From the IMG/VR virus record IMGVR_UViG_3300023174_003158, positions 1-64,000 of that record: a DNA stretch of 64,000 nucleotides, one strand, 5' to 3'. The first letter of the stretch is position 1; every line of letters begins with the position of its first letter. Origin of the DNA: a virus. Below are positions 1 through 64,000 of this stretch, piece after piece. Position numbers and translations under genes: made by a program. Under the pieces are notes generated by a model. That model did no database searches. It was not told the DNA's origin and worked only from the letters and a program-made list of their open reading frames with translations.

Positions 1-343
1 CACCACCACAAATTATTATATACCATTCTAAACCTGTAACATGGTTATCAGGATATGATTTTTTAAATATTATGGATGAATAAAGTCCATGATTTTTTCT
101 AAACCATCTAAATGCTTGTTGGTATAATGGTGCTGTAATTACATTATCATCATTTAAAACAAAATACTCACCTAACGTATATAGTTTTTTAGATGTGTTT
201 TTTATTGGATAATGTCTTCCCTTTTCATCAATCCCAAACATTTTACATTTTGGCTTTGTATAAAATCTATTAAAAGATTCTTCATTAAACCCGAGTTCTT
301 TAAGCTCTAGGGCTAATTCATATGGTATAAATTCTTTTTCCAT
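1..343 (-). CDS. Hypothetical phage protein, 3' part cut by window edge
   Basis: An open frame runs from an ATG at 343 off the left edge, giving about 114 residues without a stop. It begins MEKEFIPYELALELKELGF and includes a segment APLYQQAFRWFRKNHG. I recognise this pattern from uncharacterised proteins of phages and mobile elements in Bacteroidota, but no function is known to me. A good sigma-type promoter lies just upstream (361-390), and the leader is A-rich with no Shine-Dalgarno sequence. The true C-terminus is outside the window. Confidence 0.8.
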   Translation of the reverse strand, partial: MEKEFIPYELALELKELGFNEESFNRFYTKPKCKMFGIDEKGRHYPIKNTSKKLYTLGEYFVLNDDNVITAPLYQQAFRWFRKNHGLYSSIIFKKSYPDNHVTGLEWYIIICGG

Positions 344-360
344 TTTTTTAATTTAGATTA

Positions 361-390
361 CAAAGATAAGGATAATTTTGGTTCCGTCAA
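361..390 (-). promoter_or_regulatory. Bacteroidota-type promoter
   Basis: On the minus strand TTG (390-388) is followed by a 19-bp spacer and TATCTTTG (368-361). This matches the Bacteroidota primary sigma consensus TTG...TAnnTTTG. It would drive the partial gene starting at 343, with a leader of about 12-15 nt. Confidence 0.75.
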
Positions 391-393
391 AAT

Positions 394-663
394 TTATTTT
401 TGATGTATTGGATTTTTACAATTTCCCTTGTGAGTTAATACCGTCGCATTACCCCAAGGCCCATACAGATACTCACAACTATCTATGATGACTATTTCCA
501 ATGGGTTATTTCCTTGGCTAACAACATAATTTGTTGTTTTTTTATCTACGTTCCTCTCGGAGCAACTTACAAGTCCCGACAACATTGCAAGGAATACGAT
601 TGTGAATAATGCAATTGCAATTACTCTTTCTGTTGGTGTTAATTTTTGTTGTTCGTTATTCAT
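394..663 (-). CDS. Small putative lipoprotein
   Basis: 89 residues. An N-terminal hydrophobic helix (about residues 13-33) ends in LVSC, a fair lipobox with Cys at about residue 34, so export and lipidation are plausible. The rest is a short soluble domain with two further Cys (in IDSCEYLYGPWGN and GNCKNP) that could form a disulfide. Its start lies 3 nt after the stop of the next gene upstream (667-885), so it belongs to a short operon. Such a protein could act at the cell envelope, for example in superinfection exclusion, but that is only a guess. Confidence 0.7.
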   Translation of the reverse strand: MNNEQQKLTPTERVIAIALFTIVFLAMLSGLVSCSERNVDKKTTNYVVSQGNNPLEIVIIDSCEYLYGPWGNATVLTHKGNCKNPIHQK

Positions 664-666
664 ATT

Positions 667-885
667 TTAATCTTCTATTTTATATGATTTGCATTCTTGA
701 AATATATTATACAATTCTTCTTCGTCTAACCTCTGCAAAGCCCATTCATGCCAAGTCCACTCATCCACATGCCCACCAGTCCAATGCCCGTATTCTAATC
801 CTGAATATTTGTTTATTAAATCATTGTATAGGTTGAATCCCATTACTAGGGTAACCAAGTCGTCTTTATTTAGTTCTACTGTCAT
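667..885 (-). CDS. Hypothetical protein, 72 aa
   Basis: Acidic, Trp-rich small protein (the core YGHWTGGHVDEWTWHEWALQ has four Trp and three His). No family recognised. It sits between genes at 394-663 and 900-1085 with short spacings and the same strand, consistent with one early operon. The ATG at 885 is the only good start. Confidence 0.65.
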   Translation of the reverse strand: MTVELNKDDLVTLVMGFNLYNDLINKYSGLEYGHWTGGHVDEWTWHEWALQRLDEEELYNIFQECKSYKIED

Positions 886-899
886 AACTTTCTATTGTT

Positions 900-1085
900 T
901 TATGTTCTGTCATATCTTTCAAATATGATAAAGTATCCACCTCTAAGGAATTGGCTTGAGCCAGTTGATACGTGTTGTGCTGATACGGATGTAATCAACC
1001 AACCTTGTTCTAGTATTTCTTCTACTTTTCGTTGTATTAGACTAGATGGTTCATCTGCTATTACCAATACTTTTTGTTCTTTCAT
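900..1085 (-). CDS. Hypothetical protein, 61 aa
   Basis: Small protein reading MKEQKVLVIADEPSSL, then a helix (IQRKVEEILEQGW), then beta strands ending GGYFIIFER. This alpha/beta pattern resembles the short DUF1737/DUF4177-type domains (a helix followed by 'GW' and two strands), but the similarity is judged by eye only. The ATG at 1085 is preceded by AAATAAT, a leader seen before several genes in this operon. A plus-strand frame across the same bases looks like a shadow. Confidence 0.6.
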   Translation of the reverse strand: MKEQKVLVIADEPSSLIQRKVEEILEQGWLITSVSAQHVSTGSSQFLRGGYFIIFERYDRT

Positions 1086-1086
1086 A

Positions 1087-1287
1087 TTATTTGTTTATTG
1101 TTTTATAACTAAATTCTGTTTTTAATACCCACTCTAATTCTAATTGTTTAAATAACCAAGTTTGTGAAGTTTTACCTTCCTCATTGAGGACATTTTTAAT
1201 CCTGTAGATTAGATATGAACTTGTCGTTTCCCACCCAATCCAAGCCTTGTCGTGTCCGGGATATTCAATCCAATCTCCTATTTCCAT
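1087..1287 (-). CDS. Hypothetical protein, 66 aa
   Basis: Small soluble protein beginning MEIGDWIEYPGHDKAWIGWE. The beta-rich N-terminus could be an SH3-like fold, but no family is recognised. Its stop lies 1 nt before the ATG of the next gene (1085), indicating translational coupling. Upstream is the tRNA-like cluster, with the 3' end of the nearest element at 1302. Confidence 0.65.
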   Translation of the reverse strand: MEIGDWIEYPGHDKAWIGWETTSSYLIYRIKNVLNEEGKTSQTWLFKQLELEWVLKTEFSYKTINK

Positions 1288-1301
1288 ATTATATGTTTTT
1301 G

Positions 1302-1386
1302 TAGCCAGACAAGGACTTGAACCTTGAACGCCGTTTTTAACTCGGCCTCTCTTTATAGATAGCGTCTACCATTCCGCCACCTGACT
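1302..1386 (-). tRNA. tRNA-Leu-like element, anticodon arm uncertain
   Basis: Read on the minus strand: acceptor 5' strand AGTCAGG (with wobbles) pairing TCTGGCT, U8, a textbook Leu-type D arm (GCGGAAT..GGTAGACGC), a perfect T arm (CAAGG/CCTTG around TTCAAGT) and discriminator A. No CCA is encoded. The middle is odd. The only good hairpin, GCCG/CGGC, would present loop GTTAAAA (anticodon UAA, Leu; U33 and A37 correct). That leaves 15 extra nt between the D arm and this hairpin and only 3 nt of variable loop. The alternative is a long variable arm combined with a defective anticodon arm. Confidence 0.6.
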
Positions 1387-1435
1387 AACGGTTATTATGT
1401 TACCACCAACGCTTTTTGTGCTGGAGCGACCAGTG

Positions 1436-1569
1436 TAGCCAGGGTCGGACTCGAACCGAATACCGTTCAAGACGGATTAGACAACCTTACGACGCAACGG
1501 CCACCCTAGTATCGGTAACCGCCAATCTTGGGGATTCGGGAACCACTCCCTCATTACGCCCACCTGACT
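1436..1569 (-). tRNA. Long tRNA-like element, same acceptor family
   Basis: 134 nt. It has the same acceptor strands AGTCAGG and CCTGGCT, discriminator A, and a T arm (TCGG/CCGA around TTCGAGT). Between them is a core about 50 nt longer than a normal tRNA, with several GC hairpins. One (AATCCG..CGG.ATT) has a 7-nt loop TCTTGAA that could give a UUG (Gln) anticodon, but with C33 instead of U33. It may be a composite of two rearranged tRNAs rather than one functional tRNA. Confidence 0.4.
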
Positions 1570-1574
1570 ATTTT

Positions 1575-1692
1575 TAAGAACTTAAATGTGCTACCGTTAC
1601 ACTAACCTTGGGTCTCGAACCCATATCTCCCGTTACCGGGTGTTTTACCACTTAAACTATCACCGGTGACTCGAACACCGGACTTTTTATGT
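1575..1692 (-). other. Fragments of further tRNA genes
   Basis: Three tRNA pieces are fused here on the minus strand. First is an isolated perfect T arm (CGGTG/CACCG around TTCGAGT). Second is a near-complete tRNA with perfect D arm (GTTT/AAAC, GG and A21 in place) and T loop, but a collapsed anticodon arm (CCCG-GTAA-CGGG, 4-nt loop). Third is a perfect D arm (GTGT/GCAC) followed by TTTAAGTTCTTAAA, where UCU (Arg) could be an anticodon, but no T arm follows. None closes an acceptor stem. They look like remnants of a recombining tRNA cluster. Confidence 0.5.
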
Positions 1693-1693
1693 G

Positions 1694-1793
1694 TAGTCAG
1701 GACAAGATTTGAACTTGTATGAAGTATCTTAGGCATATTTCGTCATGATTAATACTTCTCACCGTGTGCGTCTACCAATTCCGCCACCTGACT
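1694..1793 (-). tRNA. tRNA-Leu-like element with enlarged core
   Basis: Acceptor stem AGTCAGG/CCTGACT is perfect (7 bp) with discriminator A. The D arm is of Leu type (GCGGAATTGGTAGACGC) and the T arm is perfect (ACAAG/CTTGT around TTCAAAT). Between the D stem and T stem lie 49 nt, against about 33 in a normal tRNA-Leu. The best core helix is GAAATAT/ATACTTC (one mismatch) closing the 7-nt loop GCCTAAG, which would place CUA at the anticodon but with C33. It is total 100 nt, with no encoded CCA. Its charging and decoding identity cannot be settled by eye. Confidence 0.55.
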
Positions 1794-1799
1794 ATTTAA

Positions 1800-2012
1800 T
1801 TATTTACTTTCTCTTCCATCACCATCAATATACAATACCTTTACAGGTTTTTCATCACCTAATATTACTATTGTATCATATTCACCATCTTCATTTACTT
1901 TACCCGTCCATCCTTTTTCTGTCGGCCAAATTTCATATCCATATTCATAACAAAGAGCATCAATTTTGTTAAGAAACTCTTCCATCTTTGGACTTATTTT
2001 ATCTTCTCCCAT
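1800..2012 (-). CDS. Hypothetical protein embedded in tRNA cluster
   Basis: 70 residues from the ATG at 2012 (MGEDKISPKMEEFLNKIDALCYEYGYEIWPTEKGW). An in-frame TTG farther upstream lies inside the 2026-2119 tRNA-like element, so the ATG is preferred. The N-terminal half is helical and acidic; the C-terminal half is beta-rich (YDTIVILGDEKPVKVLYIDG). No family recognised. It lies exactly between two tRNA-like elements, 6 nt from one and 13 nt from the other. Confidence 0.65.
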   Translation of the reverse strand: MGEDKISPKMEEFLNKIDALCYEYGYEIWPTEKGWTGKVNEDGEYDTIVILGDEKPVKVLYIDGDGRESK

Positions 2013-2025
2013 ATTTTGTTTTTTG

Positions 2026-2119
2026 TAGCCAGGACAGGATTTGAACCTGTAAGCTTTTTGCCTTAACAAAGGTATCGGACAGAGAATCCAAAAGCGTCTA
2101 CCAATTCCGCCACCTGACT
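2026..2119 (-). tRNA. tRNA-Leu-like element with extended variable region
   Basis: Acceptor AGTCAGG pairs with CCTGGCT (G-T wobble), discriminator A. The D arm is identical to the 1694 element and the T arm is perfect (ACAGG/CCTGT). A 17-nt hairpin TTGGA/TCCGA with a 7-nt loop TTCTCTG fits an anticodon arm, but would give CUC with a pyrimidine at 37. Downstream, CCTT/AAGG forms a variable-arm-like hairpin followed by about 10 unpaired nt. A rival fold gives loop TTAAGGC with anticodon AAG (Leu). Length is 94 nt, no CCA encoded. Confidence 0.55.
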
Positions 2120-2149
2120 ATTTTAACAGCGTCACTACTATATGCAGTT

Positions 2150-2280
2150 ACCTACCATATCCTTCCTTTCGTAAGTAAGTAGGAGATTTAAAAATCTCAA
2201 TGGTATGTTTTTGAGGATGAGAAATCCTCTGTGTTGCCTAAAGTCTGATACCTGTTCATTTAGTGATTTACTACCAGGTC
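2150..2280 (-). ncRNA. Candidate structured intergenic RNA
   Basis: The 200-nt gap between the tRNA-like element ending at 2119 and the gene stop at 2321 carries four nested or adjacent perfect helices. These are ACCTG/CAGGT (2250-2254/2275-2279) enclosing TAGT/ACTA (2261-2264/2270-2273); GAGGAT/ATCCTC (2213-2218/2224-2229); GAGATTT/AAATCTC (2183-2198); and a long-range TACCAT/ATGGTA (2153-2158/2200-2205) enclosing the previous hairpin. No protein frame fits. It could be a stable phage RNA, a processed tRNA-cluster spacer, or the 3' UTR of the 2321 gene. Confidence 0.4.
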
Positions 2281-2320
2281 AAATTACCTTTCCTTTCTCA
2301 AGGGAACAACACATTTATTT

Positions 2321-2800
2321 TTAGTTCTGAACGAACGCTTTGTCCGACCAAGTTTTTGCCCCCATTCTACCCCACAATTCCATATCACACATATCAGGAT
2401 GTGATTGTCTCATATCGCCCACAGTCAACACATCCATAAACCCTTTATCAATTGAATACCACTTACCACCTTTGGTTGTAAATACGTTCACCCAAAGTTC
2501 ACGTCCATCCTCATAAGTCAATTTAACTTGAATGTTAACCAAACAATTTTTCTTGAACCCTGAAATCATTTCTTTCGGTGTTGTAGTCCAATCAGAGATA
2601 CTGATGAACCCTGCCTGACATTTAGCGGCTATTCGGAAGTCATAGTTTTTATTCAAATCTTTGATATGGTTAGAAACCATAATACTACAAGGTTTTCCTT
2701 TAACCATTGTCTTGTAATTTCCGTAGAATACGTCACCGGACATTGTCCCGGTTGTAAGTTCAATTACTGATGTTGTTGGGGTGGTGGTAGTTGTTGTCAT
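2321..2800 (-). CDS. Hypothetical protein, 159 aa
   Basis: It starts with a Thr run (MTTTTTTPTTS), followed by a compact beta-rich domain with four Cys spread over the chain and several Trp. No signal peptide and no family recognised. It has its own Bacteroidota-type promoter (2818-2848), a short leader containing ACATTCTAAAAC (shared with the gene starting at 6873) and no downstream coupled gene, so it looks monocistronic, followed by the structured intergenic region. Single-gene transcription from a strong promoter suggests an early-expressed host-takeover type protein; that is inference. Confidence 0.7.
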   Translation of the reverse strand: MTTTTTTPTTSVIELTTGTMSGDVFYGNYKTMVKGKPCSIMVSNHIKDLNKNYDFRIAAKCQAGFISISDWTTTPKEMISGFKKNCLVNIQVKLTYEDGRELWVNVFTTKGGKWYSIDKGFMDVLTVGDMRQSHPDMCDMELWGRMGAKTWSDKAFVQN

Positions 2801-2817
2801 ATATTTGTTTTAGAATG

Positions 2818-2848
2818 TAAAGATAAGGGGTTATTATTTATCAGCCAA
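2818..2848 (-). promoter_or_regulatory. Bacteroidota-type promoter
   Basis: TTG (2848-2846), 20-bp spacer, TATCTTTA (2825-2818) on the minus strand, 17 nt from the ATG of the gene at 2800. One mismatch to TAnnTTTG. Confidence 0.7.
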
Positions 2849-2850
2849 AT

Positions 2851-3033
2851 TTATTTTTTATTTTCCACTTTCTCAACCCAATTTTTAAGTAAATTCCACT
2901 CATAAACTTCGTCCGGTGATTTACATATCACACTAAATTTAGAACTTCTAGTAACTACCGCTAATCTTCCTTCGTATTCTCCCGATAATACTCTAACCAT
3001 CGTCCCCTTTTTGAATGAAATTGTTTTAGTCAT
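2851..3033 (-). CDS. Small KOW/SH3-like protein
   Basis: 60 residues beginning MTKTISFKKGTMVRVLSGEY, then EGRLAVVTRSSKFSV. The pattern K-G-x-x-V-R-V-x-S-G-x-Y-x-G-x-x-A-V-V resembles the KOW motif (residues about 9-30) of NusG-like and ribosomal proteins, i.e. a small beta-barrel often used for RNA or protein binding. The remainder ends in a Lys/Glu helix (NWVEKVENKK). It has its own near-perfect promoter at 3056-3086. The KOW reading is by eye and the role is unknown. Confidence 0.65.
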   Translation of the reverse strand: MTKTISFKKGTMVRVLSGEYEGRLAVVTRSSKFSVICKSPDEVYEWNLLKNWVEKVENKK

Positions 3034-3055
3034 ATATTTGGTTGTTTTGTGAATA

Positions 3056-3086
3056 CAAAGATATACATTCCCAAAATACCAGCCAA
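3056..3086 (-). promoter_or_regulatory. Bacteroidota-type promoter
   Basis: TTG (3086-3084), 20-bp spacer and a perfect TATCTTTG (3063-3056) upstream of the gene starting at 3033. The TTG partly overlaps the 3' end of the preceding gene (stop at 3089), so the promoter sits tightly at an operon end. Confidence 0.75.
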
Positions 3087-3088
3087 AT

Positions 3089-3319
3089 TTATTTTAAAAA
3101 TTGTTTTATCACCCCAATATTAACTTTTCCTTCATATATAGTATTTCTTAATATTTCCCCACTATCACCCTTTGTTCCCCTCATTATTTGGAGGTATTCC
3201 GGGTCGTTTGAGTGAAAAATCTCCAACCATACGTCATCTCCGGTTGTCTTTGATACAAAGGAGTTTATATCGGTTGCAATGGTTATAAAACCAAGTTCTT
3301 CAAGTTCTGTGTGTGTCAA
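3089..3319 (-). CDS. Hypothetical protein, 76 aa, TTG start
   Basis: Reads MTHTELEELGFITIATDINSF with a predicted TTG start at 3319 placed one base after the TAA of the upstream gene (TAA-A-TTG), which favours re-initiation by coupled ribosomes. No ATG occurs near the N-terminus. Mixed alpha/beta protein, no family recognised. It is the last gene of the operon that includes 3321-3740. Confidence 0.6.
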   Translation of the reverse strand: MTHTELEELGFITIATDINSFVSKTTGDDVWLEIFHSNDPEYLQIMRGTKGDSGEILRNTIYEGKVNIGVIKQFLK

Positions 3320-3320
3320 T

Positions 3321-3740
3321 TTAATTAGTGGTTTTAATTTTTAATGTGTGCCCTTGTGGTGTATTTGTAATAATTGTTCCTGGTTCAGTAGTTGTGGTAC
3401 CCCATTTAGTTGTAAAAGCCCCATACTTCTTTGGATTTGGAACCATTTTATTTCCCATAACACATCCACATATTCCACTACCTCCATTTGCGGGATTGCA
3501 AGGACATATTGTTCCGTAAGGGACTTCATCCGGTTCTCCGGTCTGTATTGGTATATCCACTCTAAATCCGGGTGTTGGTATAAACGGATTGGGTATTGGT
3601 TCACTATTATCCTCCTCATACAAATCTATCACCTTCATAATCTTTTTTTGTAGTGCAATTGTATCTCCTGGCATAACCGCCATTAGATTATCATTATTGA
3701 TTACATCTTTAATCAGCGTTCTTAATGTTTCTATTTTCAT
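3321..3740 (-). CDS. Hypothetical protein with Cys-rich segment
   Basis: 139 residues: an N-terminal helical part (residues 1-45), a Pro-rich linker (PIPNPFIPTPGF), and a short Cys cluster CPCNPANGGSGICGC around residues 81-95 that could bind metal, then a Thr-rich tail. No known family. The ATG at 3740 is preceded by AAATAAT. It is coupled to the downstream TTG-start gene. Two alternative frames over the same bases are compositional shadows. Confidence 0.65.
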   Translation of the reverse strand: MKIETLRTLIKDVINNDNLMAVMPGDTIALQKKIMKVIDLYEEDNSEPIPNPFIPTPGFRVDIPIQTGEPDEVPYGTICPCNPANGGSGICGCVMGNKMVPNPKKYGAFTTKWGTTTTEPGTIITNTPQGHTLKIKTTN

Positions 3741-3741
3741 A

Positions 3742-4020
3742 TTATTTATTTAAGTAGGTTTCTGTATAATAAATGGTTCCTCCCACCTCTACAATATAAT
3801 AATCTAATCCGTGTATTGAACGAACTTTATTATCATCAAAGGTTGCAATTGTGTAGTATTCAATATCTCCATGCCTATCTGAGGTTGTATGGTGACTGAT
3901 AACTATACCCTTGTGGGTAACTTCGTGGGTGCAAGTTTTAAAGAATACACAACATGCAGTTATTAATCCAATAATAACTAATACTAATACTGTAGCAGGG
4001 TGTCTAATAAATTTTCTCAT
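3742..4020 (-). CDS. Small membrane-anchored protein
   Basis: 92 residues. An N-terminal basic stretch (MRKFIRH) leads into one transmembrane helix (about residues 9-28, TVLVLVIIGLITACCVFF), followed by a soluble domain beginning TCTHEVTHKGIVISHHTTSD. The Cys pair at the membrane edge is notable but no strict lipobox is present. I recognise the soluble part as a recurring uncharacterised phage protein (GDIEYYTIATFDD..VRSIHGLDYY); function unknown. The gene is 1 nt upstream of the 3321-3740 stop, so coupled. Confidence 0.7.
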   Translation of the reverse strand: MRKFIRHPATVLVLVIIGLITACCVFFKTCTHEVTHKGIVISHHTTSDRHGDIEYYTIATFDDNKVRSIHGLDYYIVEVGGTIYYTETYLNK

Positions 4021-4024
4021 AATT

Positions 4025-4282
4025 TTATTTTTTTTCAGGTGATTTATAATTTTGTTTTAACCAATCAATAAATGATATTGAGTCCGTAAAAGGCCCACCA
4101 AATGCGGGATATTGTTCTGCGGTATAATCGTGATAGATGTCGTCCCAAATCTTATCATTACATAACGCATTTGTTCCATCAAGTTCCGGATATTCCACAT
4201 CAATATTAAAATGTTTATAAGCAGGATTTCTCACTTCATCCCACTCTTCTTTTGGCATTTCTTCTAAATTGATTTTTTTCAT
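4025..4282 (-). CDS. Hypothetical acidic protein, 85 aa
   Basis: Starts MKKINLEEMPKEEWDEVRNP. An upstream in-frame TTG (4315) would overlap the previous gene's 3' end; the ATG at 4282 is preceded by AAAAAGATTAGTT, the same sequence found before other starts in this operon, so it is preferred. Acidic, with several aromatic residues (Y, W) and no recognised domain. It is followed 4 nt later by the membrane-protein gene at 4020. Confidence 0.65.
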   Translation of the reverse strand: MKKINLEEMPKEEWDEVRNPAYKHFNIDVEYPELDGTNALCNDKIWDDIYHDYTAEQYPAFGGPFTDSISFIDWLKQNYKSPEKK

Positions 4283-4304
4283 AACTAATCTTTTTAAAGG
4301 TTGT

Positions 4305-4451
4305 TTAGTTTTCAAACTTATTACATTTTTTACAAATTCTCCGGTTACTTAATCCCGTTATTATCCCAATTCTATCAGGTATATAATTGTGAATACATAA
4401 TAAATGCTGATGAATGAATGTTCTTAATTTAATAATCAAATCTCCCATCAT
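4305..4451 (-). CDS. Small basic protein with CxxC, 48 aa
   Basis: Starts MMGDLIIKLRTFIHQH at the ATG 4451 and ends with RRICKKCNKFEN. A Cys in HLLCIHNY, a following His, and a C-terminal CKKC could form a small zinc site (C-x-x-H...C-x-x-C). The start lies 2 nt after the TAG of the 4454-5107 gene (TAG-TT-ATG), the same junction as elsewhere in this operon, which argues that it is a real gene despite its size. Function unknown; small zinc-ribbon peptides of this type are common in T4-like phages. Confidence 0.65.
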   Translation of the reverse strand: MMGDLIIKLRTFIHQHLLCIHNYIPDRIGIITGLSNRRICKKCNKFEN

Positions 4452-4453
4452 AA

Positions 4454-5107
4454 CTAATCTTTTTTATTTTGTTTAATAAATTCTATATAAGCCTCCATAT
4501 TACGAGGTTTCCGGTCTATACCTCTATCATACCCTCTTGTATAAACACGCTTTAGTTCTTCCTCTGTATATAGAGTTTCTTTGGCTTTGTTGTAACCTTT
4601 AACAAATGCTTCTCTTTGTTCTCTATTTATATCATAAGACCCTTCCATAATTGGATGAAATTCTATTGGATATAGTTCTTCAGCCAACTTCTTAACATCA
4701 TCTTCTTCTATCTCTTTTAACATCCCATCTATCTTCGGAGAATGATAACTTCTAATTGGGCCTGTCTTCCTCTCTAACCACTCGTGAAATGATTCAGGTG
4801 TTTCATCTGCCAATATCTTATCAAGTTTAGCTTCTAGCTTCTGTAGGTCTACTTTATTTCCCATTTCCGGTTTTTTTAGTTTCGCATATGAGATGATGTC
4901 ATCATTAGTTCCCCAAAGTTTATTCACTATCTCAAACTCTACTTCACTTCCGTCCGCATCTTCATCTAAGAAGTAATATTTCACATACTCGGGATGTACT
5001 GGAAATTGTTTGCCGTGTTCTATTATTGTATCACACTCCGGTGTTTCTTCTGAAATAATTCTAACAACCCATTGACCTTTAATTGTTTTTTCTAATTTTC
5101 CTTTCAT
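4454..5107 (-). CDS. Hypothetical protein, YTEE family member 1
   Basis: 217 residues. It begins MKGKLEKTIKGQWVVRI (a beta-rich N-terminal domain like the 6217 gene, MKGILKNTPAGWYVW). A charged helical middle follows, and the C-terminal block LYTEEELKRVYTRGY ends in a short helix with IEFIKQNKKD. The YTEE block and the aromatic/KK end are shared with the genes at 5384 and 6217, so the three appear to be paralogues or share a C-terminal module. Function unknown; such proteins are widespread in phages of Bacteroidota. Coupled to the genes on both sides. Confidence 0.7.
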   Translation of the reverse strand: MKGKLEKTIKGQWVVRIISEETPECDTIIEHGKQFPVHPEYVKYYFLDEDADGSEVEFEIVNKLWGTNDDIISYAKLKKPEMGNKVDLQKLEAKLDKILADETPESFHEWLERKTGPIRSYHSPKIDGMLKEIEEDDVKKLAEELYPIEFHPIMEGSYDINREQREAFVKGYNKAKETLYTEEELKRVYTRGYDRGIDRKPRNMEAYIEFIKQNKKD

Positions 5108-5109
5108 AA

Positions 5110-5208
5110 CTAATCTTTTTTAGGTTTATAAAATATATCTCTTTCTCCATCTATAAACTCATATATCATTTGTAGTGGATAGAGTATGATTTCTAATATC
5201 CTTTTCAT
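5110..5208 (-). CDS. Micro-protein, 32 aa
   Basis: ATG at 5208, protein MKRILEIILYPLQMIYEFID then GERDIFYKPKKD. An amphipathic or hydrophobic helix covers the first 20 residues, so it may associate with membrane. It overlaps the upstream gene by ATGA and is followed by TAG-TT-ATG of the next gene; it shares the KKD-stop ending of its neighbours. The coupling on both sides is the main evidence that it is translated. Confidence 0.55.
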   Translation of the reverse strand: MKRILEIILYPLQMIYEFIDGERDIFYKPKKD

Positions 5209-5381
5209 ATTATTTGGTTTTTTTCATTAAAAAGTTCCCTTTCTGATATAACATAGTTGTTCCAATTACTACTATCATTCCAATTAGCACCATTAAATCT
5301 ACACCAAGTTTTATAGTTTGGAAATTTCTTTCTAGTTGTCCTACCTTTTTTTGAAAATATTTTCTTTCTTGGTTTGCTCAT
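5205..5381 (-). CDS. Small very basic protein, 58 aa
   Basis: ATG at 5381, two bases after the TAA of the 5384 gene. The sequence starts MSKPRKKIFSKKGRTTRKK and then turns aromatic and Asn-rich (TWCRFNGANWNDSSNWNN). The strongly basic N-terminus suggests nucleic-acid binding. It ends in an ATGA overlap with the 32-aa micro-gene. No family recognised. Confidence 0.6.
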   Translation of the reverse strand: MSKPRKKIFSKKGRTTRKKFPNYKTWCRFNGANWNDSSNWNNYVISERELFNEKNQII

Positions 5382-5383
5382 AA

Positions 5384-6148
5384 TTAATCTTTTTTAAGTG
5401 ATTGGATGATTTCATCCATAAATTCTTTATTTAATGGCTCATTTGAATTATAGTGTATAATAGCCTTAGTCATTGCTTCCCTAACTTGTTCCTCTGTATA
5501 TCCTACACTACCTCTAATATAATCTTTGAATAATTCGTATATCTCACCCGCATCCTCAATAAGTTCTCCTTTATACTTGAATCCCACCTCATCTAATACA
5601 ATAACCGGTTCATTATTTTTTAAACTAAATGTTATTGTATTTGGTTGTGATTCCGAGCTTATAGTAGATGTATACGGATTAGATTCATAAACCAATTCAG
5701 TATAAAGTGATTGGTCTGGTGTATTGATTTTGTAATAACTACCATGCTCAACACAACTATCTCCTAACCCCATATCAACCTCAAATTCCACTAATTTAGT
5801 TTCCACATACTCACAAGTAGGGTTCTTTATAAACCACTCTAAAAACTCATCCTCAATGGTCTGCACGCCCTCTAATGATTGGTCTGTTGTTAGGATGATT
5901 TTTTTAGAGTTAATGAAATGCCAAGTAAGTTCAGTTATTACTTTGGCCAATAAACCATTGTTATCTATGACCCAATCTCCTTCTTTAATCTCTTCCTCAC
6001 CGGTGATATATAGGTGTTGATAATTACTACTTGGTAATATTTTTTCTAAATTAGAATAAGTATCACCATCTAATAGTAATTTATTATTCACTTTATTTAA
6101 GAATAACCTACTTGGTTTATCCGTCGGCAGTATATGTATATTTTTCAT
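5384..6148 (-). CDS. Hypothetical protein, YTEE family member 2
   Basis: 254 residues beginning MKNIHILPTDKPSRLF. The segment EEIKEGDWVIDNNGL and the following SKKIILTTDQSLEGVQTIEDEFLEWF are hallmarks of an uncharacterised but very common phage family in Bacteroidota: a start for scanning (LPTDKPSRL), an SH3-like 'EGDWV' strand pair, and a conserved 'DDEFLEWFVKNPSCE'-type helix. The C-terminus (GYTEEQVREAMTKA..FMDEIIQSLKKD) matches the YTEE module of the genes at 4454 and 6217. Biochemical role unknown. The A-rich leader precedes the ATG at 6148. Confidence 0.75.
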   Translation of the reverse strand: MKNIHILPTDKPSRLFLNKVNNKLLLDGDTYSNLEKILPSSNYQHLYITGEEEIKEGDWVIDNNGLLAKVITELTWHFINSKKIILTTDQSLEGVQTIEDEFLEWFIKNPTCEYVETKLVEFEVDMGLGDSCVEHGSYYKINTPDQSLYTELVYESNPYTSTISSESQPNTITFSLKNNEPVIVLDEVGFKYKGELIEDAGEIYELFKDYIRGSVGYTEEQVREAMTKAIIHYNSNEPLNKEFMDEIIQSLKKD

Positions 6149-6216
6149 TTTATTTAATTTTTTTATAAAAAAACTTATTGTAATAATCCTACAATCAGTC
6201 GTTTATTGTAATATTT

Positions 6217-6705
6217 CTACAATTTTTTATGTTGTTTAAACCACTCTTCAAAACTTTCATAAACAGGCGGCATATCTTTTTCAAAAATTAATGCTTGTCT
6301 AGATTGTTTAAACGCTTCTCTTAAATCTTCCTCTGTATAGCATCTTCGTTCATTCCATTTAGCACCTTTAACCCAAGCCCTTACCTCTACTTTACTTGGT
6401 TTCATCAATCCTTCTTTATTGTACCAATCTTTCGCGGCTTCTTCAAGTATTTCTTGTTTAAGTTCTTCTTTTGGTATGATTAATTTAGCAAGTTTAATAC
6501 CTTCATCCCCTCCGGTTTCCCAAAAATCCTCAATTTTAAACTCAACTTGTTTACCCTCCACTAACGGAATTATGGGTTGTTTTCCATTAAAATCAAATGT
6601 TTCCTGATATACGGGGATTGAATCATAACCCGATGTTATTTCATCCCTCATTACGCTATACCACACATACCACCCTGCCGGTGTATTTTTTAATATTCCT
6701 TTCAT
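6217..6705 (-). CDS. Hypothetical protein, YTEE family member 3
   Basis: 162 residues beginning MKGILKNTPAGWYVWYS. The N-terminal beta domain includes LVEGKQVEFKIEDFWETGG and ends in KLIIPKEE; the C-terminal half carries CYTEEDLREAFKQSRQ and ends YESFEEWFKQHKKL. It shares its N-terminal domain type with the 4454 gene and its YTEE module with both neighbours. It is unrecognised functionally. The 68-nt gap to the 5384 gene (6149-6216) is the only sizeable gap in this operon. Confidence 0.7.
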   Translation of the reverse strand: MKGILKNTPAGWYVWYSVMRDEITSGYDSIPVYQETFDFNGKQPIIPLVEGKQVEFKIEDFWETGGDEGIKLAKLIIPKEELKQEILEEAAKDWYNKEGLMKPSKVEVRAWVKGAKWNERRCYTEEDLREAFKQSRQALIFEKDMPPVYESFEEWFKQHKKL

Positions 6706-6708
6706 AAT

Positions 6709-6873
6709 TTAATTAAATTTAGTGGTTAAATACTCAATCATATACTTCGCATAACTAGTTAATAATTCGTGTCCGTCAAACACAAATACCTCAACATTAT
6801 TATCAACCGAACGTTGATATTCTTTTTTTAATCTCTGATACGTTGGTAAATCAAAACTAATAGTTCCTGCCAT
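6709..6873 (-). CDS. Small hypothetical protein, 54 aa
   Basis: ATG at 6873, reading MAGTISFDLPTYQRLKKEYQ and a conserved-looking end VFVFDGHELLTSYAKYMIEYL. It looks like a small alpha/beta phage protein; function unknown. Its leader contains ACATTCTAAAAC and ATATATG, nearly the same as upstream of the 2321-2800 gene, with a weak -7-like TATTTTTA farther up. Stop to next start is 3 nt. It probably heads the operon that runs down to 3089. Confidence 0.65.
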   Translation of the reverse strand: MAGTISFDLPTYQRLKKEYQRSVDNNVEVFVFDGHELLTSYAKYMIEYLTTKFN

Positions 6874-6925
6874 ATATTGTCGTTTTAGAATGTAAAAATA
6901 GTAATAAGGTTTGAAACAAAAAAAT

Positions 6926-7816
6926 TTATTTTATCTCAACATAAAATTCTTCCTTTATCTCACCCCTCAAATCCGCCAAATCCTTATCCTCCGGTAGTTT
7001 AACCAACTTAACCCGATTATATAAAACACCACCATTTAATGTGTGATATAACTTTAACGCATTACTATAAGCATCCGCATCCAAACATATAATAACATTA
7101 CCCTTCGCCTTCTCATATATGGTTGAAAATAATAAGTCAGACATAAACTTCCCAAGCATTGGGATTGAATTCTCAACAAATACACTATCAAACACCCCCT
7201 CAACCAAGAATATATCTTTATCCCAATCAATCAATCTCTCATTAAAAATAATTTCATCTTTGGATGCTACTGGATTCTTATACTTCATCTTCGCTCTCGG
7301 ATTCCAAGAACGAGCAATAAAATAATTAACCTTACCATCCTTATCATAAGATGGTATGATTATTCTACCCTGAAAATCCCCCGTCGTGGTGAGCCCGATA
7401 TTACACCTCTCACACATCTCATCAGTTATTCCACGACTTTTTAAATAATTAAACGCCTCCTTATGTGGGGGGTATACCGGGCTCGCTTCCAATACTTTTG
7501 TATAACCTTGCGGCAATCTTAATATGTTCTTTTTCTTCTCCTCAACCTTGAATTCATCGGGGCGGATTAGAAGATATGTTTTCTTTAATTTCTTATTCCC
7601 GTAGTCATCAAACAACTTACCGAGAGGGCCTGATATATTACAGCTCCAACAATGAAAAATGCACTTTTCCAAATTAATCTCCAAATTACCCTTACCTCTA
7701 CCTTCGTCACATTCCACGCAGTCATAGGAAAATTGCAAATGAGAATCATATGATTTCCTCGGCTCCCCAAGGACTTCCTCAATTAACTCCAATATAACTT
7801 CTATTTCATCTGACAT
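6926..7816 (-). CDS. DNA primase (T4 gp61-like)
   Basis: 296 residues. Synthesises RNA primers for lagging-strand replication, together with the helicase encoded at 54684-56066. The N-terminal zinc-binding region has C33 and C36 (YDCVEC) and a second cluster C52, C56, C59 (KCIFHCWSC), as in CHC2/gp61-type primases. The RNA-polymerase domain follows, with a TOPRIM fold: FLVEGVFDSVF (catalytic Glu, about residue 205) and IICLDADAY (Asp-x-Asp, about 245). The length is slightly shorter than T4 gp61. It is the second gene of a two-gene operon with the putative peptidase at 7826-8287 (9-nt gap). Confidence 0.88.
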   Translation of the reverse strand: MSDEIEVILELIEEVLGEPRKSYDSHLQFSYDCVECDEGRGKGNLEINLEKCIFHCWSCNISGPLGKLFDDYGNKKLKKTYLLIRPDEFKVEEKKKNILRLPQGYTKVLEASPVYPPHKEAFNYLKSRGITDEMCERCNIGLTTTGDFQGRIIIPSYDKDGKVNYFIARSWNPRAKMKYKNPVASKDEIIFNERLIDWDKDIFLVEGVFDSVFVENSIPMLGKFMSDLLFSTIYEKAKGNVIICLDADAYSNALKLYHTLNGGVLYNRVKLVKLPEDKDLADLRGEIKEEFYVEIK

Positions 7817-7825
7817 AATACAATA

Positions 7826-8287
7826 TTAACAAATTTCAAACGCATCGTGAACTACCTTTTTCAAAGATTTTGCATCTTGGTTATTACCAATCACCGCACC
7901 ATTCTTCAAGGTAAATGCGTGTCCCCTAACAATGATGATATAAGTCCCGGTTGGATACTTTTTGATAAACTGATTAAGTGTAGTTCTTTTAACCTTATGA
8001 GTCACTTTATCAATCGTTCTCAAGTCACCAATACCCTTGATTGACTTACCACTGAAAGTTTGACCGAGTGAATACATAGTCGCCAATTTACAAGAAACAA
8101 ACATTGTTCCTTTTCTATTTTGTCTATTAAACTTTTCTTTAACCCAAGTATGAGCTTCGTCATATGGGATTTCATAAGCGGATGCTACGGCTCTTACGAA
8201 ACAATCGTTAGTTTCGTTTTTAGCAATTACAGATTCTGTGTAGCCAATAATTCCTTCTGTTCGGTTGATGTATGGTAGTTGTTTCAT
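7826..8287 (-). CDS. Putative papain-fold cysteine peptidase
   Basis: 153 residues. The arrangement NETNDCFVRAVASA (Cys29 at the start of a helix), a later TYIIIVRGHAFTLKNG (His123 at the start of a strand) and VIGNNQD (Asn134/Asn135/Asp137) reproduces the Cys-His-Asn/Asp order of papain-like (C39-, NlpC/transglutaminase-like) enzymes. No signal peptide, so it would act in the host cytoplasm or be packaged. It is upstream of the primase under one promoter (8292-8322), which implies early expression. Assigned from motif order only. It could also be an inactive relative. Confidence 0.6.
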   Translation of the reverse strand: MKQLPYINRTEGIIGYTESVIAKNETNDCFVRAVASAYEIPYDEAHTWVKEKFNRQNRKGTMFVSCKLATMYSLGQTFSGKSIKGIGDLRTIDKVTHKVKRTTLNQFIKKYPTGTYIIIVRGHAFTLKNGAVIGNNQDAKSLKKVVHDAFEIC

Positions 8288-8291
8288 AATG

Positions 8292-8322
8292 TAAAGGTAT
8301 ATAATAGTTGTGAGACTGCCAA
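8292..8322 (-). promoter_or_regulatory. Bacteroidota-type promoter
   Basis: TTG (8322-8320), 20-bp spacer, TACCTTTA (8299-8292), a few bases from the ATG at 8287. One mismatch to TAnnTTTG. The predicted transcript start is almost at the start codon, so the mRNA for the peptidase-primase operon would have little or no leader. Confidence 0.65.
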
Positions 8323-8329
8323 ATTTATT

Positions 8330-8671
8330 TTATAAACTTCTTGTCATCCAATTACATATGGCATTAGACATAGATACATTCTCCTTCGACATATCAACAA
8401 TTTCATCATATGTCTTAACCAAAACACTACCATATGAATCAATTTTGTTATTTGGATTGTTGGTATACACATCCACAATCCCGTTGTCCCCATAATACTC
8501 ATTACATAAGTCCTGAACGGAGAACTCATTTTTGTGGTGCATCCAACGAACGGAACCATAACACCTTAAACAAGTTACATATAAAAACCCATCGGAGGTG
8601 TCTAATATCTCCTGATAAAGTTTGTCAGCATATTCCTTAGCGTGTTGATATTTTTGAATTAATTTTTCCAT
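8330..8671 (-). CDS. Hypothetical protein, 113 aa
   Basis: An N-terminal helical segment (MEKLIQKYQHAKEYADKLYQ) is followed by VTCLRCYGSVRWMHHKNEF. The CLRC pair and HH could form a zinc knuckle. The rest is mixed and acidic. No family recognised. Its own promoter (8676-8706) lies so close that the -7 box is only 4 nt from the ATG, predicting a leaderless transcript. A second minus-frame reading and plus-frame readings over this region are shadows. Confidence 0.65.
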   Translation of the reverse strand: MEKLIQKYQHAKEYADKLYQEILDTSDGFLYVTCLRCYGSVRWMHHKNEFSVQDLCNEYYGDNGIVDVYTNNPNNKIDSYGSVLVKTYDEIVDMSKENVSMSNAICNWMTRSL

Positions 8672-8675
8672 ACAA

Positions 8676-8706
8676 CAAATTTATAAATTTTTTTTTAATA
8701 TGCCAA
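8676..8706 (-). promoter_or_regulatory. Bacteroidota-type promoter, leaderless gene
   Basis: TTG (8706-8704), 20-bp spacer, perfect TAAATTTG (8683-8676). Only TTGT separates the -7 box from the ATG at 8671, so transcription should start at or next to the start codon. Confidence 0.7.
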
Positions 8707-8707
8707 A

Positions 8708-8881
8708 TTATTTTTTTGATTCAAACGTATCGGTAAACACCGCAACGTATATAAATGCGATATATAGTAAATACAGAAAAATCATATTGGTAAAACCAAT
8801 TAGATTTTCCGGTTCACTATTAAGTGTAAGACCAATAATTAATAAGATTGTTGCGATGGTAGCAAGTAGTAACTTTTTCAT
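8708..8881 (-). CDS. Small two-helix membrane protein, 57 aa
   Basis: ATG at 8881, protein MKKLLLATIATILLIIGLTL then NSEPENLIGFTNMIFLYLLY and IAFIYVAVFTDTFESKK. Two hydrophobic helices (about residues 4-19 and 29-49) are joined by a short polar loop; the basic N-terminus (KK) suggests both ends lie in the cytoplasm. A well-placed promoter (8900-8929) supports it. A 73-codon plus-strand frame across the same bases is not credible. Function unknown; small inner-membrane phage proteins often act in exclusion or lysis control. Confidence 0.6.
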   Translation of the reverse strand: MKKLLLATIATILLIIGLTLNSEPENLIGFTNMIFLYLLYIAFIYVAVFTDTFESKK

Positions 8882-8899
8882 ATTTTTACATTTAGGGTG

Positions 8900-8929
8900 T
8901 AAAGATAATGAAAAAAATTAAATTACCAA
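8900..8929 (-). promoter_or_regulatory. Bacteroidota-type promoter
   Basis: TTG (8929-8927), 19-bp spacer, TATCTTTA (8907-8900) upstream of the membrane-protein ATG at 8881. The TTG lies inside the last codons of the HNH gene (stop at 8923). Confidence 0.65.
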
Positions 8930-9603
8930 ATGTTTTTATTTTTCTTTAAATTATCTTCCGCCCATAATGGTTGAAGATTTGTGTAGTGACATAGATTATA
9001 TATTTCTTCTTCTGTTTTTGCGGAAGATAATGGAATAATGTGGTCTATATGAATATATTCCCCTATTTTTTCCCAACACATTCCTTCTGTAAATTTTTTT
9101 TCAATATGTTCTTTTAATTCTTGTGGGGTACACCCTATAATCTCAAAAGTTTTATTCCTTTTTGTTATATTTTTTGTCTTCATAAAGGAATATATCCTGC
9201 ATCTAACAATATGTGAGAGTTTAAATAATGGGTCGGTTTTTTTTCTACTATTATGATATTCATTTGTTTTTTTTAAATTATTTTTTCTCCAAATTTTTAA
9301 ATACTCTCTATTTTTTTCTTTATTTTTTTCATTATATTCTTTTTTTCTTTCTTTAATTTTTTCATTATTTTCATAATAATATTTTTTTATATTGTGTTTT
9401 ATTTTATCCATATTTTCATAATAATATTTTTTTCTATTATCCAAAACATCTTTTTTTTCTTTAACTTTTTCCCAATATTTTTTAGAATATTCTTTACGAC
9501 ACGACCGACATTCGTATCTATGTCCGGTTTTTGATGATTTTTTAGGTTCAAACTCACAAATGTTTTTCTCTTCTTTACATTTATAACAAATCTTTTTTTC
9601 CAT
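8923..9603 (-). CDS. HNH homing-type endonuclease with N-terminal zinc finger
   Basis: 226 residues. The N-terminal zinc finger has C6-x2-C9 and C32-x2-C35 (ICYKC...ECRSC). A long, highly charged Lys/Glu/Tyr coiled linker follows (about 36-120), then the nuclease domain with IHIDHIIPLSSA (about 184-195) and TNLQPLWAEDNLKKNKN at the C-terminus, the classic HNH pattern (H..H, N, then N-x-x-K/N). Likely a free-standing homing or site-specific nuclease. Very A-rich coding composition relative to neighbours. The 5' end overlaps the small RHH gene (9581-9742) in another frame. Confidence 0.85.
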   Translation of the reverse strand: MEKKICYKCKEEKNICEFEPKKSSKTGHRYECRSCRKEYSKKYWEKVKEKKDVLDNRKKYYYENMDKIKHNIKKYYYENNEKIKERKKEYNEKNKEKNREYLKIWRKNNLKKTNEYHNSRKKTDPLFKLSHIVRCRIYSFMKTKNITKRNKTFEIIGCTPQELKEHIEKKFTEGMCWEKIGEYIHIDHIIPLSSAKTEEEIYNLCHYTNLQPLWAEDNLKKNKNIW

Positions 9604-9742
9604 TAAAATACTCTTTTAATAATTTATTTGTTAATGAGGAAAGATTAATATGGTTTTTTCTTATTATTTTTTCAATATCAGGGTCAATTGTGACCGACAT
9701 TCTAATTTTTTTTTCTTCTTCATCTATTTTCTTTCTTCCCAT
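9581..9742 (-). CDS. Small ribbon-helix-helix DNA-binding protein
   Basis: 53 residues from the ATG at 9742: a charged N-terminus (MGRKKIDEEEKKI), then the RHH signature strand RMSVTIDPDIEKIIRKN, turn NLSSLTNKLLKEYF. The pattern (hydrophobic strand, helix, S/N turn, LxNKLLKEY helix) is typical of Arc/MetJ/CopG-fold regulators, which bind operators as dimers. It overlaps the HNH gene start by 23 nt, so the HNH start lies inside this gene and translation is probably coupled. It may repress its own operon. A TATTTAT element lies close upstream (9747-9753). Confidence 0.7.
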   Translation of the reverse strand: MGRKKIDEEEKKIRMSVTIDPDIEKIIRKNHINLSSLTNKLLKEYFNGKKDLL

Positions 9743-9798
9743 ATATATAAATATCTTGTTTTATGTAAAAGTATCATTTTTTAAGTAAAAAAATTTGA

Positions 9799-10395
9799 TT
9801 ACCAAATTTTATTCATTTTCATATATGCTAGGGCACATACATAGCTATCACTCATATCAAAGTTTTCTTTTTTAAGTGTATTGTTTTTTGTGTAAAGCCA
9901 ATTAATTTGGGGTTCTCTCTTGGCAACTTGTTCCCACACCAACATTTTTTTATCTATATCTTTTGGATATCCGCCAAATAAAACAAATTTACCTTTATCG
10001 TTTTCCTTCACAAAAAACGGAAATGCGAATTTTCTTGAATTGTAAGTCGTTATCAGTTCCGGAATAACCCCTAATACATCATAGACCTCTTTACAAATAA
10101 GAGTATTATAACGCATGAGAGTTCCTACCGTGTAAACATTATTTGACCCTAAAAGGGGTTCTTCAATAACCACAGTAGTTATTCCAAGACCAACATAAGA
10201 CTTAATTTTTTCTCTAAAAACTTCAGCCTTTAACATTAGTTCGTGAATCTTATTTTCCGTTTTAACTTTCGGTGAGATGTGAGTTAATTCAAGTAAGTTT
10301 TTTGAATCAATGTCAAATAAACAAATACCTATACATTTTGTACTCACGTCTAACCCAAGTATTTTAGGTGAATCTTCCTTTATATCTTTCTTCAT
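9799..10395 (-). CDS. RuvC-like Holliday junction resolvase
   Basis: 198 residues with the RNase H/RuvC fold. The first strand ILGLDVSTKCIGIC contains Asp16 (first acidic residue); TTVVIEEPLLGSN has Glu78/Glu79; the C-terminal helix NFDMSDSYVCALAY provides Asp180/Asp183. These four acidic positions match the RuvC catalytic set. It would cut four-way junctions or branched DNA before packaging, analogous to T4 gp49 though of a different fold. Stands alone between the RHH/HNH pair and the fibre block. Confidence 0.82.
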   Translation of the reverse strand: MKKDIKEDSPKILGLDVSTKCIGICLFDIDSKNLLELTHISPKVKTENKIHELMLKAEVFREKIKSYVGLGITTVVIEEPLLGSNNVYTVGTLMRYNTLICKEVYDVLGVIPELITTYNSRKFAFPFFVKENDKGKFVLFGGYPKDIDKKMLVWEQVAKREPQINWLYTKNNTLKKENFDMSDSYVCALAYMKMNKIW

Positions 10396-10422
10396 ATTAT
10401 TTTAAATAATCATACAGAATTA

Positions 10423-12600
10423 TTAGAAGTCAAGTTTTACCACTATTTGTTGTATACCTTGTCTCAATTCCGGTGATTGCATTTTTGATAAAACTAATAA
10501 TTCTTTCTCCTCATTAAATAAACCCACCTCAGTAAAATATGAAGTCGTTCCAGAAGTCCATGTTGGATTTGTTGTGTTAGTAAATTGATTTCTACCTAAC
10601 GTAACCAAAAATTTCATTTCATATATCGTTGCGGTTATGTCAGTTTCAATATTACCATAAAAATAATACTCATCCCCAAAATTTAAAATGTCCGGTGAAT
10701 TATTTGGGGTTAAATCAATATAGGTTGATAAGTCATATGTTGTCGCCGCGTTATAATCCGCGTCGGTTATTTGGAATGTTGTGCCCGTAATACCACTCAT
10801 GGTTAAAAATCCATTAACCGTTGAAGCACTTAACTTACTTGTTACGTCGATTTGTTTCCATGCGGTTGGGTCAGGTCTTAAATTATCATTTCTCTTTTGA
10901 CAAATTATTTTCATTCTATTTGTAGAGAATCCTGATAATCCACCCTGATTCATATATGGGAATTCATCACCAAACCTTATTGCAACATTTTGTGATGTTA
11001 AAGTACATCCCGTATCAGGCCCAATAATTGATGTATAATAATTACAATGTAACGAATTCGTATATCCCGTTGGGTCTAATCTATACGTTACCCACATTGT
11101 TTGGTTTGACCCTGTTAACACTCCAACTCCGGCTTCATTTCCCGTACAAATATTGGGAGTTATAAGTGATAATTGTGGTGCAGGTAAAGTCCAATTTCTA
11201 TTTGACTTATATGATAATGCCGCAACCAACTCTTCATCATCAATAACGATTATTTGCTGGTCGGGAAATACTTTACCAACACGATTAACATTACCGTTTG
11301 AATCCGGAATATTATCGTATAATTGGAAATATCTAATCCCGGGGTCGTTCATATCTAAATTAACTTTAGATTTGATATAGTATGGTACACATAAATTATT
11401 ATAAACCGTAGAATCAATATAAAAATCTGCACCTATTGTTGTTCCCGTTGATTTATGCCACATAACAGTTGGCATACTTATTTTAAAATGTGTCGCCTGA
11501 CCTGTGATGTTTGTTGGATTCTGTGGGTCAAATGGTATTGTTGCAAATTTTTCACCATAAACAAAATCTATATCTTGATTCGTATAATGAATAATTGCAA
11601 TTGCTTTTTGGTCTTCAGGTTTAACGGTTATTTTATCGTCAAATGAGTTGTAATAAAAAACACCACCAGTATCAGTTTGTCCCGCAGATTCGTTATACCC
11701 CAAATATTCTTTCGTTCCAATATATCCAACGGAGCCAAAATTTCTGTAATCTTCATACGTAGATGAGAATAGTCCCGCAGGATTCTCAGTCCAAGGAATA
11801 TTCATATTCCAAACCAAAGTATTTTCTCTATTAATAACATCACAAGGTGATTCAAAATTTAATGTATCCGTTTGCCAATATGGTTCCGGAGTAATTGTAT
11901 CATACAATTCAGTCATTCCTGACGGATATATATAAGCTCTACCAAACTTATTACTTAACGTTAGTGCCGTATAGTTTGGAACTTTCCTATCTAAAGTAAC
12001 ATTATAGTTCGCCCCGTTTTGAGTAACACTTTGAATTTTATAAGTTAAAACCGGAACGTTTCCAATACTACTACAATCACCAACTCCATCATAATAAATT
12101 GTAATAAAGTGGTTAACTTGCGGAGTTCCCGTAGACGTACTACAAAAATTATTAAAAATTGTTATTGTTGTTTGTCCCGATAAAGTTGACATATCAACTC
12201 TATAGTTTGACGTTACGGTATATGCAGAACTATTTTGAACGGTTGGATTTGTTGTTCCCGTATTAAAAAATCCTCTTGCAGTTGCAGTATTATACACTTC
12301 GTCAGCACCACTATTTTCATATGGTATACCATACGTATTTCCTTCCGTACCATCCAAATAATATGGATATTTTATATTTTGTTTGTTATTACCTTCAGGA
12401 GTATCATTTTGGGCGTTAAACGCCGGCATCAAAATATTATTATTTGTTTGAGTATAATTGGTTACCGCAGAATACGTAACCTCACTATCTCCAACTTGGA
12501 AGTATTTAATGTTAAAATTTCCTTGTGATAATCTTCTTCTACCAACATCCGTCATTCTCGTATTGATAAGTGCGGAAGTATTTTTTATAATGTATGACAT
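10423..12600 (-). CDS. Tail/baseplate-associated structural protein, 725 aa
   Basis: 725 residues, beta-rich, Asn/Thr-rich, few charged residues, beginning SYIIKNTSALINTRMTDVG and GRRRLSQGNFNIKYFQVGDSE. I recognise this N-terminal block (a start of tail-fibre or baseplate-bound proteins in uncultured T4-like phages, often annotated only as structural protein). The C-terminal part (TSYFTEVGLFNEEKELLVLSKMQSP) matches the end style of phage tail-collar proteins. It closes the fibre block, so it may be a fibre or fibre-attachment protein. A TATTTAT element (12606-12612) lies immediately upstream. Confidence 0.65.
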   Translation of the reverse strand: MSYIIKNTSALINTRMTDVGRRRLSQGNFNIKYFQVGDSEVTYSAVTNYTQTNNNILMPAFNAQNDTPEGNNKQNIKYPYYLDGTEGNTYGIPYENSGADEVYNTATARGFFNTGTTNPTVQNSSAYTVTSNYRVDMSTLSGQTTITIFNNFCSTSTGTPQVNHFITIYYDGVGDCSSIGNVPVLTYKIQSVTQNGANYNVTLDRKVPNYTALTLSNKFGRAYIYPSGMTELYDTITPEPYWQTDTLNFESPCDVINRENTLVWNMNIPWTENPAGLFSSTYEDYRNFGSVGYIGTKEYLGYNESAGQTDTGGVFYYNSFDDKITVKPEDQKAIAIIHYTNQDIDFVYGEKFATIPFDPQNPTNITGQATHFKISMPTVMWHKSTGTTIGADFYIDSTVYNNLCVPYYIKSKVNLDMNDPGIRYFQLYDNIPDSNGNVNRVGKVFPDQQIIVIDDEELVAALSYKSNRNWTLPAPQLSLITPNICTGNEAGVGVLTGSNQTMWVTYRLDPTGYTNSLHCNYYTSIIGPDTGCTLTSQNVAIRFGDEFPYMNQGGLSGFSTNRMKIICQKRNDNLRPDPTAWKQIDVTSKLSASTVNGFLTMSGITGTTFQITDADYNAATTYDLSTYIDLTPNNSPDILNFGDEYYFYGNIETDITATIYEMKFLVTLGRNQFTNTTNPTWTSGTTSYFTEVGLFNEEKELLVLSKMQSPELRQGIQQIVVKLDF

Positions 12601-12605
12601 ATTTT

Positions 12606-12612
12606 ATAAATA
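12606..12612 (-). promoter_or_regulatory. TATTTAT element upstream of 12600 gene
   Basis: TATTTAT on the coding strand, 5 nt from the ATG; closer than at most other sites (13-19 nt), so the weakest of the series. Confidence 0.3.
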
Positions 12613-12640
12613 TGGTTGTTTTATTTTTAATTTAAATATT

Positions 12641-15601
12641 TTAACTTGGGGTACAAGTTTTTATTACAACATTAGCACCATTAATATATTCTAATATTAA
12701 ACTATCTGTAAGATTTGTACCAACACTAAATGAACCGGTATAATAATCATTAAATGGTCTTAAATAAGTACTTGTTCTATATACCGTTCCCGTGTTTGTT
12801 CTAATCGAAACCACAATTTTACTAATGTTTGTATTATTTTTTACTCCATTTGGAACGTCAAACTCATAATAAAAGACCGGAGGCGCAGTTCCAATTACTG
12901 TTTTTGTAAATCCGGAAGGACATAAATCATTAATTTCAGGAGGACACAATGTATTATCGGTGTATGGTACGATATAACCTTCGGTACCAATCACGTTTGG
13001 TTTTGTTTGTGTTGTTGGTTGATTGGTAGTATCGTTATATTTCCTTAAAGTAGTAACAATAACTTTTCCGGTATTTCCTCCTCCAACTGTGTTATTAAAG
13101 AACGTTATTGTTCCATCCGTATTCCAAGTTGTTCCACCAGCATTGGACCAATAAAATAATCCCGTATTTGACCCCATAAGACTATCAGTTAATCCATCGT
13201 TAACTTGTACCACATTGGTTATATATTTATTATCAATTAATTTTAATGTGACACCTGTAGTCCTACTTATTTGATACATTTTATATATTCTAGAATTATC
13301 CTGTAAACTATCGAATAAATCAAAAGCCTCATATAAATTTCCTGTGACAGGGTCTAACGTCCACGCAATAGTTGCAAATTGTTTTCCTTCTAATATATCT
13401 ATAAAAGAAACCCCATTCGCAGTACCACCTAAAGTTTGACCTAAAACTCCGTTGTTTGTTAAATTAACAGGAATTCTAAATTTAATTTTACCTCCAAAAT
13501 CACAAACATAAAAATATCTATTTACAGAATCGTAGAACGATGACTGCCAACATCTACTATTACCATTTAAATTAACAAAAGCAGAACCCTGTAAAACAAT
13601 ACTTGTAATATAATTAAAATTAGCATCAAATATTCCAATATCTTTAACCGCACTATTTCCCCCTGAACCTCCAACAACCCATATATTATTCCCAACCTCT
13701 AACATTCTTTGTGCACCGGAGCCTAGATAATTTTGTTGTTGTGTGGTTGATATAGATATAATTGTTGAAGTTGATAATTGTGGATTACTTCTAACAAATC
13801 TAATTAATTCAGTACTACTGTTTTTACAATAAATGTAATTTGTTGTTACAAACATTAATTGTCTTTGGAATGGAGTACTACTTCCGTATGCAACTTGATA
13901 ATGGGTTTGGGTTTGTATATCAAATACAAATAATCCCTGCACGTTAGATGGTGTTGTAGTATCAGTACCCGTTAATAATATTTTTTTAGTTATCGTATCA
14001 ATAAAATTATTATATAATGAATTTGCTTTAATTCCCGCATAATAATTCATATCACTTTCACTTGTAGCTGTTTGTGGATTAAACCAGTAAATATTTCCTT
14101 TAATATAGTTATCTAAATCAACAACCCACACTCTAGGAGGAGTTGTCGACGAATCATACCATAAATTAGTAGGCGATGATAATCCACTAATCGTTTTTCT
14201 TATGTTAAATTGTGTACTTCCTTCACAATAATATTCATCTTTTCTCCAAGAAAAACTATTCTCAACATATAATAATTGGTTTTGCAATATATTAATTGGT
14301 TTAGGTGTATTAGTACTAGAACAAGTCCCTAAAAATTTAAAATTATTTATAGTAATCTTCAAAGACTGTTCTAATTTTGTAACACAACCATTTGATAATG
14401 AACCAGAATTTGTAGGTATATTTAATGTTGACACCGTAGTTCCCGTTAAAACACTTGAAGACGTTAATGTTATATAATATGAATTTGCTTGAACCGTTGT
14501 TGATTTTTGAAATGCGCTACATCCATCAGTTCTATTTGATGTTGAAGTATTTTGATTAGTAAGAGGTGTTTGTAACACATTATTTAAATAAGTTTTTTCA
14601 TCTATTGTTATAACACCCGTACCCGGAGCTGAAATTATTTGTGTAGAGTCAAGTATAAGTTCAAATGATACACTCGCCCCAACCGGTAATACCGGATTGG
14701 TTGTTATCGTCCATTCAACTTTTTTAATATCGGTATCAACACTACTTAAAACACTAATATTATTTTGATTAATGTCTAACGAATATGTTGTCGGTATTTG
14801 ACCTTGTTGTATTGTTATTTGAGTTGTGTTTGTTAATCCGTTTGAATCAATAGTTTCTAAATCGTGTTGTCCCGGACAAACATTACTAAATATAGTTGAT
14901 GGTGTAGGGTTTGAATTATCTAATGAATATTGATATGGCGGAGTTCCTCCAACTGTTGATAATACGGTAATAATACCAGTACAACTTGTTCCATCCGCAC
15001 ATAAATTATTTTCCGCATTTGTCTTAGTTGTTATTGGTTCAACATCAGGACAAATTCCCTGTATAACATTCAAATTTGTAATTGGCCCATAACTACCGGA
15101 ACCCTGTACCGTCCAACTTGAATCAGGTATATCTGTTGTATTTGTGGATGTAAATATTAATGTTGGTTCAATTTCAACTTGCCAAACATTTGGAACCACA
15201 AATGGATTCCAAAAAATCGTATATGTTGTTCCGTTTTGAGTGGACTCCCATTTCGTTTTATTATTTTGTGTTGAATTTGGCGTGAACTGCCATGAATATA
15301 ATATACCATCACCAATAAACGATAAACATAAATCGGGTGGTGGTACCGGTGTTTGGATTGGTACGATTTGAAATTCAATTGAGTTGGCACAATATCCGTC
15401 TCCAACGACAATAATTAAATTTGCCGTTCCCGGTACAGATATGTTAACACCCGCTAACATGGTTGTTAAATTAATACCATCTGCAGGTAAATTACTTGTT
15501 AATAATGTTGCAATGTTTGATGCACTGACACTATTATAATATATCGTATAAGTGGCCGTATAGTCACCTTCCGTTAATTGTATTGAATAATTTGCATTCA
15601 T
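12641..15601 (-). CDS. Large adhesin-like tail protein with SprB repeat and propeller-like domain
   Basis: 986 residues. An N-terminal beta domain (about 1-95) carries a PVPPPD linker near residue 90. A SprB-type repeat follows at about 195-265 (CTGIITVLSTVGGTPPYQYS), the module of Flavobacterium gliding adhesins. The middle (about 430-800) has strand repeats such as NNIWVVGGSGGNSAVKDIGI and FYVCDFGGKIKFRI, suggesting a beta-propeller, often a glycan-binding fold. The C-terminus is another beta domain. No signal peptide, as expected for a virion protein assembled in the cytoplasm. It is most likely a tail-fibre or receptor-binding subunit. Confidence 0.65.
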   Translation of the reverse strand: MNANYSIQLTEGDYTATYTIYYNSVSASNIATLLTSNLPADGINLTTMLAGVNISVPGTANLIIVVGDGYCANSIEFQIVPIQTPVPPPDLCLSFIGDGILYSWQFTPNSTQNNKTKWESTQNGTTYTIFWNPFVVPNVWQVEIEPTLIFTSTNTTDIPDSSWTVQGSGSYGPITNLNVIQGICPDVEPITTKTNAENNLCADGTSCTGIITVLSTVGGTPPYQYSLDNSNPTPSTIFSNVCPGQHDLETIDSNGLTNTTQITIQQGQIPTTYSLDINQNNISVLSSVDTDIKKVEWTITTNPVLPVGASVSFELILDSTQIISAPGTGVITIDEKTYLNNVLQTPLTNQNTSTSNRTDGCSAFQKSTTVQANSYYITLTSSSVLTGTTVSTLNIPTNSGSLSNGCVTKLEQSLKITINNFKFLGTCSSTNTPKPINILQNQLLYVENSFSWRKDEYYCEGSTQFNIRKTISGLSSPTNLWYDSSTTPPRVWVVDLDNYIKGNIYWFNPQTATSESDMNYYAGIKANSLYNNFIDTITKKILLTGTDTTTPSNVQGLFVFDIQTQTHYQVAYGSSTPFQRQLMFVTTNYIYCKNSSTELIRFVRSNPQLSTSTIISISTTQQQNYLGSGAQRMLEVGNNIWVVGGSGGNSAVKDIGIFDANFNYITSIVLQGSAFVNLNGNSRCWQSSFYDSVNRYFYVCDFGGKIKFRIPVNLTNNGVLGQTLGGTANGVSFIDILEGKQFATIAWTLDPVTGNLYEAFDLFDSLQDNSRIYKMYQISRTTGVTLKLIDNKYITNVVQVNDGLTDSLMGSNTGLFYWSNAGGTTWNTDGTITFFNNTVGGGNTGKVIVTTLRKYNDTTNQPTTQTKPNVIGTEGYIVPYTDNTLCPPEINDLCPSGFTKTVIGTAPPVFYYEFDVPNGVKNNTNISKIVVSIRTNTGTVYRTSTYLRPFNDYYTGSFSVGTNLTDSLILEYINGANVVIKTCTPS

Positions 15602-15619
15602 ATTTTAAATAAATATTTT

Positions 15620-15733
15620 TTAATCTATTTTACAAGAACCAACTAAGGTTATTGTGACACCAATTCCATTAGTTATAAATAAACTTAACCCATGTGGAAT
15701 ACAATCAATTCTTGTTATTGTTACTTCTTTAAT
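15620..15733 (-). pseudogene. Start-less ORF fragment between fibre genes
   Basis: An open frame reads IKEVTITRIDCIPHGLSLF then ITNGIGVTITLVGSCKID and a stop at 15620-15622, but it has no ATG, GTG or TTG start; it opens directly after an in-frame TAA. It may be the remnant of a fibre-domain gene or may use a rare ATT start. The surrounding 140 nt otherwise contain only a TATTTAT element (15609-15615) for the next gene downstream. Confidence 0.35.
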
Positions 15734-15738
15734 TTATT

Positions 15739-16065
15739 TTAAGGTATTTGTATTGTCGCTCTGTTAATTTCAGTGTTAAATATTACATTATTATCTATAC
15801 CAAGTTCACTTAAAATCAATTGACTAACTTCTGATGTATTAATGTCTTCACGAACAATCACATCGTAGTTAGAAAATTCATCCCAATATCCCCAATAAAA
15901 ACTACCGTATATGTATACTTCTATTGTCCTGTTTAAATAACCATTTATATAATTTTTAATACCAATAAATTTTTGTTGCACATCGATTGGTAAATCATTA
16001 AATAATTTTACCTGTCCTCTTCTGTCCCTTTCTCTGTTTTTATATATTACTTTTGTATATGTCAT
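15739..16065 (-). CDS. Nucleotidyltransferase-fold protein (MNT-like)
   Basis: 108 residues. The segment EVYIYGSFYWGYWDEFSNYDVIV resembles the G-S-x(3)-G...S-D-x-D signature of minimal nucleotidyltransferases (pol-beta/MNT fold). Here the first Asp of the pair is replaced by Asn (S-N-Y-D), so activity is doubtful unless another acidic residue substitutes. The N-terminus is basic (KNRERDRRGQVK). It lies between two fibre genes where one would expect only structural proteins; there is a 15-nt gap from the giant fibre stop at 16081. Fold assignment is by motif only. Confidence 0.6.
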   Translation of the reverse strand: MTYTKVIYKNRERDRRGQVKLFNDLPIDVQQKFIGIKNYINGYLNRTIEVYIYGSFYWGYWDEFSNYDVIVREDINTSEVSQLILSELGIDNNVIFNTEINRATIQIP

Positions 16066-16080
16066 ATTATTATTTTTTTT

Positions 16081-19000
16081 TTATGAGAATGATAATGTTG
16101 CTTGATAAAATGAATTAACGTGGAATAATTTGTCAAGGGTTGTAAACACTAAACGTAAGGTATGGACAGTATTCGCAGGTAAAAGATATGGTGGTGGAAT
16201 AATTATTACAGGAACAATTGGGCCATCATTACATCCTAACCCTCCTCCAGGAGCCTGTCCATTTGAAACTTCTGCACCATCAAGAAAAAAGCTCATTCTA
16301 TCAAATCCGGTCGCCTGTAATTCACCTTGACCAAACCAAGTAAGATTTAAATTTGTATTTACAGGACCTACCGTTATTGTTGCAGTTGCAGTCGCTTCTT
16401 GCGTTATATCACAACCTCCCACCTGACAATTTAGAGATGGTGCAACATTAAATCTAATCGTTAAATTATCGGGTGATATGACCCACCCCGCCGATTGACA
16501 ACCTGTTACACCTTCCGTATTTTTTGTTGTTGACCATACTAAACCTGACACAGGTAACGGTACTCTTGTAGGTGTAGGTGTTTTAGTTTTAGTTGGAGTC
16601 GCCGACATAGTTGGTGTTTGACTAGCAGTTCTAGTAGGTGTGTTTGAAGCCGTTGGTGTTGGTGTTGAAGTTAATGTTGGCACCGAACAACATCCATTGA
16701 GTTCCGTGATTAAAATATCGCCAGAAATCGAATCCACATTCAAAGAACAAATTGTCGCACTACCTGATTTAGGAAACTCATCTGTCACTGTATCACCATA
16801 ACAATTAGTATAAGAATATCGCCCTAGATAAGGACCTGTTAAAAGATAAGAACAACATCTACCAGCACAATATTTTACATCACAAACTAAAGTTGGTGTT
16901 GGTGTTGCGGTTTTTGTCGGTGTTTGTGTTGCGGTTTTTGTCGGTGTTTGTGTTGTGGTTTTTGTTGGAGTTTGTGATGTTGTTCTCGTTGGAGTCGAAG
17001 TATTAGTCGGTGTTTGTGTTGGTGTCTGAGTTTGAGTTTGAGTTCTTGTTGCGGTATTAGTCGGTGTTTGAGTCAGCGTTTGTGCTCTAGTTGCGGTGTT
17101 AGTTGGAGTTTGCGTCGTAGTTTTTGTTGGTGTCTGTGTCGGTGTTTGAGTCCTTGTCGCAGTATTAGTTGGTGTTTGCGTCGATGTTTGTGTTGGTGTT
17201 TGAGTCCTTGTCGCAGTGTTTGTTGGTGTTTGCGTCGATGTTTTAGTTGGTGTCTGTGTTGGAGTTGCGGTATTTGTTGGTGTTTTAGTTGCAGTATTTG
17301 TTGGTGTCTGTGTTGGTGTTTGAGTTCTTGTTGCTGTATTAGTCGGTGTTTGCGTTGCAGTATTGGTAGGTGTTTTAGTAGTTGTTGCAGTATTTGTTGG
17401 TGTTTGTGTTGGAGTTTGAGTCCTTGTTGCGGTATTAGTCGGCGTTTGTGTTGTAGTATTTGTTGGTGTTTGTGTCGGTGTTTGGGTTCTTGTCGCAGTG
17501 TTTGTCGGCGTTTGTGTCGGTGTAGAAGTATTGGTTGCAGTATTAGTAGGTGTCTGTGTAGGTGTTTGAGTTCTTGTTGCAGTATTAGTCGCAGTTCTTG
17601 TTGCCGTATTAGTTGGTGTTTGAGTCGTAGTATTAGTAGGTGTTTGTGTTGGTGTTTTTGTCATTGTTGGTGTCTGAGTTTGTGTTACAGTTGGTGTTGG
17701 CGTTTTAGTAGGACAATTATATATATTAGTCGTACAATCAGGACATCCGGCCGATGGCGAAAGAATCGAACCGTTTCCATAAGTAATACTAGGAGGTGTC
17801 ATAAACTTATACGTCGCACAACCTACAAACCCATCCGTTCTAATATAGTAAGTTGCATCGACAACTGGTGTACCAAGCGTTAAGTCAACATTAAACCTTG
17901 AACCATCACAACACGATTCCCACCCAAGAGTTGATATTGTTGGAGTTACAGTTGGTGTTGCTGTATTGGTTGGAGTTTGAGTTTTAGTTGCAGTATTCGT
18001 CGGTGTTTGAGTATTTGTAGGTGTTTTAGTTGGAGTTTGAGTTTTGGTCGCAGTATTTGTTGGTGTTTGTGTTGGTGTTTCAGTTCTTGTTGCAGTATTA
18101 GTCGCCGTATTAGTTGCGGTATTGGTTGGAGTTTGTGTTGCAGTGTTAGTCGGTGTTTGTGTAGGTGTTTGAGTTCTTGTTGCGGTACTAGTTGGAGTCT
18201 GTGTTGCAGTACTAGTTGGTGTTTTAGTCGCAGTATTTGTTGGGGTCTGTGTTGTGGTATTAGTTTGTGTTTGAGTTTGAGTTGTAGTATTAGTTGGTGT
18301 TTGAGTTTGAGTTGTAGTATTAGTTGGTGTTTGAGTTGTAGTATTAGTTGGTGTCTGTGTTGAAGTTTTTGTTGGTGTTTGAGTTCTTGTCGCAGTATTT
18401 GTCGGTGTTTGAGTCGCAGTTTGAGTCGGTGTTTGAGTCGCAGTTTGAGTCGGTGTTTGAGTCGCAGTTTGAGTTGGGGTATTGGTAGGTGTTTGGGTTG
18501 GCGTTTTTGTGTTTGTTGCAGTATTTGTGGGTGTTTGAGTTGGTGTCTGTGTTGGAGTTTGAGTTCTTGTCGCAGTATTGGTTGCAGTATTTGTAGGTGT
18601 TTGAGTTCTTGTCGCAGTATTAGTTGGTGTAGGTGTTTGAGTTGGCGTTTTAGTTGGTGTCTGTGTAGGACACGGAAAATCTAATTTACAAGCATCACAA
18701 TTTCCAAAATCAACAACACCTATCGCACCATTTGTATATGTCAATCCTGGCGGTGTCATAATTTTATATGTCGCACAACCGGTGAACTGTGTTGATGTTA
18801 CATAATACACTCTACCTTCAACAAGAGTTGTTGGTATAGTTAATATTAAAGAGAACCGAGTACCATCACAACAAGCCTCCCAATTAAGACTTGAAATGGT
18901 AGGTGTTACAGTTGGTGTTGACGTATTGGTTGGAGTATTGGTTGGTGTTTTAGTATTAGTTGGTGTCTGCGTATTTGTCGTAGTATTGGTTGGAGTTTGA

Positions 19001-20964
19001 GTTGAGGTTTTAGTCGTTGTTGGAGTATTAGTTGAGGTATTAGTAGGTGTCTGTGTTGCAGTATTTGTAGGGGTATTTGTTGCAGTATTTGTCGGCGTTT
19101 GTGTTGCGGTTTTAGTTGGTGTTTGAGTTTTAGTAGCCGTATTTGTAGGTGTTTGAGTTGTCGTATTTGTCGGCGTATTTGTAGGGGTTTGAGTTGGTGT
19201 TTGGGTAGACGTATTCGTTGCCGTATTAGTTGGTGTTTGAGTTTGCGTTGTAGTATTAGTTGGAGTTTGAGTAGGTGTTTGTGTTGCGGTTTTAGTTGGT
19301 GTTTGAGTACTAGTTGGTGTTTTAGTTGCAGTATTTGTTGCGGTATTAGTTGGTGTTTGTGTAGGTGTTTGAGTTCCAGTTTTGGTTGGTGTTTGAGTTT
19401 GCGTTGGTGTTTGTGTTGCGGTTTTAGTCGGTGTTTGAGTTTGTGTAGGAGTTTGTGTTCCGGTTTTAGTCGGTGTTTGAGTTAATATTTCCCCATTTGT
19501 TGGTGTGTTTGTAGGTGTTGTAGTATTAGTTGGGGTTTGAGTTTGTGTTGCAGTATTAGTTGGGGTTTGAGTAGGAGTTTGAGTACTAGTTTTTGTTGGT
19601 GTCTGTGTGTTTGTTGGTGTCTTAGTTTGCGTAGATGTTTTGGTCGGCGTTTGAGTTCCGGTTTTAGTTGGAGTGTTTGTTGGTGTCTTAGTTTGAGTTG
19701 CAGTATTAGTTGGGGTCTGTGTTGGTGTCTTAGTTTGCGTAGATGTTTTGGTCGGCGTTTGAGTACTTGTCGCAGTATTAGTCGGGGTCTGTGCCGGTGT
19801 TGAGGTATTTGTTGGAGTTTGTGTTGGAGTTGAAGTATTGGTTGGTGTTTGAGTTGGAGTCTCCGTATTTGTTGGTGTTGGTGTTGGGCTTTCCGGTATA
19901 CCATACCTAAAATCCCAAACATAGTAAATATTTGTATTTGGCCCAGCATAATCAAACGGAACATTCGCACAGAAATAATCAACACCATTTATATTTTGTT
20001 GATAAACAGTTGTACTACTCAATGTCGGTATTAAAGTTTGAAATTGAGCCTTTGTATATTCAACCGTACTACTATAATACCACATCGTATTACCATACGA
20101 TAAATTAAATGGTAGATTAGCAATGCCAATAAGATTTTTAGGTATCTGTAATCTAACCGTATCACCATAATTCGGTAAATTAAATTGAGTGTTTGAATTA
20201 GAATAATAACCAACTTTCCATCCATCCAAACTATTTGGAGTATTATTAAAACTATACCCAAGACCTGAGTTGGTAAGACTACTAAAAGATAAATCGTTAA
20301 TATATTTACCAACATCCGGTAAATCATTTAAAACACTTCCGTATACTTTAGGGGGTACTAGATATGTTGCAACTCCGTTTAGGTCACAATTCGGTAAATT
20401 TCTACCAATACTACATACCGTAGTTGCAGTATAATCACCATAATAATCTATTACAGTGACCGGATAACTACCCGAAGATACATTAAATAATATTTTTTCT
20501 CTAACTCCATTCGCCCACAAAACATTATATGGACTTGTTCCACCCGTAATATTAATCCTAATTATACCTCCAGTATTTGTAAAAACATCTACCTCTTGTA
20601 AAATCTCACAACTAATACCCATTGGATAATTTGTATAAATTTCACACGTATTATAATCATACGTGACAATTTTACCTGTTAAAGTAGATGGAGTTGTTGG
20701 ATTGGTTGGTGTTGGGGTATTTGATGGGGTTAACGTTGGTGTTGGGGTATTTGATGGGGTTAACGTTGGTGTTGGTGTTGGGGTGGATGTGGGGCACTGT
20801 GTTATGACTTCATTGTCATTTAAAATAGTTACGTTTTGATATACACTATTTAAATCAAAAGTAATTATATATGGCAAGGCGGTATCACCATAATTAAAAT
20901 TACCGCAACAATCCGTATAAACGTAATTGTTAAGAGTAATACCTGAAACACAATATACCGCCAT
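16081..20964 (-). CDS. Giant Thr-Pro repeat tail fibre 1
   Basis: 1627 residues. The N-terminal head (residues 1-360) starts MAVYCVSGITLNNYVYTDC, has a short TPTPT stretch at about 60-95 and a SprB-like segment (GGTSPYNVLWANG). Residues about 360-1468 form a shaft of Thr-Pro-Thr-Xaa-Thr repeats interrupted by Cys-rich globular islands (about 688-766, 1011-1088 and 1358-1428). The C-terminal tip (about 1475-1627) is a beta domain with four Cys that could bind the receptor. No signal peptide. It is the paralogue of the 2563-aa fibre. The Thr-Pro shaft should be an extended rod, possibly O-glycosylated. Confidence 0.75.
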   Translation of the reverse strand: MAVYCVSGITLNNYVYTDCCGNFNYGDTALPYIITFDLNSVYQNVTILNDNEVITQCPTSTPTPTPTLTPSNTPTPTLTPSNTPTPTNPTTPSTLTGKIVTYDYNTCEIYTNYPMGISCEILQEVDVFTNTGGIIRINITGGTSPYNVLWANGVREKILFNVSSGSYPVTVIDYYGDYTATTVCSIGRNLPNCDLNGVATYLVPPKVYGSVLNDLPDVGKYINDLSFSSLTNSGLGYSFNNTPNSLDGWKVGYYSNSNTQFNLPNYGDTVRLQIPKNLIGIANLPFNLSYGNTMWYYSSTVEYTKAQFQTLIPTLSSTTVYQQNINGVDYFCANVPFDYAGPNTNIYYVWDFRYGIPESPTPTPTNTETPTQTPTNTSTPTQTPTNTSTPAQTPTNTATSTQTPTKTSTQTKTPTQTPTNTATQTKTPTNTPTKTGTQTPTKTSTQTKTPTNTQTPTKTSTQTPTQTPTNTATQTQTPTNTTTPTNTPTNGEILTQTPTKTGTQTPTQTQTPTKTATQTPTQTQTPTKTGTQTPTQTPTNTATNTATKTPTSTQTPTKTATQTPTQTPTNTTTQTQTPTNTATNTSTQTPTQTPTNTPTNTTTQTPTNTATKTQTPTKTATQTPTNTATNTPTNTATQTPTNTSTNTPTTTKTSTQTPTNTTTNTQTPTNTKTPTNTPTNTSTPTVTPTISSLNWEACCDGTRFSLILTIPTTLVEGRVYYVTSTQFTGCATYKIMTPPGLTYTNGAIGVVDFGNCDACKLDFPCPTQTPTKTPTQTPTPTNTATRTQTPTNTATNTATRTQTPTQTPTQTPTNTATNTKTPTQTPTNTPTQTATQTPTQTATQTPTQTATQTPTNTATRTQTPTKTSTQTPTNTTTQTPTNTTTQTQTPTNTTTQTQTQTNTTTQTPTNTATKTPTSTATQTPTSTATRTQTPTQTPTNTATQTPTNTATNTATNTATRTETPTQTPTNTATKTQTPTKTPTNTQTPTNTATKTQTPTNTATPTVTPTISTLGWESCCDGSRFNVDLTLGTPVVDATYYIRTDGFVGCATYKFMTPPSITYGNGSILSPSAGCPDCTTNIYNCPTKTPTPTVTQTQTPTMTKTPTQTPTNTTTQTPTNTATRTATNTATRTQTPTQTPTNTATNTSTPTQTPTNTATRTQTPTQTPTNTTTQTPTNTATRTQTPTQTPTNTATTTKTPTNTATQTPTNTATRTQTPTQTPTNTATKTPTNTATPTQTPTKTSTQTPTNTATRTQTPTQTSTQTPTNTATRTQTPTQTPTKTTTQTPTNTATRAQTLTQTPTNTATRTQTQTQTPTQTPTNTSTPTRTTSQTPTKTTTQTPTKTATQTPTKTATPTPTLVCDVKYCAGRCCSYLLTGPYLGRYSYTNCYGDTVTDEFPKSGSATICSLNVDSISGDILITELNGCCSVPTLTSTPTPTASNTPTRTASQTPTMSATPTKTKTPTPTRVPLPVSGLVWSTTKNTEGVTGCQSAGWVISPDNLTIRFNVAPSLNCQVGGCDITQEATATATITVGPVNTNLNLTWFGQGELQATGFDRMSFFLDGAEVSNGQAPGGGLGCNDGPIVPVIIIPPPYLLPANTVHTLRLVFTTLDKLFHVNSFYQATLSFS
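16560..19890 (-). repeat. Thr-Pro-Thr coding repeat tract of fibre 1
   Basis: Coding-strand units of the form ACxCCAACxAAyACx are repeated with drifting codons, giving (T-P-T-[NKQS]-T-[AQTSK]-[TQ]) tandem peptides. The coding strand is A/C-rich and the template strand G/T-rich, so the region looks like a minisatellite. Three non-repeat islands encoding Cys modules interrupt it (18665-18900, 17700-17930 and 16680-16890). Slippage could change shaft length. Confidence 0.8.
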
Positions 20965-21000
20965 AGTTTATCTTTAAATTATAATTTTTAATTTATTATT

Positions 21001-21007
21001 ATAAATA
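21001..21007 (-). promoter_or_regulatory. TATTTAT element upstream of fibre 1
   Basis: TATTTAT on the coding strand 36 nt from the ATG at 20964, farther than the main class; part of a 57-nt non-coding spacer before fibre 1. Confidence 0.3.
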
Positions 21008-21021
21008 ACCGTTCATTTATT

Positions 21022-24000
21022 TTATAAAACTCCTCCATCAACTATCGTCCAACCGTACCCTCCACTTCCCGTACTTCCTGTTAATAAATTTTTACCCGCT
21101 TGTCCTGCCGCGGTGTATTTAATTGTACTGAATAATATACTTAAGTTAGGTTTAACCGTCTTACCACCTGAAGTCCATCCTGTGTATATATCTGTCAAAT
21201 TAACCGCAGAATAGTCGGAAGATGTTTTACCCTGCATAAAATTACTAACATTTGTTACACCTGAAATATTCCAATTTCCTATAGGTTGATTAAATGCTGT
21301 TGCATAACCAAACATAGTAGTCATATTTGTAACATTAGATGTATTCCAATTTCCTATTGGTTGGTTAAATGTAGTTGCACTATAGAACATAGTATTCATA
21401 GCAGTAACCGCACTTGTCGTCCACCCTGATATTGATGGTGAATTTAAATTATTAAAAGCGGTTGCTTGATAGAATAGAGATATCATATTTGTAACTTTAG
21501 ATGTATCCCAACTTCCAATATTTTGATTGAATGCCGATGTTGCTCGGAACGTATAACTCATATCAGTAACCTTAGAAACATTCCAATTTCCTATTGGTTG
21601 ATTAAATACAGTTGCACCCCAGAACATTTCACTAATGTTAGTAACCGCGCTTGTCGTCCATCCTGATATTGATGTTGAGCCGGAGTTGTTAAACGATGCA
21701 GCATCTTTAAACATAGCTCCCATATTTGTAACTTTAGATGTATTCCAATTTCCAATTGGTTGATTAAATGATGTTGCACCATTAAACATCGTACCCATAA
21801 GTGTAGCCGCACTTGTCGTCCACCCTGATATTGATGGTGAATTTAAATTATTAAAATTTGTTGCAAATTGGAATAATCCCGTAAAGTCCGTAACTTTAGA
21901 TGTATCCCAACTTCCAATATTTTGATTAAATTGTGTTGCGCTTCTAAAAGTACCATTTAAACTTACAACATTAGAAACATTCCAACTTCCAATTGGTTGG
22001 TTAAACGAAGTTGCACCTCGGAACATAGCATTCATATTAGTCGCAGCACTTGTCGTCCATCCTGATATCGATGTTGAACCAGAGTTATTAAATGCCGTTG
22101 CACCATTAAACGTACTAGTGAGTGTATCTATATTAGATAAAATCCAACTTCCAATATTTTGGTCGAATTTTATATTTGTTTGGAATGTACTATTCATTCT
22201 TGTTACTTTTCTTACATCCCACGTTCCAATTGGTTGGTTAAATGGAGTACTTCTAAACATAGAATCCATATTGGTAACCGCGCTTGTCGTCCATCCTGAT
22301 ATTGATGGTGAATTTAAATTATTAAATGCAAGGGCGGCATCAAACATATTATTCATTGCCACAACATTACTAACATCCCAACTTCCAATGTTTTGATTAA
22401 ATAATCCCGCACCATAGAACATATAACCCATACCAAGATTACCGGTAACATTTCTAACGTTCCAACTTCCAATTGGTTGATTAAACGCATCTGCACCATA
22501 GAACATATAACTCATGTCAGTAACTGCAGAAGTAATCCAAGTATTTATTGAATTACTATTACCATTATTAAATGCTCTTGCTTCACGGAACATAGCACTC
22601 ATATTAGTAACCTTAGACGTATCCCAACTTCCAATTGGTTGATTAAAAGTAACCCCACTATAGAACATATAACTCATGTCAGTAACTGCACTTGTCGTCC
22701 ATCCTGATATTGATGGTGACCCAGAGTTATTAAATGTTGGTACGTTTTTAAACATACTATTCATATTCGAAACCTTACCAACCGACCAATTTCCTATATT
22801 ATTGTTAAACGTTACACTACCTTCAAACATAGAACTCATACCCGTAACTTGTGACATATTCCATGAATTAATTCCACTAACACTTGTCAATGACACACAC
22901 TCTCTAAATGCTGAATTAAAGTTTGTTGTTCCTTGGGTATCTAAAATATCCGTTACTCCAGTTAATATTAAATTTCTACTACCATATAAATAAGAACCTT
23001 CGTTAGTTCCAAACCTTAAACTACCCCACTTAGTAATCTCCTTTAATTTTCTACTATCACCCGCATTATTAAATCTCCATCCGGTTAAACCACCCCGTAT
23101 TGCTGAGATTGTTATTGTATATGCACTTGGTGTTGCGTAGGTATGTGTAATACCTGAACTAGGCGATGATGCAACATATTGAGAAGTACCATCACCCCAA
23201 TTTACAGAACAATTATAACTTCCACTTGAAATGAACGGTAAGACAAAATTACTATATGTAGAACTACTTACAGGCGGATATGTTCCTGACGATATAACAC
23301 AGTTACCAAACGTATCAGCACTATATGGTAAAATTTCATATACCACAGTTGTTGTGTCAGGTTGATAAAGTAATACGGTTGCCGTTGGGAATGTTGTTGC
23401 AATATTTGTTCTAACACTACTTAATGATTTTGGTGTTGTTAATGTAACATTCGTTGAGACTCCATTATAAATAAATGACATTACTGTTGTATTTGTAATA
23501 TCAGAATTATTAAAATTATAATATGAATATGTATTTCTTGTGTCAATAAGAGCAACAAAATCATTTATAGGTTGTGTAGGTGTAGGAGTTTGTGTTGTTG
23601 TATTTGTTGGTGTTTGAGTTGAAGTTTGTGTTGGTGTTTGTGTTCTAGTGTTGGTTGGAGTTTGAGTTGAAGTTTGAGTTGGTGTTTGAGTATTTGTAGG
23701 CGTATTTGACATTGTTGGTGTTTGTGTTGCGGTTTGTGTTGGTGTTTGAGTCGCAGTTTGAGTTGGTGTATTAGACATTGTCGGTGTTTGTGTTGAAGTT
23801 TGAGTTGGCGTATTAGACATTGTCGGTGTTTGAGTTGAAGTTTGAGTTGGTGTTTGTGTTGAAGTTTGAGTTGGTGTATTAGACATTGTCGGTGTTTGTG
23901 TTGTTGTATTGGTTGGAGTTTGAGTCGCAGTTTGAGTTGGTGTATTAGACATTGTTGGTGTTTGTGTTGAAGTTTGAGTTGGTGTATTAGACATTGTCGG

Positions 24001-27000
24001 TGTTTGAGTCGCAGTTTGAGTTGGTGTTTGTGTTGGTGTTTCAGTATTGGTTGGAGTTTGTGTTGCAGTATTTGTAGGCGTATTAGACATTGTTGGTGTT
24101 TGAGTAGTTGTATTGGTTGGTGTTTGAGTAGTTGTGTTAGTCGGTGTTTGAGTATTAGTCGCAGTATTAGTTGGTGTATTAGTTGTCGTATTGGTTGGAG
24201 TTTGTGTTGCAGTTTGAGTTTGAGTCGCAGTTTGAGTTGGAGTTTGTGTAGTTGTGTTTGTTGGAGTTTGTGTAGTTGTGTTTGTTGGAGTTTGAGTATT
24301 AGTTACCGTATTGGTTGGTGTTTGAGTAGTTGTCTTTGTTGGAGTTGGAGTTATCAATTCCACATTAGTTGGAGTATTAGTTTGTGTTGCGGTATTAGTT
24401 GGTGTTTGTGTAGTTGTGTTAGTTGGTGTTTGAGTAGTTGTGTTAGTTGGTGTTTGAGTACTAGTCGGTGTTTTAGTCACAGTATTTGTTGGTGTTTGAG
24501 TTGTAGTATTAGTCGCAGTAATAGTTGGTGTTTGTGTTGCAGTAATAGTTGGTGTTTGTGTTGCAGTATTTGTCGGGGTTTGTGTTGCAGTATTTGTTGG
24601 TGTTTGAGTTTGAGTTGAGGTATTAGTTGGTGTCTGTGTAGTTGTGTTAGTTGGTGTTTGAGTACTAGTTGGTGTTTTAGTCGCAGTATTTGTTGGTGTT
24701 TGAGTATTAGTCTGCGTTTGAGTTGCAGTATTAGTTGGTGTTTGAGTAGTTGTATTTGTCGGTGTCTGCGTTTGAGTTGCAGTATTAGTTGGTGTTTGAG
24801 TAGTTGTGTTAGTCGGTGTATTAGTTGTCGTATTGGTTGGAGTTTGTGTATTAGTCGAAGTATTTGTTGGTGTTTGAGTTCCCGTATTAGTTGGAGTTTG
24901 TGTATTGGTCGAAGTATTTGTTGGCGTTTGAGTCCCCGTATTAGTTGGTGTTTGAGTACTAGTGGGCGTTTTAGTTGTTGTATTTGTAGGCGTTTGAGTT
25001 GCAGTATTTGTTGGTGTTTGAGTTGCAGTATTTGTAGGTGTTTGAGTTGCAGTATTTGTTGGCGTTTGAGTTGTCGTATTTGTTGGTGTTGGTGTTTGAG
25101 TCGTTGTTGTTGTTGGTGTTGGTGAAGGACAAGGATAATTTGTTATGCAAGATTCACAACTTGTTTCCCCACTTATTCCCAAATAATTATAAACCGTACC
25201 GGTAGTTATGGTGTTGATGCACTTAGCACAAAATATGAATCCTTCAGCAGTTGCAACCGAGTAGAAATTTCCAACAATAGGTGCTGAACCTCCAGGAATT
25301 GCCTGAACTCTAAAACTAACCCCAAAACAACATCCACTAAATGAACCAACCACCGGAACTAATGGTGTTGTTGTTGGTGTTTGAGTTGTTGTGTTAGTAG
25401 GTGTTTGAGTATTTGTTGGAGTATTTGTTGCGGTTTTAGTTGGTGTTGGGGTATTGGTTGATGTTTGTGTTGCGGTATTGGTTTGCGTATTTGTGGGTGT
25501 TTGAGTAGCAGTATTAGTCGGAGTTTGAGTTGTAGTGTTTGTAGGTGTTTGAGTATTGGTTGATGTTTGTGTTGTAGTGTTTGTTGGAGTTTGAGTCGTA
25601 GTGTTTGTGGGCGTTTTCGTATTTGTTGGTGTATTAGTTGAAGTACTTGTTGGTGTATTAGTTGCCGTATTTGTTGGTGTTTGAGTATTGGTTGATGTTT
25701 GCGTATTTGTTGGTGTTTGTGTTGCAGTATTTGTCGGGGTTTGTGTTGCTGTATTTGTCGGTGTTTGAGTATTGGTTGATGTTTGCGTATTTGTTGGTGT
25801 TTGAGTTGAGGTAGTTGTTGGTGTTTGAGTATTTGTGGTAGTATTAGTCACAGTATTTGTAGGTGTATTTGTTGGTGTCTGTGTATTAGTTCTGGTATTT
25901 GTAGGAGTATTAGTTGGTGTTTTTGTATTTGTTGCAGTATTAGTCGGTGTTTGTGTTGAGGTTTTGGTCGGTGTTGGAGTTACTACAGTACAACAACCAA
26001 CAAGCGTAATTGTTGGTTCAGTTCCAATATAAATAAATGAAGTTATTCCACCTGTTACACAAACATTTACGATTACCGGACCTACCGCACCTCCAATTTC
26101 ATTATAACAATCAAAATATGTTACTGAAGTTCCGTCAGGAACAATTAAATTATATTCACAACAACCACCGGCAGAACAATATGTTTCATCACAAATAAAC
26201 GTAGACGTTGGTGTTTGAGTTGGAGTTTGGGTTGGAGTTGATGTTTTGGTTGCTGTGTTAGTCGGTGTTGATGTTTTGGTTGCAGTATTTGTTGGTGTAT
26301 TGGTTGCGGTGTTAGTCGGTGTTGATGTTTTGGTTGCAGTATTAGTTGGTGTATTGGTTGCGGTGTTAGTTGGTGTATTTGTAGGTGTTTTTGTTTGGGT
26401 TTGGGTAGGTGTTTGCGTCGGTACGGCACAACAACCAATCAATTCGGTTAGTGTTCCTCCAACAATTGATGCAGACCTATTAGAACAAAAAGATATAATA
26501 CCTGAAGGTGTGAAGTTATCATTTATCGTCACACCATAACAATTCTCATATGAGTACGGTTGTCCCGCCGTTCCGTATAAATTATACGAACAACAATTAG
26601 TTTGACAATAAATTTCATCACATGTGAAGGTTGGTGTTGGTGTCGATGTAATGGTATTAGTTGGTGTGTTGGTTGCGGTTTGTGTTTTAGTAGCAGTATT
26701 TGTTGGAGTGTTTGTTGGTGTTTGTGTATTTGTTGGCGTTTGTGTACTAGTTGGTGTTTTAGTTTGTGTACTAGTTGGTGTTTGTGTATTCGTTGGTGTT
26801 TGTGTACTTGTTGAAGTAACCGTATTTGTTGGTGTATTTGTATTAGTTGGGGTTTGTGTTGGAGTTTTTGTTGCCGTATTAGTTGGAGTATTAGTTGTCG
26901 TATTAGTAGGTGTCTGCGTTGGGGTTTGTGTTGAAGTTTTGGTTGGTGTACTAGTTGATGTTGAGGTATTAGTTGCGGTATTTGTCGCAGTATTTGTTGG

Positions 27001-28713
27001 AGTTTGTGTTGAAGTTTTGGTTGGTGTTTGAGTATTTGTCGGTGTTTTAGTAGGTGTTTGAGTTCCAGTATTTGTTGGAGTTTCAGTTCTTGTATTCGTA
27101 GGAGTATTAGTTGGTGTTTTAGTTGGAGTGTTTGTAGGTGTTTCAGTTCTTGTATTCGTAGGTGTTTGTGTTGCAGTTCTTGTATTGGTTGGTGTTTGGG
27201 TATTTGTAGGAGTATTAGTCATTGTTGGTGTTGGTGTTTGCGTCTCAAATTGGAATGAGAAACAAATATCACCTATTGGGGTTACCGTAGGAGTATTAGT
27301 TGGTGTTGAAGTCTTAGTTACAGTAGGAGTATTAGTTGCCGTTTTAGTTGGTGTTTGTGTATTTGTTGGTGTTTTAGTAGGTGTTTGTGTTTGAGTATTG
27401 GTCGCCGTTTTAGTTGGTGTTTGTGTTGAAGTTTTGGTCGTTGTTGGAGTTTGTGTAGATGTTTGTGTGGACGTTTGTGTTGCGGTTTTTGTTGGAGTAT
27501 TTGTAGGTGTTTGAGTTTGTGTTGCGGTTTTTGTTGGCGTTTGTGTACTGGTACTAGTATTAGTTGGTGTTTGAGTTTGAGTTGCAGTATTAGTCGGTGT
27601 TTGAGTAGGTGTTGCGGTTTGTGTTGGTGTTTGTGTTGGAGTTCTTGTTATATTATATCTATAATCCCAAACATAATATACATAAGTGTCCGTACCAGCA
27701 TACTGAAAAGGAACATTCGCACAATAATAATCAATACCATTAATAGTTTGTTCGTATACGGTTGTACTACTAAGGTAAGGGATTAGATTTTCAAACTGAG
27801 ATTGTGTATACTCAACATCACTTACATAATACGACATGGTATTAAGAAGTGCGGTCGCAAATGGTAAATCCGCAGGTGGATATAAATTCTTAGCAACCTG
27901 TAACCTTATCGTATTTCCAAAATTTGATAAATTATCGGTAATGTTTGAATTTTGATAAAACCCTATTTGCCACCCATTTAATGGTTGTGTATTATTATTA
28001 AAATTAAACCCTAACGCACTATTTGTAGTACTGCTGAAAGATAGATTATCGACATATTTGCCTGTATCTGGTAAATCATTTAACACAACACCATATACAA
28101 CCGGAGCCTTTAAAAAGTTGGCACTACCTATTAACTCACAATTTGGAATATTTCTCACTAACGAACAACTTGTAGTTGCTGTATAGTCACCATAATAATC
28201 CACAACAGTAACACTATAACTACCCTCAGACAAATTAAATACCGTATCTTGCCTTGAACCATTACTCCAAAAATAAGAATAAGGACTTGTTCCCCCGGTC
28301 ACGTCAACTTTTAATATACCACCACTATTCGTAAATAAATCGGGGTCTGCCAAAACTCTACAACTAATCCCCATAGGAAAATTAGTGTATATTTGACATT
28401 GGTTAAATTCTGTAGTAACAACCTTAATTCTCAAAACCGATGGTGTTGTCACAGTTGGTGTTGGAGTGTTTGTTGGAGTTGTTGTAGGTGTTGGAGTGTT
28501 TGTTGGGGTTAACGTTGGTGTTGGTGTGGGAGTTCGTGTAGGACAATTGGAACTAAATTCCGAGTTAGGTATTAAAGTTACATTTTGATAAAATGAGTTC
28601 GCGTCCAAAGATATTAAATACCCAAGTGAATTATCTCCATAGACCGTATTCCCACAACAATCAGTGTAGACAAAACTATTAAGTGTAATACCCGAAACAC
28701 AAGATACTGCCAT
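21022..28713 (-). CDS. Giant Thr-Pro repeat tail fibre 2 with BspA-like tip
   Basis: 2563 residues, the largest gene in the window. Its head (1-350) is the diverged paralogue of fibre 1 (MAVSCVSGITLNSFVYTDC; SprB-like GGTSPYSYFWSNG). A Thr-Pro shaft covers about 353-1712 with Cys islands at about 696-759, 838-909 and 1114-1201. The tip begins with a PKD-like segment (SVNWGDGTSQYV..ITHTY) and continues with BspA/DUF285 repeats (MSYMFYGADAFNQPIGSWN pattern, about 1930-2520), a leucine-rich-like fold known from surface proteins of Bacteroidota, mycoplasmas and protists. Most likely the distal receptor-binding fibre. Confidence 0.78.
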   Translation of the reverse strand: MAVSCVSGITLNSFVYTDCCGNTVYGDNSLGYLISLDANSFYQNVTLIPNSEFSSNCPTRTPTPTPTLTPTNTPTPTTTPTNTPTPTVTTPSVLRIKVVTTEFNQCQIYTNFPMGISCRVLADPDLFTNSGGILKVDVTGGTSPYSYFWSNGSRQDTVFNLSEGSYSVTVVDYYGDYTATTSCSLVRNIPNCELIGSANFLKAPVVYGVVLNDLPDTGKYVDNLSFSSTTNSALGFNFNNNTQPLNGWQIGFYQNSNITDNLSNFGNTIRLQVAKNLYPPADLPFATALLNTMSYYVSDVEYTQSQFENLIPYLSSTTVYEQTINGIDYYCANVPFQYAGTDTYVYYVWDYRYNITRTPTQTPTQTATPTQTPTNTATQTQTPTNTSTSTQTPTKTATQTQTPTNTPTKTATQTSTQTSTQTPTTTKTSTQTPTKTATNTQTQTPTKTPTNTQTPTKTATNTPTVTKTSTPTNTPTVTPIGDICFSFQFETQTPTPTMTNTPTNTQTPTNTRTATQTPTNTRTETPTNTPTKTPTNTPTNTRTETPTNTGTQTPTKTPTNTQTPTKTSTQTPTNTATNTATNTSTSTSTPTKTSTQTPTQTPTNTTTNTPTNTATKTPTQTPTNTNTPTNTVTSTSTQTPTNTQTPTSTQTKTPTSTQTPTNTQTPTNTPTNTATKTQTATNTPTNTITSTPTPTFTCDEIYCQTNCCSYNLYGTAGQPYSYENCYGVTINDNFTPSGIISFCSNRSASIVGGTLTELIGCCAVPTQTPTQTQTKTPTNTPTNTATNTPTNTATKTSTPTNTATNTPTNTATKTSTPTNTATKTSTPTQTPTQTPTSTFICDETYCSAGGCCEYNLIVPDGTSVTYFDCYNEIGGAVGPVIVNVCVTGGITSFIYIGTEPTITLVGCCTVVTPTPTKTSTQTPTNTATNTKTPTNTPTNTRTNTQTPTNTPTNTVTNTTTNTQTPTTTSTQTPTNTQTSTNTQTPTNTATQTPTNTATQTPTNTQTSTNTQTPTNTATNTPTSTSTNTPTNTKTPTNTTTQTPTNTTTQTSTNTQTPTNTTTQTPTNTATQTPTNTQTNTATQTSTNTPTPTKTATNTPTNTQTPTNTTTQTPTTTPLVPVVGSFSGCCFGVSFRVQAIPGGSAPIVGNFYSVATAEGFIFCAKCINTITTGTVYNYLGISGETSCESCITNYPCPSPTPTTTTTQTPTPTNTTTQTPTNTATQTPTNTATQTPTNTATQTPTNTTTKTPTSTQTPTNTGTQTPTNTSTNTQTPTNTGTQTPTNTSTNTQTPTNTTTNTPTNTTTQTPTNTATQTQTPTNTTTQTPTNTATQTQTNTQTPTNTATKTPTSTQTPTNTTTQTPTNTSTQTQTPTNTATQTPTNTATQTPTITATQTPTITATNTTTQTPTNTVTKTPTSTQTPTNTTTQTPTNTTTQTPTNTATQTNTPTNVELITPTPTKTTTQTPTNTVTNTQTPTNTTTQTPTNTTTQTPTQTATQTQTATQTPTNTTTNTPTNTATNTQTPTNTTTQTPTNTTTQTPTMSNTPTNTATQTPTNTETPTQTPTQTATQTPTMSNTPTQTSTQTPTMSNTPTQTATQTPTNTTTQTPTMSNTPTQTSTQTPTQTSTQTPTMSNTPTQTSTQTPTMSNTPTQTATQTPTQTATQTPTMSNTPTNTQTPTQTSTQTPTNTRTQTPTQTSTQTPTNTTTQTPTPTQPINDFVALIDTRNTYSYYNFNNSDITNTTVMSFIYNGVSTNVTLTTPKSLSSVRTNIATTFPTATVLLYQPDTTTVVYEILPYSADTFGNCVISSGTYPPVSSSTYSNFVLPFISSGSYNCSVNWGDGTSQYVASSPSSGITHTYATPSAYTITISAIRGGLTGWRFNNAGDSRKLKEITKWGSLRFGTNEGSYLYGSRNLILTGVTDILDTQGTTNFNSAFRECVSLTSVSGINSWNMSQVTGMSSMFEGSVTFNNNIGNWSVGKVSNMNSMFKNVPTFNNSGSPSISGWTTSAVTDMSYMFYSGVTFNQPIGSWDTSKVTNMSAMFREARAFNNGNSNSINTWITSAVTDMSYMFYGADAFNQPIGSWNVRNVTGNLGMGYMFYGAGLFNQNIGSWDVSNVVAMNNMFDAALAFNNLNSPSISGWTTSAVTNMDSMFRSTPFNQPIGTWDVRKVTRMNSTFQTNIKFDQNIGSWILSNIDTLTSTFNGATAFNNSGSTSISGWTTSAATNMNAMFRGATSFNQPIGSWNVSNVVSLNGTFRSATQFNQNIGSWDTSKVTDFTGLFQFATNFNNLNSPSISGWTTSAATLMGTMFNGATSFNQPIGNWNTSKVTNMGAMFKDAASFNNSGSTSISGWTTSAVTNISEMFWGATVFNQPIGNWNVSKVTDMSYTFRATSAFNQNIGSWDTSKVTNMISLFYQATAFNNLNSPSISGWTTSAVTAMNTMFYSATTFNQPIGNWNTSNVTNMTTMFGYATAFNQPIGNWNISGVTNVSNFMQGKTSSDYSAVNLTDIYTGWTSGGKTVKPNLSILFSTIKYTAAGQAGKNLLTGSTGSGGYGWTIVDGGVL
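21240..22950 (-). repeat. BspA/DUF285-type protein repeats
   Basis: Tandem units of about 23-25 residues alternate in pairs: 'S-x-V-T-x-M-x-x-M-F-x-x-A-x-x-F-N-Q-P-I-G-x-W' and 'FNNSGSPSISGWTTSAVTDM'-type. Each pair is about 46 residues. DNA copies are recognisably similar (for example the repeated plus-strand CTTGTCGTCCA at several sites), so recombination between units is plausible. Confidence 0.8.
23580..27655 (-). repeat. Thr-Pro-Thr coding repeat tract of fibre 2
   Basis: Same codon pattern as in fibre 1 but longer. The middle part contains a distinctive sub-repeat T-P-T-M-S-N-T-P-T (plus-strand ATTAGACATTG) absent from fibre 1. Interrupting islands: short ones at about 27240-27290 and 24340-24370, Cys modules at about 26435-26625, 25985-26200 and 25110-25370. 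Confidence 0.8.
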
Positions 28714-28715
28714 TT

Positions 28716-29363
28716 TTAATTACAAATATTGAAATCCGTTGTTGAACCTGAATTGTTTATCCTAACTGCATATAGGCTAGAACCAAATTGCATTTTCAAG
28801 TATTCATTTTTACCAACAAATGGGTCATATAATACACCATTTAATGCGGTTTGATAAATAACTGAATTAATTACTGGTACTGAGGTTGCACCACTTGTAT
28901 ATGTGTAAAGTGTTGAATAGGTCATAACATCTAAACAACTATCCGTTATTGTTGGATATGTAGTTCTAGATATATAGTGACCCACAAACAAAGGTGTTGT
29001 TGTTGGTGTTGGAGTGGTGGTAGGGGTTTTAGTTGGGGTTGTAGATTTGGTTGGAGTATTTGTAGGTGTTGAAGTGGTGGTTGGTGTTTGAGTATTTGTA
29101 GGTGTTGGTGTAGGTGTTTGTGAAGTTGTTACGGATGGTGTAGGTGTTGGAGTTATATATATAAATCTACCATTTTCATATCCCATTCCGTCAACAATTT
29201 TAATCAAAACGTCTGTTTCATCATACGGAGGTTCGACCGTAAATGTATACGGAGACCCGGTAATCGAACTAACAAATTGACAACTTGCACTCATAGAATC
29301 ACAGTAATATACTGAAACCGGATTGTTAGCCACATATGATTCAATACTTACACTTAAACTCAT
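28716..29363 (-). CDS. Small fibre-like protein with Thr-Pro linker
   Basis: 215 residues. The N-terminal domain (about 1-70) reads MSLSVSIESYVANNPVSVYY..C, then C-x-F-V-S-S-I-T and SPYTFTVEPPYDETD, matching the 73-aa protein encoded next door (29360-29578), so the two are paralogues. A TPTPT linker (about 72-125) follows, then a C-terminal domain (SDSCLDV-type Cys pair, about 130-215). It overlaps the upstream gene by ATGA and ends 3 nt before fibre 2 starts, so the fibre set is one operon. It could be a short side fibre or an adaptor. Confidence 0.65.
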   Translation of the reverse strand: MSLSVSIESYVANNPVSVYYCDSMSASCQFVSSITGSPYTFTVEPPYDETDVLIKIVDGMGYENGRFIYITPTPTPSVTTSQTPTPTPTNTQTPTTTSTPTNTPTKSTTPTKTPTTTPTPTTTPLFVGHYISRTTYPTITDSCLDVMTYSTLYTYTSGATSVPVINSVIYQTALNGVLYDPFVGKNEYLKMQFGSSLYAVRINNSGSTTDFNICN

Positions 29364-29578
29364 AAAACTGATTTTTGACCTGATATTATTGAGCCGTTCG
29401 CATCAATAAGTTTAAGGAGATAACCTCCTGATTTGTCATATGGTTTTGGTATAATAAAGGTATATGGTACCTCAGTTATTCTACCAATATATAAACAAGT
29501 TGTTGCTCCCGTTTGACAAATATATATGTCATACGGAGATTGACCTGTTATGGAACTTATATTAACTTCAACCGACAT
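29360..29578 (-). CDS. Small single-domain fibre protein, 72 aa
   Basis: The ATG at 29578 shares its A with the TAA of the upstream gene (TAATG), which makes it the proper start; an in-frame GTG 33 nt upstream would overlap. The protein reads MSVEVNISSITGQSPYDIYIC..C, YTFIIPKPYDKSGG and LLKLIDANG. It consists of just the N-terminal domain seen in the 28716-29363 protein, with its two Cys. Function unknown; probably a small structural or adaptor subunit of the fibre complex. Confidence 0.65.
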   Translation of the reverse strand: MSVEVNISSITGQSPYDIYICQTGATTCLYIGRITEVPYTFIIPKPYDKSGGYLLKLIDANGSIISGQKSVL

Positions 29579-30351
29579 TATATATTTTTTTGATAAAAGT
29601 TTATTAAACACTCATTACAACTAATGAATGTTTGAATTATTGTTGGCGTTGTCGTTTCATTATACGCATATTCACAAGTTATACCTTCATAACTTTTTAT
29701 CACATAACACACATCATCCACATTTAAATCTACCGCAGTATATTCCGGTATCGTTGGATTAGTGTAATACTGATAAACCCTCATGTTAGTTGAATACCCG
29801 TCACACGAATCTACCAAATAACTCTTATACAACGGACAGGTATCACACGTATAATCTTTCCAAGCCGGTGTCGATATTTGATAATCAGTATCTACAAACG
29901 GTGACGTACTAACTATTGTAACACAAAAATAATCCCCACTTGGATTTCTAACCCCAAAAACCTGACCTATAGTTGGAACCAATTTTAAAGTTCCCGTAGG
30001 TGAAACATTACAAACCTTAACATTAACACTTCCACCATTATCACATCTAACCCCAACATAATATGTAAACACGCAATTCGAGGTTATTGTGGCCTGACAA
30101 CTATTACAATCAGGATATCCAATTTCAATTGTGTTTGTTAAAAAATTACCACTATAAAAAATATAAAACACATTATCCGGAGGGATATAACTACTTTCAT
30201 ATTCTCCAAGATAATTCCAACAATTTCCAATAGAATCTTTAAATATCGTATTTGCGATATTAGTATATTCTAATTTGTATGTTTGTCCTATTTGTGTTTT
30301 TTTAGTCGCATTCGTCAATGTTGGAATACAACTTTCGTATAAATAAATCAT
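29578..30351 (-). CDS. Cys-module structural protein, 257 aa
   Basis: 257 residues made of three repeats of a module found as islands in the giant fibres: an initial CD-G or Cys-Asp-G, beta strands, an aromatic, and a terminal C-x-x-C (for example CNSCQ, TCDTC, SCNECL). Cys spacing suggests disulfides or metal sites; no Thr-Pro linkers. It ends TAATG into the 29360-29578 gene and begins 8 nt after the 30360 gene. A free-standing version of the fibre Cys module, so perhaps a fibre-interacting subunit. Confidence 0.65.
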   Translation of the reverse strand: MIYLYESCIPTLTNATKKTQIGQTYKLEYTNIANTIFKDSIGNCWNYLGEYESSYIPPDNVFYIFYSGNFLTNTIEIGYPDCNSCQATITSNCVFTYYVGVRCDNGGSVNVKVCNVSPTGTLKLVPTIGQVFGVRNPSGDYFCVTIVSTSPFVDTDYQISTPAWKDYTCDTCPLYKSYLVDSCDGYSTNMRVYQYYTNPTIPEYTAVDLNVDDVCYVIKSYEGITCEYAYNETTTPTIIQTFISCNECLINFYQKNI

Positions 30352-30359
30352 ATCTTTTT

Positions 30360-33300
30360 TTATGTTACAAAACTTATTAAAACGCCGCTTGTTCCTGTTA
30401 ATCTATTATATGCTGCAATGCCTGCCGCCGATGTTGGTGGTGTGGTTGCCCCTTCATATTCTAATTCTATGAGTTTATTATTTACCCATGTTTTACCCGT
30501 TAAATCAATAAGTATGTTATCAACTGCGGTTAAACTAAATCCATAACTTGAACCCAAATTGGTAATTTTAACATCTGACATAGAACTATACCAATTATAT
30601 GGTGATGTATATCCTGTTATTGTATTATTACCACCAAAACTAACACTTGATAATGCGTTAGTAGGGAAATCACTTAAACTTCCGTCCACAGTATTATTAC
30701 CAAACAAACTTATATTTCTTAATGCTGTTTTACTTGTTATTGATGTTGTACTTCCACTTATTGTATTACCTTCATAAAGAGCTAAACTTATCATCTTTAT
30801 TGGAATATTTGAAATATTCCCACTAATTGGATTTGTTCCTCCACTAATTTGGAATACTAATAAATCTGTCATTACTGCCAAATCACTAGTGTTACCCGAA
30901 ATAGCATTATACGCACCTAACAAAGAAACTTCTGTCATACCTGTTGAGAAATCACTAGTTAATCCTGAAATACCCGATGTCCCATATAAATAAAGAATTT
31001 TAACTGTTTTAGGAACATTACTAACTAAACCTCTAATAGAACTACCACTACTTCTTATGTTTACTGTAACCGCACTAGCAGGTATCCCCGTGGTGTTACC
31101 CGTAATTATACTGTTACCAACAATAGCAAGTGTTGAAGTAATTCCACTTGGGGTATCCGCAATATCACCTGTTATCGTATTATTACCAGTAATTAAACAA
31201 TAATTCAAAGCAGATGGGATATCCGCAGTATTACCCGACAATGTATTATTACCAGCAATTGAAAGTGTACTTAAAGTAGAGTTATGTGGTAATCCCACAA
31301 CATTACCTGATATTGTATTATTACCAAGTATTGCAAGGTAATACATACCACTTGGTCTAGGTACACCTGTTGAATCCCCACCAATTGTTGTATCACCCCA
31401 AATAAAAGTGTATGTTAGTCCTGTAGGTAAATCACTAACACCTCCAGATAAATTATTTTTATTTGTTTGTAAAGTTGTTAAAGTTCTTGGTAGTTGCGAT
31501 GTAACACCACTAACATAAGCATTTCCACTATTTGAACCTGCAGGGTCTAAATTAGGGCCAAATTCAAGTCTTGTTAACCCATTAAGCTTACTCATTTCAG
31601 CCGTCGTAAATGTTAATCCTGATGATGTTGCACCTGTTATGGTATTTGTTATCGTTATTCTCGTTATAGTGGTTAAATCTATTGAATTGAATGTTATATC
31701 ACCCGTATATAGTGATGAATATATGTGACTTATCGTATTCGTTCCTGACGGATACGTGTTGGATGTTGAATCACCCCAATTTACCACAGTAGGAGTAGAG
31801 CTCACCCATGTTGCAAATGTAACCGCAGATAAATTAAATGCCTTCATTGTGAACGATTCCAACGGTCGTGTTATTGTTGGTGTCTGCGTTGGTGTACTTG
31901 TTTTTGTTGGTGTTTGAGTTGGAGTGCTTGTTTTTGTTTGGGTTGGTGTTTTGGTAGTTGTTGGTGTTGGTGTCTGGCTTGCAGGAATACATCCCGCCGG
32001 ACTACCAAATATTCTTTGTATATTTAAAACATTTGAGTTTGAACTTAATGTGTTATCATCTCTATCGTATTTAAAACAAGATTGTATAATACCACCATTA
32101 TTAGAATTGATAGTCCCATAGAAATAAATTCCGGGTAACAAATCAATCGTTCCAAATATTAAATTGTCTGAGGTATAATGTTCCAAAGATGTTGAAACAT
32201 CAATCAATACTCTTGTTGTAGGACACTCCAAAGTTGGGTCAAGGTATTCAAATGTTGCTCTTGCAGATATACCGACTTTATTTGGTGGTGTTGTTGTAGG
32301 TGTTGGAGTAACTGTTGGTGTCGGTGTTTGCGAAGAATTAAATATTGAAAAATTCATTCCAACGTTATATACCGGACTATTTGATGGTGTTGGAGTTACA
32401 AAATTATATGTAAATGTAAAACTAACGGCACTTTGAGGAACAAGATTAGTCGGTGTTGGTGTTACAGGAAAATCGCAATCAAAATATGCAACAAAATCAA
32501 ATGTTTCACAATTAACCGGCGGTGTTGGTGTAGTACAAATCCCTCCAACAAATATATTACTATCCAAATCCGGACAATTAGAATAACAAGGTCTCTTACC
32601 TTGCAAAGAACAAACACCACCCAAAGATGTACTTAAACACCATTCATTATTAGTATAATATATTAACCCATTATTAACACTATCCCCTGTATAATATAAC
32701 CTACCGTTATAATTAGTTAGTGTTGAACTGTATGTACCATTAAATCCCGTTAAAGAAATTAATTTAGTATCAAAACAAAAATTGGTATATTCACAAGGTA
32801 AAGGTGTTGGTGATGGTGTTGGAGTGATTGTTGGTGTTGGTCTTGGAGTTTGTGTCGGTGTTGGTGTTGGTTCACAAAAATCACAACTTTTAAACTGAGG
32901 CGACCCTAAATAAGTTCCGCCCGCCCCTCCGAACTCCAAAAATGAATAACAAATTCCGTTATCAACATATGTGGCACCTAAGAAAGCAGTATCTGAATCA
33001 ACATTATAATAATGTACGGTTCCATCCGAACATCTATACATCACCGCAGATTGAATTGTTGTCCTAGGACATATATTATCAAAACAATCCGAAGCCAAAG
33101 TAAACGTAACTCCGTTTCCATCATATAGTAATCCAACACCAGTGTATGTAACTATTGTCGCACATCCCTCAAATTCACCAAGACCTTGAATATAATAAGT
33201 TGCCCCGGTTGTTGATGGAATACCATTTCCCGCAAATCTAAAAACATTGTTTCCGTCCTCACAACTTCTAAATTGTGTTTGTCTTAACCCTGAAGGGGTA

Positions 33301-33881
33301 ATACTAGGTGTAACCGTTTTAGTTGGAGTATTTGTTGGGGTGGCAGTTTTTGTTGGTGTTTGTGTTTTAGTTGGCGTATTAGTTGCGGTATTTGTTGGTG
33401 TTTGTGTTTTAGTTGGTGTTTGTGTTTTAGTTGGCGTATTAGTTGTAGTTTTTGTTGGTGTTTGAGTTTTAGTTGGTGTTACAGTTTTTGTTGGTGTAAC
33501 ACTTTTTGTTGGAGTCCTTGTGTTTGTTGGTGTTTGAGTTAAAGTAGGAGTGTTGCTCGCAGTATTGGTTGGGGTTTGGGTTAACGTAGCAGTATTGGTT
33601 GGGGTTTGGGTTAATGTTGGCGTGGGTGTCGGAGTTTGAAAACAAGTCGAAATGGCAATGACGACACTATCACTATCCGTTTGATAACAACTCGTTCCCC
33701 CTATGGTATAGTCAGAATAAAACCCTGATTTATTCCTTACACTACATATTGAATCTATATATAAAATACTACCAACAACCAAGGGGGTTGTGTCAGAGTA
33801 AAAACCACTAGTTGACGATAACGAACAAGCGTCTTGACAACTGGTTTCAACATACGATAATTTAATTGGAATACAAGGCAT
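30360..33881 (-). CDS. Fibre-like protein with Thr-Pro linkers and LRR-like C-terminus
   Basis: 1173 residues. N-terminal Cys module (about 1-80), Thr-Pro linker (80-195), more Cys modules (about 196-335 and 350-440, with [11 protein letters not shown] and SCDFC ends), further linkers, a PKD-like segment at about 690-720 ([22 protein letters not shown]), then from about 760 an LRR-like array with recurring '[10 protein letters not shown]...IPS' units (for example [34 protein letters not shown]). LRR-like solenoids serve as receptor-binding domains, so this is a third candidate receptor-binding fibre with architecture parallel to fibre 2. Confidence 0.72.
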
Positions 33882-33900
33882 AAATGTTTGCTATTATCTT

Positions 33901-33907
33901 ATAAATA
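33901..33907 (-). promoter_or_regulatory. TATTTAT late-promoter-like element
   Basis: TATTTAT on the coding strand followed by AAGATAA, 19 nt from the ATG at 33881. It fits the spacing class of the other sites and would head the fibre operon 33881-16081. Confidence 0.45.
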
Positions 33908-33908
33908 A

Positions 33909-33951
33909 TTTGAAATCGGTTTTATTTTTACTAAAATAATAAAACCTCAAA
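33909..33951 (-). terminator. Hairpin between adhesin and fibre operons
   Basis: TTTGA (33909-33913) and GGTTTTAT (33918-33925) pair with ATAAAACC (33939-33946) and TCAAA (33947-33951), with a 4-nt bulge. The flanking sequence is A/T-rich. It lies after the stop at 34010 in transcription order and just before the TATTTAT element, so it probably separates two transcription units. The rest of the 128-nt gap (33952-34009) is AT-rich with no gene. Confidence 0.45.
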
Positions 33952-34009
33952 TTTTTTTATAAACAAACAATTAAAAATAATTTAGATATAAATAAATAAC
34001 CCACCATAA

Positions 34010-34267
34010 CTATGGTATTGGGCTCGTGCATAAGACATCACTTAGTAATTCACAATCAAGAGAATCAACAATTTTAACTCTAATTAAAGGAACATTTATG
34101 TAGGTATTTGTAAATGCGGATGGGACTTCAATAAAAATATCAGGAGGAGCTGTTTGGGTGAATGCCGTTAAAAATAATGAATTATTTCCATATATATCAC
34201 TAATCGTAATAGAATATGGTGGGGTACCACCCGAAAATTCAGTTAATTTTATTATCGGTATATTCAC
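34010..34267 (-). CDS. Small SprB-like protein, 85 aa, GTG start
   Basis: Predicted to start at GTG 34267 (no ATG nearby), 6 nt after the stop of the 34274 gene. It reads NIPIIKLTEFSGGTPPYSIT and ends DSLDCELLSDVLC, i.e. one truncated GGTPPY (SprB-type) module. It may be a small extra adhesin unit, or a fragment of the larger SprB protein upstream that became separated by a stop. Confidence 0.55.
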   Translation of the reverse strand: MNIPIIKLTEFSGGTPPYSITISDIYGNNSLFLTAFTQTAPPDIFIEVPSAFTNTYINVPLIRVKIVDSLDCELLSDVLCTSPIP

Positions 34268-34273
34268 TATTAT

Positions 34274-36424
34274 TTAACTTAAACAATTTATTTCATAATC
34301 AATTAATAAATAAACTTTAATATTAATTGCCGCGATTGTACCATTAACAATATCTTGGTTATCAATATCACTTATAATAACTAACTTATTATTTAATTCA
34401 TCAATGATAACATTACCAACACCCTTAACTTTTAAAATCATTGATTTAATTGTATCCTGCCAAATATTATCACTTGGAGGCACAACCAATGAATTTGTAA
34501 CATAAAAAGGTTCAATAACTTCAGTCCCGTATGGTTGTACCACCAATTTAGCACTGAATGTTGCAGATACTAAATTACAACCACTATTCCCATTAGTAAC
34601 ATCATAATACCCCTCATTAAACATTTTTAGAATACTGTATTTTGCCGATGTATTAACATTAAACGTTTCCTCCGAAACTGTATATGTACTATAAGAAGAA
34701 ATTGTGTTACTACCTTCAACCGTAACACTTCTTTCCGCATAATTTGAATTTGCATCAACTAAGGTCAATGTATATGTTCCGGCGGTTAAATTTTCCACCA
34801 TATTTGTTTGTGGGTTATTTGGAATATTTGACGACCAATTAAACGTAAACGGAGGAACCCCCGCCATAATAAATGTTGTTATCGTACCCCCACTCGGTGT
34901 AGACGCTATTGTCGGTAGCAAAGAAAAATTCACATTTGGTATATCTGTAACATACTCATTTGTTTTTTGTATACAACCATTATTATCGGTAACTGTAATA
35001 TTATATTGACCCGACACGATATTTGTAAAGGTTACAGAACTTAAATAAGTGTTTAATATATCTATTTGTCCGTTATTTAACGAATAATTGTATGGGGCTG
35101 TACCACCACTAGATATTGTTACCGTTATAGACCCATTTGCCAACCCAAATCTCGCACCAATTGAAGACGCGGATACAGTATATAGATTTTGACTAACTAA
35201 CGTATAATCCTGATTAAACGTGCAACCAACACTATCAATAACATATAGAGAATGTTCTCCACCACCCAAAAAAGAAAATAAATTATTTTGAGAGGTAGTT
35301 TGAATTGATTTGTTATTCCCATCAGGGTAAATTAAAGTATATGTATATGGTGGAGTCCCTCCTTGTAAAAAAACAAACATTGACCCATTTTCATTAGAGC
35401 ATCCCGGATTTGTCACATTAACATTTACCGATGTCATACCCTCAGGGGTCGCCAATAATGCAGATGCGGTTGCCGTACAATAAGCGGCATCCGTAACCAA
35501 TAATGAATAAGGCCCTGAAGATAAATCAGTTAATGTTAAACTAGTTGAATATGAAATCTCAAAATACCCGGTTGACGCCGAATAATAATAAGGTGGCGTA
35601 CCTCCTTCAATATAAAAAGTTAAAGACCCATTATTTGTTAAACATGATGGCGGAACTGGTGTAACCAACGGTATAGTAACCGGACCAACATCTGTGATTG
35701 TCGCGGCAGATATCCTAGTACAACCCAAAGAGTCGGTTACATTAACACTATATAAACCACTCGTTAATCCCGTAATTGAACTACTCGTTTGTCCGTTACT
35801 CCATATATAAGTATATGGTGGAGTTCCGGTTTGTCCCGTAACAAATATCTTACCTAACGGCCCATTCCCACAACTTGAATTTGGAACAACATATAAACCA
35901 TAATCCAAATTTGTTGAAGGTTCAACTACAAAAGTATTAGTTCTACCCGTACATCCCCCTACATCCAAAACAACCATATAATAAGTTCCCGCTGTTAAAT
36001 TGTTAAACACCCCAAAACTTGAATCCGTTATTGCCGACGATATAAAGTCGTTAGACCCACTATATAAAAAATAAGTTGTTTGTGAATATAATGATGATGA
36101 AGTACCTGTTACCGAACCATTATTTAAACCACAAGTTGTATTCTGCACGTTATCTACATAAGCACAAACACCACTCGATAATGGTACAGACACCAATAAA
36201 GTATTGTTTATAGGTAAACTACTATCGGTTATTTGAATCGAATATGTTCCGGAGTACAATAAAGTTCTCGATGAGTTGGTTACCAAAGCGTCATTACCTA
36301 AATCCGGTGTGAGCCAATTAACATTATATGGTGGGGTCCCACCATTAGGAACTATTAGAATACTTCCATCACCCGTACCCGAACAATCACCAACAACCGA
36401 TATCGAATAAAACAAACTAGCCAT
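34274..36424 (-). CDS. SprB-repeat adhesin-like tail protein, 716 aa
   Basis: 716 residues with about seven SprB-type repeats: each has an N-G-S-[IVL] strand, GG-T-x-P-[YF] turn (GDGSILIVPNGGTPPYN, NNGSLTFYIEGGTPPYY, ANGSITVTISSGGTAPYN) and an ending G-T-Y-x-[IV]-x-[VI]-x-D-x-x-x-C. SprB is the mobile surface adhesin of gliding flavobacteria; the same Ig-like repeat in a phage tail suggests imitation of, or binding to, host surface glycans. The last about 150 residues form a separate non-repeat domain. It ends just before the GTG-start 85-aa gene and begins 3 nt after the 36428 gene. Confidence 0.75.
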   Translation of the reverse strand: MASLFYSISVVGDCSGTGDGSILIVPNGGTPPYNVNWLTPDLGNDALVTNSSRTLLYSGTYSIQITDSSLPINNTLLVSVPLSSGVCAYVDNVQNTTCGLNNGSVTGTSSSLYSQTTYFLYSGSNDFISSAITDSSFGVFNNLTAGTYYMVVLDVGGCTGRTNTFVVEPSTNLDYGLYVVPNSSCGNGPLGKIFVTGQTGTPPYTYIWSNGQTSSSITGLTSGLYSVNVTDSLGCTRISAATITDVGPVTIPLVTPVPPSCLTNNGSLTFYIEGGTPPYYYSASTGYFEISYSTSLTLTDLSSGPYSLLVTDAAYCTATASALLATPEGMTSVNVNVTNPGCSNENGSMFVFLQGGTPPYTYTLIYPDGNNKSIQTTSQNNLFSFLGGGEHSLYVIDSVGCTFNQDYTLVSQNLYTVSASSIGARFGLANGSITVTISSGGTAPYNYSLNNGQIDILNTYLSSVTFTNIVSGQYNITVTDNNGCIQKTNEYVTDIPNVNFSLLPTIASTPSGGTITTFIMAGVPPFTFNWSSNIPNNPQTNMVENLTAGTYTLTLVDANSNYAERSVTVEGSNTISSYSTYTVSEETFNVNTSAKYSILKMFNEGYYDVTNGNSGCNLVSATFSAKLVVQPYGTEVIEPFYVTNSLVVPPSDNIWQDTIKSMILKVKGVGNVIIDELNNKLVIISDIDNQDIVNGTIAAINIKVYLLIDYEINCLS

Positions 36425-36427
36425 TCA

Positions 36428-39409
36428 TTAACAATTTACATTTATATTTATACCAACTTCTAACTTTAATAATTGTGACAAATAGAGCGGTTGGTTGGTT
36501 AGGTTTATAATTGTTAAGTCATTTCCATTTAAATTAAACCATAAATTATAATTTAATAATTGAGGTAAACTATTCTTTAACGCCAATTTCCATTCTCCAT
36601 CACTTGGGTATCCATTAAGACCAACACCACTATAAAACTTATAATTAATCAATAAATTACTACCAATCGTCAAATTAACATACCACTCTGTAGTTAAACT
36701 ATTAATACCATTACAACTTGTAGTCGTGTATCCGTTTGATTGTAATAAAGTTCCAACTTGATTTCTCAATATTGCACTAAAGGATGATAATGCAGATTTT
36801 TGTGTTAACCACGGATATATCGGTACTGTTATTTTTTCCTCATTCGCACCATAATTTGATAAACTTGCAGTTCTAGAACAAGGGTCTACAAATTTTTCCT
36901 CAATCGCACAACCTCTTTGTCTCCTATAAACGAATTTTTGTCTATGTAATACAGAATTTTCAAACCTCGTACCTCCCTGCCAAATCGTAGTTGCCGGAAT
37001 CATTTGTTCCACCAATTTCATCCAATCAGGGCCAAGTCCATTTACATAATCAATAAGTTTTTGATACGTGTATTTATTATTTTGTGTCCCCGTATTTTGA
37101 TATTGTTGTATATATTTCCAAAATAAAGATTGTAATGTTGGATATCCCCCGGTTTTTCCGTCCGTAATAAACTGACGATTTCTTGTGTTTATTAAATTTT
37201 GCCAAAAAGTTTGATTAAATTCAAAAAAAGTTTTGTTTTGTGGTTCGGGGTCAATAACCGTAGAATCCACACCACCCGGTACAGGGTATCCAATAGTTAA
37301 ACCTGATTCGGGAATTGGGTATCCATATTTTCTTGATTGTTCCCAAATCTCATATGCCAATCCTTGACCCGGATTTAAAAACAAATCGATATTTTTTATA
37401 TTGAGAACCAATTTTTCATTATTGATAAAATAATATGAATTGTAATTTGCATCTTTTGATGCCCTTAATTTATCATCTGTTGATATCCAAGATTTATTAT
37501 TATCAATAATTCTGTCTAACCTAAAACCCTCATTCATATAAGGGAATTTTTTAAACACATTTAAATAGTCCTCACCATATGTGAATGGTTTTAATTGTGT
37601 TTGTATATCTGTGTTTTGTCCCGAATATAATCTACTATTTATAACAAGTTCCTCGTTGTTTCTATGTTGTGGTGTTTGTTCGTACCATCCTGCACCTTTT
37701 TGGAAAAAGTAACTATCAGTTTCCGCAGGTGCCTTTGGATAACCAAATTCATCCACAGGATAATCTTTTCTTGTTAAAGTAACACTTTCGTATAAAGATT
37801 GATTTGTAAATGCCGTAAAGGTTTGTCCTTTAAGTTTATACGTTTGACCCACTTGCAATTGGGGTATTTGATTGACATATGTTCCTCCGGTTATTTGTGC
37901 GTATTGATAATAGAAGTAATCCATATCAACCTCTCTATCCGCAACCTCTATATGCTCGTTATATTCAATTAACGACTCAGGAGCACCAATTAAATTTAAT
38001 AAAAATTCAATAGACCTCCTTGTTCCTTTTGACCTAAAAATATACCCTGAATTAAGTATTAAGTTTCTGTAAAAAGAATAGTTTAATTCTTGTGAGGTCA
38101 ACGCCCTCGTATAACCAGGGTAGTTAGGTTTTACCTGAGCCCCAAATATTGTCTCTAAAAAATTATCATTTGTAATGGGTGAAAAATTTGACTGCCAACC
38201 AAGAGTCGACGCCAAATCTTTTAAAAGTTCGTTTGGTATATCATTTGACGGGTTGTAGTTAACCGATGTCATAAAACTTAATCCATCAATATATTTTTTA
38301 ATGTCGTCAAAACTAACACCATAAATTTGGAATACCTTTTCAACTTTTCTCCCTAGAGTATCAAACTCTTTTAATGAACCCGCAGTTAAAAACCTCGAGA
38401 TTAAATTCGTTTTAAATGAATCAAATGCCTCACCGACCTCTTGTAGTATTGTTATATAATCATCAAATACCGCATTTCTAATATCTAGATTCCACGCCCC
38501 GTCTTTAGGCCATGTAACTTTTTGATTATTAATTGTTATTTTCCCATTATCTTGCTCTTGGGGTACTTTAAAGACCGCAGTATACTCCGGAATTACCAAC
38601 CTATTTAATAGAAAATTCTCAATCTCATCAAAAGTTTCCGCAAATACCTTATCAACAATATAGTCGTTAGGTCTAATTTGAAAATTTGTTGTGGATGTTG
38701 TTGCCGTAGTTCCAAATGGTGCCCCTGAAACATAAAATGCTATGTACCCAGAATATAACGCATCCGAGGGTAAAAAAGACTGAACCTTATATTCTAACCC
38801 TCCTATTGATATCGCATAATCCAAATAAGTATTTGGTAAATTTCTATACTGAGAAATTGACATCTCCCTTCTAGCAATGTTTTGAGATGCATTTGTTGTA
38901 TAATCTATCTCAAATGGATTAAACAATCTTTTAGTATCCACCTCAAAATATGTTTCATCATTAATAGAATTATATGATATATTAACCGCCGTTGACCCGG
39001 TTGTAAAATCGGGTGTAAAGAACAAAGAATCTAAAGATGCCGGAAAATAATTAATTATTTTTGTTATTGATATTGCAAATCGTTTTGACAACGAACCATA
39101 TAAAGCAAAATTCAATACTTGCGAATTATCAAATACAGGATAAACTTTAAATTGAGTTTTTTGTATTACCTTACTCTGAGCTATACTCGTTATGTTTAAA
39201 TCCTCTAAATTAACCGGAGCAGAAAAAGCACCAATACCAAATTTTCTATTAACCTTATCTACAACATTTGAGGTAAACTCAAAGTTACCTTGCGTAAGTC
39301 CTCCACCATCAACAATTTGTAAACCAACAATATTGTCGGAAAATGTTCCGGCACCGCTTCCGGGTCTGGGAGGATAAAAATATTTAGTATTTTTTATAGT
39401 TGTTGCCAT
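36428..39409 (-). CDS. Baseplate/tail structural protein, 993 aa
   Basis: 993 residues. An N-terminal segment (ATTIKNTKYFYPPRPGSGAG) precedes a long alpha/beta chain. Around residue 390-480 it has LKDLASTLGWQS..., SFYRNLILNSGYIFRSKGTR and RSIEFLLNLIGAPES. The 'Y-I-[FY]-[RK]-S-K-G-T-[RK]-[RK]-S-I-E-x-L-L-x-x-[IY]-G-x-P' signature is found in baseplate/tail proteins of the P2 gpI-type and related phages. It therefore probably forms part of the baseplate wedge or its fibre-binding rim. The start is TAATG-coupled to the gene at 39409-40314. Confidence 0.65.
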   Translation of the reverse strand: MATTIKNTKYFYPPRPGSGAGTFSDNIVGLQIVDGGGLTQGNFEFTSNVVDKVNRKFGIGAFSAPVNLEDLNITSIAQSKVIQKTQFKVYPVFDNSQVLNFALYGSLSKRFAISITKIINYFPASLDSLFFTPDFTTGSTAVNISYNSINDETYFEVDTKRLFNPFEIDYTTNASQNIARREMSISQYRNLPNTYLDYAISIGGLEYKVQSFLPSDALYSGYIAFYVSGAPFGTTATTSTTNFQIRPNDYIVDKVFAETFDEIENFLLNRLVIPEYTAVFKVPQEQDNGKITINNQKVTWPKDGAWNLDIRNAVFDDYITILQEVGEAFDSFKTNLISRFLTAGSLKEFDTLGRKVEKVFQIYGVSFDDIKKYIDGLSFMTSVNYNPSNDIPNELLKDLASTLGWQSNFSPITNDNFLETIFGAQVKPNYPGYTRALTSQELNYSFYRNLILNSGYIFRSKGTRRSIEFLLNLIGAPESLIEYNEHIEVADREVDMDYFYYQYAQITGGTYVNQIPQLQVGQTYKLKGQTFTAFTNQSLYESVTLTRKDYPVDEFGYPKAPAETDSYFFQKGAGWYEQTPQHRNNEELVINSRLYSGQNTDIQTQLKPFTYGEDYLNVFKKFPYMNEGFRLDRIIDNNKSWISTDDKLRASKDANYNSYYFINNEKLVLNIKNIDLFLNPGQGLAYEIWEQSRKYGYPIPESGLTIGYPVPGGVDSTVIDPEPQNKTFFEFNQTFWQNLINTRNRQFITDGKTGGYPTLQSLFWKYIQQYQNTGTQNNKYTYQKLIDYVNGLGPDWMKLVEQMIPATTIWQGGTRFENSVLHRQKFVYRRQRGCAIEEKFVDPCSRTASLSNYGANEEKITVPIYPWLTQKSALSSFSAILRNQVGTLLQSNGYTTTSCNGINSLTTEWYVNLTIGSNLLINYKFYSGVGLNGYPSDGEWKLALKNSLPQLLNYNLWFNLNGNDLTIINLTNQPLYLSQLLKLEVGININVNC

Positions 39410-40314
39410 TAAGTAGTTATAGTGTTAAAATTTTTACTGAAATCAATATTCGCCCCTCTACTTTGTCTAACCTCATAAAGAAGTTCGTTAAATTGGTCTC
39501 TAATTTCAAACAAATTGTATTGTCTAAATATATTATTATTTGAATCGTAAATAGTGTAAACACCATCATCAATAGATTTGGTTTGATTACCGTAAAGAGC
39601 AATTGCCAATGTATCAATGTCGTATTCCGCCATTTGAATATCTATCGTAATAGGATTAAAAAATGTATTGGTTATGATTATGTCTTGTCCCGGCTGACCT
39701 ATAAATGGTGTTGCGTTTGGTTTGTTTGTTGGTGATGACGATGGTGATACCGTAACAAATAATAAATTTGAAATTCCATCAACATATCTATATCTAATTG
39801 ATTTTTGTGATGTATTTGTTTGATTCACAACAACCGGTTCACAAAAAAAACATGAAGTAATTATCCTAAAAAAATTACTTATTTTACTTCCATCAAAATT
39901 AAGATACTCAATTCTAAACCCAACCAATCCTTGTGGAACAAATTTGTTAAGATACTGAGATGGAACGTTTGCCAAATCAATAATAAGTCCCTTCACATTC
40001 GGTAACGCACTTAAGATACCACAATCCGTAATTAAAGTCCTTATTTGTGCCGGTCTTAAATATAAAGTATAAAACCCTAAAGCATTAAATTCCTCCGCAG
40101 GTAAAGTTAAATTATACAACCCACCGAGTATCTCATTATTATTCCCACCTGTTTGAGAATTATTAAAATATGGTTTTAATAATGAGGTCGCATCCAATGT
40201 TTTAAGGACAAAATTATTGGTGACATCCCTTGATGGGGTATAATTCATTATTATCTCCACATCTTCAGGACTAACGTCCGCAGGCTTTAAAGTCCCATAA
40301 GTTCCAATACTCAT
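39409..40314 (-). CDS. Structural protein in baseplate block, 301 aa
   Basis: Starts MSIGTYGTLKPADVSPEDVE with ATG at 40314. Alpha/beta chain without obvious repeat; a Cys pair SCFFC lies at about residue 155. No family recognised, but position between two baseplate-type genes and TAATG coupling to the downstream 993-aa gene argue that it assembles with them. A second minus-frame reading (39417-39617) is a shadow. A TATTTAT element (40329-40335) precedes it, suggesting a new transcription start. Confidence 0.6.
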   Translation of the reverse strand: MSIGTYGTLKPADVSPEDVEIIMNYTPSRDVTNNFVLKTLDATSLLKPYFNNSQTGGNNNEILGGLYNLTLPAEEFNALGFYTLYLRPAQIRTLITDCGILSALPNVKGLIIDLANVPSQYLNKFVPQGLVGFRIEYLNFDGSKISNFFRIITSCFFCEPVVVNQTNTSQKSIRYRYVDGISNLLFVTVSPSSSPTNKPNATPFIGQPGQDIIITNTFFNPITIDIQMAEYDIDTLAIALYGNQTKSIDDGVYTIYDSNNNIFRQYNLFEIRDQFNELLYEVRQSRGANIDFSKNFNTITT

Positions 40315-40328
40315 ACTTTTCTTTTTTT

Positions 40329-40335
40329 ATAAATA
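40329..40335 (-). promoter_or_regulatory. TATTTAT late-promoter-like element
   Basis: TATTTAT followed by an A-run on the coding strand, 14 nt from the ATG at 40314. Confidence 0.5.
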
Positions 40336-40350
40336 GTTTTATTATACTTT

Positions 40351-41427
40351 TTAATCTTTTCTAACAACATTAAAAAATCCATATCCATAGTTAAGCATAT
40401 CACCAATGTTATCAACCTCCCCTAATCTTTGAACTCTTTCATATCCACTAACTTTACCCCTTTCAACATATACGTTTGTTTGTATTTGAGGTTGGTCGAT
40501 AATATTCATTAATACCTCTTGTTTCACAATCGGTACTGAGGTTATATTATCAACGGTATATCCTGAAGAGTCCATGAAAAATATTGTACGTCCATCCGCA
40601 TAATCATAGTAATCTATGTTTTGAATTGTATATGCGGTAAAAACCGGACTAATATTAGTTATAACACCAAGTACACCACCACTATCGTAAACAACCTTAC
40701 CCAAAACATAACTGTCCGAACCGTATTGTTCCAAATCTTGTAACCTTGAAACGGATTCACCGGAAACAACATAAGGTGTACTTATATAACTTGATGAAAC
40801 TTGTGACGCCAAAGAATTATTTGAATCCCCTGAAAATATAAAATCATAACTTATTGGTGTTGCAGACCAATTACCCAAATTAGATGTGAAATATGCCGTC
40901 CCTTTTTTATTTCCAATCGAAGGTTTCTTATAAGGTAAACTGACTTTTTTAGTGACCTTTATGTCACCCCAAGGATTTTTTTGAGATAATGTTATTTCAT
41001 ACTGATAACTTTGTGTTGGATATGTATGACTGACATAATTGGGAGCAAAACTAGTAATGGTTTGAATATTACCATCCCCCCAATCAATAGTATAATTTGA
41101 TAAATCAATAAACTTTTGATATTGTTCCGAAGTGTTATACACATTAACCACGTACGGATTTTGAGTATCCGAAGAGAATAAAAAATTTGTAACGACATCT
41201 TGTTGCGTAATGTCACCATCAAAAGGGTCATAATATCCAACATCGTTTATATTCTCAACAATTAATATTGGTATTGTTAATCCAGTCAATAATGATGTAC
41301 CATTAGTATTTCCCGTCAATATTTGGGTCATTGCGGAATAAACACCCACAGGTGTCCCACTATAACCAACTATGGTTAAATCCCTTTGTATTGTCTCAGG
41401 TGATATAATAATATTATAATAACTCAT
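40351..41427 (-). CDS. Tail structural protein with PKD-like domain, 358 aa
   Basis: 358 residues beginning SYYNIIISPETIQRDLTIVG. Residues about 120-175 form a PKD-like Ig domain: TIDWGDGNIQTI, then VSHTYPTQSYQYEITL, matching the WGDG...HTY...Y-x-[IV]-x-[LV] signature. PKD domains are common on Bacteroidota surface proteins and tail fibres and probably serve as spacers or weak glycan binders. The start shares its A with the preceding stop (TAATG at 41427), so it is coupled to the 41427-42227 gene. Confidence 0.65.
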   Translation of the reverse strand: MSYYNIIISPETIQRDLTIVGYSGTPVGVYSAMTQILTGNTNGTSLLTGLTIPILIVENINDVGYYDPFDGDITQQDVVTNFLFSSDTQNPYVVNVYNTSEQYQKFIDLSNYTIDWGDGNIQTITSFAPNYVSHTYPTQSYQYEITLSQKNPWGDIKVTKKVSLPYKKPSIGNKKGTAYFTSNLGNWSATPISYDFIFSGDSNNSLASQVSSSYISTPYVVSGESVSRLQDLEQYGSDSYVLGKVVYDSGGVLGVITNISPVFTAYTIQNIDYYDYADGRTIFFMDSSGYTVDNITSVPIVKQEVLMNIIDQPQIQTNVYVERGKVSGYERVQRLGEVDNIGDMLNYGYGFFNVVRKD

Positions 41428-42227
41428 TAAACTAAAGGGGGGTTTACATATTCATACCACGATATGGGTGTATTAATACCGACTCTTTTATTTGTTAATA
41501 TATCATAAACTGAATAGTTTAAATTAACATAATCGCAAACAACCCGGTAATAATAAAATGTTAGGGTATCAAAATAATATTTATCCCCATTAACCGATGA
41601 CTGTGGTTTATTCATCATCTTAACAAATTCACCCTTCTCCGCATTATAAAATTTTGCGGTCATATAAAAAGTATTGATTGGAACATACTCCAATTTCTTT
41701 AACCAATAAATAAAAAATCCTTCCTTATCCCCAACATAATCTAACTTAAAACTTGGTATTTTTATATTAACATTTTTATTTGCAACAATAAAACTAATTG
41801 TTGCCCCTTGTTGCGTCGGTATAATTATTGTGAAATAATTCACCTGAGATTTTGTATCAACCGAATCATAAAAGTCCAACTTAAAAAATGACTTGGTAAA
41901 ATTATTTCTAAAATAATATATGTCCTCACTTGTGAAACCCTCTGATATATAATTTTGATTCCACGACGCAGGATTACTTAACGACCCACCAGAATAAAAA
42001 TAAAAATCATAATTAATATCCGTCTTTAACGTTAATGGGTCGGGAGCATGCGGAAATCTATTAACCTCAAAATCAATGCCAGTACCGACAACTTCTTTAA
42101 CCACCTCATCCTCATATAAATCTATAGATTGGTCTTGACCCGTGAAATCCCACTTAATCTCAACAGGTAAAGTAATTTCCCTGTCGGTTGACCCACTAAA
42201 TAATATTCTATAACTATTCGCAATCAT
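41427..42227 (-). CDS. Baseplate-block structural protein, 266 aa
   Basis: The ATG at 42227 gives IANSYRILFSGSTDREITLP; a TTG one codon upstream is less likely. Beta-rich protein (DFTGQDQSIDLYEDEVVKEV, ending NTPISWYEYVNPPLV) with few Cys. No family recognised. It overlaps the upstream gene by 14 nt and the downstream gene by one base, so it is locked into the baseplate operon. Confidence 0.6.
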   Translation of the reverse strand: MIANSYRILFSGSTDREITLPVEIKWDFTGQDQSIDLYEDEVVKEVVGTGIDFEVNRFPHAPDPLTLKTDINYDFYFYSGGSLSNPASWNQNYISEGFTSEDIYYFRNNFTKSFFKLDFYDSVDTKSQVNYFTIIIPTQQGATISFIVANKNVNIKIPSFKLDYVGDKEGFFIYWLKKLEYVPINTFYMTAKFYNAEKGEFVKMMNKPQSSVNGDKYYFDTLTFYYYRVVCDYVNLNYSVYDILTNKRVGINTPISWYEYVNPPLV

Positions 42228-43929
42228 CAATAAAAGGTTTAACAGGTTCGTTTATACCATCTAAGAAATTATTTGAATCTTTACCTTCAGGAAAAAATCT
42301 AAATATCACCTCTTGAAATGGATAATGTGATTTATTTACAAAGGGGAAATCAACCCCCCGACCCAACTCATCTCTATATCCATAAGTATACAGGTCTCTC
42401 CATCTAAATTCTTGGTCGGATGGAGAGTAATAAGAATAAAAAGGAACTTGGTCTACATTTTCAACTCCACCCGTCTCTATATAATTAGAAAAAACCCTTA
42501 TCTTCATCCCGTTATGTGGACTATAATAAAACCCATTCTCATTTGTTGTTGGCGTATTTGATGTTTTAAAATTGTCTTGATTGTATTTTACCTTGTGGTA
42601 GTATTTTGATATAACTCTCTCCACTTGCTCGTAATCATTCCATTCGCAAAAATCCCCCTCTATCACATCCCCAACATTTAAATTGTTATTATAATAAAAG
42701 GTTTTAGTATTACCACTAGAATCTGTTTTTGTATATGATGAAGTTTGAATATTTGTATTTGAATCAACATTATTATCATCCCACCACGAGCTCGGAGTTT
42801 CATTTATATTAAACTCCCACCCTTGTTTTAAACCTACCCCATTGATAAATGGTTTATTAAAATACCCGGAAAATCCTTTATTTACTACCGTCAAAAAAAG
42901 TTCACTGACAGGTCTTTTTTGATTGTCTAACAACCCCTGTAAATTAATATCTTTTATTGTTGTAAACGTATAACAATTATTACTATTTTGTTGTGCCGTC
43001 TTAGTTCTCAAATCCGGAGTTATTGAACTCAAAAAAAGTTCTATTTTTGTATTAAATGGTGTTTGCTGAAATCCTGTTTTATTTAAAATCATATCATCAA
43101 CACCAATTAAAACCTTATGTTCTCTAATATAATATTTTGAACGAGACTCATCTATTATATCAGGATATAAAACTCTTTTAAACCTTCCTCTTTTTTTGTC
43201 GTTGAATGTTCCCCCTGTATACCCAATGTTGTATAAATTAAAAATCCTAATATCACTCTCAAATAACCCATTACCTAACGAATAAACTTCAAAAATTTTA
43301 TTTCCATTATATGGAAAAGATAGTTCGACAGATTCTCCCGGCGTTAATCCATGTGGAGAAATACACTCAAAAGATATTAACGGGTCACCATTTATTTGAA
43401 TATTTTTAATTGCAAAAGGTATCCCATCCTTCACGTTCCAAATAAAAGTTTGATTATTTAGTTGTGATGTCAATAATTTATTTTCATCATTACGATATGG
43501 ATAAGTAATATAATAAGACCAATTATACGTATACGCACTTTTTGATATAAAATTAATATGTTGGTCTACAACATTAGGTCTTAAAAAATCAAACTCATAA
43601 TATTGAGGATAACCATACCAAGTACTCATATTATTTAAAACCGTTTGTTCCGGGTCTACCAAAAACAAATTATTTCTAAATGGAACATAGTTTGCGGTAC
43701 CAACATATCTATTATCATAGATATAATTCAACTGGAACGTAGGTCTAAAAATCTCACAACTTTGCCTTTCATCATCATACAATTGTGATAACGATACTGT
43801 CCTTATTCTATCAAATTCATTATTTAATTCGACAGTATTATTTAAACTAATAGCAACCTTTTGGTCTGTAGATGGTGCAGATTTATATCTTAATCTACTT
43901 GGTACTATTCTCGAATCAAATTGTTTCAA
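42214..43929 (-). CDS. Baseplate-block structural protein, 571 aa, no ATG
   Basis: 571 residues starting KQFDSRIVPSRLRYKSAPST. No ATG is available; a TTG at 43929, directly after AGGAG, overlaps the upstream gene's last codons and is the likely start. Beta-rich and aromatic-rich with many Asn/Asp. Unrecognised beyond its position. Its gene order (between the 1844-aa and 266-aa genes) is probably conserved in relatives, since all four genes overlap or abut. Confidence 0.6.
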   Translation of the reverse strand: MKQFDSRIVPSRLRYKSAPSTDQKVAISLNNTVELNNEFDRIRTVSLSQLYDDERQSCEIFRPTFQLNYIYDNRYVGTANYVPFRNNLFLVDPEQTVLNNMSTWYGYPQYYEFDFLRPNVVDQHINFISKSAYTYNWSYYITYPYRNDENKLLTSQLNNQTFIWNVKDGIPFAIKNIQINGDPLISFECISPHGLTPGESVELSFPYNGNKIFEVYSLGNGLFESDIRIFNLYNIGYTGGTFNDKKRGRFKRVLYPDIIDESRSKYYIREHKVLIGVDDMILNKTGFQQTPFNTKIELFLSSITPDLRTKTAQQNSNNCYTFTTIKDINLQGLLDNQKRPVSELFLTVVNKGFSGYFNKPFINGVGLKQGWEFNINETPSSWWDDNNVDSNTNIQTSSYTKTDSSGNTKTFYYNNNLNVGDVIEGDFCEWNDYEQVERVISKYYHKVKYNQDNFKTSNTPTTNENGFYYSPHNGMKIRVFSNYIETGGVENVDQVPFYSYYSPSDQEFRWRDLYTYGYRDELGRGVDFPFVNKSHYPFQEVIFRFFPEGKDSNNFLDGINEPVKPFIDDCE

Positions 43930-46900
43930 CTCCTAAAAATTTAACTCTAAATTTATCCAAGGCATTACTACCTCTCGTTAAACCAAAATAAAAATGAAAT
44001 GGCGCTCCCACTAAATACTTTAAATTCGTATTAGTATTTGGAAGAGGTCCAACCACGTTTTCACTAAAATCATATCCACCCGTATTATTCGCCCTAACAT
44101 TATATATAAATCCTTTATAAAATTCATTTATCGCAGTTTCACCCATAAAATAATAGGAATTAACATCTACCCTATCTAATGATTGATATCTCGTATTTTG
44201 TATAATATCTTTTAATCCGGTTTGCCATTCATTTTTTTGGTCGCCAAAAATAAATGTAGACTGTTGATTAGGTGCTCCATTAATTTTCCATCTATAAAAC
44301 GGTACGACTTGTGAACTAAACCCTAAATTATCGTATTGTGCCGGTGAAGTTGTATCGTTTCTTATTATCCTTCTTGGGGTTATATAATCTCTTGTTTGAG
44401 TGTCCGAGGAATAAAATATCCCCATAACTTTATCCCCAATATAATAAGTGTTTCCACCGGTAGTTGTTCCCGTTGAATAGTCATACGAATCAAAATCAAA
44501 CTCATCCACACCATGTTCCGAGTTAACCGAAATAGATTGTGCGTAATCACCATCAAACCTGCTATTATTTCTTGAGAAGAATTGTGCCACACTTCCAGAA
44601 CCTGTTCTTGTTAAATTACTGAAAAATCCTGAAGTTCTTAATCGAGATATTAAAAATAAATTTAATATATTTTCAAATTCCTTATACGATGTTTGTTCCA
44701 TTTTATCAACATTATATCCGTAATAATCCGCACTTAATGTTAACTGATATGCAAATTCATCTCTAGGACCTAAATTCATTATTGTTGTTGGGGTTTGTAA
44801 TTGTAACGAATTTCTACCATTTCTTCTCACAGTGGTTCCTCCTTGAGATGTTGGGGCTTTACCAACAAATTTAATCTCCCCTGTAGTCGCATTTAAATTT
44901 GTTGGTGATGACCTATAATAAAAATTACTAGATGGGTTATGTAATATTATAGTATCATTACAATATCTATTATAAGGTTGATTTCTTCCCGCGCCTGTAT
45001 TTCTAAAGAACCTATTGTTTTTAAATGTGTAAAAAAATAATGTACCATTTATCCAATTATTAACAAAATTATGTGAAAATATTCCTCTACAACTTGCCAT
45101 CATAACTCTAAATCTCGCCAACCACTCGGCAAATGTTCTATAATCTCTTGGTAAAGTAAGAAATGGTGCACCTCTTAAAAGAATGTAACAACCATTTTCC
45201 GCAATAACTCTATCGTAACACTTATCTGTCGTAGGAGCCAGTCTAAATGTACTTCCATATCCCTGATAACATTTTAAAGGAACAATACCACTACAAGAAA
45301 ATGAAGATTGTAATGAATTTTCAAATTCACTTGGTTCATCCTCTTGGTTATCTCCTGAATTATATCCGGTAGATTGTAATTCTCCTGAACCAATAATCGA
45401 TGACCCATTATCCGTAATACTATAAATTGCCAACGACCTATTTTGATGTAATACAAACGTATTATTCTCATATACATCTGTTCTATTTGATGATGATGGT
45501 AACCTATCACACCTCATCACAAGTCTCGTCTCCGAGCTTGAGAATGTTGTTGGAGTCGCACCTGTCGCATAAACCGGAGAAAAATAATAATAATCATTTT
45601 GTTTAATAATAGGATAAGTCACTACACCCCCCAATGTAGGTATAAAAGCCGAGTTCTCAGAAGATTGGTTTAAATAAACATAACTACCCCCCTCAACATA
45701 TTCATTATTATAATAACCTCTATGCTGTTTTGCGGGTCCTATGTCAGTTAAAACAAGATAATTGTTTGGATTGACTGAACTACTATACGCACCGGAATTA
45801 ACAAATCCCGGAGAATTTGATGATGGCACCTGACTTCCTAACCTTGGATATCTAATGAAATTAACAACATTATTTGGTCCCACACCTAAATACGAAGTAT
45901 TATTACTTACCCAAAGACTTTGTAGTTTCGTATTATTAGTAGTACTCTGATTAGTTGTATCAATACTAAAACTATTAACACTACTCCCATCTAAACTAGA
46001 ATAGTTTGATGTGTTATATGTTGTAAACCCACTAAAATCACTAGACGTATTATAACAATACGGCGGATAAAATATATACCCGTTTTGACTTTGCGTGTTT
46101 GGTGAATTTATTCGATTATGTCTTGGTAAAGACAATCCCGGTTGTACCGGTATATTCATCTTATAATTACCGGAAACAATATTAGTCCCATAATTTTGAC
46201 CCATTAATTTTGAAATATCAATATCCATAGGAACTCTCGCAGAATATGGGTCAACGCCACGCATTAAAAATACAACAATAAATTCTTTTTGGTCTGGCAT
46301 CGTATATATTGGCCTAAACGTATCATCAGTATCATAATATTCCCCATCTCGAAATCCTAAAGTTGTGGTGAATTTTTTACTCCAAACGGTTTGAAAGTTA
46401 TCTGTATATCTATATTTTAGTGAATTGAAAAATGGTATTGCTGGATTATTATATTTTCCATTAGGGATGGTAGGGTTTTGTGTAACAAAACTACCATACG
46501 TCGTCGCAGTAATTACTTGGAAATATTCAATATCAGTTGGAAACTTATGAGTAATAAAATGTTTATTACTATTAGGGGTATTCGCCGGAACAAACTCAGT
46601 ATAGTTCGCCAAAATTGGTAAATTATTTGCCGGCGGGACATCAAAATTTAAAAATATATTACCCGTATTATATTCAACCGTTCCGGTTCCTCCTAAATTA
46701 CTTGTTATCACCCCATTAGAATTATCCGTAAACGTCTCCGTAAATCCACTTATAGTTTGAGCGTAAACCACTAAAGTACCTTTTAATAATAAAGTATTTA
46801 ATGACAAACTAAAAACGGTATTTGAATCGTCACCATATTCTCCGGTTTGATATCCAACATTATCTTTAGTAGAAAAATCAATTGCAGAACTTTGGTCAAC

Positions 46901-49450
46901 AGAATATGTTGTAGTTAATGGTGTTAAATTGTTAGAGTTGGCCGGGTCCGCATATTTTATAGTTACAGAACCATTATTTGTTGCTGTACCCGTTATCGCA
47001 TTTGTGGTAACAACATTACCATCTATATCAACATAACTAATTGTTTTTCCACTCAACACATTTAAATCATATGTCTCCGAAATATTATTGAAAGATATTA
47101 ACCCTCCAATAGGAAAATTGTCAAGACAAGAATTATCAATCAATAATGCCATAACATTATCATGATGAAACTTTCCTGGATTTTGCTGAGGATTAATCGA
47201 AACTTTGATTTGATTATCTCCACCCCCCTGAACTTGTAAGTCATTAAAATATTTTCCCTTTAAATTAAATAAATTTAACCTCTCCGACAATGTTAAATCT
47301 TGAGAAAAGAACCCATTAGGTGCAGTACTATTGGTTGCCAAGTTTGGTGTTCTTTTTGAATACGATTCCTTCATTGAACCCGATAAATTTTGTTGCATCA
47401 GTTGTGCCACCAAATCAGCTTGATTTGCGGGTGCAAATAAATTATTACAAGGTGCGGACCCAACCCCCAATAAAAGAGGGTCATCTTTACAATATTGTTC
47501 GTCCGCAACATTAGCAAAACTTGCGGCGGATTGAGTATCTATAGTACAAGATTGAGATGCATTTGCATATGTCTCGTTAAAAAATTCTTCAGCTTCTGCA
47601 TCACCCTCTATAGGCTCAGGAGTACAATCACACATCTCACATTCAGGGTAGGTAATCATTGGAAATTTCATATTACTAAACGGATTACCCGCCTTTCTCC
47701 ATATCTCCCCGGGAGACATAGGTCTCGGACAATTTAAATCCGCCAACCCAAAAGATATCACATTTACAGCTTGACATAAAAGCCAAATAATTGGTAATAT
47801 TACTGTGAAAATAATTACAATTTGTACTTTTATAATCGGCCATATTAATCTTAATAAATGTAATATAGGTACCAACGACAAAATTGGTGTCGTAAAAATA
47901 CCCAAAATAAAATTAAATAATGTAAACAATATGTCCGTACCCCTAACCCCATCATTCATTGGAAACTTATAACTACTACTCTCACAACTCTGATTTTGAA
48001 TATCTTTTATCCCAATAAATCTTCTTCTATTTGTACCTTTTTGATATAGGTCAATTAATTGTGAAACAGTATAAACTTGGTTATATTTTAACTCATAAAA
48101 TTTATCCTCACAATCAATCGCCCTTTGTATTATTTTATTACCTAAAGTTGTTCCAGTATCCCCATAATCATTCCAATCCAAACTAAAACCATACGACCTA
48201 ATACACGCATCATAATATGGTTTTTCTGCAGGATTAGTTGGATTTAAATTTGCCGGGTCTTTCCCAGACCCCCAACCATATTCACTAACATTTGGAACTA
48301 AATAGTACGCCCTCTTTATTTGTTGTCCCAAATCATCCGGTTGTTTCCATTTAATTTTAAACCTATATTTACCCTTTGTTGGTATACCTACCTTTGGGTC
48401 GTCAGATATTACTTTTTCACCGAATTCATTAGTAATAACATAATCTAAGTTCATCGGCAAATCAACCAACCATGAACCATCATCCTCAATCACGTCATTA
48501 CCACCCGGAAATTTAAATTCTTCCAATATAGGTCTTCCTTGATTATCAATATTGATTGTTTGTCTAATACATACAATTTGTCCCGGACCCGCAACCAAAC
48601 TACACATCTCACCCAAAGCTTTCCTAGGCTTACACCTTCGATTAATAAAATTTTGGTCTAACGTTGATGTCATCGAACCCATAAAAAGTCCTGTAGGTTG
48701 GATATCAATATTTAACTCGTCCCTTAAATCAAAATCACATCTGCTTATTGCAATTTGACAAGTTTCTTGGTCTCCCCATAATGGTACAACATCTATAGAT
48801 TTTGTTAATGAAACAATTTGAGGTAACGAATTTAAATTAGTAGAAGACTTAAACTTAGGACCATTCACTTGAGATTCGGTCGCCCTACCCATTCTAATCA
48901 AATCTTGAGGAGTTAATGAAAATTCTCCCATGTCAGATAAATCTAAATCAAGAAAAACCAAACTAACTCCAAGAGGAGCTCCCATAATCATATAGTCACC
49001 ACTCTCATTAGTCTTTACGACATATTTGTAATATTTGTCGTATATTTCAATGGCAGTTTTATTTGTTAATGCATCTCTTCTTGATGGGAATGTTCCTGTG
49101 GGTGTATGACCCGCATGTGATTGTTCGTATGGTAATAGATTATATCTATATCCATCCTCATTTTTCTCGTCCGGAGTTGTATACGGATATATACTCGTTA
49201 TTAAAGGATTTGATTTGTCTTGGTCTGTAATTGGTACGAATACTGAAACTCGAGCGTTAGGTATTCCAAACCCATTGTTTGCAGTTATTCTTCCAACAAT
49301 AACACCATAACCAGAACATGATTTGGTGTAAATCTCTTCTTGCTGTATTTTTAATGATAGAATCTCTAAAAAATCAAAATCTTGTTCTAATTCAATATCA
49401 ATTCTTTTATTAATTCCTATTTCAGTTCTTATTCTTTGGGTGGTTCCCAT
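43916..49450 (-). CDS. Large baseplate-region protein with hydrophobic core, 1844 aa
   Basis: 1844 residues. The N-terminus (GTTQRIRTEIGINKRIDIEL) is followed by a carboxypeptidase-regulatory/Cna-B-like Ig domain (about 47-75: GVIVGRITANNGFGIPNARVSV). Residues about 500-565 hold two or three strongly hydrophobic segments (ILFTLFNFILGIFTTPILSL, IVIIFTVILPIIWLLCQAV), very unusual for a baseplate protein; a Cys cluster (YPECEMCDC) follows at about 607-615. The remaining about 1200 residues are beta-rich, resembling adhesin domains. It may be a central baseplate or hub protein that touches the host membrane. Family unknown. Confidence 0.6.
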   Translation of the reverse strand: MGTTQRIRTEIGINKRIDIELEQDFDFLEILSLKIQQEEIYTKSCSGYGVIVGRITANNGFGIPNARVSVFVPITDQDKSNPLITSIYPYTTPDEKNEDGYRYNLLPYEQSHAGHTPTGTFPSRRDALTNKTAIEIYDKYYKYVVKTNESGDYMIMGAPLGVSLVFLDLDLSDMGEFSLTPQDLIRMGRATESQVNGPKFKSSTNLNSLPQIVSLTKSIDVVPLWGDQETCQIAISRCDFDLRDELNIDIQPTGLFMGSMTSTLDQNFINRRCKPRKALGEMCSLVAGPGQIVCIRQTINIDNQGRPILEEFKFPGGNDVIEDDGSWLVDLPMNLDYVITNEFGEKVISDDPKVGIPTKGKYRFKIKWKQPDDLGQQIKRAYYLVPNVSEYGWGSGKDPANLNPTNPAEKPYYDACIRSYGFSLDWNDYGDTGTTLGNKIIQRAIDCEDKFYELKYNQVYTVSQLIDLYQKGTNRRRFIGIKDIQNQSCESSSYKFPMNDGVRGTDILFTLFNFILGIFTTPILSLVPILHLLRLIWPIIKVQIVIIFTVILPIIWLLCQAVNVISFGLADLNCPRPMSPGEIWRKAGNPFSNMKFPMITYPECEMCDCTPEPIEGDAEAEEFFNETYANASQSCTIDTQSAASFANVADEQYCKDDPLLLGVGSAPCNNLFAPANQADLVAQLMQQNLSGSMKESYSKRTPNLATNSTAPNGFFSQDLTLSERLNLFNLKGKYFNDLQVQGGGDNQIKVSINPQQNPGKFHHDNVMALLIDNSCLDNFPIGGLISFNNISETYDLNVLSGKTISYVDIDGNVVTTNAITGTATNNGSVTIKYADPANSNNLTPLTTTYSVDQSSAIDFSTKDNVGYQTGEYGDDSNTVFSLSLNTLLLKGTLVVYAQTISGFTETFTDNSNGVITSNLGGTGTVEYNTGNIFLNFDVPPANNLPILANYTEFVPANTPNSNKHFITHKFPTDIEYFQVITATTYGSFVTQNPTIPNGKYNNPAIPFFNSLKYRYTDNFQTVWSKKFTTTLGFRDGEYYDTDDTFRPIYTMPDQKEFIVVFLMRGVDPYSARVPMDIDISKLMGQNYGTNIVSGNYKMNIPVQPGLSLPRHNRINSPNTQSQNGYIFYPPYCYNTSSDFSGFTTYNTSNYSSLDGSSVNSFSIDTTNQSTTNNTKLQSLWVSNNTSYLGVGPNNVVNFIRYPRLGSQVPSSNSPGFVNSGAYSSSVNPNNYLVLTDIGPAKQHRGYYNNEYVEGGSYVYLNQSSENSAFIPTLGGVVTYPIIKQNDYYYFSPVYATGATPTTFSSSETRLVMRCDRLPSSSNRTDVYENNTFVLHQNRSLAIYSITDNGSSIIGSGELQSTGYNSGDNQEDEPSEFENSLQSSFSCSGIVPLKCYQGYGSTFRLAPTTDKCYDRVIAENGCYILLRGAPFLTLPRDYRTFAEWLARFRVMMASCRGIFSHNFVNNWINGTLFFYTFKNNRFFRNTGAGRNQPYNRYCNDTIILHNPSSNFYYRSSPTNLNATTGEIKFVGKAPTSQGGTTVRRNGRNSLQLQTPTTIMNLGPRDEFAYQLTLSADYYGYNVDKMEQTSYKEFENILNLFLISRLRTSGFFSNLTRTGSGSVAQFFSRNNSRFDGDYAQSISVNSEHGVDEFDFDSYDYSTGTTTGGNTYYIGDKVMGIFYSSDTQTRDYITPRRIIRNDTTSPAQYDNLGFSSQVVPFYRWKINGAPNQQSTFIFGDQKNEWQTGLKDIIQNTRYQSLDRVDVNSYYFMGETAINEFYKGFIYNVRANNTGGYDFSENVVGPLPNTNTNLKYLVGAPFHFYFGLTRGSNALDKFRVKFLGVETI

Positions 49451-49463
49451 TATACTTTTTTTA

Positions 49464-49470
49464 ATAAATA
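49464..49470 (-). promoter_or_regulatory. TATTTAT late-promoter-like element
   Basis: TATTTATTAAAAA on the coding strand, 13 nt from the ATG at 49450. Lies in an 86-nt gap between the gp6-like gene and the 1844-aa gene. Confidence 0.5.
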
Positions 49471-49536
49471 GTTTAGGGCAAACTTTTAAAGTTACACCAA
49501 CTTAAAAAATAGTATAAAAATTAATTAAATAAATTA

Positions 49537-51372
49537 TTACGAAAAACTAACCGACTGAAAATTCTTTACTGAGACCCTAATATCTTTATTTGGAAATCTT
49601 ATTTGATAAACCTGACTCGGTTCCGCAAATAATGTGTCATCCACAGTTCTAATTTCTCTTGTCTCAGAATCTAAATAAGACATTGACGTTTCCGCAGATG
49701 AATATTGACCTCCAACATTATTGAAAACTTGTAAATCCGTAACGGTTATAACTCCATTTTGACTTTGAATTAAACCTTTTATCTCAGAAAGAAAAACATT
49801 TTGACCCAATTGTCTTGATGCTGGGTCCATATAATTTGATATGTTATTAATAATCTCAGTAATAATTTGTCCTGAATTTTGTGTTGCCTCTAATACTACC
49901 GAAACTGTCATGGATAAATCAATTACGTCAGCACTTTTAACTGAGATATAATCATTCATCATTCTATAGTTGGATAAATAATTTGCAATATTTTGTTTTA
50001 GAGTGTTTGAAACTACGCTCGTTAACTTACCAGTAGTATCAAAAGATAAAATTTGAATATCTATTTTATTATCTATTTCCGTAATCGCAACTTTTGCAGG
50101 TGCCCCGAATTGTGCCGGCATAGTTCTTAAAAGAGAATCGTAATCCTGAACCGTAACCGCCCTTTTTTGTGCGGCAAAATTAAAAGAAACAAAATTTCTA
50201 ACTTCTTCAGTTGTAGGAGCATTAGAACCACCAACCGCAGCAGTCACGTTATTACATCTTAAAGAACCAACAACAGACGTATTTGTTGCCTCCGAAGGTC
50301 CATTAACAAAAAATGAAACCGTACCTATTTGATTGATAACGTTTACCCCTAAATTAGTTTGCAAACCACCACCAATCCTATATTGTATAAATAATGTTGA
50401 ATTAGGTGTTAACGTAGAACCAAGAGAAAAGTTATTAAAATATGTTTGCAAATTGAGTGGATTACCAAACCCTGTAAATTGGTTTAATGATTCCTGAGCC
50501 GAATTTGTTCCTCCACCAAAAACCATTCTTTTATACCCCTCAGGTGTAAACTCAGAAATGAATCTATTATTTGTTTGAATATACTTACCAACTTTAGTGC
50601 CCGGTTGGTCGGAAACTTTTGTAGGGTCTTCAACAAATACTCTATCTTCCGCCAAAGCGTCTACTTCATACCATCTATTTTGAGCCCCTAAAAATTCCGC
50701 AGTAGTTGGTATATTACCATAGTCAGTACCATTTTTCAATAACACGCTTGTAATACCTAAAACATTTTTCTCAGGTAAAAATAACTCAAAGAAAGGTCTA
50801 ACATCACCAGCATTTATAATTCTCTTATAAACTTTTGTAATACCATTAACAACCAACTCTCGTTTTGTTATTGTATAATTTATTAAAACATTATTACTAT
50901 TGAAGTTAGGTATCTTTAATCTATTGGGATATCCTTGAGAATTGTATGGACTAGCAAAATCTATGTCGTACACATTTTCAAATGCTTGTCCCGCACCTTG
51001 TATCTGTGAACCACGATACAAAATTCCAAGATATCTTTCATCCTCCTTATCCCCAAACGCAGGAACGGTTATTGAAAAATCAACAAGAGATACTGACGGT
51101 CTTAATCCGGGAATCTTTAACCCATAGGTTCTGGCAATATTATATATTGAAGATTTTTGCTGAGCGTAAAGTAATACGGTTTCCTGTATACTCCTATCAA
51201 TATGATAGTGTAAGTTATCCGCAACCGCAGCGTTTAAATCCAAGAAAACTGAGAATACCGAAGCATCACTAAAATCTTGAATTAAATCGGGGTAATAAGC
51301 ACGAACATAATTATAAAGTTCCAACCTTATTCCTTCAAAATCCCTAACTGTATATGATATTTTTTTTGCCAT
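49537..51372 (-). CDS. Baseplate wedge protein, T4 gp6/gpJ-like
   Basis: 611 residues. The N-terminus AKKISYTVRDFEGIRLELYN, then SDASVFSVFLDLNAAVADNLHYH and RSIQETVLLYAQQKSSIYNI, is the typical start of T4 gp6-type (Baseplate_J family) proteins: a 'D-[FL]-x-x-I-R-x-x-[LI]-x-x-[YF]' helix and an L-D-x-x-A motif. The central domain carries the gpJ-like RNFVSFNFAAQKRAVTVQDYD motif ('R-A-V-T-x-x-D-Y'), and the C-terminus contains helical and beta parts. In T4 this protein forms the inner wedge dimer joining gp25 and gp7, and the gene order here (gp25 then gp6) matches. Confidence 0.85.
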   Translation of the reverse strand: MAKKISYTVRDFEGIRLELYNYVRAYYPDLIQDFSDASVFSVFLDLNAAVADNLHYHIDRSIQETVLLYAQQKSSIYNIARTYGLKIPGLRPSVSLVDFSITVPAFGDKEDERYLGILYRGSQIQGAGQAFENVYDIDFASPYNSQGYPNRLKIPNFNSNNVLINYTITKRELVVNGITKVYKRIINAGDVRPFFELFLPEKNVLGITSVLLKNGTDYGNIPTTAEFLGAQNRWYEVDALAEDRVFVEDPTKVSDQPGTKVGKYIQTNNRFISEFTPEGYKRMVFGGGTNSAQESLNQFTGFGNPLNLQTYFNNFSLGSTLTPNSTLFIQYRIGGGLQTNLGVNVINQIGTVSFFVNGPSEATNTSVVGSLRCNNVTAAVGGSNAPTTEEVRNFVSFNFAAQKRAVTVQDYDSLLRTMPAQFGAPAKVAITEIDNKIDIQILSFDTTGKLTSVVSNTLKQNIANYLSNYRMMNDYISVKSADVIDLSMTVSVVLEATQNSGQIITEIINNISNYMDPASRQLGQNVFLSEIKGLIQSQNGVITVTDLQVFNNVGGQYSSAETSMSYLDSETREIRTVDDTLFAEPSQVYQIRFPNKDIRVSVKNFQSVSFS

Positions 51373-51377
51373 TATTA

Positions 51378-51845
51378 TTAAATATTTATTATTACAAAAT
51401 CACTTTGAGAGAAGGTTGAAGAGTCTGTAGAATAATCAATCCTAATTTTTGCCGTATAGTCCGCAGTACCTTTACCCGGTACTCTAAAAATATATGGTAA
51501 TTCGTCAGATTTTATATTTTGAGCCCCAATTGGACCTTCATCCTCAATACTCGCCGGTTCTATCGTTATACTATTAACAATTAAATTCGGCATAAAAGAA
51601 TTTATCGCGTCTCTAATATCTGTCTCTATTGCACTAAAAGTTAAATTATCAAAAGGTTCAAATATAAATTCATATATTCTTGTACCAAATGTTGGTAAAT
51701 AATAACGACTACCTCTTCTAGTTAAAATTAAATGTAATAGTGCAGCTCTAACTTCATCTTTTTGGAATTCCGTTAATTGTAAATAATCTCCTTTTCTAGA
51801 ATCTCTAAACGGAAAATTTATACCATATGTTATACCTTCTGCCAT
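51378..51845 (-). CDS. Baseplate wedge protein gp25-like (GPW/gp25)
   Basis: 155 residues. Motifs of the GPW_gp25 family: LLHLILTRRGSRYYLPTFGT and RIYEFIFEPFDNLTFSAIET, i.e. the 'G-x-R-x-x-x-P-x-[FY]-G-[TS]-x-[ILV]-x-x-x-[LI]-F-E-P' signature of the structural core of baseplate wedges in contractile tails. It marks the phage as a myovirus-type. Located directly upstream (5 nt) of the gp6-like gene, as in T4-like and other contractile systems. Confidence 0.88.
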   Translation of the reverse strand: MAEGITYGINFPFRDSRKGDYLQLTEFQKDEVRAALLHLILTRRGSRYYLPTFGTRIYEFIFEPFDNLTFSAIETDIRDAINSFMPNLIVNSITIEPASIEDEGPIGAQNIKSDELPYIFRVPGKGTADYTAKIRIDYSTDSSTFSQSDFVIINI

Positions 51846-51856
51846 ATAAATAAATA
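51846..51856 (-). promoter_or_regulatory. Double TATTTAT element at gp25 start
   Basis: Two overlapping TATTTAT copies on the coding strand end at the ATG at 51845, so a TSS at the usual distance would fall inside the gene; possibly fortuitous. Confidence 0.25.
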
Positions 51857-51864
51857 TACCGACA

Positions 51865-51993
51865 TTATTTTTTTATTGTAGTATTCCCTTTTTGTGCTTT
51901 GGGTTCAAAAGCACAATGTCTGCAATTATTTCCACAACAATACCCCCTATCAATATGATATTGTTCCGTAAACACTAATCTTGTCTCATCCAT
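51865..51993 (-). CDS. Small Cys-rich protein, DUF5522-like
   Basis: 42 residues from ATG 51993: MDETRLVFTEQYHIDRGYC then CGNNCRHCAFEPKAQKG. The H-I-[DE]-R-G-Y-C-C-G-N-x-C-R-H-C-x-[FY] motif with four Cys and two His matches the short bacterial DUF5522 family as I remember it, whose members are probably metal-binding peptides of about 40-60 residues. The gene lies between an HNH gene and the baseplate block, and its likeness to a host family suggests acquisition from a host. Function unknown. Confidence 0.7.
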   Translation of the reverse strand: MDETRLVFTEQYHIDRGYCCGNNCRHCAFEPKAQKGNTTIKK

Positions 51994-52015
51994 ATAATAA
52001 TGAGAAGGGAGAAGT

Positions 52016-52609
52016 TTAGGGGGTTTTTTTGTATTTTTCATTCATTCCAAATTTAAATTCATCAATATTTTCAATAGGTAATTTATTTGTTTTATTTGTT
52101 TCTGCAACCTGATTACAAAGATAAATAAACATATCTTGGGGGTATATATTTTTCATAATATTAATATGTTTATGAACCCACTGAACATTACCAACAACGT
52201 ACCCTAATGAACTATCAATTCTATCTAATGATGCGGTATGCGTTTTGTCATTCCAACTTTTTGGTAAGGTTATGTTTATACCACATAAATTACACTTCCC
52301 ATCTTGTTTGGAAAACAAATTGTTTAAGTATTCTTTTGTCACATTAAACTCTAAGTTGTTTCTTTTGATTCTATTGTGAACTTTCATACTTGTTATTTTA
52401 TACCACATATTTCCCGTTATACCGCAAACTTTGTTTTTACATCCACAAGAAACTATTTTCCCTTCTCTTAGGTGTGTTCCAAATATTTTTTTCTCTATCC
52501 CACATTCACATCTACAAAGATATTTTATATGACCGTTCTTGTTTTTGTCACATTCATCAATCACAGTTAGTTTGCCAAATTTTTTATTTAACATATTTAT
52601 TTTTTTCAT
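52016..52609 (-). CDS. HNH endonuclease with Cys-rich N-terminal domain
   Basis: 197 residues. The N-terminal domain GKLTVIDEC...YLCRCECGIEK..SCGC resembles the Cys-rich segment in phage HNH/AP2-type homing nucleases. The nuclease half has CNLCG (about 106-110), HTASLDRIDSSLGYVVGNVQW ('L-D-R-I-D-x-x-x-G-Y-x-x-x-N-[VC]-x-W') and HKHINIMK: the HNH core of free-standing homing nucleases. It lies next to the ribonucleotide reductase gene, a favourite target region for homing endonucleases in phages. TATTTAT (52628-52634) precedes it. Confidence 0.83.
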   Translation of the reverse strand: MKKINMLNKKFGKLTVIDECDKNKNGHIKYLCRCECGIEKKIFGTHLREGKIVSCGCKNKVCGITGNMWYKITSMKVHNRIKRNNLEFNVTKEYLNNLFSKQDGKCNLCGINITLPKSWNDKTHTASLDRIDSSLGYVVGNVQWVHKHINIMKNIYPQDMFIYLCNQVAETNKTNKLPIENIDEFKFGMNEKYKKTP

Positions 52610-52627
52610 ATTTCACACTTGTTTATT

Positions 52628-52634
52628 ATAAATA
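52628..52634 (-). promoter_or_regulatory. TATTTAT late-promoter-like element
   Basis: TATTTATAATAAAC on the coding strand, 18 nt from the HNH ATG at 52609 and directly after the 52652-52687 terminator in transcription order. Confidence 0.5.
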
Positions 52635-52651
52635 TGTAATAATGTGTGAAA

Positions 52652-52687
52652 AATAATAAAGGAGGAAAATATTCCTCCTTTATTATT
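52652..52687 (-). terminator. Strong palindromic terminator after RNR gene
   Basis: A perfect 16-bp stem (AATAATAAAGGAGGAA and its complement) with a 4-nt loop, followed on the minus strand by a U-rich run. It lies 17 nt after the stop of the reductase gene (52704) and would block read-through into the HNH gene; the symmetrical stem could work in both directions. Confidence 0.85.
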
Positions 52688-52703
52688 AATTTTATATACA
52701 ACA

Positions 52704-54557
52704 TTATACTAAAGCACATCCAGAACCGCTACAAGCAATTTCTCCACTCAAATTTGTATCATCATCCATTTCAACAATGTTAGATAAATCAACATCTTTT
52801 AATGTTTCCATTAGTTTTTCATATTCTTCCTTAGTACAATCGGTAAAAGGTGCCTGTATGTAACTTCCTCCGTCAAACGGTAATACAGAAAGTCCATTGT
52901 AGTAGTCCCTGTTTTCCCACATCCATTCACCAACAGCTGGCCATTCGTGTTCTCTAACCGAAATTGTTGCCGACACATTATGAGAATTACTTCCTGTTCT
53001 GTGTCCCGGTTTAATCCATTCTGTGTGAACTTTTTTAACTCTCTCCAATAATTGGATTGGTGATTCGTTTCTCAAAATAGACCCTTCCGGTGCTTTTTGT
53101 GGAATACCAATAACCGCAGTGTCGTGTGGACGGAAGTACTCATCTTCAATTAGTTCAGGGTGATTGTCTCTTAAATAAGTGTAAATCGCCTCATTCTTTC
53201 CAACTCTAACTCTACGAATGTAGTAGTCATTGTGCCAAGCGTGAATACCTGATGATGTTCCAAGTGTTAATGAAGTTGTTCCCGCAGGTTTAACCGTGGT
53301 TGTTCTTGCCGACTTATTAATACCTAATAACCCCGCAACTCTTTCATTCTCAACTTTAACAATTTTCGCACCCGCTTTCATATCTAAACCTAATACCGCA
53401 CCTGAACCAATACCCGTCATTGATACACCGATAAGTGCGTCTTTTTCAGTTGTTCTTTGCCAAATTGGTCTAAGATAATGGAAGTTTGTGTATCCCGCTT
53501 GAAGTGTTCCAATGAACGTTGCAACCTTGATTCTTGATTCAAAATCTTCTTGATTAACAACATTTGAAACGTTAACCTCGCAAAGGTTACAAAATTGGAA
53601 TGGACGAAGTGCAATCTCACAACAAGGATTAGTTCCCCAATCTTTATCATTTGTAAAGTAGATTCCCGGTTCACCCGCACCACTCGCCTCAATTCTTTTC
53701 CAAAGTTCCATAAAGTAATCTTTGGTAATCTTGTGTCTTACAAGTGCCGCTGAGTTGTTTGCTCTTCCTCTTTGTGGATTTGTTTCCCACCAAGCCCCTG
53801 ACTTACAACTAATCATTTCATCGTCTGTTGCCGAGAATAAGGAGATAAGTGCCGCTCTACGAATTCCTCCGGCAAGGACGGCGTCAGCAATATGACAAAC
53901 CATATCGTGAACCTCAATTGACCTTAACTTGTCTCCATCTTGTTTAGCATCTAAAATACCTTCAAGTTTAATCAAACACTCTTTAAGTGGTTGAGGACCG
54001 GGTGCTTTACCACCTGATGTAACCAATCTCGCACCTTTTGCTCTGATGTCACTAAAATCAAACTCAATCTTTGAACCTCCGAAGAAGTATGATTTAACCA
54101 ATACTTTAACTGCGTCGGCCCATCCTTCAATTGAATCGGCAACCAACCATCTTCTTGTTCTTTCGTTTGGCTTTCTAATTTCAGGTAAGAACTCTACGTG
54201 ATGTTTTTGAACTGAATAACCAACACCCGTTCCACCAAGTAACAAGAACATAATCTCTGAGAATACTCTCCAATCATCAACCGGAGCATACGCACAATTA
54301 TAAATTCTGTTTGGTGAAATCTCAATTGGTTTTCCCGCAAACTGCATTGACCTCATAGATGGCAATACTTGTTTATTATAAACAAACTGATAATTGTCTC
54401 TTATTTCTTGTTCTAAATGGGGATACGATTTGATATGCATCTCCATGTTTCTTGTTACTAATTCGTACCAAGTTTCTCTTCTTTTTAACTCAGGTTGGTA
54501 TTTTGAATACTTCATGTATACCGTGATTTCACTGAGAATTCTGTTTGAAATTTCCAT
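52704..54557 (-). CDS. nrdJ: Adenosylcobalamin-dependent ribonucleotide reductase (class II)
   Basis: 617 residues. Makes dNTPs from ribonucleotides using coenzyme B12 and thus works without oxygen. Signatures: SPNRIYNCAYAPVDD (first active Cys), LLLGGTGVGYSVQ, NPCCEIALRPFQFCNLCEVN (active-site N-x-C-x-E with thiyl Cys), SVREHEWP, and the C-terminal redox pair in ACSGSGCALV. The length and these motifs fit the monomeric Lactobacillus RTPR-like class II enzyme. Instead of the more common NPCGEI it has NPCCEI. Single-gene unit ending in a strong terminator. Upstream gap holds a second hairpin (54609-54631). Confidence 0.88.
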   Translation of the reverse strand: MEISNRILSEITVYMKYSKYQPELKRRETWYELVTRNMEMHIKSYPHLEQEIRDNYQFVYNKQVLPSMRSMQFAGKPIEISPNRIYNCAYAPVDDWRVFSEIMFLLLGGTGVGYSVQKHHVEFLPEIRKPNERTRRWLVADSIEGWADAVKVLVKSYFFGGSKIEFDFSDIRAKGARLVTSGGKAPGPQPLKECLIKLEGILDAKQDGDKLRSIEVHDMVCHIADAVLAGGIRRAALISLFSATDDEMISCKSGAWWETNPQRGRANNSAALVRHKITKDYFMELWKRIEASGAGEPGIYFTNDKDWGTNPCCEIALRPFQFCNLCEVNVSNVVNQEDFESRIKVATFIGTLQAGYTNFHYLRPIWQRTTEKDALIGVSMTGIGSGAVLGLDMKAGAKIVKVENERVAGLLGINKSARTTTVKPAGTTSLTLGTSSGIHAWHNDYYIRRVRVGKNEAIYTYLRDNHPELIEDEYFRPHDTAVIGIPQKAPEGSILRNESPIQLLERVKKVHTEWIKPGHRTGSNSHNVSATISVREHEWPAVGEWMWENRDYYNGLSVLPFDGGSYIQAPFTDCTKEEYEKLMETLKDVDLSNIVEMDDDTNLSGEIACSGSGCALV

Positions 54558-54608
54558 TTTAATTCTTTTTGTTTTTTATAAAAAATTGGTGATTTTAATA
54601 TTAAATAG

Positions 54609-54631
54609 TGAGCCGCTTGGTTTGCGGCTCA
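54609..54631 (-). terminator. Hairpin terminator after helicase gene
   Basis: TGAGCCGC pairs with GCGGCTCA around the 7-nt loop TTGGTTT (8-bp GC-rich stem). It lies about 50 nt after the helicase stop (54684) and 51 nt before the reductase start, so it can end the helicase transcript. Confidence 0.7.
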
Positions 54632-54683
54632 TAATTTGGTAAAAAAAATAAAGTTTTTTTGTGAAAAAGTAGATATTTAATTA

Positions 54684-56066
54684 CTAAATATTTTGAGTAT
54701 TTTGTTCTCGTTGTTTCCTTTTCTCCATCAATTCTTTAACTCTGTCTTTTTTTCTTTCTTCTTGTTGTTCTTCAAATCCTAAGAATGTTACTGAGGTATC
54801 TATATCTATTTCAAGTAATTCATTATTAAACTTACAATTCTCAAATACCACACCATCTTTACCCAATCTTGATTTTGTTATCGCAATTGTTGCTAAGTTC
54901 ATTTCCTTTTGTTGTAAACTTTTAGCAATTGATATGATTACGTGACCGACTTGAGCTTTCTTGATTGACCCACCCATTTGGTCTGTCGTAACAACATCGG
55001 ATGAGATTGAACTTCTATTACCTTGTGTTGCCGTCCATCCAACCAAATCAAGTTCGTGACACATCGCCTCAAATCCTCTCATAACCGAACCTTCCGCTTT
55101 CCACTCATCTTTACTGGTTGATTCCGGTGTAACACAATCAATGTAGTCCAACATAATCAAATCAATCTTGTTTCCGTCAGCAATCATCTTTCTTACCATA
55201 TTCTTTATTTGAGACATAGTATAAGTGTCTGAAGCCAATTTCTGTAAAACCAATCTGTTATCCATTGAACTTTTAATCTCTTCAACTTTTGCAAGAACTG
55301 TTTCTTTGTGTTTGTTAAGATTATCCGGCTCAATACCCGTCCATAAGGTAAAGTGTTTTCTTTGTACTATCTTTGGATTGTCCTCAAAAAATATTTGTAA
55401 AACATTATATCCCAAGTTGTAAGCAGTATTTGCGATTTTGGTTAAGATAGTTGTTTTACCAACCCCCGTAGGAGCCAATATAACACCTATCTCACCCTTC
55501 GCAAGTCCACCCTTAAGTAGTTTATCAATACCGGGAATTCCCATAGGAATTGGATGTCTGTAATCCTCCTCAAGTACTGTATCAAGTCCTGAGAAGATAT
55601 CAGTAATTCCCGTATCGGTTTGTCCCACTTGTAAGGCATCCCTAACCAACCCTTCAACTTTGTCGTAAGATTCAAAGTCACCTTCAGTAATTATTTTTTG
55701 AGCTTTCTCCATTGCTTTCTGCAACTCTTGTTGTTTACAGAATTTTAACGCTTTTTCTTGGACGAATAGTGTCCCTTCAAAAGGTGCGTCTTGTACTTGT
55801 TTTAGTGTATCCAAAACAATCTTCTGCACCAATTCTTGTGATATCTCTGACTTGACTAATTGTTCTAACGTATCAAATGAAGGTGTTGATTCGTATTTCT
55901 TATAATACTCTTTTGTAAGTTGGCTAATAATTTTGAAATACTTGTTGTCGAAATAGTTACCATCAAGGACATCAATTATAGTACTTGAAAAGTTCTTGTC
56001 TACAATTAACTGATTAAGTAATTGTATCTGAAATGTGTTCCCTAAATAGTCAAAATTTTTCTTCAT
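54684..56066 (-). CDS. Replicative DnaB-like helicase (T4 gp41-like)
   Basis: 460 residues. N-terminal helical domain (1-about 165), then the RecA-fold helicase domain: Walker A LAPTGVGKTTIL (about 200), Walker B LIMLDYIDC (about 293), and a conserved QG-x-R / TATQGNRS motif (H3-type sensor, about 330-340), and a C-terminal TKSRLGKDG arginine-finger segment. A C-terminal Lys/Glu-rich helix follows. Hexameric helicase unwinding the fork in partnership with the primase at 6926. A TATTTAT element is 30 nt upstream (56097-56103). Confidence 0.88.
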   Translation of the reverse strand: MKKNFDYLGNTFQIQLLNQLIVDKNFSSTIIDVLDGNYFDNKYFKIISQLTKEYYKKYESTPSFDTLEQLVKSEISQELVQKIVLDTLKQVQDAPFEGTLFVQEKALKFCKQQELQKAMEKAQKIITEGDFESYDKVEGLVRDALQVGQTDTGITDIFSGLDTVLEEDYRHPIPMGIPGIDKLLKGGLAKGEIGVILAPTGVGKTTILTKIANTAYNLGYNVLQIFFEDNPKIVQRKHFTLWTGIEPDNLNKHKETVLAKVEEIKSSMDNRLVLQKLASDTYTMSQIKNMVRKMIADGNKIDLIMLDYIDCVTPESTSKDEWKAEGSVMRGFEAMCHELDLVGWTATQGNRSSISSDVVTTDQMGGSIKKAQVGHVIISIAKSLQQKEMNLATIAITKSRLGKDGVVFENCKFNNELLEIDIDTSVTFLGFEEQQEERKKDRVKELMEKRKQREQNTQNI

Positions 56067-56096
56067 AGTATTTGTTCGGGTAAACCCCTTTTAATG

Positions 56097-56103
56097 ATAA
56101 ATA
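56097..56103 (-). promoter_or_regulatory. TATTTAT element upstream of helicase
   Basis: TATTTATCATTAAAAG on the coding strand, 30 nt from the ATG at 56066. Confidence 0.35.
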
Positions 56104-56107
56104 TCTT

Positions 56108-56557
56108 TTAAGCCAACTGATAATCCAAATATTCGTAAGATAATCTGTAATCTGAAAAGATGTCAGTGAATCCTCTCAAGATTTCTTTTAAGAATGGTCT
56201 TACGTCCACCGTATAACGAACTTTCGGTGGAAACAATTTTCCGTCAAAAATTCTGTGACAAATTGTCTGTTCTCCCAACTTAACATATAAGTTAAAATAT
56301 TCCGTATCATCTGTATATGAAGTACTCATCACAGTTGGGTCATGCATTATCGCATCTTTGTTATCCATCATATAGATAACCGTTTTCATCTTCAAGTCAT
56401 AACTAAGGATATCCTTAACATAATTAATGAAATCATACATTTCGTAAGAATTTCTTGCCTTTGGATTGAATCCTTTGACGTTAAAAAATCTTTGGACGAT
56501 AATGTTGTCATTCAAAGTCAAAAGGAATTCAAGTTTTGTAATTTCCTGTTCTTTCAT
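56108..56557 (-). CDS. Hypothetical protein in replication block, 149 aa
   Basis: MKEQEITKLEFLLTLNDNII then VQRFFNVKGFNPKARNSYE; C-terminus PFLKEILRGFTDIFSDYRLS. Alpha/beta; the KLEFLLTLNDNIIVQRFFNVK-type N-terminus is one I associate with an uncharacterised protein kept next to the helicase/nuclease in T4-like phages of Bacteroidota. Expressed with the helicase (42 nt gap) and the small gene at 56574. Function unknown, probably a replication accessory. Confidence 0.6.
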   Translation of the reverse strand: MKEQEITKLEFLLTLNDNIIVQRFFNVKGFNPKARNSYEMYDFINYVKDILSYDLKMKTVIYMMDNKDAIMHDPTVMSTSYTDDTEYFNLYVKLGEQTICHRIFDGKLFPPKVRYTVDVRPFLKEILRGFTDIFSDYRLSYEYLDYQLA

Positions 56558-56573
56558 TTTTCTATTTTTTTGG

Positions 56574-56738
56574 TTAATTTTCTATTTTATATGGATAATA
56601 AAACACACAATTAATTCTAATTGAATCTATTTTATATCCTTCGGGTGAGAGTATCTCTGTTTTTTTTGTGAGATTAGTTGAGTAATAAACTCCTTCAACT
56701 AAAATACAATCGTTACCAATTCTCTTAAATGTTTTCAT
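56574..56738 (-). CDS. Small hypothetical protein, 54 aa
   Basis: ATG at 56738 overlaps the nuclease stop as ATGA. The protein reads MKTFKRIGNDCILVEGVYYS then TNLTKKTEILSPEGYKIDSI and RINCVFYYPYKIEN. It is beta-rich with two Cys. The 4-nt overlap and tight neighbours make translation likely. Unrecognised. Confidence 0.6.
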   Translation of the reverse strand: MKTFKRIGNDCILVEGVYYSTNLTKKTEILSPEGYKIDSIRINCVFYYPYKIEN

Positions 56739-57727
56739 AACTTTCTTTTTTCCTTTCTTGTTAATTTTAAAAATGGTTTTAGGAAATTAATCCAAGCATT
56801 GTCGTCTTTCGGCAAATACTTAAACAATCCGTCCTCCATCATCATCTTCATTAGATTTTTATACCCCCTATCCGTGGGGTCAATCTTTTCTTTATAAACT
56901 TCTTCTACCAATACTTTCGCCTCATCTGTAATTAATGGATTTCCCAAATCCACAATCTTTAAATTCGTATTGTAAAACTCTTCACCAAGTATACCATTTT
57001 TTGATTCACCAGTCAAAATTTTGCCAATAATTTTTGGAACTTTCTTTTCCTGCCCGATAATTCGTGCATTATCCAAAATTTCAGTGATAGTGCATGATTT
57101 CTCCTGTAACATAGGGAATAACTTAACCAAAGTTTTTACACCAAGTCCATCAATACCGGATATATTATCCGACTTGTCACCAACAAAAACTTTTGTTAAT
57201 AACACATTTTGATGGGGAATATTAACTTTATCAAGTGATATCATATCACCTAATTTATAGTATTCTTTCTTAATAGGGTAGTAAATTTGGACTCTTTCTG
57301 ATATGAGCTGTGTAAAGTCCTTGTCTCCTGAGAATATGGTTATATTCTCATCTAATGCAATCTTACAATATTGTGCTATTAAATCGTCAGCCTCATTATG
57401 GGGAACTTCTAATTGTCTTACAAATACTTCTTCCAAATATTGTTTTACACGTCGTCTTTGGTGTAGGTAGGACTCCTCTTGGTCTTCACTCATCTCGTTT
57501 CTTCTTTGACCCTTATAGTTGGGGTATATCTCTTTTCTAACCGATGTATTGGTCTCACTATCCCAACAAACGATTACCTTGTCGTAATTCTGTTCTTCTA
57601 AGAACTTCCGTATTGTATTAATGAAATGGTATATTCCTCCGATATGATTATTACCTGAGAATAAATCCCTAACCCCCTCATATCCGATTTTGTAGAGATT
57701 GTTTCCGTCAATTAAAAATGTTTTCAC
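56735..57727 (-). CDS. 5'-3' exonuclease / RNase H (FEN family)
   Basis: 330 residues. PIN/FEN nuclease: first strand MKTFLIDGNNLYKI (Asp7), VIVCWDSETNTSVRK, EADDLIAQYC (acidic pair), TIFSGDKDFTQL (Asp-x-x-Asp) and the helix-three-turn-helix GDKSDNISGIDGLGVKTLVK that binds the DNA backbone. Compared with T4 RNase H (rnh, 305 aa) it is similar in length. Removes RNA primers and flaps on the lagging strand. It overlaps the small downstream gene by ATGA. Confidence 0.87.
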   Translation of the reverse strand: MKTFLIDGNNLYKIGYEGVRDLFSGNNHIGGIYHFINTIRKFLEEQNYDKVIVCWDSETNTSVRKEIYPNYKGQRRNEMSEDQEESYLHQRRRVKQYLEEVFVRQLEVPHNEADDLIAQYCKIALDENITIFSGDKDFTQLISERVQIYYPIKKEYYKLGDMISLDKVNIPHQNVLLTKVFVGDKSDNISGIDGLGVKTLVKLFPMLQEKSCTITEILDNARIIGQEKKVPKIIGKILTGESKNGILGEEFYNTNLKIVDLGNPLITDEAKVLVEEVYKEKIDPTDRGYKNLMKMMMEDGLFKYLPKDDNAWINFLKPFLKLTRKEKRKL

Positions 57728-57798
57728 TTATCCATTTGTGAGGTGATAAAATATTGTTTCTGAATTAAGTATAGTTGTAAAATATTGACAAGTCAAAC

Positions 57799-58110
57799 TT
57801 ATTCTTCTTTTCTATCCGCACCTTTTTGAGTTCCAAAATAATATGAGAATATCATTAATATTAATGTTTTAATTAAATCAAATAAATTTTCATTTTGAGA
57901 AACCGACAATAGCGGTATTTTAAATGCAACAACTTTATCAACAATAAAAACACCAACTAATGAACCAAACACAATTAGAATAAACCTAACTAATAAATCT
58001 TTAGTTTCTGAAACAAATAATTTTTTGACGTACCAAGCAGATATCATTATGAATATCATACTTAAAGAAACCGCTATTGATGTGACGATTATATTACCAG
58101 TACTAAACAT
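57799..58110 (-). CDS. Three-helix membrane protein, holin-like
   Basis: 103 residues with three predicted transmembrane helices: about 6-28 (NIIVTSIAVSLSMIFIMISA), 40-60 (RFILIVFGSLVGVFIVDKV) and 78-95 (LIKTLILMIFSYYFGTQ). A short charged tail (KGADRKEE) ends the protein. Size, helix number and the FSYYFGTQKGA-type C-terminus are like phage holins; however no endolysin lies nearby, so this is a tentative assignment. Preceded by TATTTAT (58126-58132). Confidence 0.55.
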   Translation of the reverse strand: MFSTGNIIVTSIAVSLSMIFIMISAWYVKKLFVSETKDLLVRFILIVFGSLVGVFIVDKVVAFKIPLLSVSQNENLFDLIKTLILMIFSYYFGTQKGADRKEE

Positions 58111-58125
58111 AGGATAGGGTTTATA

Positions 58126-58132
58126 ATAAATA
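58126..58132 (-). promoter_or_regulatory. TATTTAT late-promoter-like element
   Basis: TATTTATTATAAAC on the coding strand, 15 nt from the ATG at 58110. It suggests that the holin-like gene is expressed in the late programme. Confidence 0.5.
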
Positions 58133-58197
58133 CTTAGTAAAAGTAAATAGTAAATGAAAAATAAAATCTTGTCTTTATTGGGAATAAGATTAAATAA

Positions 58198-58533
58198 TTA
58201 ATCATCATTTGGTTCATTCTCACGCCAGAATGGGTCGTAGTTTAAAGACGATACTCTAAGATACATATCGGATTCTGTTTCATTTCCCTTCGAATTATGC
58301 ATAAGAGGGTAAATTAGTTTGAACCCAAAATAATCTTTAACATCGTCTCTAATTTCTTGTCGTAAAACCCAATCTTCGTTTGGGATTCTTTTATCTTCTT
58401 GTTTAAAAAATACTTTAATTTCCGGAATGTCTTCTGTATAATACGTTATCTCCACATTTTCAACTTGAGGATAATATGATAATATAAATTTTTTTACCGC
58501 CTTTGCTTTCCAATTTGGATTAGGATATTCCAT
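58198..58533 (-). CDS. Hypothetical protein, 111 aa
   Basis: Start chosen at the ATG 58533 (MEYPNPNWKAKAVKKFILSY); an in-frame GTG 15 nt upstream is less likely. Alpha/beta domain, C-terminal MYLRVSSLNYDPFWRENEPN. No family recognised. It lies between two membrane-protein genes and just after the 58556-58590 hairpin. Confidence 0.6.
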   Translation of the reverse strand: MEYPNPNWKAKAVKKFILSYYPQVENVEITYYTEDIPEIKVFFKQEDKRIPNEDWVLRQEIRDDVKDYFGFKLIYPLMHNSKGNETESDMYLRVSSLNYDPFWRENEPNDD

Positions 58534-58555
58534 AATACTAAATATCACTTATAAT

Positions 58556-58590
58556 TAAAAACCCTCCTTTATGGGGGAGGGGTGGTTTTA
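58556..58590 (-). terminator. GC-rich hairpin terminator
   Basis: AACCCTCC pairs with GGGAGGGG (6-7 GC pairs, loop TTTATGG) on either strand; it lies 18 nt after the stop at 58608 and so ends the transcript of the two-helix membrane protein. Followed by A/T-rich sequence. Confidence 0.65.
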
Positions 58591-58607
58591 ATATTTTACT
58601 TGTTAGG

Positions 58608-58862
58608 TTATTCAATCGGGGGTTTATTTGATGAGTCAGGTGTTTTTTTTGTGAATATTTTCTCCACCACCGTAAGACCAAGTCCCCCTCCAACAATAAG
58701 AGCGAGAGCATCAAACATAAATTCAGGTGTAACCCAATTTTCAGCTTTAAATGTTGCAACTAAAGTAACAAAAATTATTGTGAATAATGAAATTAGTGCC
58801 GCGAACCTTTTGCTTGATTCTGGTGTGTCTTGACTTAAAAGTCTAGTAAAAAAATTTTTCAT
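58608..58862 (-). CDS. Two-helix membrane protein, holin/anti-holin-like
   Basis: 84 residues. Amphipathic N-terminus (KNFFTRLLSQDTPESSKR), transmembrane helices at about 20-40 (FAALISLFTIIFVTLVATF) and 48-68 (FMFDALALIVGGGLGLTVV), and a charged tail (KIFTKKTPDSSNKPP). The 'S-S-K-R-F-x-A-L' start and G-rich second helix resemble phage holin-type proteins of the small two-helix class. Two such proteins (57799 and here) in one 1-kb stretch suggest a lysis pair, but no endolysin is visible. Confidence 0.55.
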   Translation of the reverse strand: MKNFFTRLLSQDTPESSKRFAALISLFTIIFVTLVATFKAENWVTPEFMFDALALIVGGGLGLTVVEKIFTKKTPDSSNKPPIE

Positions 58863-58879
58863 AGGTTAGTTGTTTATAT

Positions 58880-58886
58880 ATAAATA
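58880..58886 (-). promoter_or_regulatory. TATTTAT late-promoter-like element
   Basis: TATTTATATATAAAC on the coding strand, 17 nt from the ATG at 58862. Confidence 0.5.
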
Positions 58887-58934
58887 CAAAAAAAATTTAC
58901 AATAATAACATCACACCAAAAAAAGTAAATAAAA

Positions 58935-58956
58935 AACCCCTCTAATTTGAGGGGTT
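58935..58956 (-). terminator. Hairpin terminator
   Basis: AACCCCTC and GAGGGGTT form an 8-bp stem with a 6-nt loop (TAATTT), followed on the minus strand by a U-rich run (the A-run at 58929-58934 on plus). It lies 20 nt after the stop at 58976. Confidence 0.8.
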
Positions 58957-58975
58957 ATATTATATTAATAATTAA

Positions 58976-59470
58976 TTATCTTCCAGAACCAAATCCAGTC
59001 CATGCGTTAACAGGACAACCATATCTCCTACTTCTTACTCCCGTAATTAAAACAATTAACAAAATTATTGCAAACCCTATCACCCAAACCATTTCACCTT
59101 TGTCAATCCCCTCCTTAATAGATTTCTTACTTTTTCTTAAATTTAATAATTTTCTTAACTCACTTTTCAAACTATCTTTATTATCCTTTATACTACAAAA
59201 ATAATTTTTAACTTTTTCTTCTAATGCTTTGACATCCACATTTTTATTTGTACTTGGCTCCGGTCCTACTGAATATGTTTTTTCCATATTTTCTAATTCG
59301 TCGTCATCTGCAAGTGTAACTAAACTAATCCCCGGCAATCCATCACTCGTTAACATAGAATTAATTTCTGATACCGCTTGTTCCGCAGCCACATTTTGTT
59401 CCGATTCCTTTATTACTCTTCTAACCAATCTTGTTAAATCGTTTTCCGTTAATCTTATAATTTTTCCCAT
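58976..59470 (-). CDS. Membrane-tailed protein with virion-type N-terminal peptide
   Basis: 164 residues. The N-terminus GKIIRLTENDLTRLVRRVIK|ES is a short amphipathic basic helix that I associate with many otherwise unrelated proteins of uncultured T4-like phages; it ends in I-K-E, which fits the (L/I)-x-E cleavage rule of T4 prohead protease gp21. The body is acidic and helical, with a coiled-coil-like NKDSLKSELRKLLNLRKSKK stretch. A transmembrane helix (about 126-145) lies near the C-terminus, followed by a basic tail (RSRRYGC). It may be a capsid-internal or ejected membrane protein. Own TATTTAT and terminator. Confidence 0.6.
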   Translation of the reverse strand: MGKIIRLTENDLTRLVRRVIKESEQNVAAEQAVSEINSMLTSDGLPGISLVTLADDDELENMEKTYSVGPEPSTNKNVDVKALEEKVKNYFCSIKDNKDSLKSELRKLLNLRKSKKSIKEGIDKGEMVWVIGFAIILLIVLITGVRSRRYGCPVNAWTGFGSGR

Positions 59471-59485
59471 AATATATTTTTATAT

Positions 59486-59492
59486 ATAAATA
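59486..59492 (-). promoter_or_regulatory. TATTTAT late-promoter-like element
   Basis: TATTTATATATAAAAA on the coding strand, 15 nt from the ATG at 59470. Confidence 0.5.
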
Positions 59493-59508
59493 TACCACAT
59501 TAATAAAA

Positions 59509-59531
59509 AACCCCACTTTAAGGGTAGGGTT
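59509..59531 (-). terminator. Imperfect hairpin terminator after uvsX-like gene
   Basis: AACCC...GGGTT ends with inner pairs through CAC/GGTA (one mismatch), preceded by an A-run on plus (U-run on the transcript). It begins 6 nt after the stop at 59537. Confidence 0.6.
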
Positions 59532-59536
59532 AATTT

Positions 59537-60532
59537 TTATTCTGTAATTTCTACTTCTTCTGATTCTTCAAGTTTTATCTCACCGTCTCCGGATAGTATC
59601 GCGTTCCAGTATTGAGAATAATCCTTTTTATATTTTTCCAAATCTTCTTTGGTGTCTTGGATATATCCGTTATGAACCGCAATAACCTTACCATCTTTAT
59701 AACCCAAACCATTTACGTGGTTTTTAAGTATAGATATTTTTGTTCTAATTGCGTACGATACAGTTCTACCATTCTTAGTTGCGGTGATATGATTGATACC
59801 CGCATTCTTTTGGTTACCGAATAAGAACACTAATGATGATGCCAACCATAATGCCTCACCACCTTTCGCCTTAATCGTTGGTTGTCCGAATGGATTGTCC
59901 GGTAACTCAACCCAAGGCTGATTAACCACAACCATTGTATTATAGTAAGGATAATCCTCTTTCTTTGACTTTGTAATTCTTGAATGAACTCCCATTCCAA
60001 TCTTATCTGCTAACGTGGATGCGTTATGCTGTTTCCCACCTTTACCATCAAACGTCATTTTACAAGGAATAGAACCAACCGAATCCCATAAGAACAATAA
60101 GTTATATGGAACCTCACCTTTTTCTTGTGCGTCCAATACCTGATTAATAAAATCTGTTACTTGTTCGATATAATCAAACGAATCATTAAAGATAAAATCT
60201 CCGTCCCATTCTCCGTTTTCATTCTTTGTTGCTTGTAATCCCAACTCAACTGCGTGGTCCCAACTCCATTTCTTCTCGGTGATAATAAACACAGGTAGAT
60301 GTCCTTTCTTTTGAGCATCTGCCGCCGCAAGTATCATTGAGGTTGTCTTACTACTATTACTATGTCCCAAGAACATATTGATTCCACCCATTACAGGTCC
60401 GGGCACTCCACAAGCATTATGAAAGGCCTCACCACAATTGTAGTAGTTTGTTTCTTTATATTTTGTTTTGGTTGAGAACTTATCTTTTATGTTCCCAATT
60501 CCTCCGATGTCTTTTTTCTTAATTCCTGCCAT
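59537..60532 (-). CDS. uvsX: UvsX-like recombinase (RecA family)
   Basis: 331 residues. Walker A is GHSNSSKTT (about 56-64), i.e. the G-x(4)-G-K-T loop with Ser in place of the last Gly; T4 UvsX also lacks it. Walker B: NLLFLWDSVGSIP (about 146-158). A further MVVVNQP and an L2-type NPFGQPTIKAKGGEALWLAS loop match RecA strand-exchange features. Coats ssDNA and drives recombination-dependent replication with gp32. It lies downstream of the glycosyltransferase-like gene and closes with a terminator. Confidence 0.88.
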   Translation of the reverse strand: MAGIKKKDIGGIGNIKDKFSTKTKYKETNYYNCGEAFHNACGVPGPVMGGINMFLGHSNSSKTTSMILAAADAQKKGHLPVFIITEKKWSWDHAVELGLQATKNENGEWDGDFIFNDSFDYIEQVTDFINQVLDAQEKGEVPYNLLFLWDSVGSIPCKMTFDGKGGKQHNASTLADKIGMGVHSRITKSKKEDYPYYNTMVVVNQPWVELPDNPFGQPTIKAKGGEALWLASSLVFLFGNQKNAGINHITATKNGRTVSYAIRTKISILKNHVNGLGYKDGKVIAVHNGYIQDTKEDLEKYKKDYSQYWNAILSGDGEIKLEESEEVEITE

Positions 60533-60551
60533 AAATTATTTTTTTTTATTT

Positions 60552-61496
60552 TTAAAAATTTAATAAACTGATTGTGTTGTTAATACTATTTTCCGGACTT
60601 AAATAATCTTCATAATATTTTCTAGCATTTTTTGATATAAATTCTAAAAAATTTTTATCGTCTTTTACCTCCAAAAACCTATCTATAATCATTTTTGCAT
60701 GACTTTGGGAACCCCAATTATCATTTATATTTTTTAAATCATCAGGTCTATCGATTGATATATAATGATAGTTAGGTATTAATGGTTGTCTCATTTCACT
60801 AAGGTATTCAAACCTAATAAATGGTATCCCGATTGCCATATATTCAACATCTCTGTAACAAAACTCCCCAACACCTGAAATTGATAATCCTACGGAATAT
60901 TTAATCATTTCTTCAATATATTTTTCAAATGGTGCATTTAACGACTCTCCACCATAAAAAAAATTATTATCTAATTTATTTACAATATTTCTAATACGTA
61001 AATCACCTCTGAAGTATAATTTATCAAAGAAAAAATTTGATTTTTTTCTTTGATGATAAAAATAATCTAAATCAAAATCATTTGCTTTAAAGTAAATCCA
61101 AGGTTTATATTTATATCTGAATTTTTCATCAACTAAAATTTCTATTTTTTTTCTATTAAATTGACTTATGTAAATATCGGTTATATTATCGTTTGATTGT
61201 AGATTAATAATATCGTCTGAAACAATATCCGCAACACTAAAAACTTTAGCCTTTTTTGTATCAAAATCTTCTATTATCATCTCACAATCTCCAAGATTTA
61301 TTGTCCTTGGATTTTCAGATTCATCTAAATCTAATACAATAGGGTTACGTTTTTTATGAGAATTTTTTGAATATCCGTTAATAATAACTTCGTTTTTATA
61401 TGAAATATATCTAATTAAATTATTAAAAAATATATTAAAATATCTAATTTTATAATTATTATAGTTAACTTGATGGTGTATTATTAGTTTTTTCAT
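60552..61496 (-). CDS. Glycosyltransferase-like protein
   Basis: 314 residues. The C-terminal block SVGLSISGVGEFCYRDVEYM then AIGIPFIRFEYLSEMRQPLI and NYHYISIDRPDD resembles the acceptor/donor region of GT-B or exostosin-like glycosyltransferases (invariant E in GEFCYRDVE and the 'MG-[IT]-P' strand). The N-terminal half is less clear. It could modify phage DNA bases, phage fibres or host glycans. It sits between the recombinase and a small gene, TAATG-coupled to the latter. Lower GC and more Lys/Asn than neighbours suggest recent acquisition. Confidence 0.7.
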   Translation of the reverse strand: MKKLIIHHQVNYNNYKIRYFNIFFNNLIRYISYKNEVIINGYSKNSHKKRNPIVLDLDESENPRTINLGDCEMIIEDFDTKKAKVFSVADIVSDDIINLQSNDNITDIYISQFNRKKIEILVDEKFRYKYKPWIYFKANDFDLDYFYHQRKKSNFFFDKLYFRGDLRIRNIVNKLDNNFFYGGESLNAPFEKYIEEMIKYSVGLSISGVGEFCYRDVEYMAIGIPFIRFEYLSEMRQPLIPNYHYISIDRPDDLKNINDNWGSQSHAKMIIDRFLEVKDDKNFLEFISKNARKYYEDYLSPENSINNTISLLNF

Positions 61497-61717
61497 TATT
61501 GTATTTCTTCGTTAGGTAAATCTTCAACAATCCAAGTCATTAATTCTTTATCTATTATTTCTTTCCATATACCTTCTTCAAGTATAAAAAAGTCACCTCC
61601 TTTACTATGTTCGCTAATCCTTATTTCGTGTTGAACCCCATTTTCATCCTCTATGGTACACTCTTTCGTTTCCATATAGTAAACAATCTCGGGTTCTGTT
61701 TTTAATTTGTAAGTCAT
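61496..61717 (-). CDS. Small hypothetical protein, 73 aa
   Basis: ATG at 61717 (MTYKLKTEPEIVYYMETKEC); an in-frame GTG upstream lies in the gp32 terminator, so the ATG is right. Beta-rich protein with Cys20 and an acidic C-terminus (WIVEDLPNEEIQ). No family. It ends TAATG into the glycosyltransferase gene, so the two are translated together. Confidence 0.6.
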   Translation of the reverse strand: MTYKLKTEPEIVYYMETKECTIEDENGVQHEIRISEHSKGGDFFILEEGIWKEIIDKELMTWIVEDLPNEEIQ

Positions 61718-61734
61718 AAATTTAACGATTAAAA

Positions 61735-61760
61735 AAGGGTGAGGTTTTATCCCCACCCTT
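61735..61760 (-). terminator. Hairpin terminator after gp32 gene
   Basis: AAGGGTGAGG pairs with CCCCACCCTT (one A-C mismatch), loop TTTTAT, followed on the minus strand by a U-run. It starts 15 nt after the gp32 stop. Confidence 0.8.
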
Positions 61761-61775
61761 AAAGTTTAAGTTTAA

Positions 61776-62627
61776 TTAGAATGGTAACTCTGTGTCAACC
61801 TCAGAATCCATTTGAGGGTCAACATAAGATTTAGATTTTGAACCACCACCAATAGTTGTAGTAGATTCTTCACTATCTCCATACACATAACCACCTTTGT
61901 CATTATCCCATTTCGGTGTTTTTCCTTGTGCGATTGCCTCCAAATACTCAACAGGTTTTTTAGAATAGACATCTCTCCAAGTTAACTCATCACTCATCCA
62001 CTCTTTCATTTGGTCTTTATCCTCCGAAAGTGGTTGAACGTCGTCATACATAATGGTAGATACCGAAGTATACTCTTTACCTTTACCTGTCTTTGATTTT
62101 GTTAATTCAATAATCAAATCACGACCCTTTTCAGCATCTGTTACATCACCCTTGTTCTTCCAAATAGGAATGATTTTATCAAGAATACCATCATTCTTAT
62201 AGTTGTGTTTGAATCTCCAAAACTTTGGTCCGTCTTCTTCTTTGTCTCTGTCAATAACTTTAACAATGTAGAATTTACGAGATTTGTATTGTTTTGCTAA
62301 TTCTTTATCAGATTCTTTACCCGTAGAATTTAATTCTTCGTAAACCTCATTTAGTGGTGAACGTTCGTTGTCATTCTTTCCCGGGTCAAAGAATTTTTGC
62401 CATTGACCTCCAACTTGGATTTCATGGTACCAAGCCTCTTTAAATGGTGAAGAACCATCGGGTGTTGGTAGGATTCTAATTCTTCTTTGTCCTGATTTTT
62501 CTTTGTCTCCTAATAACAAAGCAAAATACTTTTTCATTCTTTCGTCTTGCGACATCTTGTTTTGGGCTCCGCCAGAACTTTGATTTTTTTCATACTGTGC
62601 CAATACGGCGTCGAGTGCACTCATCAT
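61776..62627 (-). CDS. ssDNA-binding protein (T4 gp32-like)
   Basis: 283 residues. N-terminal helix and a 'KYFALLLGDKEKSGQRRIRI' start of the OB core, then LPTPDGSSPFKEAWYHEIQVG, VYEEL...KSRKFYIVKVIDRDKE, and ITELTK-type strands. The acidic C-terminus ends SEVDTELPF, resembling the D-x-x-L-P-F tip of SSBs that recruits partner proteins. The Cys/His zinc site of T4 gp32 is not apparent. It coats ssDNA for the UvsX/helicase/primase set. Has its own promoter (62660-62690) and terminator, i.e. an independent unit. MM start: either Met possible. Confidence 0.83.
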   Translation of the reverse strand: MMSALDAVLAQYEKNQSSGGAQNKMSQDERMKKYFALLLGDKEKSGQRRIRILPTPDGSSPFKEAWYHEIQVGGQWQKFFDPGKNDNERSPLNEVYEELNSTGKESDKELAKQYKSRKFYIVKVIDRDKEEDGPKFWRFKHNYKNDGILDKIIPIWKNKGDVTDAEKGRDLIIELTKSKTGKGKEYTSVSTIMYDDVQPLSEDKDQMKEWMSDELTWRDVYSKKPVEYLEAIAQGKTPKWDNDKGGYVYGDSEESTTTIGGGSKSKSYVDPQMDSEVDTELPF

Positions 62628-62659
62628 AGTTGTTTAATTTTAATTGTTTATTTATATTA

Positions 62660-62690
62660 CAAGTATAGTAATAGTTTTTGCTTATGTCAA
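62660..62690 (-). promoter_or_regulatory. Bacteroidota-type promoter of gp32 gene
   Basis: TTG (62690-62688), 20-bp spacer, TATACTTG (62667-62660) on the minus strand, 32 nt from the gp32 ATG. One mismatch to TAnnTTTG. It marks gp32 as under host-type early control in contrast to the TATTTAT genes around it. Confidence 0.65.
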
Positions 62691-62701
62691 ATAAATAAAA
62701 A

Positions 62702-62726
62702 TGGATATCACGATTTGTGATATCCA
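62702..62726 (-). terminator. Hairpin terminator
   Basis: TGGATATCAC pairs perfectly with GTGATATCCA (10 bp) with loop GATTT, 27 nt after the stop at 62753; it precedes the gp32 promoter. Confidence 0.8.
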
Positions 62727-62752
62727 AATATATATTTTTAAAAATTTAATAA

Positions 62753-63412
62753 TTACATCGTAGTTTCGTCTTCATCGTTTGGTGAAAAAGTATTTTTAAT
62801 CTCACCGTCTGAAATATCTGTTATATCATCAGTAGTTAAAACATATTCATTTTTTCCTGTTTTTTCCATATCAGCTTGTTTATCTGTAAAAAAATCAGAT
62901 AACTTTTGATTAAAAGGATATGAATCATAACTCCTTAATTCCAATTTCTCTTGTGGTGTTTTTTCTCTATACTTCTCAATCTTGTTCTCCAAACTATTAA
63001 GTTTGGCAACAATTTGGTCCATATCAACCAACTTGGATTCCAAGTTAGATAATTGTGAAAATAAATTATTAAAATATTCTTCTTGCTTTTTTTCAATATT
63101 TTCCTGTGATGTAACTAAATCAGTTATCTCTAACTCTTCAGTATCATCCTCCCCTTCTTCGGATTTTCCCTTATTATCAATTTTTTCAACTTCATCATCC
63201 GCAGAAACGTCAATTGGTTGTGCCTCCGCATCGGCACCTCCCGCAGGTGGTGGTGCTCCCGCATCTCCTCCCGGTTCAGGTGAAGGTGGTGGTGCACCCG
63301 CATCCCCTTCCGCAGGTGGAGGAGGTGGCGGAGGAGCATCTTGCTCCATAATATATTTATTAATACTTCTATATCTTTCTATTTCTCTAAGAATCTTCTT
63401 ATCAATTGCCAT
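62753..63412 (-). CDS. Pro-rich, coiled-coil virion/scaffold-like protein
   Basis: 219 residues. The N-terminal helix REIERYRSINKYIMEQ ends in I-M-E, a possible prohead-protease cut site. It is followed by a Pro/Ala/Gly-rich spacer (about 26-65), an acidic region, a coiled coil (about 110-160, LFSQLSNLESKLVDMDQIVA), and a C-terminal segment ELRSYDSYPFNQKLSDFF. Very acidic overall. Such architecture is typical for scaffold or prohead-core proteins and I associate it with an uncharacterised structural protein of related uncultured phages. Part of the unit starting at 63642. Confidence 0.6.
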   Translation of the reverse strand: MAIDKKILREIERYRSINKYIMEQDAPPPPPPPAEGDAGAPPPSPEPGGDAGAPPPAGGADAEAQPIDVSADDEVEKIDNKGKSEEGEDDTEELEITDLVTSQENIEKKQEEYFNNLFSQLSNLESKLVDMDQIVAKLNSLENKIEKYREKTPQEKLELRSYDSYPFNQKLSDFFTDKQADMEKTGKNEYVLTTDDITDISDGEIKNTFSPNDEDETTM

Positions 63413-63417
63413 TTTAA

Positions 63418-63642
63418 TTAATCGTTTAATAATTGTTTTATACCTCTTACGGTTTCTACTTTTACTTGTCTATTTACAGTTGTTTGATGTCCGGCTCTTT
63501 CAATAAGTCCGTCTTTTTCTCTAACAACGTAACAATCTCCTGTTTCTAAATCACAAACTTCTTTTGTTCCATTACCCATAGATTGTTCTGAGTATTGTCC
63601 CTGTTTTCCAAGATAGTTGTTTAATTTTGATGTTAAGTCCAT
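63418..63642 (-). CDS. Small structural-like protein, 74 aa
   Basis: ATG at 63642 (MDLTSKLNNYLGKQGQYSEQ); an upstream in-frame TTG (63669) overlaps the TATTTAT element and is less likely. The chain continues NGTKEVCDLETGDCYVVREKDG with a C-x6-C pair, and ends KVETVRGIKQLLND. The 'CDLETGDCYVVREKDGLIER' block looks like a conserved small domain of these phages. Function unknown. The start is 16 nt after a TATTTAT element (63659-63665). Confidence 0.6.
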   Translation of the reverse strand: MDLTSKLNNYLGKQGQYSEQSMGNGTKEVCDLETGDCYVVREKDGLIERAGHQTTVNRQVKVETVRGIKQLLND

Positions 63643-63658
63643 ATTATATGTTTTATTT

Positions 63659-63665
63659 ATAAATA
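63659..63665 (-). promoter_or_regulatory. TATTTAT late-promoter-like element
   Basis: TATTTATAAATAAAAC on the coding strand, 16 nt from the ATG at 63642; the best-formed example in the window. Confidence 0.55.
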
Positions 63666-63673
63666 TCAAAGTT

Positions 63674-64000
63674 TTATGGAATTACAACGTTACTTGTAAT
63701 TATTTCATATTTTGTCGACCTTGTAGTATCGGGGTCTCCATTACTTGTTATTGGTATAACGGTTACTTGGAATGAAAAATTATAACTTCCGGACAATAAA
63801 CGATTTGTTGGATTTAATTGAACCACCAATCCATATGGATTAACATACCACTGTTCGTCAGTTACTCTACTTCCTGTTGAGCCATCCCGAATACCTACAG
63901 GCGAGTTAGATGGTAAATTGAATTTTATATCAGATATTTTCCACTTTCCAACATTACTAGCAACTTTAAATGTTATTTTAGTGTCGTTATTACCCGCCTT
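63674..64000 (-). CDS. C-terminal part of structural protein, cut by window edge
   Basis: A frame open from the right edge codes for 108 residues ending EIITSNVVIP and a stop at 63674-63676. Beta-rich, Asn/Ser/Thr-rich with Ig-like strands (NDTKITFKVASNVGKWKISD; RLLSGSYNFSFQVTVIP), so probably a virion surface protein. The N-terminus is beyond the window. Confidence 0.65.
   Translation of the reverse strand, partial: KAGNNDTKITFKVASNVGKWKISDIKFNLPSNSPVGIRDGSTGSRVTDEQWYVNPYGLVVQLNPTNRLLSGSYNFSFQVTVIPITSNGDPDTTRSTKYEIITSNVVIP

Follow-up and report, generated by a model that had tools for sequence, protein, structure and literature searches.

A viral family of tRNA-like elements with a constant frame and exchangeable cores of predicted structure

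We describe a viral family of tRNA-like elements in which a constant tRNA frame encloses cores that are unrelated to one another in sequence and that are exchanged between phages. In IMG/VR, pattern scans detected at least 510 distinct elements at a minimum of 351 loci, with at least 357 unrelated core families, and four of the elements lie in the stretch of viral DNA analyzed here (64,000 nucleotides, positions 1 to 64,000 of record IMGVR_UViG_3300023174_003158; hereafter the window). The pieces of this arrangement are known (tmRNA, ToxI pseudoknots, and engineered tRNA scaffolds); by the tests that we ran, the combination of a constant tRNA frame with exchangeable unrelated cores in a viral family fits none of these.

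A preliminary description of the window had reported four elements with shared tRNA-like ends and unrelated middles. As listed in Table 1, all four are present, with the spacing between D and T stems that was given for them (more than 90 nt in the case of element B) and with a Leu-type D arm in three of the four, element B being the exception; the extent of the phenomenon was understated.

Table 1. Elements and helix strands in the window
Feature	Positions	Strand	Description
Element A	1302..1386	minus	AGTCAGG acceptor, Leu-type D arm, 35-nt core
Element B	1436..1569	minus	AGTCAGG...CCTGGCT A acceptor as in A, C, and D; big insert and short core
Element C	1694..1793	minus	Constant acceptor and D and T arms; core of 49 nt that includes a terminal helix of 8 bp
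Element C, S2 helix, 5' strand (GAAGTATT)	1751..1758	minus	Helix search; also in the minimum-free-energy fold
Element C, S2 helix, 3' strand	1721..1728	minus	Stops exactly 2 nt short of the T stem, a site enriched family-wide
Element D	2026..2119	minus	Constant acceptor, D arm, and T arm; ~42-43-nt core

Elements A, C, and D score above the Rfam tRNA cut-off of 29 bits (30.8, 38.0, and 41.5 bits, respectively), and element B has no match to the Rfam tRNA model. The T arm of element A reads CAAGG-TTCAAGT-CCTTG and is followed by the acceptor 3' strand TCTGGCT and discriminator A. ARAGORN calls two of the four elements with implausible anticodons, “???” in element A and Glu-CTC inside the Leu-type body of element D, and normal anticodon loops in all four, named beforehand as grounds for refuting the description, were not seen. 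Chance and assembly error, the latter raised beforehand as a possible cause of distorted middle parts, are excluded because the core of element D recurs with 42 of 42 nucleotides identical between unrelated flanks in two unrelated contigs (L137 and L135, the latter encoding a PHROG 6681 large terminase), which places it in three contexts, and because element A has a homologue, with a D-loop insert, in L163. The homology between element D and L135/L137 breaks off no more than a few bases from where the tRNA-like part ends. Besides the S2 helix, element C contains a candidate crossing stem. In element B, the insert appears to sit in the D loop (GGCGTAATGAGG..TGG..TTCCC), a tentative structure assignment by which the element would belong to a second architecture of the family, with the insert within the D loop. 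Element B looks like a mosaic; L266 and L308 match its 3' half at 96% identity, and relatives with a D-loop insert are found in L016, L068, L180, and L190. We also noted a conserved D-loop-insert subfamily (TAATGCGTAATG...ACACCACGGTCCATAA...GGTTGCATCGTT) at seven or more loci (L037:2190(-), L127, L162, L349, and others). Between elements B and C, the predicted fold of positions 1570..1692 (minus) has a D-like arm and a pair of T-loop hairpins but no acceptor to match them; this stretch may be one more element, either decayed or unusual, and 1608-1659 within it scores 22.7 bits against the Rfam tRNA model, under the cut-off.

The elements belong to a large viral family in IMG/VR, which we sampled by four pattern scans, scans 1 and 2 each selecting on one end only. 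An exact 26-nt probe spanning acceptor and D arm matched at least 120 viral stretches, as did each of three other probes (at least 120 each). A Chao1 estimate of ~940 core families, among the matches listed, is a rough lower bound from a sample selected on constant ends. Among the same matches, up to nine elements were seen per locus, element length is 55-249 nt (median 104), and the cores span ~19-139 nt, with a median of ~59 nt in a first set. Because the scans listed a limited number of matches and selected on constant ends, the constancy of the ends over all scans is partly due to selection, and prevalence and acceptor diversity are underestimated; however, the constant 3' end is present in 119 of 126 listed elements chosen by the 5' 26-mer alone, which indicates that in this set the constant ends are no selection artifact. 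The family is nearly absent from cellular genomes (three matches in 84,980 bacterial and archaeal genomes), and a search of cultured phages and plasmids found no member. One MAG contig (L125, CAINDQ010000103.1) has two elements together with MtaB-like and other non-phage-looking genes; either the elements occur here in a cell or prophage, or the contig is chimeric. At L388:1006-1067, a freshwater-1 RNA (RF02979) adjoins elements with hypervariable cores, and these two orphan RNA families may travel together.

The outer part of the elements has the features of a canonical tRNA. Among the matches listed, the 357 cluster representatives have U8 in 343, A14 in 314, the A15-U48 Levitt pair in 291, and the D-loop GG in 329 cases, the T loop is mostly TTCGAAT, and the 510 elements have discriminator A in 460 and an encoded C74 in 492 cases. 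The 7-bp acceptor, the D arm, the T arm with its elbow contacts, and the 3' end (N73 and then C74) are thus those of a tRNA, and the conserved elbow bases, C74, and matching acceptors show the frame to be a genuine tRNA fold. Ordinary tRNAs of these contigs generally have C74 as well; it was therefore rejected as a special mark of the family, and the elements share their 3' maturation context with those tRNAs. The idea that only one acceptor is used was likewise rejected, as AGGTAAG, GGTGAGA, AGCAAGG, TGTAAGG, and others carry the same architecture; they are rare in loci selected for AGTCAGG. Two ordinary-looking tRNAs (L073:- 4311 and L168:+ 5004; TTT and TAT by eye) have the AGTCAGG acceptor, indicating that this acceptor is not bound to Leu identity. 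At L052:8000-8377 (minus), an ARAGORN tmRNA call, probably spurious, overlaps two tRNA calls.

What the elements lack is the 5-bp anticodon stem and 7-nt loop between positions 26 and 44; the place of the anticodon arm and variable region is occupied by cores without common sequence. This absence, and the presence of ordinary tRNA-Leu genes (anticodons TAA/TAG) with other acceptors in the same contig set, agree with the earlier proposal of tRNA-like RNAs with a different job. The job that had been suggested as an example, decoys for host anticodon nucleases, is unlikely because the bait needed for it, the anticodon arm, is missing. Several elements are called tRNAs by ARAGORN and Rfam, which could mean that they are non-canonical translating tRNAs, for example with introns hidden in the anticodon arm. 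We consider this extremely improbable given that group I and tRNA intron features are absent (no constant anticodon exon sequence flanks the cores, and no Rfam intron or ribozyme match was found in the further loci tested) and that ordinary tRNA-Leu genes are available in the contig set. With Rfam 15, no family except tRNA scored above the gathering threshold at the elements (27 loci), and a known ribozyme, riboswitch, or intron as the core was rejected, with no match in these 27 loci or in a below-threshold search of 20 loci.

We looked for structure in the cores by counting compensatory changes. In 73 families pooled, helices of at least 4 bp contain 102 such changes compared with 52.6 ± 7.0 at random and a maximum of 77 in 300 nulls. 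Further, exactly 2 nt separate the 3' strand of a helix from the T stem in 92 of 227 cores compared with 24 in shuffled cores, and strong helices at the same site number 45 compared with 6.2. In the relatives L037/L255/L306/L307 and L036/L236 and their kin, this terminal helix changes sequence and stays paired, with 100 and 97% of cells paired in the two structures, respectively, and with double changes. Of alignment A3, in which the L025 row has an altered base in the acceptor, the core columns alone were used. Crossing helices both compensate in three family comparisons, most clearly in L027/L089, which supports predicted pseudoknots in those few families; elsewhere, covariation backs the terminal helix alone. 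Taken together, the pattern of covariation shows the cores to be structured RNA at the level of sequence comparison. Thermodynamic stability by itself is weak evidence for structure, as the minimum-free-energy z-scores of the cores are mildly negative (mean -0.70). Within families, per-site divergence is 12-14% in the core and 3.5% at the ends, i.e. the ends change 3-4 times more slowly, and in the pooled data, loops were not more conserved than helices. No strong common motif is shared across cores; the hexamers GNRA-type CGAAAG (13 compared with 2.4 expected) and GATAAC alone stand out. A role of the cores as antisense guides was rejected, since the longest complementarity to their own locus is 9.11 compared with 9.05 for shuffled cores.

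The replacement of cores between constant ends, previously suspected from the four window elements, is borne out by the wider comparison in two ways. First, one locus has six unrelated cores between collinear flanks that are ~81-96% identical up to the element (~90%), and the matches listed contain 59 syntenic pairs with different cores, which come from few loci and are non-independent, next to 79 syntenic pairs with the same core, many with near-identical flanks. Second, the same core occurs in unrelated contexts; among the matches listed, both flanks are unrelated in 311 of 428 same-core pairs. Within a locus, by contrast, copies rarely repeat, with the same core in just 2 of 315 within-locus pairs, all-different cores in 113 of 115 multi-element loci, and all copies on one strand in 115 of 115 (each among the matches listed). 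We conclude from this sharing that the core is an exchangeable cassette, swapped, as the alignments indicate, between phages, and that phages unrelated to one another can have the same whole element. Recombination would be favored by the repeated ends, and with the mosaic look of element B, this is what could be seen if the elements were functionless decaying tRNA genes or selfish recombination cassettes, i.e. tRNA-Leu copies scrambled via their ends. The compensatory changes, the fixed helix position, the conserved elbow, the predicted dedicated start sites (see below), and the identical core in three phages make that explanation highly unlikely.

Among the matches listed, 40 elements have a Bacteroidota-type -7 box (TAnnTTTG) at a distance of 10-20 nt upstream, compared with 4.1 expected, with a peak of 19 elements at exactly 12 nt; in ordinary tRNAs of the same contigs, it was found in 16 of 911 cases, once at 12 nt. 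A matching -33 element was seen for some promoters only. With the usual geometry of Bacteroidota promoters, a -7 box at 12 nt places the start at or very near nucleotide A1, and a subset of elements would thus have a predicted transcription start at or near A1. The window's own elements have no -7 box, and processing of a longer transcript probably releases them. As punctuation, the elements could be RNase P/RNase Z processing marks that divide polycistronic phage transcripts, so that the frame alone would matter. The same-strand arrangement of all copies in multi-element loci fits this, as does the position of the elements between genes, in some cases beside terminase genes. We regard it as decidedly unlikely since a promoter that starts at nucleotide 1, as predicted in the subset, makes a 5' cut needless, many of these contigs also have ordinary tRNAs that could do the job, and the structured and exchanged cores are left unexplained.

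We propose that each element is a small stable RNA of two layers. By sequence, the outer layer is the frame, similar to tRNA-Leu (7-bp acceptor, D and T arms, U8/A14, A15-U48, D-loop GG, T loop, discriminator A, and encoded C74), and the inner layer is the structured core, which substitutes for the anticodon arm and variable region and sometimes enlarges the D loop too. The last core helix is predicted to stack 2 nt ahead of the T stem and, in a few families, to cross an upstream helix and form a pseudoknot. Host tRNA machinery may mature and protect the frame through a precise 5' end, 3' trimming, CCA addition, and the tRNA-like fold, and the core would do the work, as a payload that binds protein or RNA. 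That the elements are natural tRNA scaffolds with a structured RNA payload of fast turnover is a reading we hold to be about evenly balanced between right and wrong. The greater divergence of the cores could also mean that they are loosely constrained plugs, in which case it would be the acceptor/T-arm minihelix that acts, serving as a decoy or sponge against an acceptor-end enzyme (for example, a synthetase, a nucleotidyltransferase toxin, or an acceptor-modifying defense), with the core as a compact, nuclease-resistant filling that bars translation. The slower divergence of the ends, the lack of an anticodon, and the near constancy of acceptor and discriminator, even though selection in scans 1 and 2 was on a single end each, are all consistent with such a decoy. 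It is nevertheless unlikely, given that the same architecture occurs on other acceptors, that a plug does not require unrelated cores to be swapped at one locus, and that the copies in nearly all multi-element loci differ in core.

Returning to the scaffold with a payload in its core, fast turnover and cassette exchange fit conflict better than housekeeping, and the non-redundant copies, exchange between relatives, and restriction to phages also fit conflict functions. Judged from the evolutionary pattern alone, the elements therefore probably have a role in phage-host or phage-phage conflict, and they may act against host defenses or rival phages, e.g. as inhibitor RNAs or pseudo-antitoxins. 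More tentatively, and with somewhat less confidence than doubt, we suggest that Bacteroidota phages keep and trade structured RNA effectors, ~1000 or more of them, on a shared tRNA chassis that would provide maturation and stability, each core binding a different host or viral target. Such an effector library, if real, would be the RNA counterpart of anti-defense protein islands and would add a modular RNA platform to the proteins of phage anti-defense or competition; viruses would have evolved the tRNA scaffold that biotechnologists built for stable RNA expression. It would further mean that a large set of rapidly exchanged structured RNAs is displayed on a viral scaffold, that hundreds of unexplored RNA folds are directly testable, and that a large class of odd phage “tRNA” calls needs re-annotation.

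The elements share features with several known systems and differ from each. Like tmRNA, they have a tRNA-like acceptor and T arm with structured RNA, pseudoknotted in tmRNA and by prediction in a few element families, where the anticodon arm would be; unlike tmRNA, they have no tag reading frame, keep a 3-bp D stem, are far shorter (Table 1 and the lengths above, compared with more than 250 nt for tmRNA), and are hypervariable. The tmRNA alanine identity pair G3-U70 is replaced by U-A at 3-70 (AGTCAGG/CCTGACT; U-G in three window elements), and an Rfam search gave no tmRNA match to the elements. ToxI and its relatives, the type III toxin-antitoxin RNAs, are small, highly diverse H-type pseudoknots that act in phage-host conflict; ToxI is without a tRNA frame, and type III antitoxins form tandem pseudoknot repeats before a ToxN-like gene. 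Element copies within a locus differ from one another and have the frame, and in a non-systematic view of their surroundings no toxin gene was noticed. In the engineered tRNA scaffold of Ponchon and co-workers (PMC3753655), a structured RNA replaces the anticodon arm, and the tRNA machinery processes and protects the product. As in the elements, acceptor, D arm, and T arm are kept, but that scaffold is man-made, whereas the elements are natural and viral, with hundreds of unrelated inserts exchanged between phages. Phage tRNA genes are also known to counter tRNA-cleaving defenses, such as T6 tRNA-Tyr against Septu (PMC13096335). These are phage-encoded and tRNA-shaped like the elements, with copy number and recombination serving as anti-defense, but they are intact, translating tRNAs, whereas the elements have no anticodon arm. 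A search of the open-access literature, with subscription papers and preprints mostly outside its scope, found nothing comparable.

Phages that carry the elements can differ greatly in their terminases. Among its genes, the window phage has T4-like ones (UvsX, SSB, baseplate, helicase, and primase), and its baseplate protein places a Flavobacterium phage among its distant cultured relatives. From the promoters, these relatives, and the one MAG match, we infer that the hosts are Bacteroidota. Elsewhere in the window, positions 16081-28713 (minus) encode two giant proteins of 1627 and 2563 amino acids, which consist mostly of Thr/Pro/Asn/Gln repeats (TPTNTATQTPT...) and lie within a run of probable tail or fiber genes, with shorter relatives at 28716-33881.
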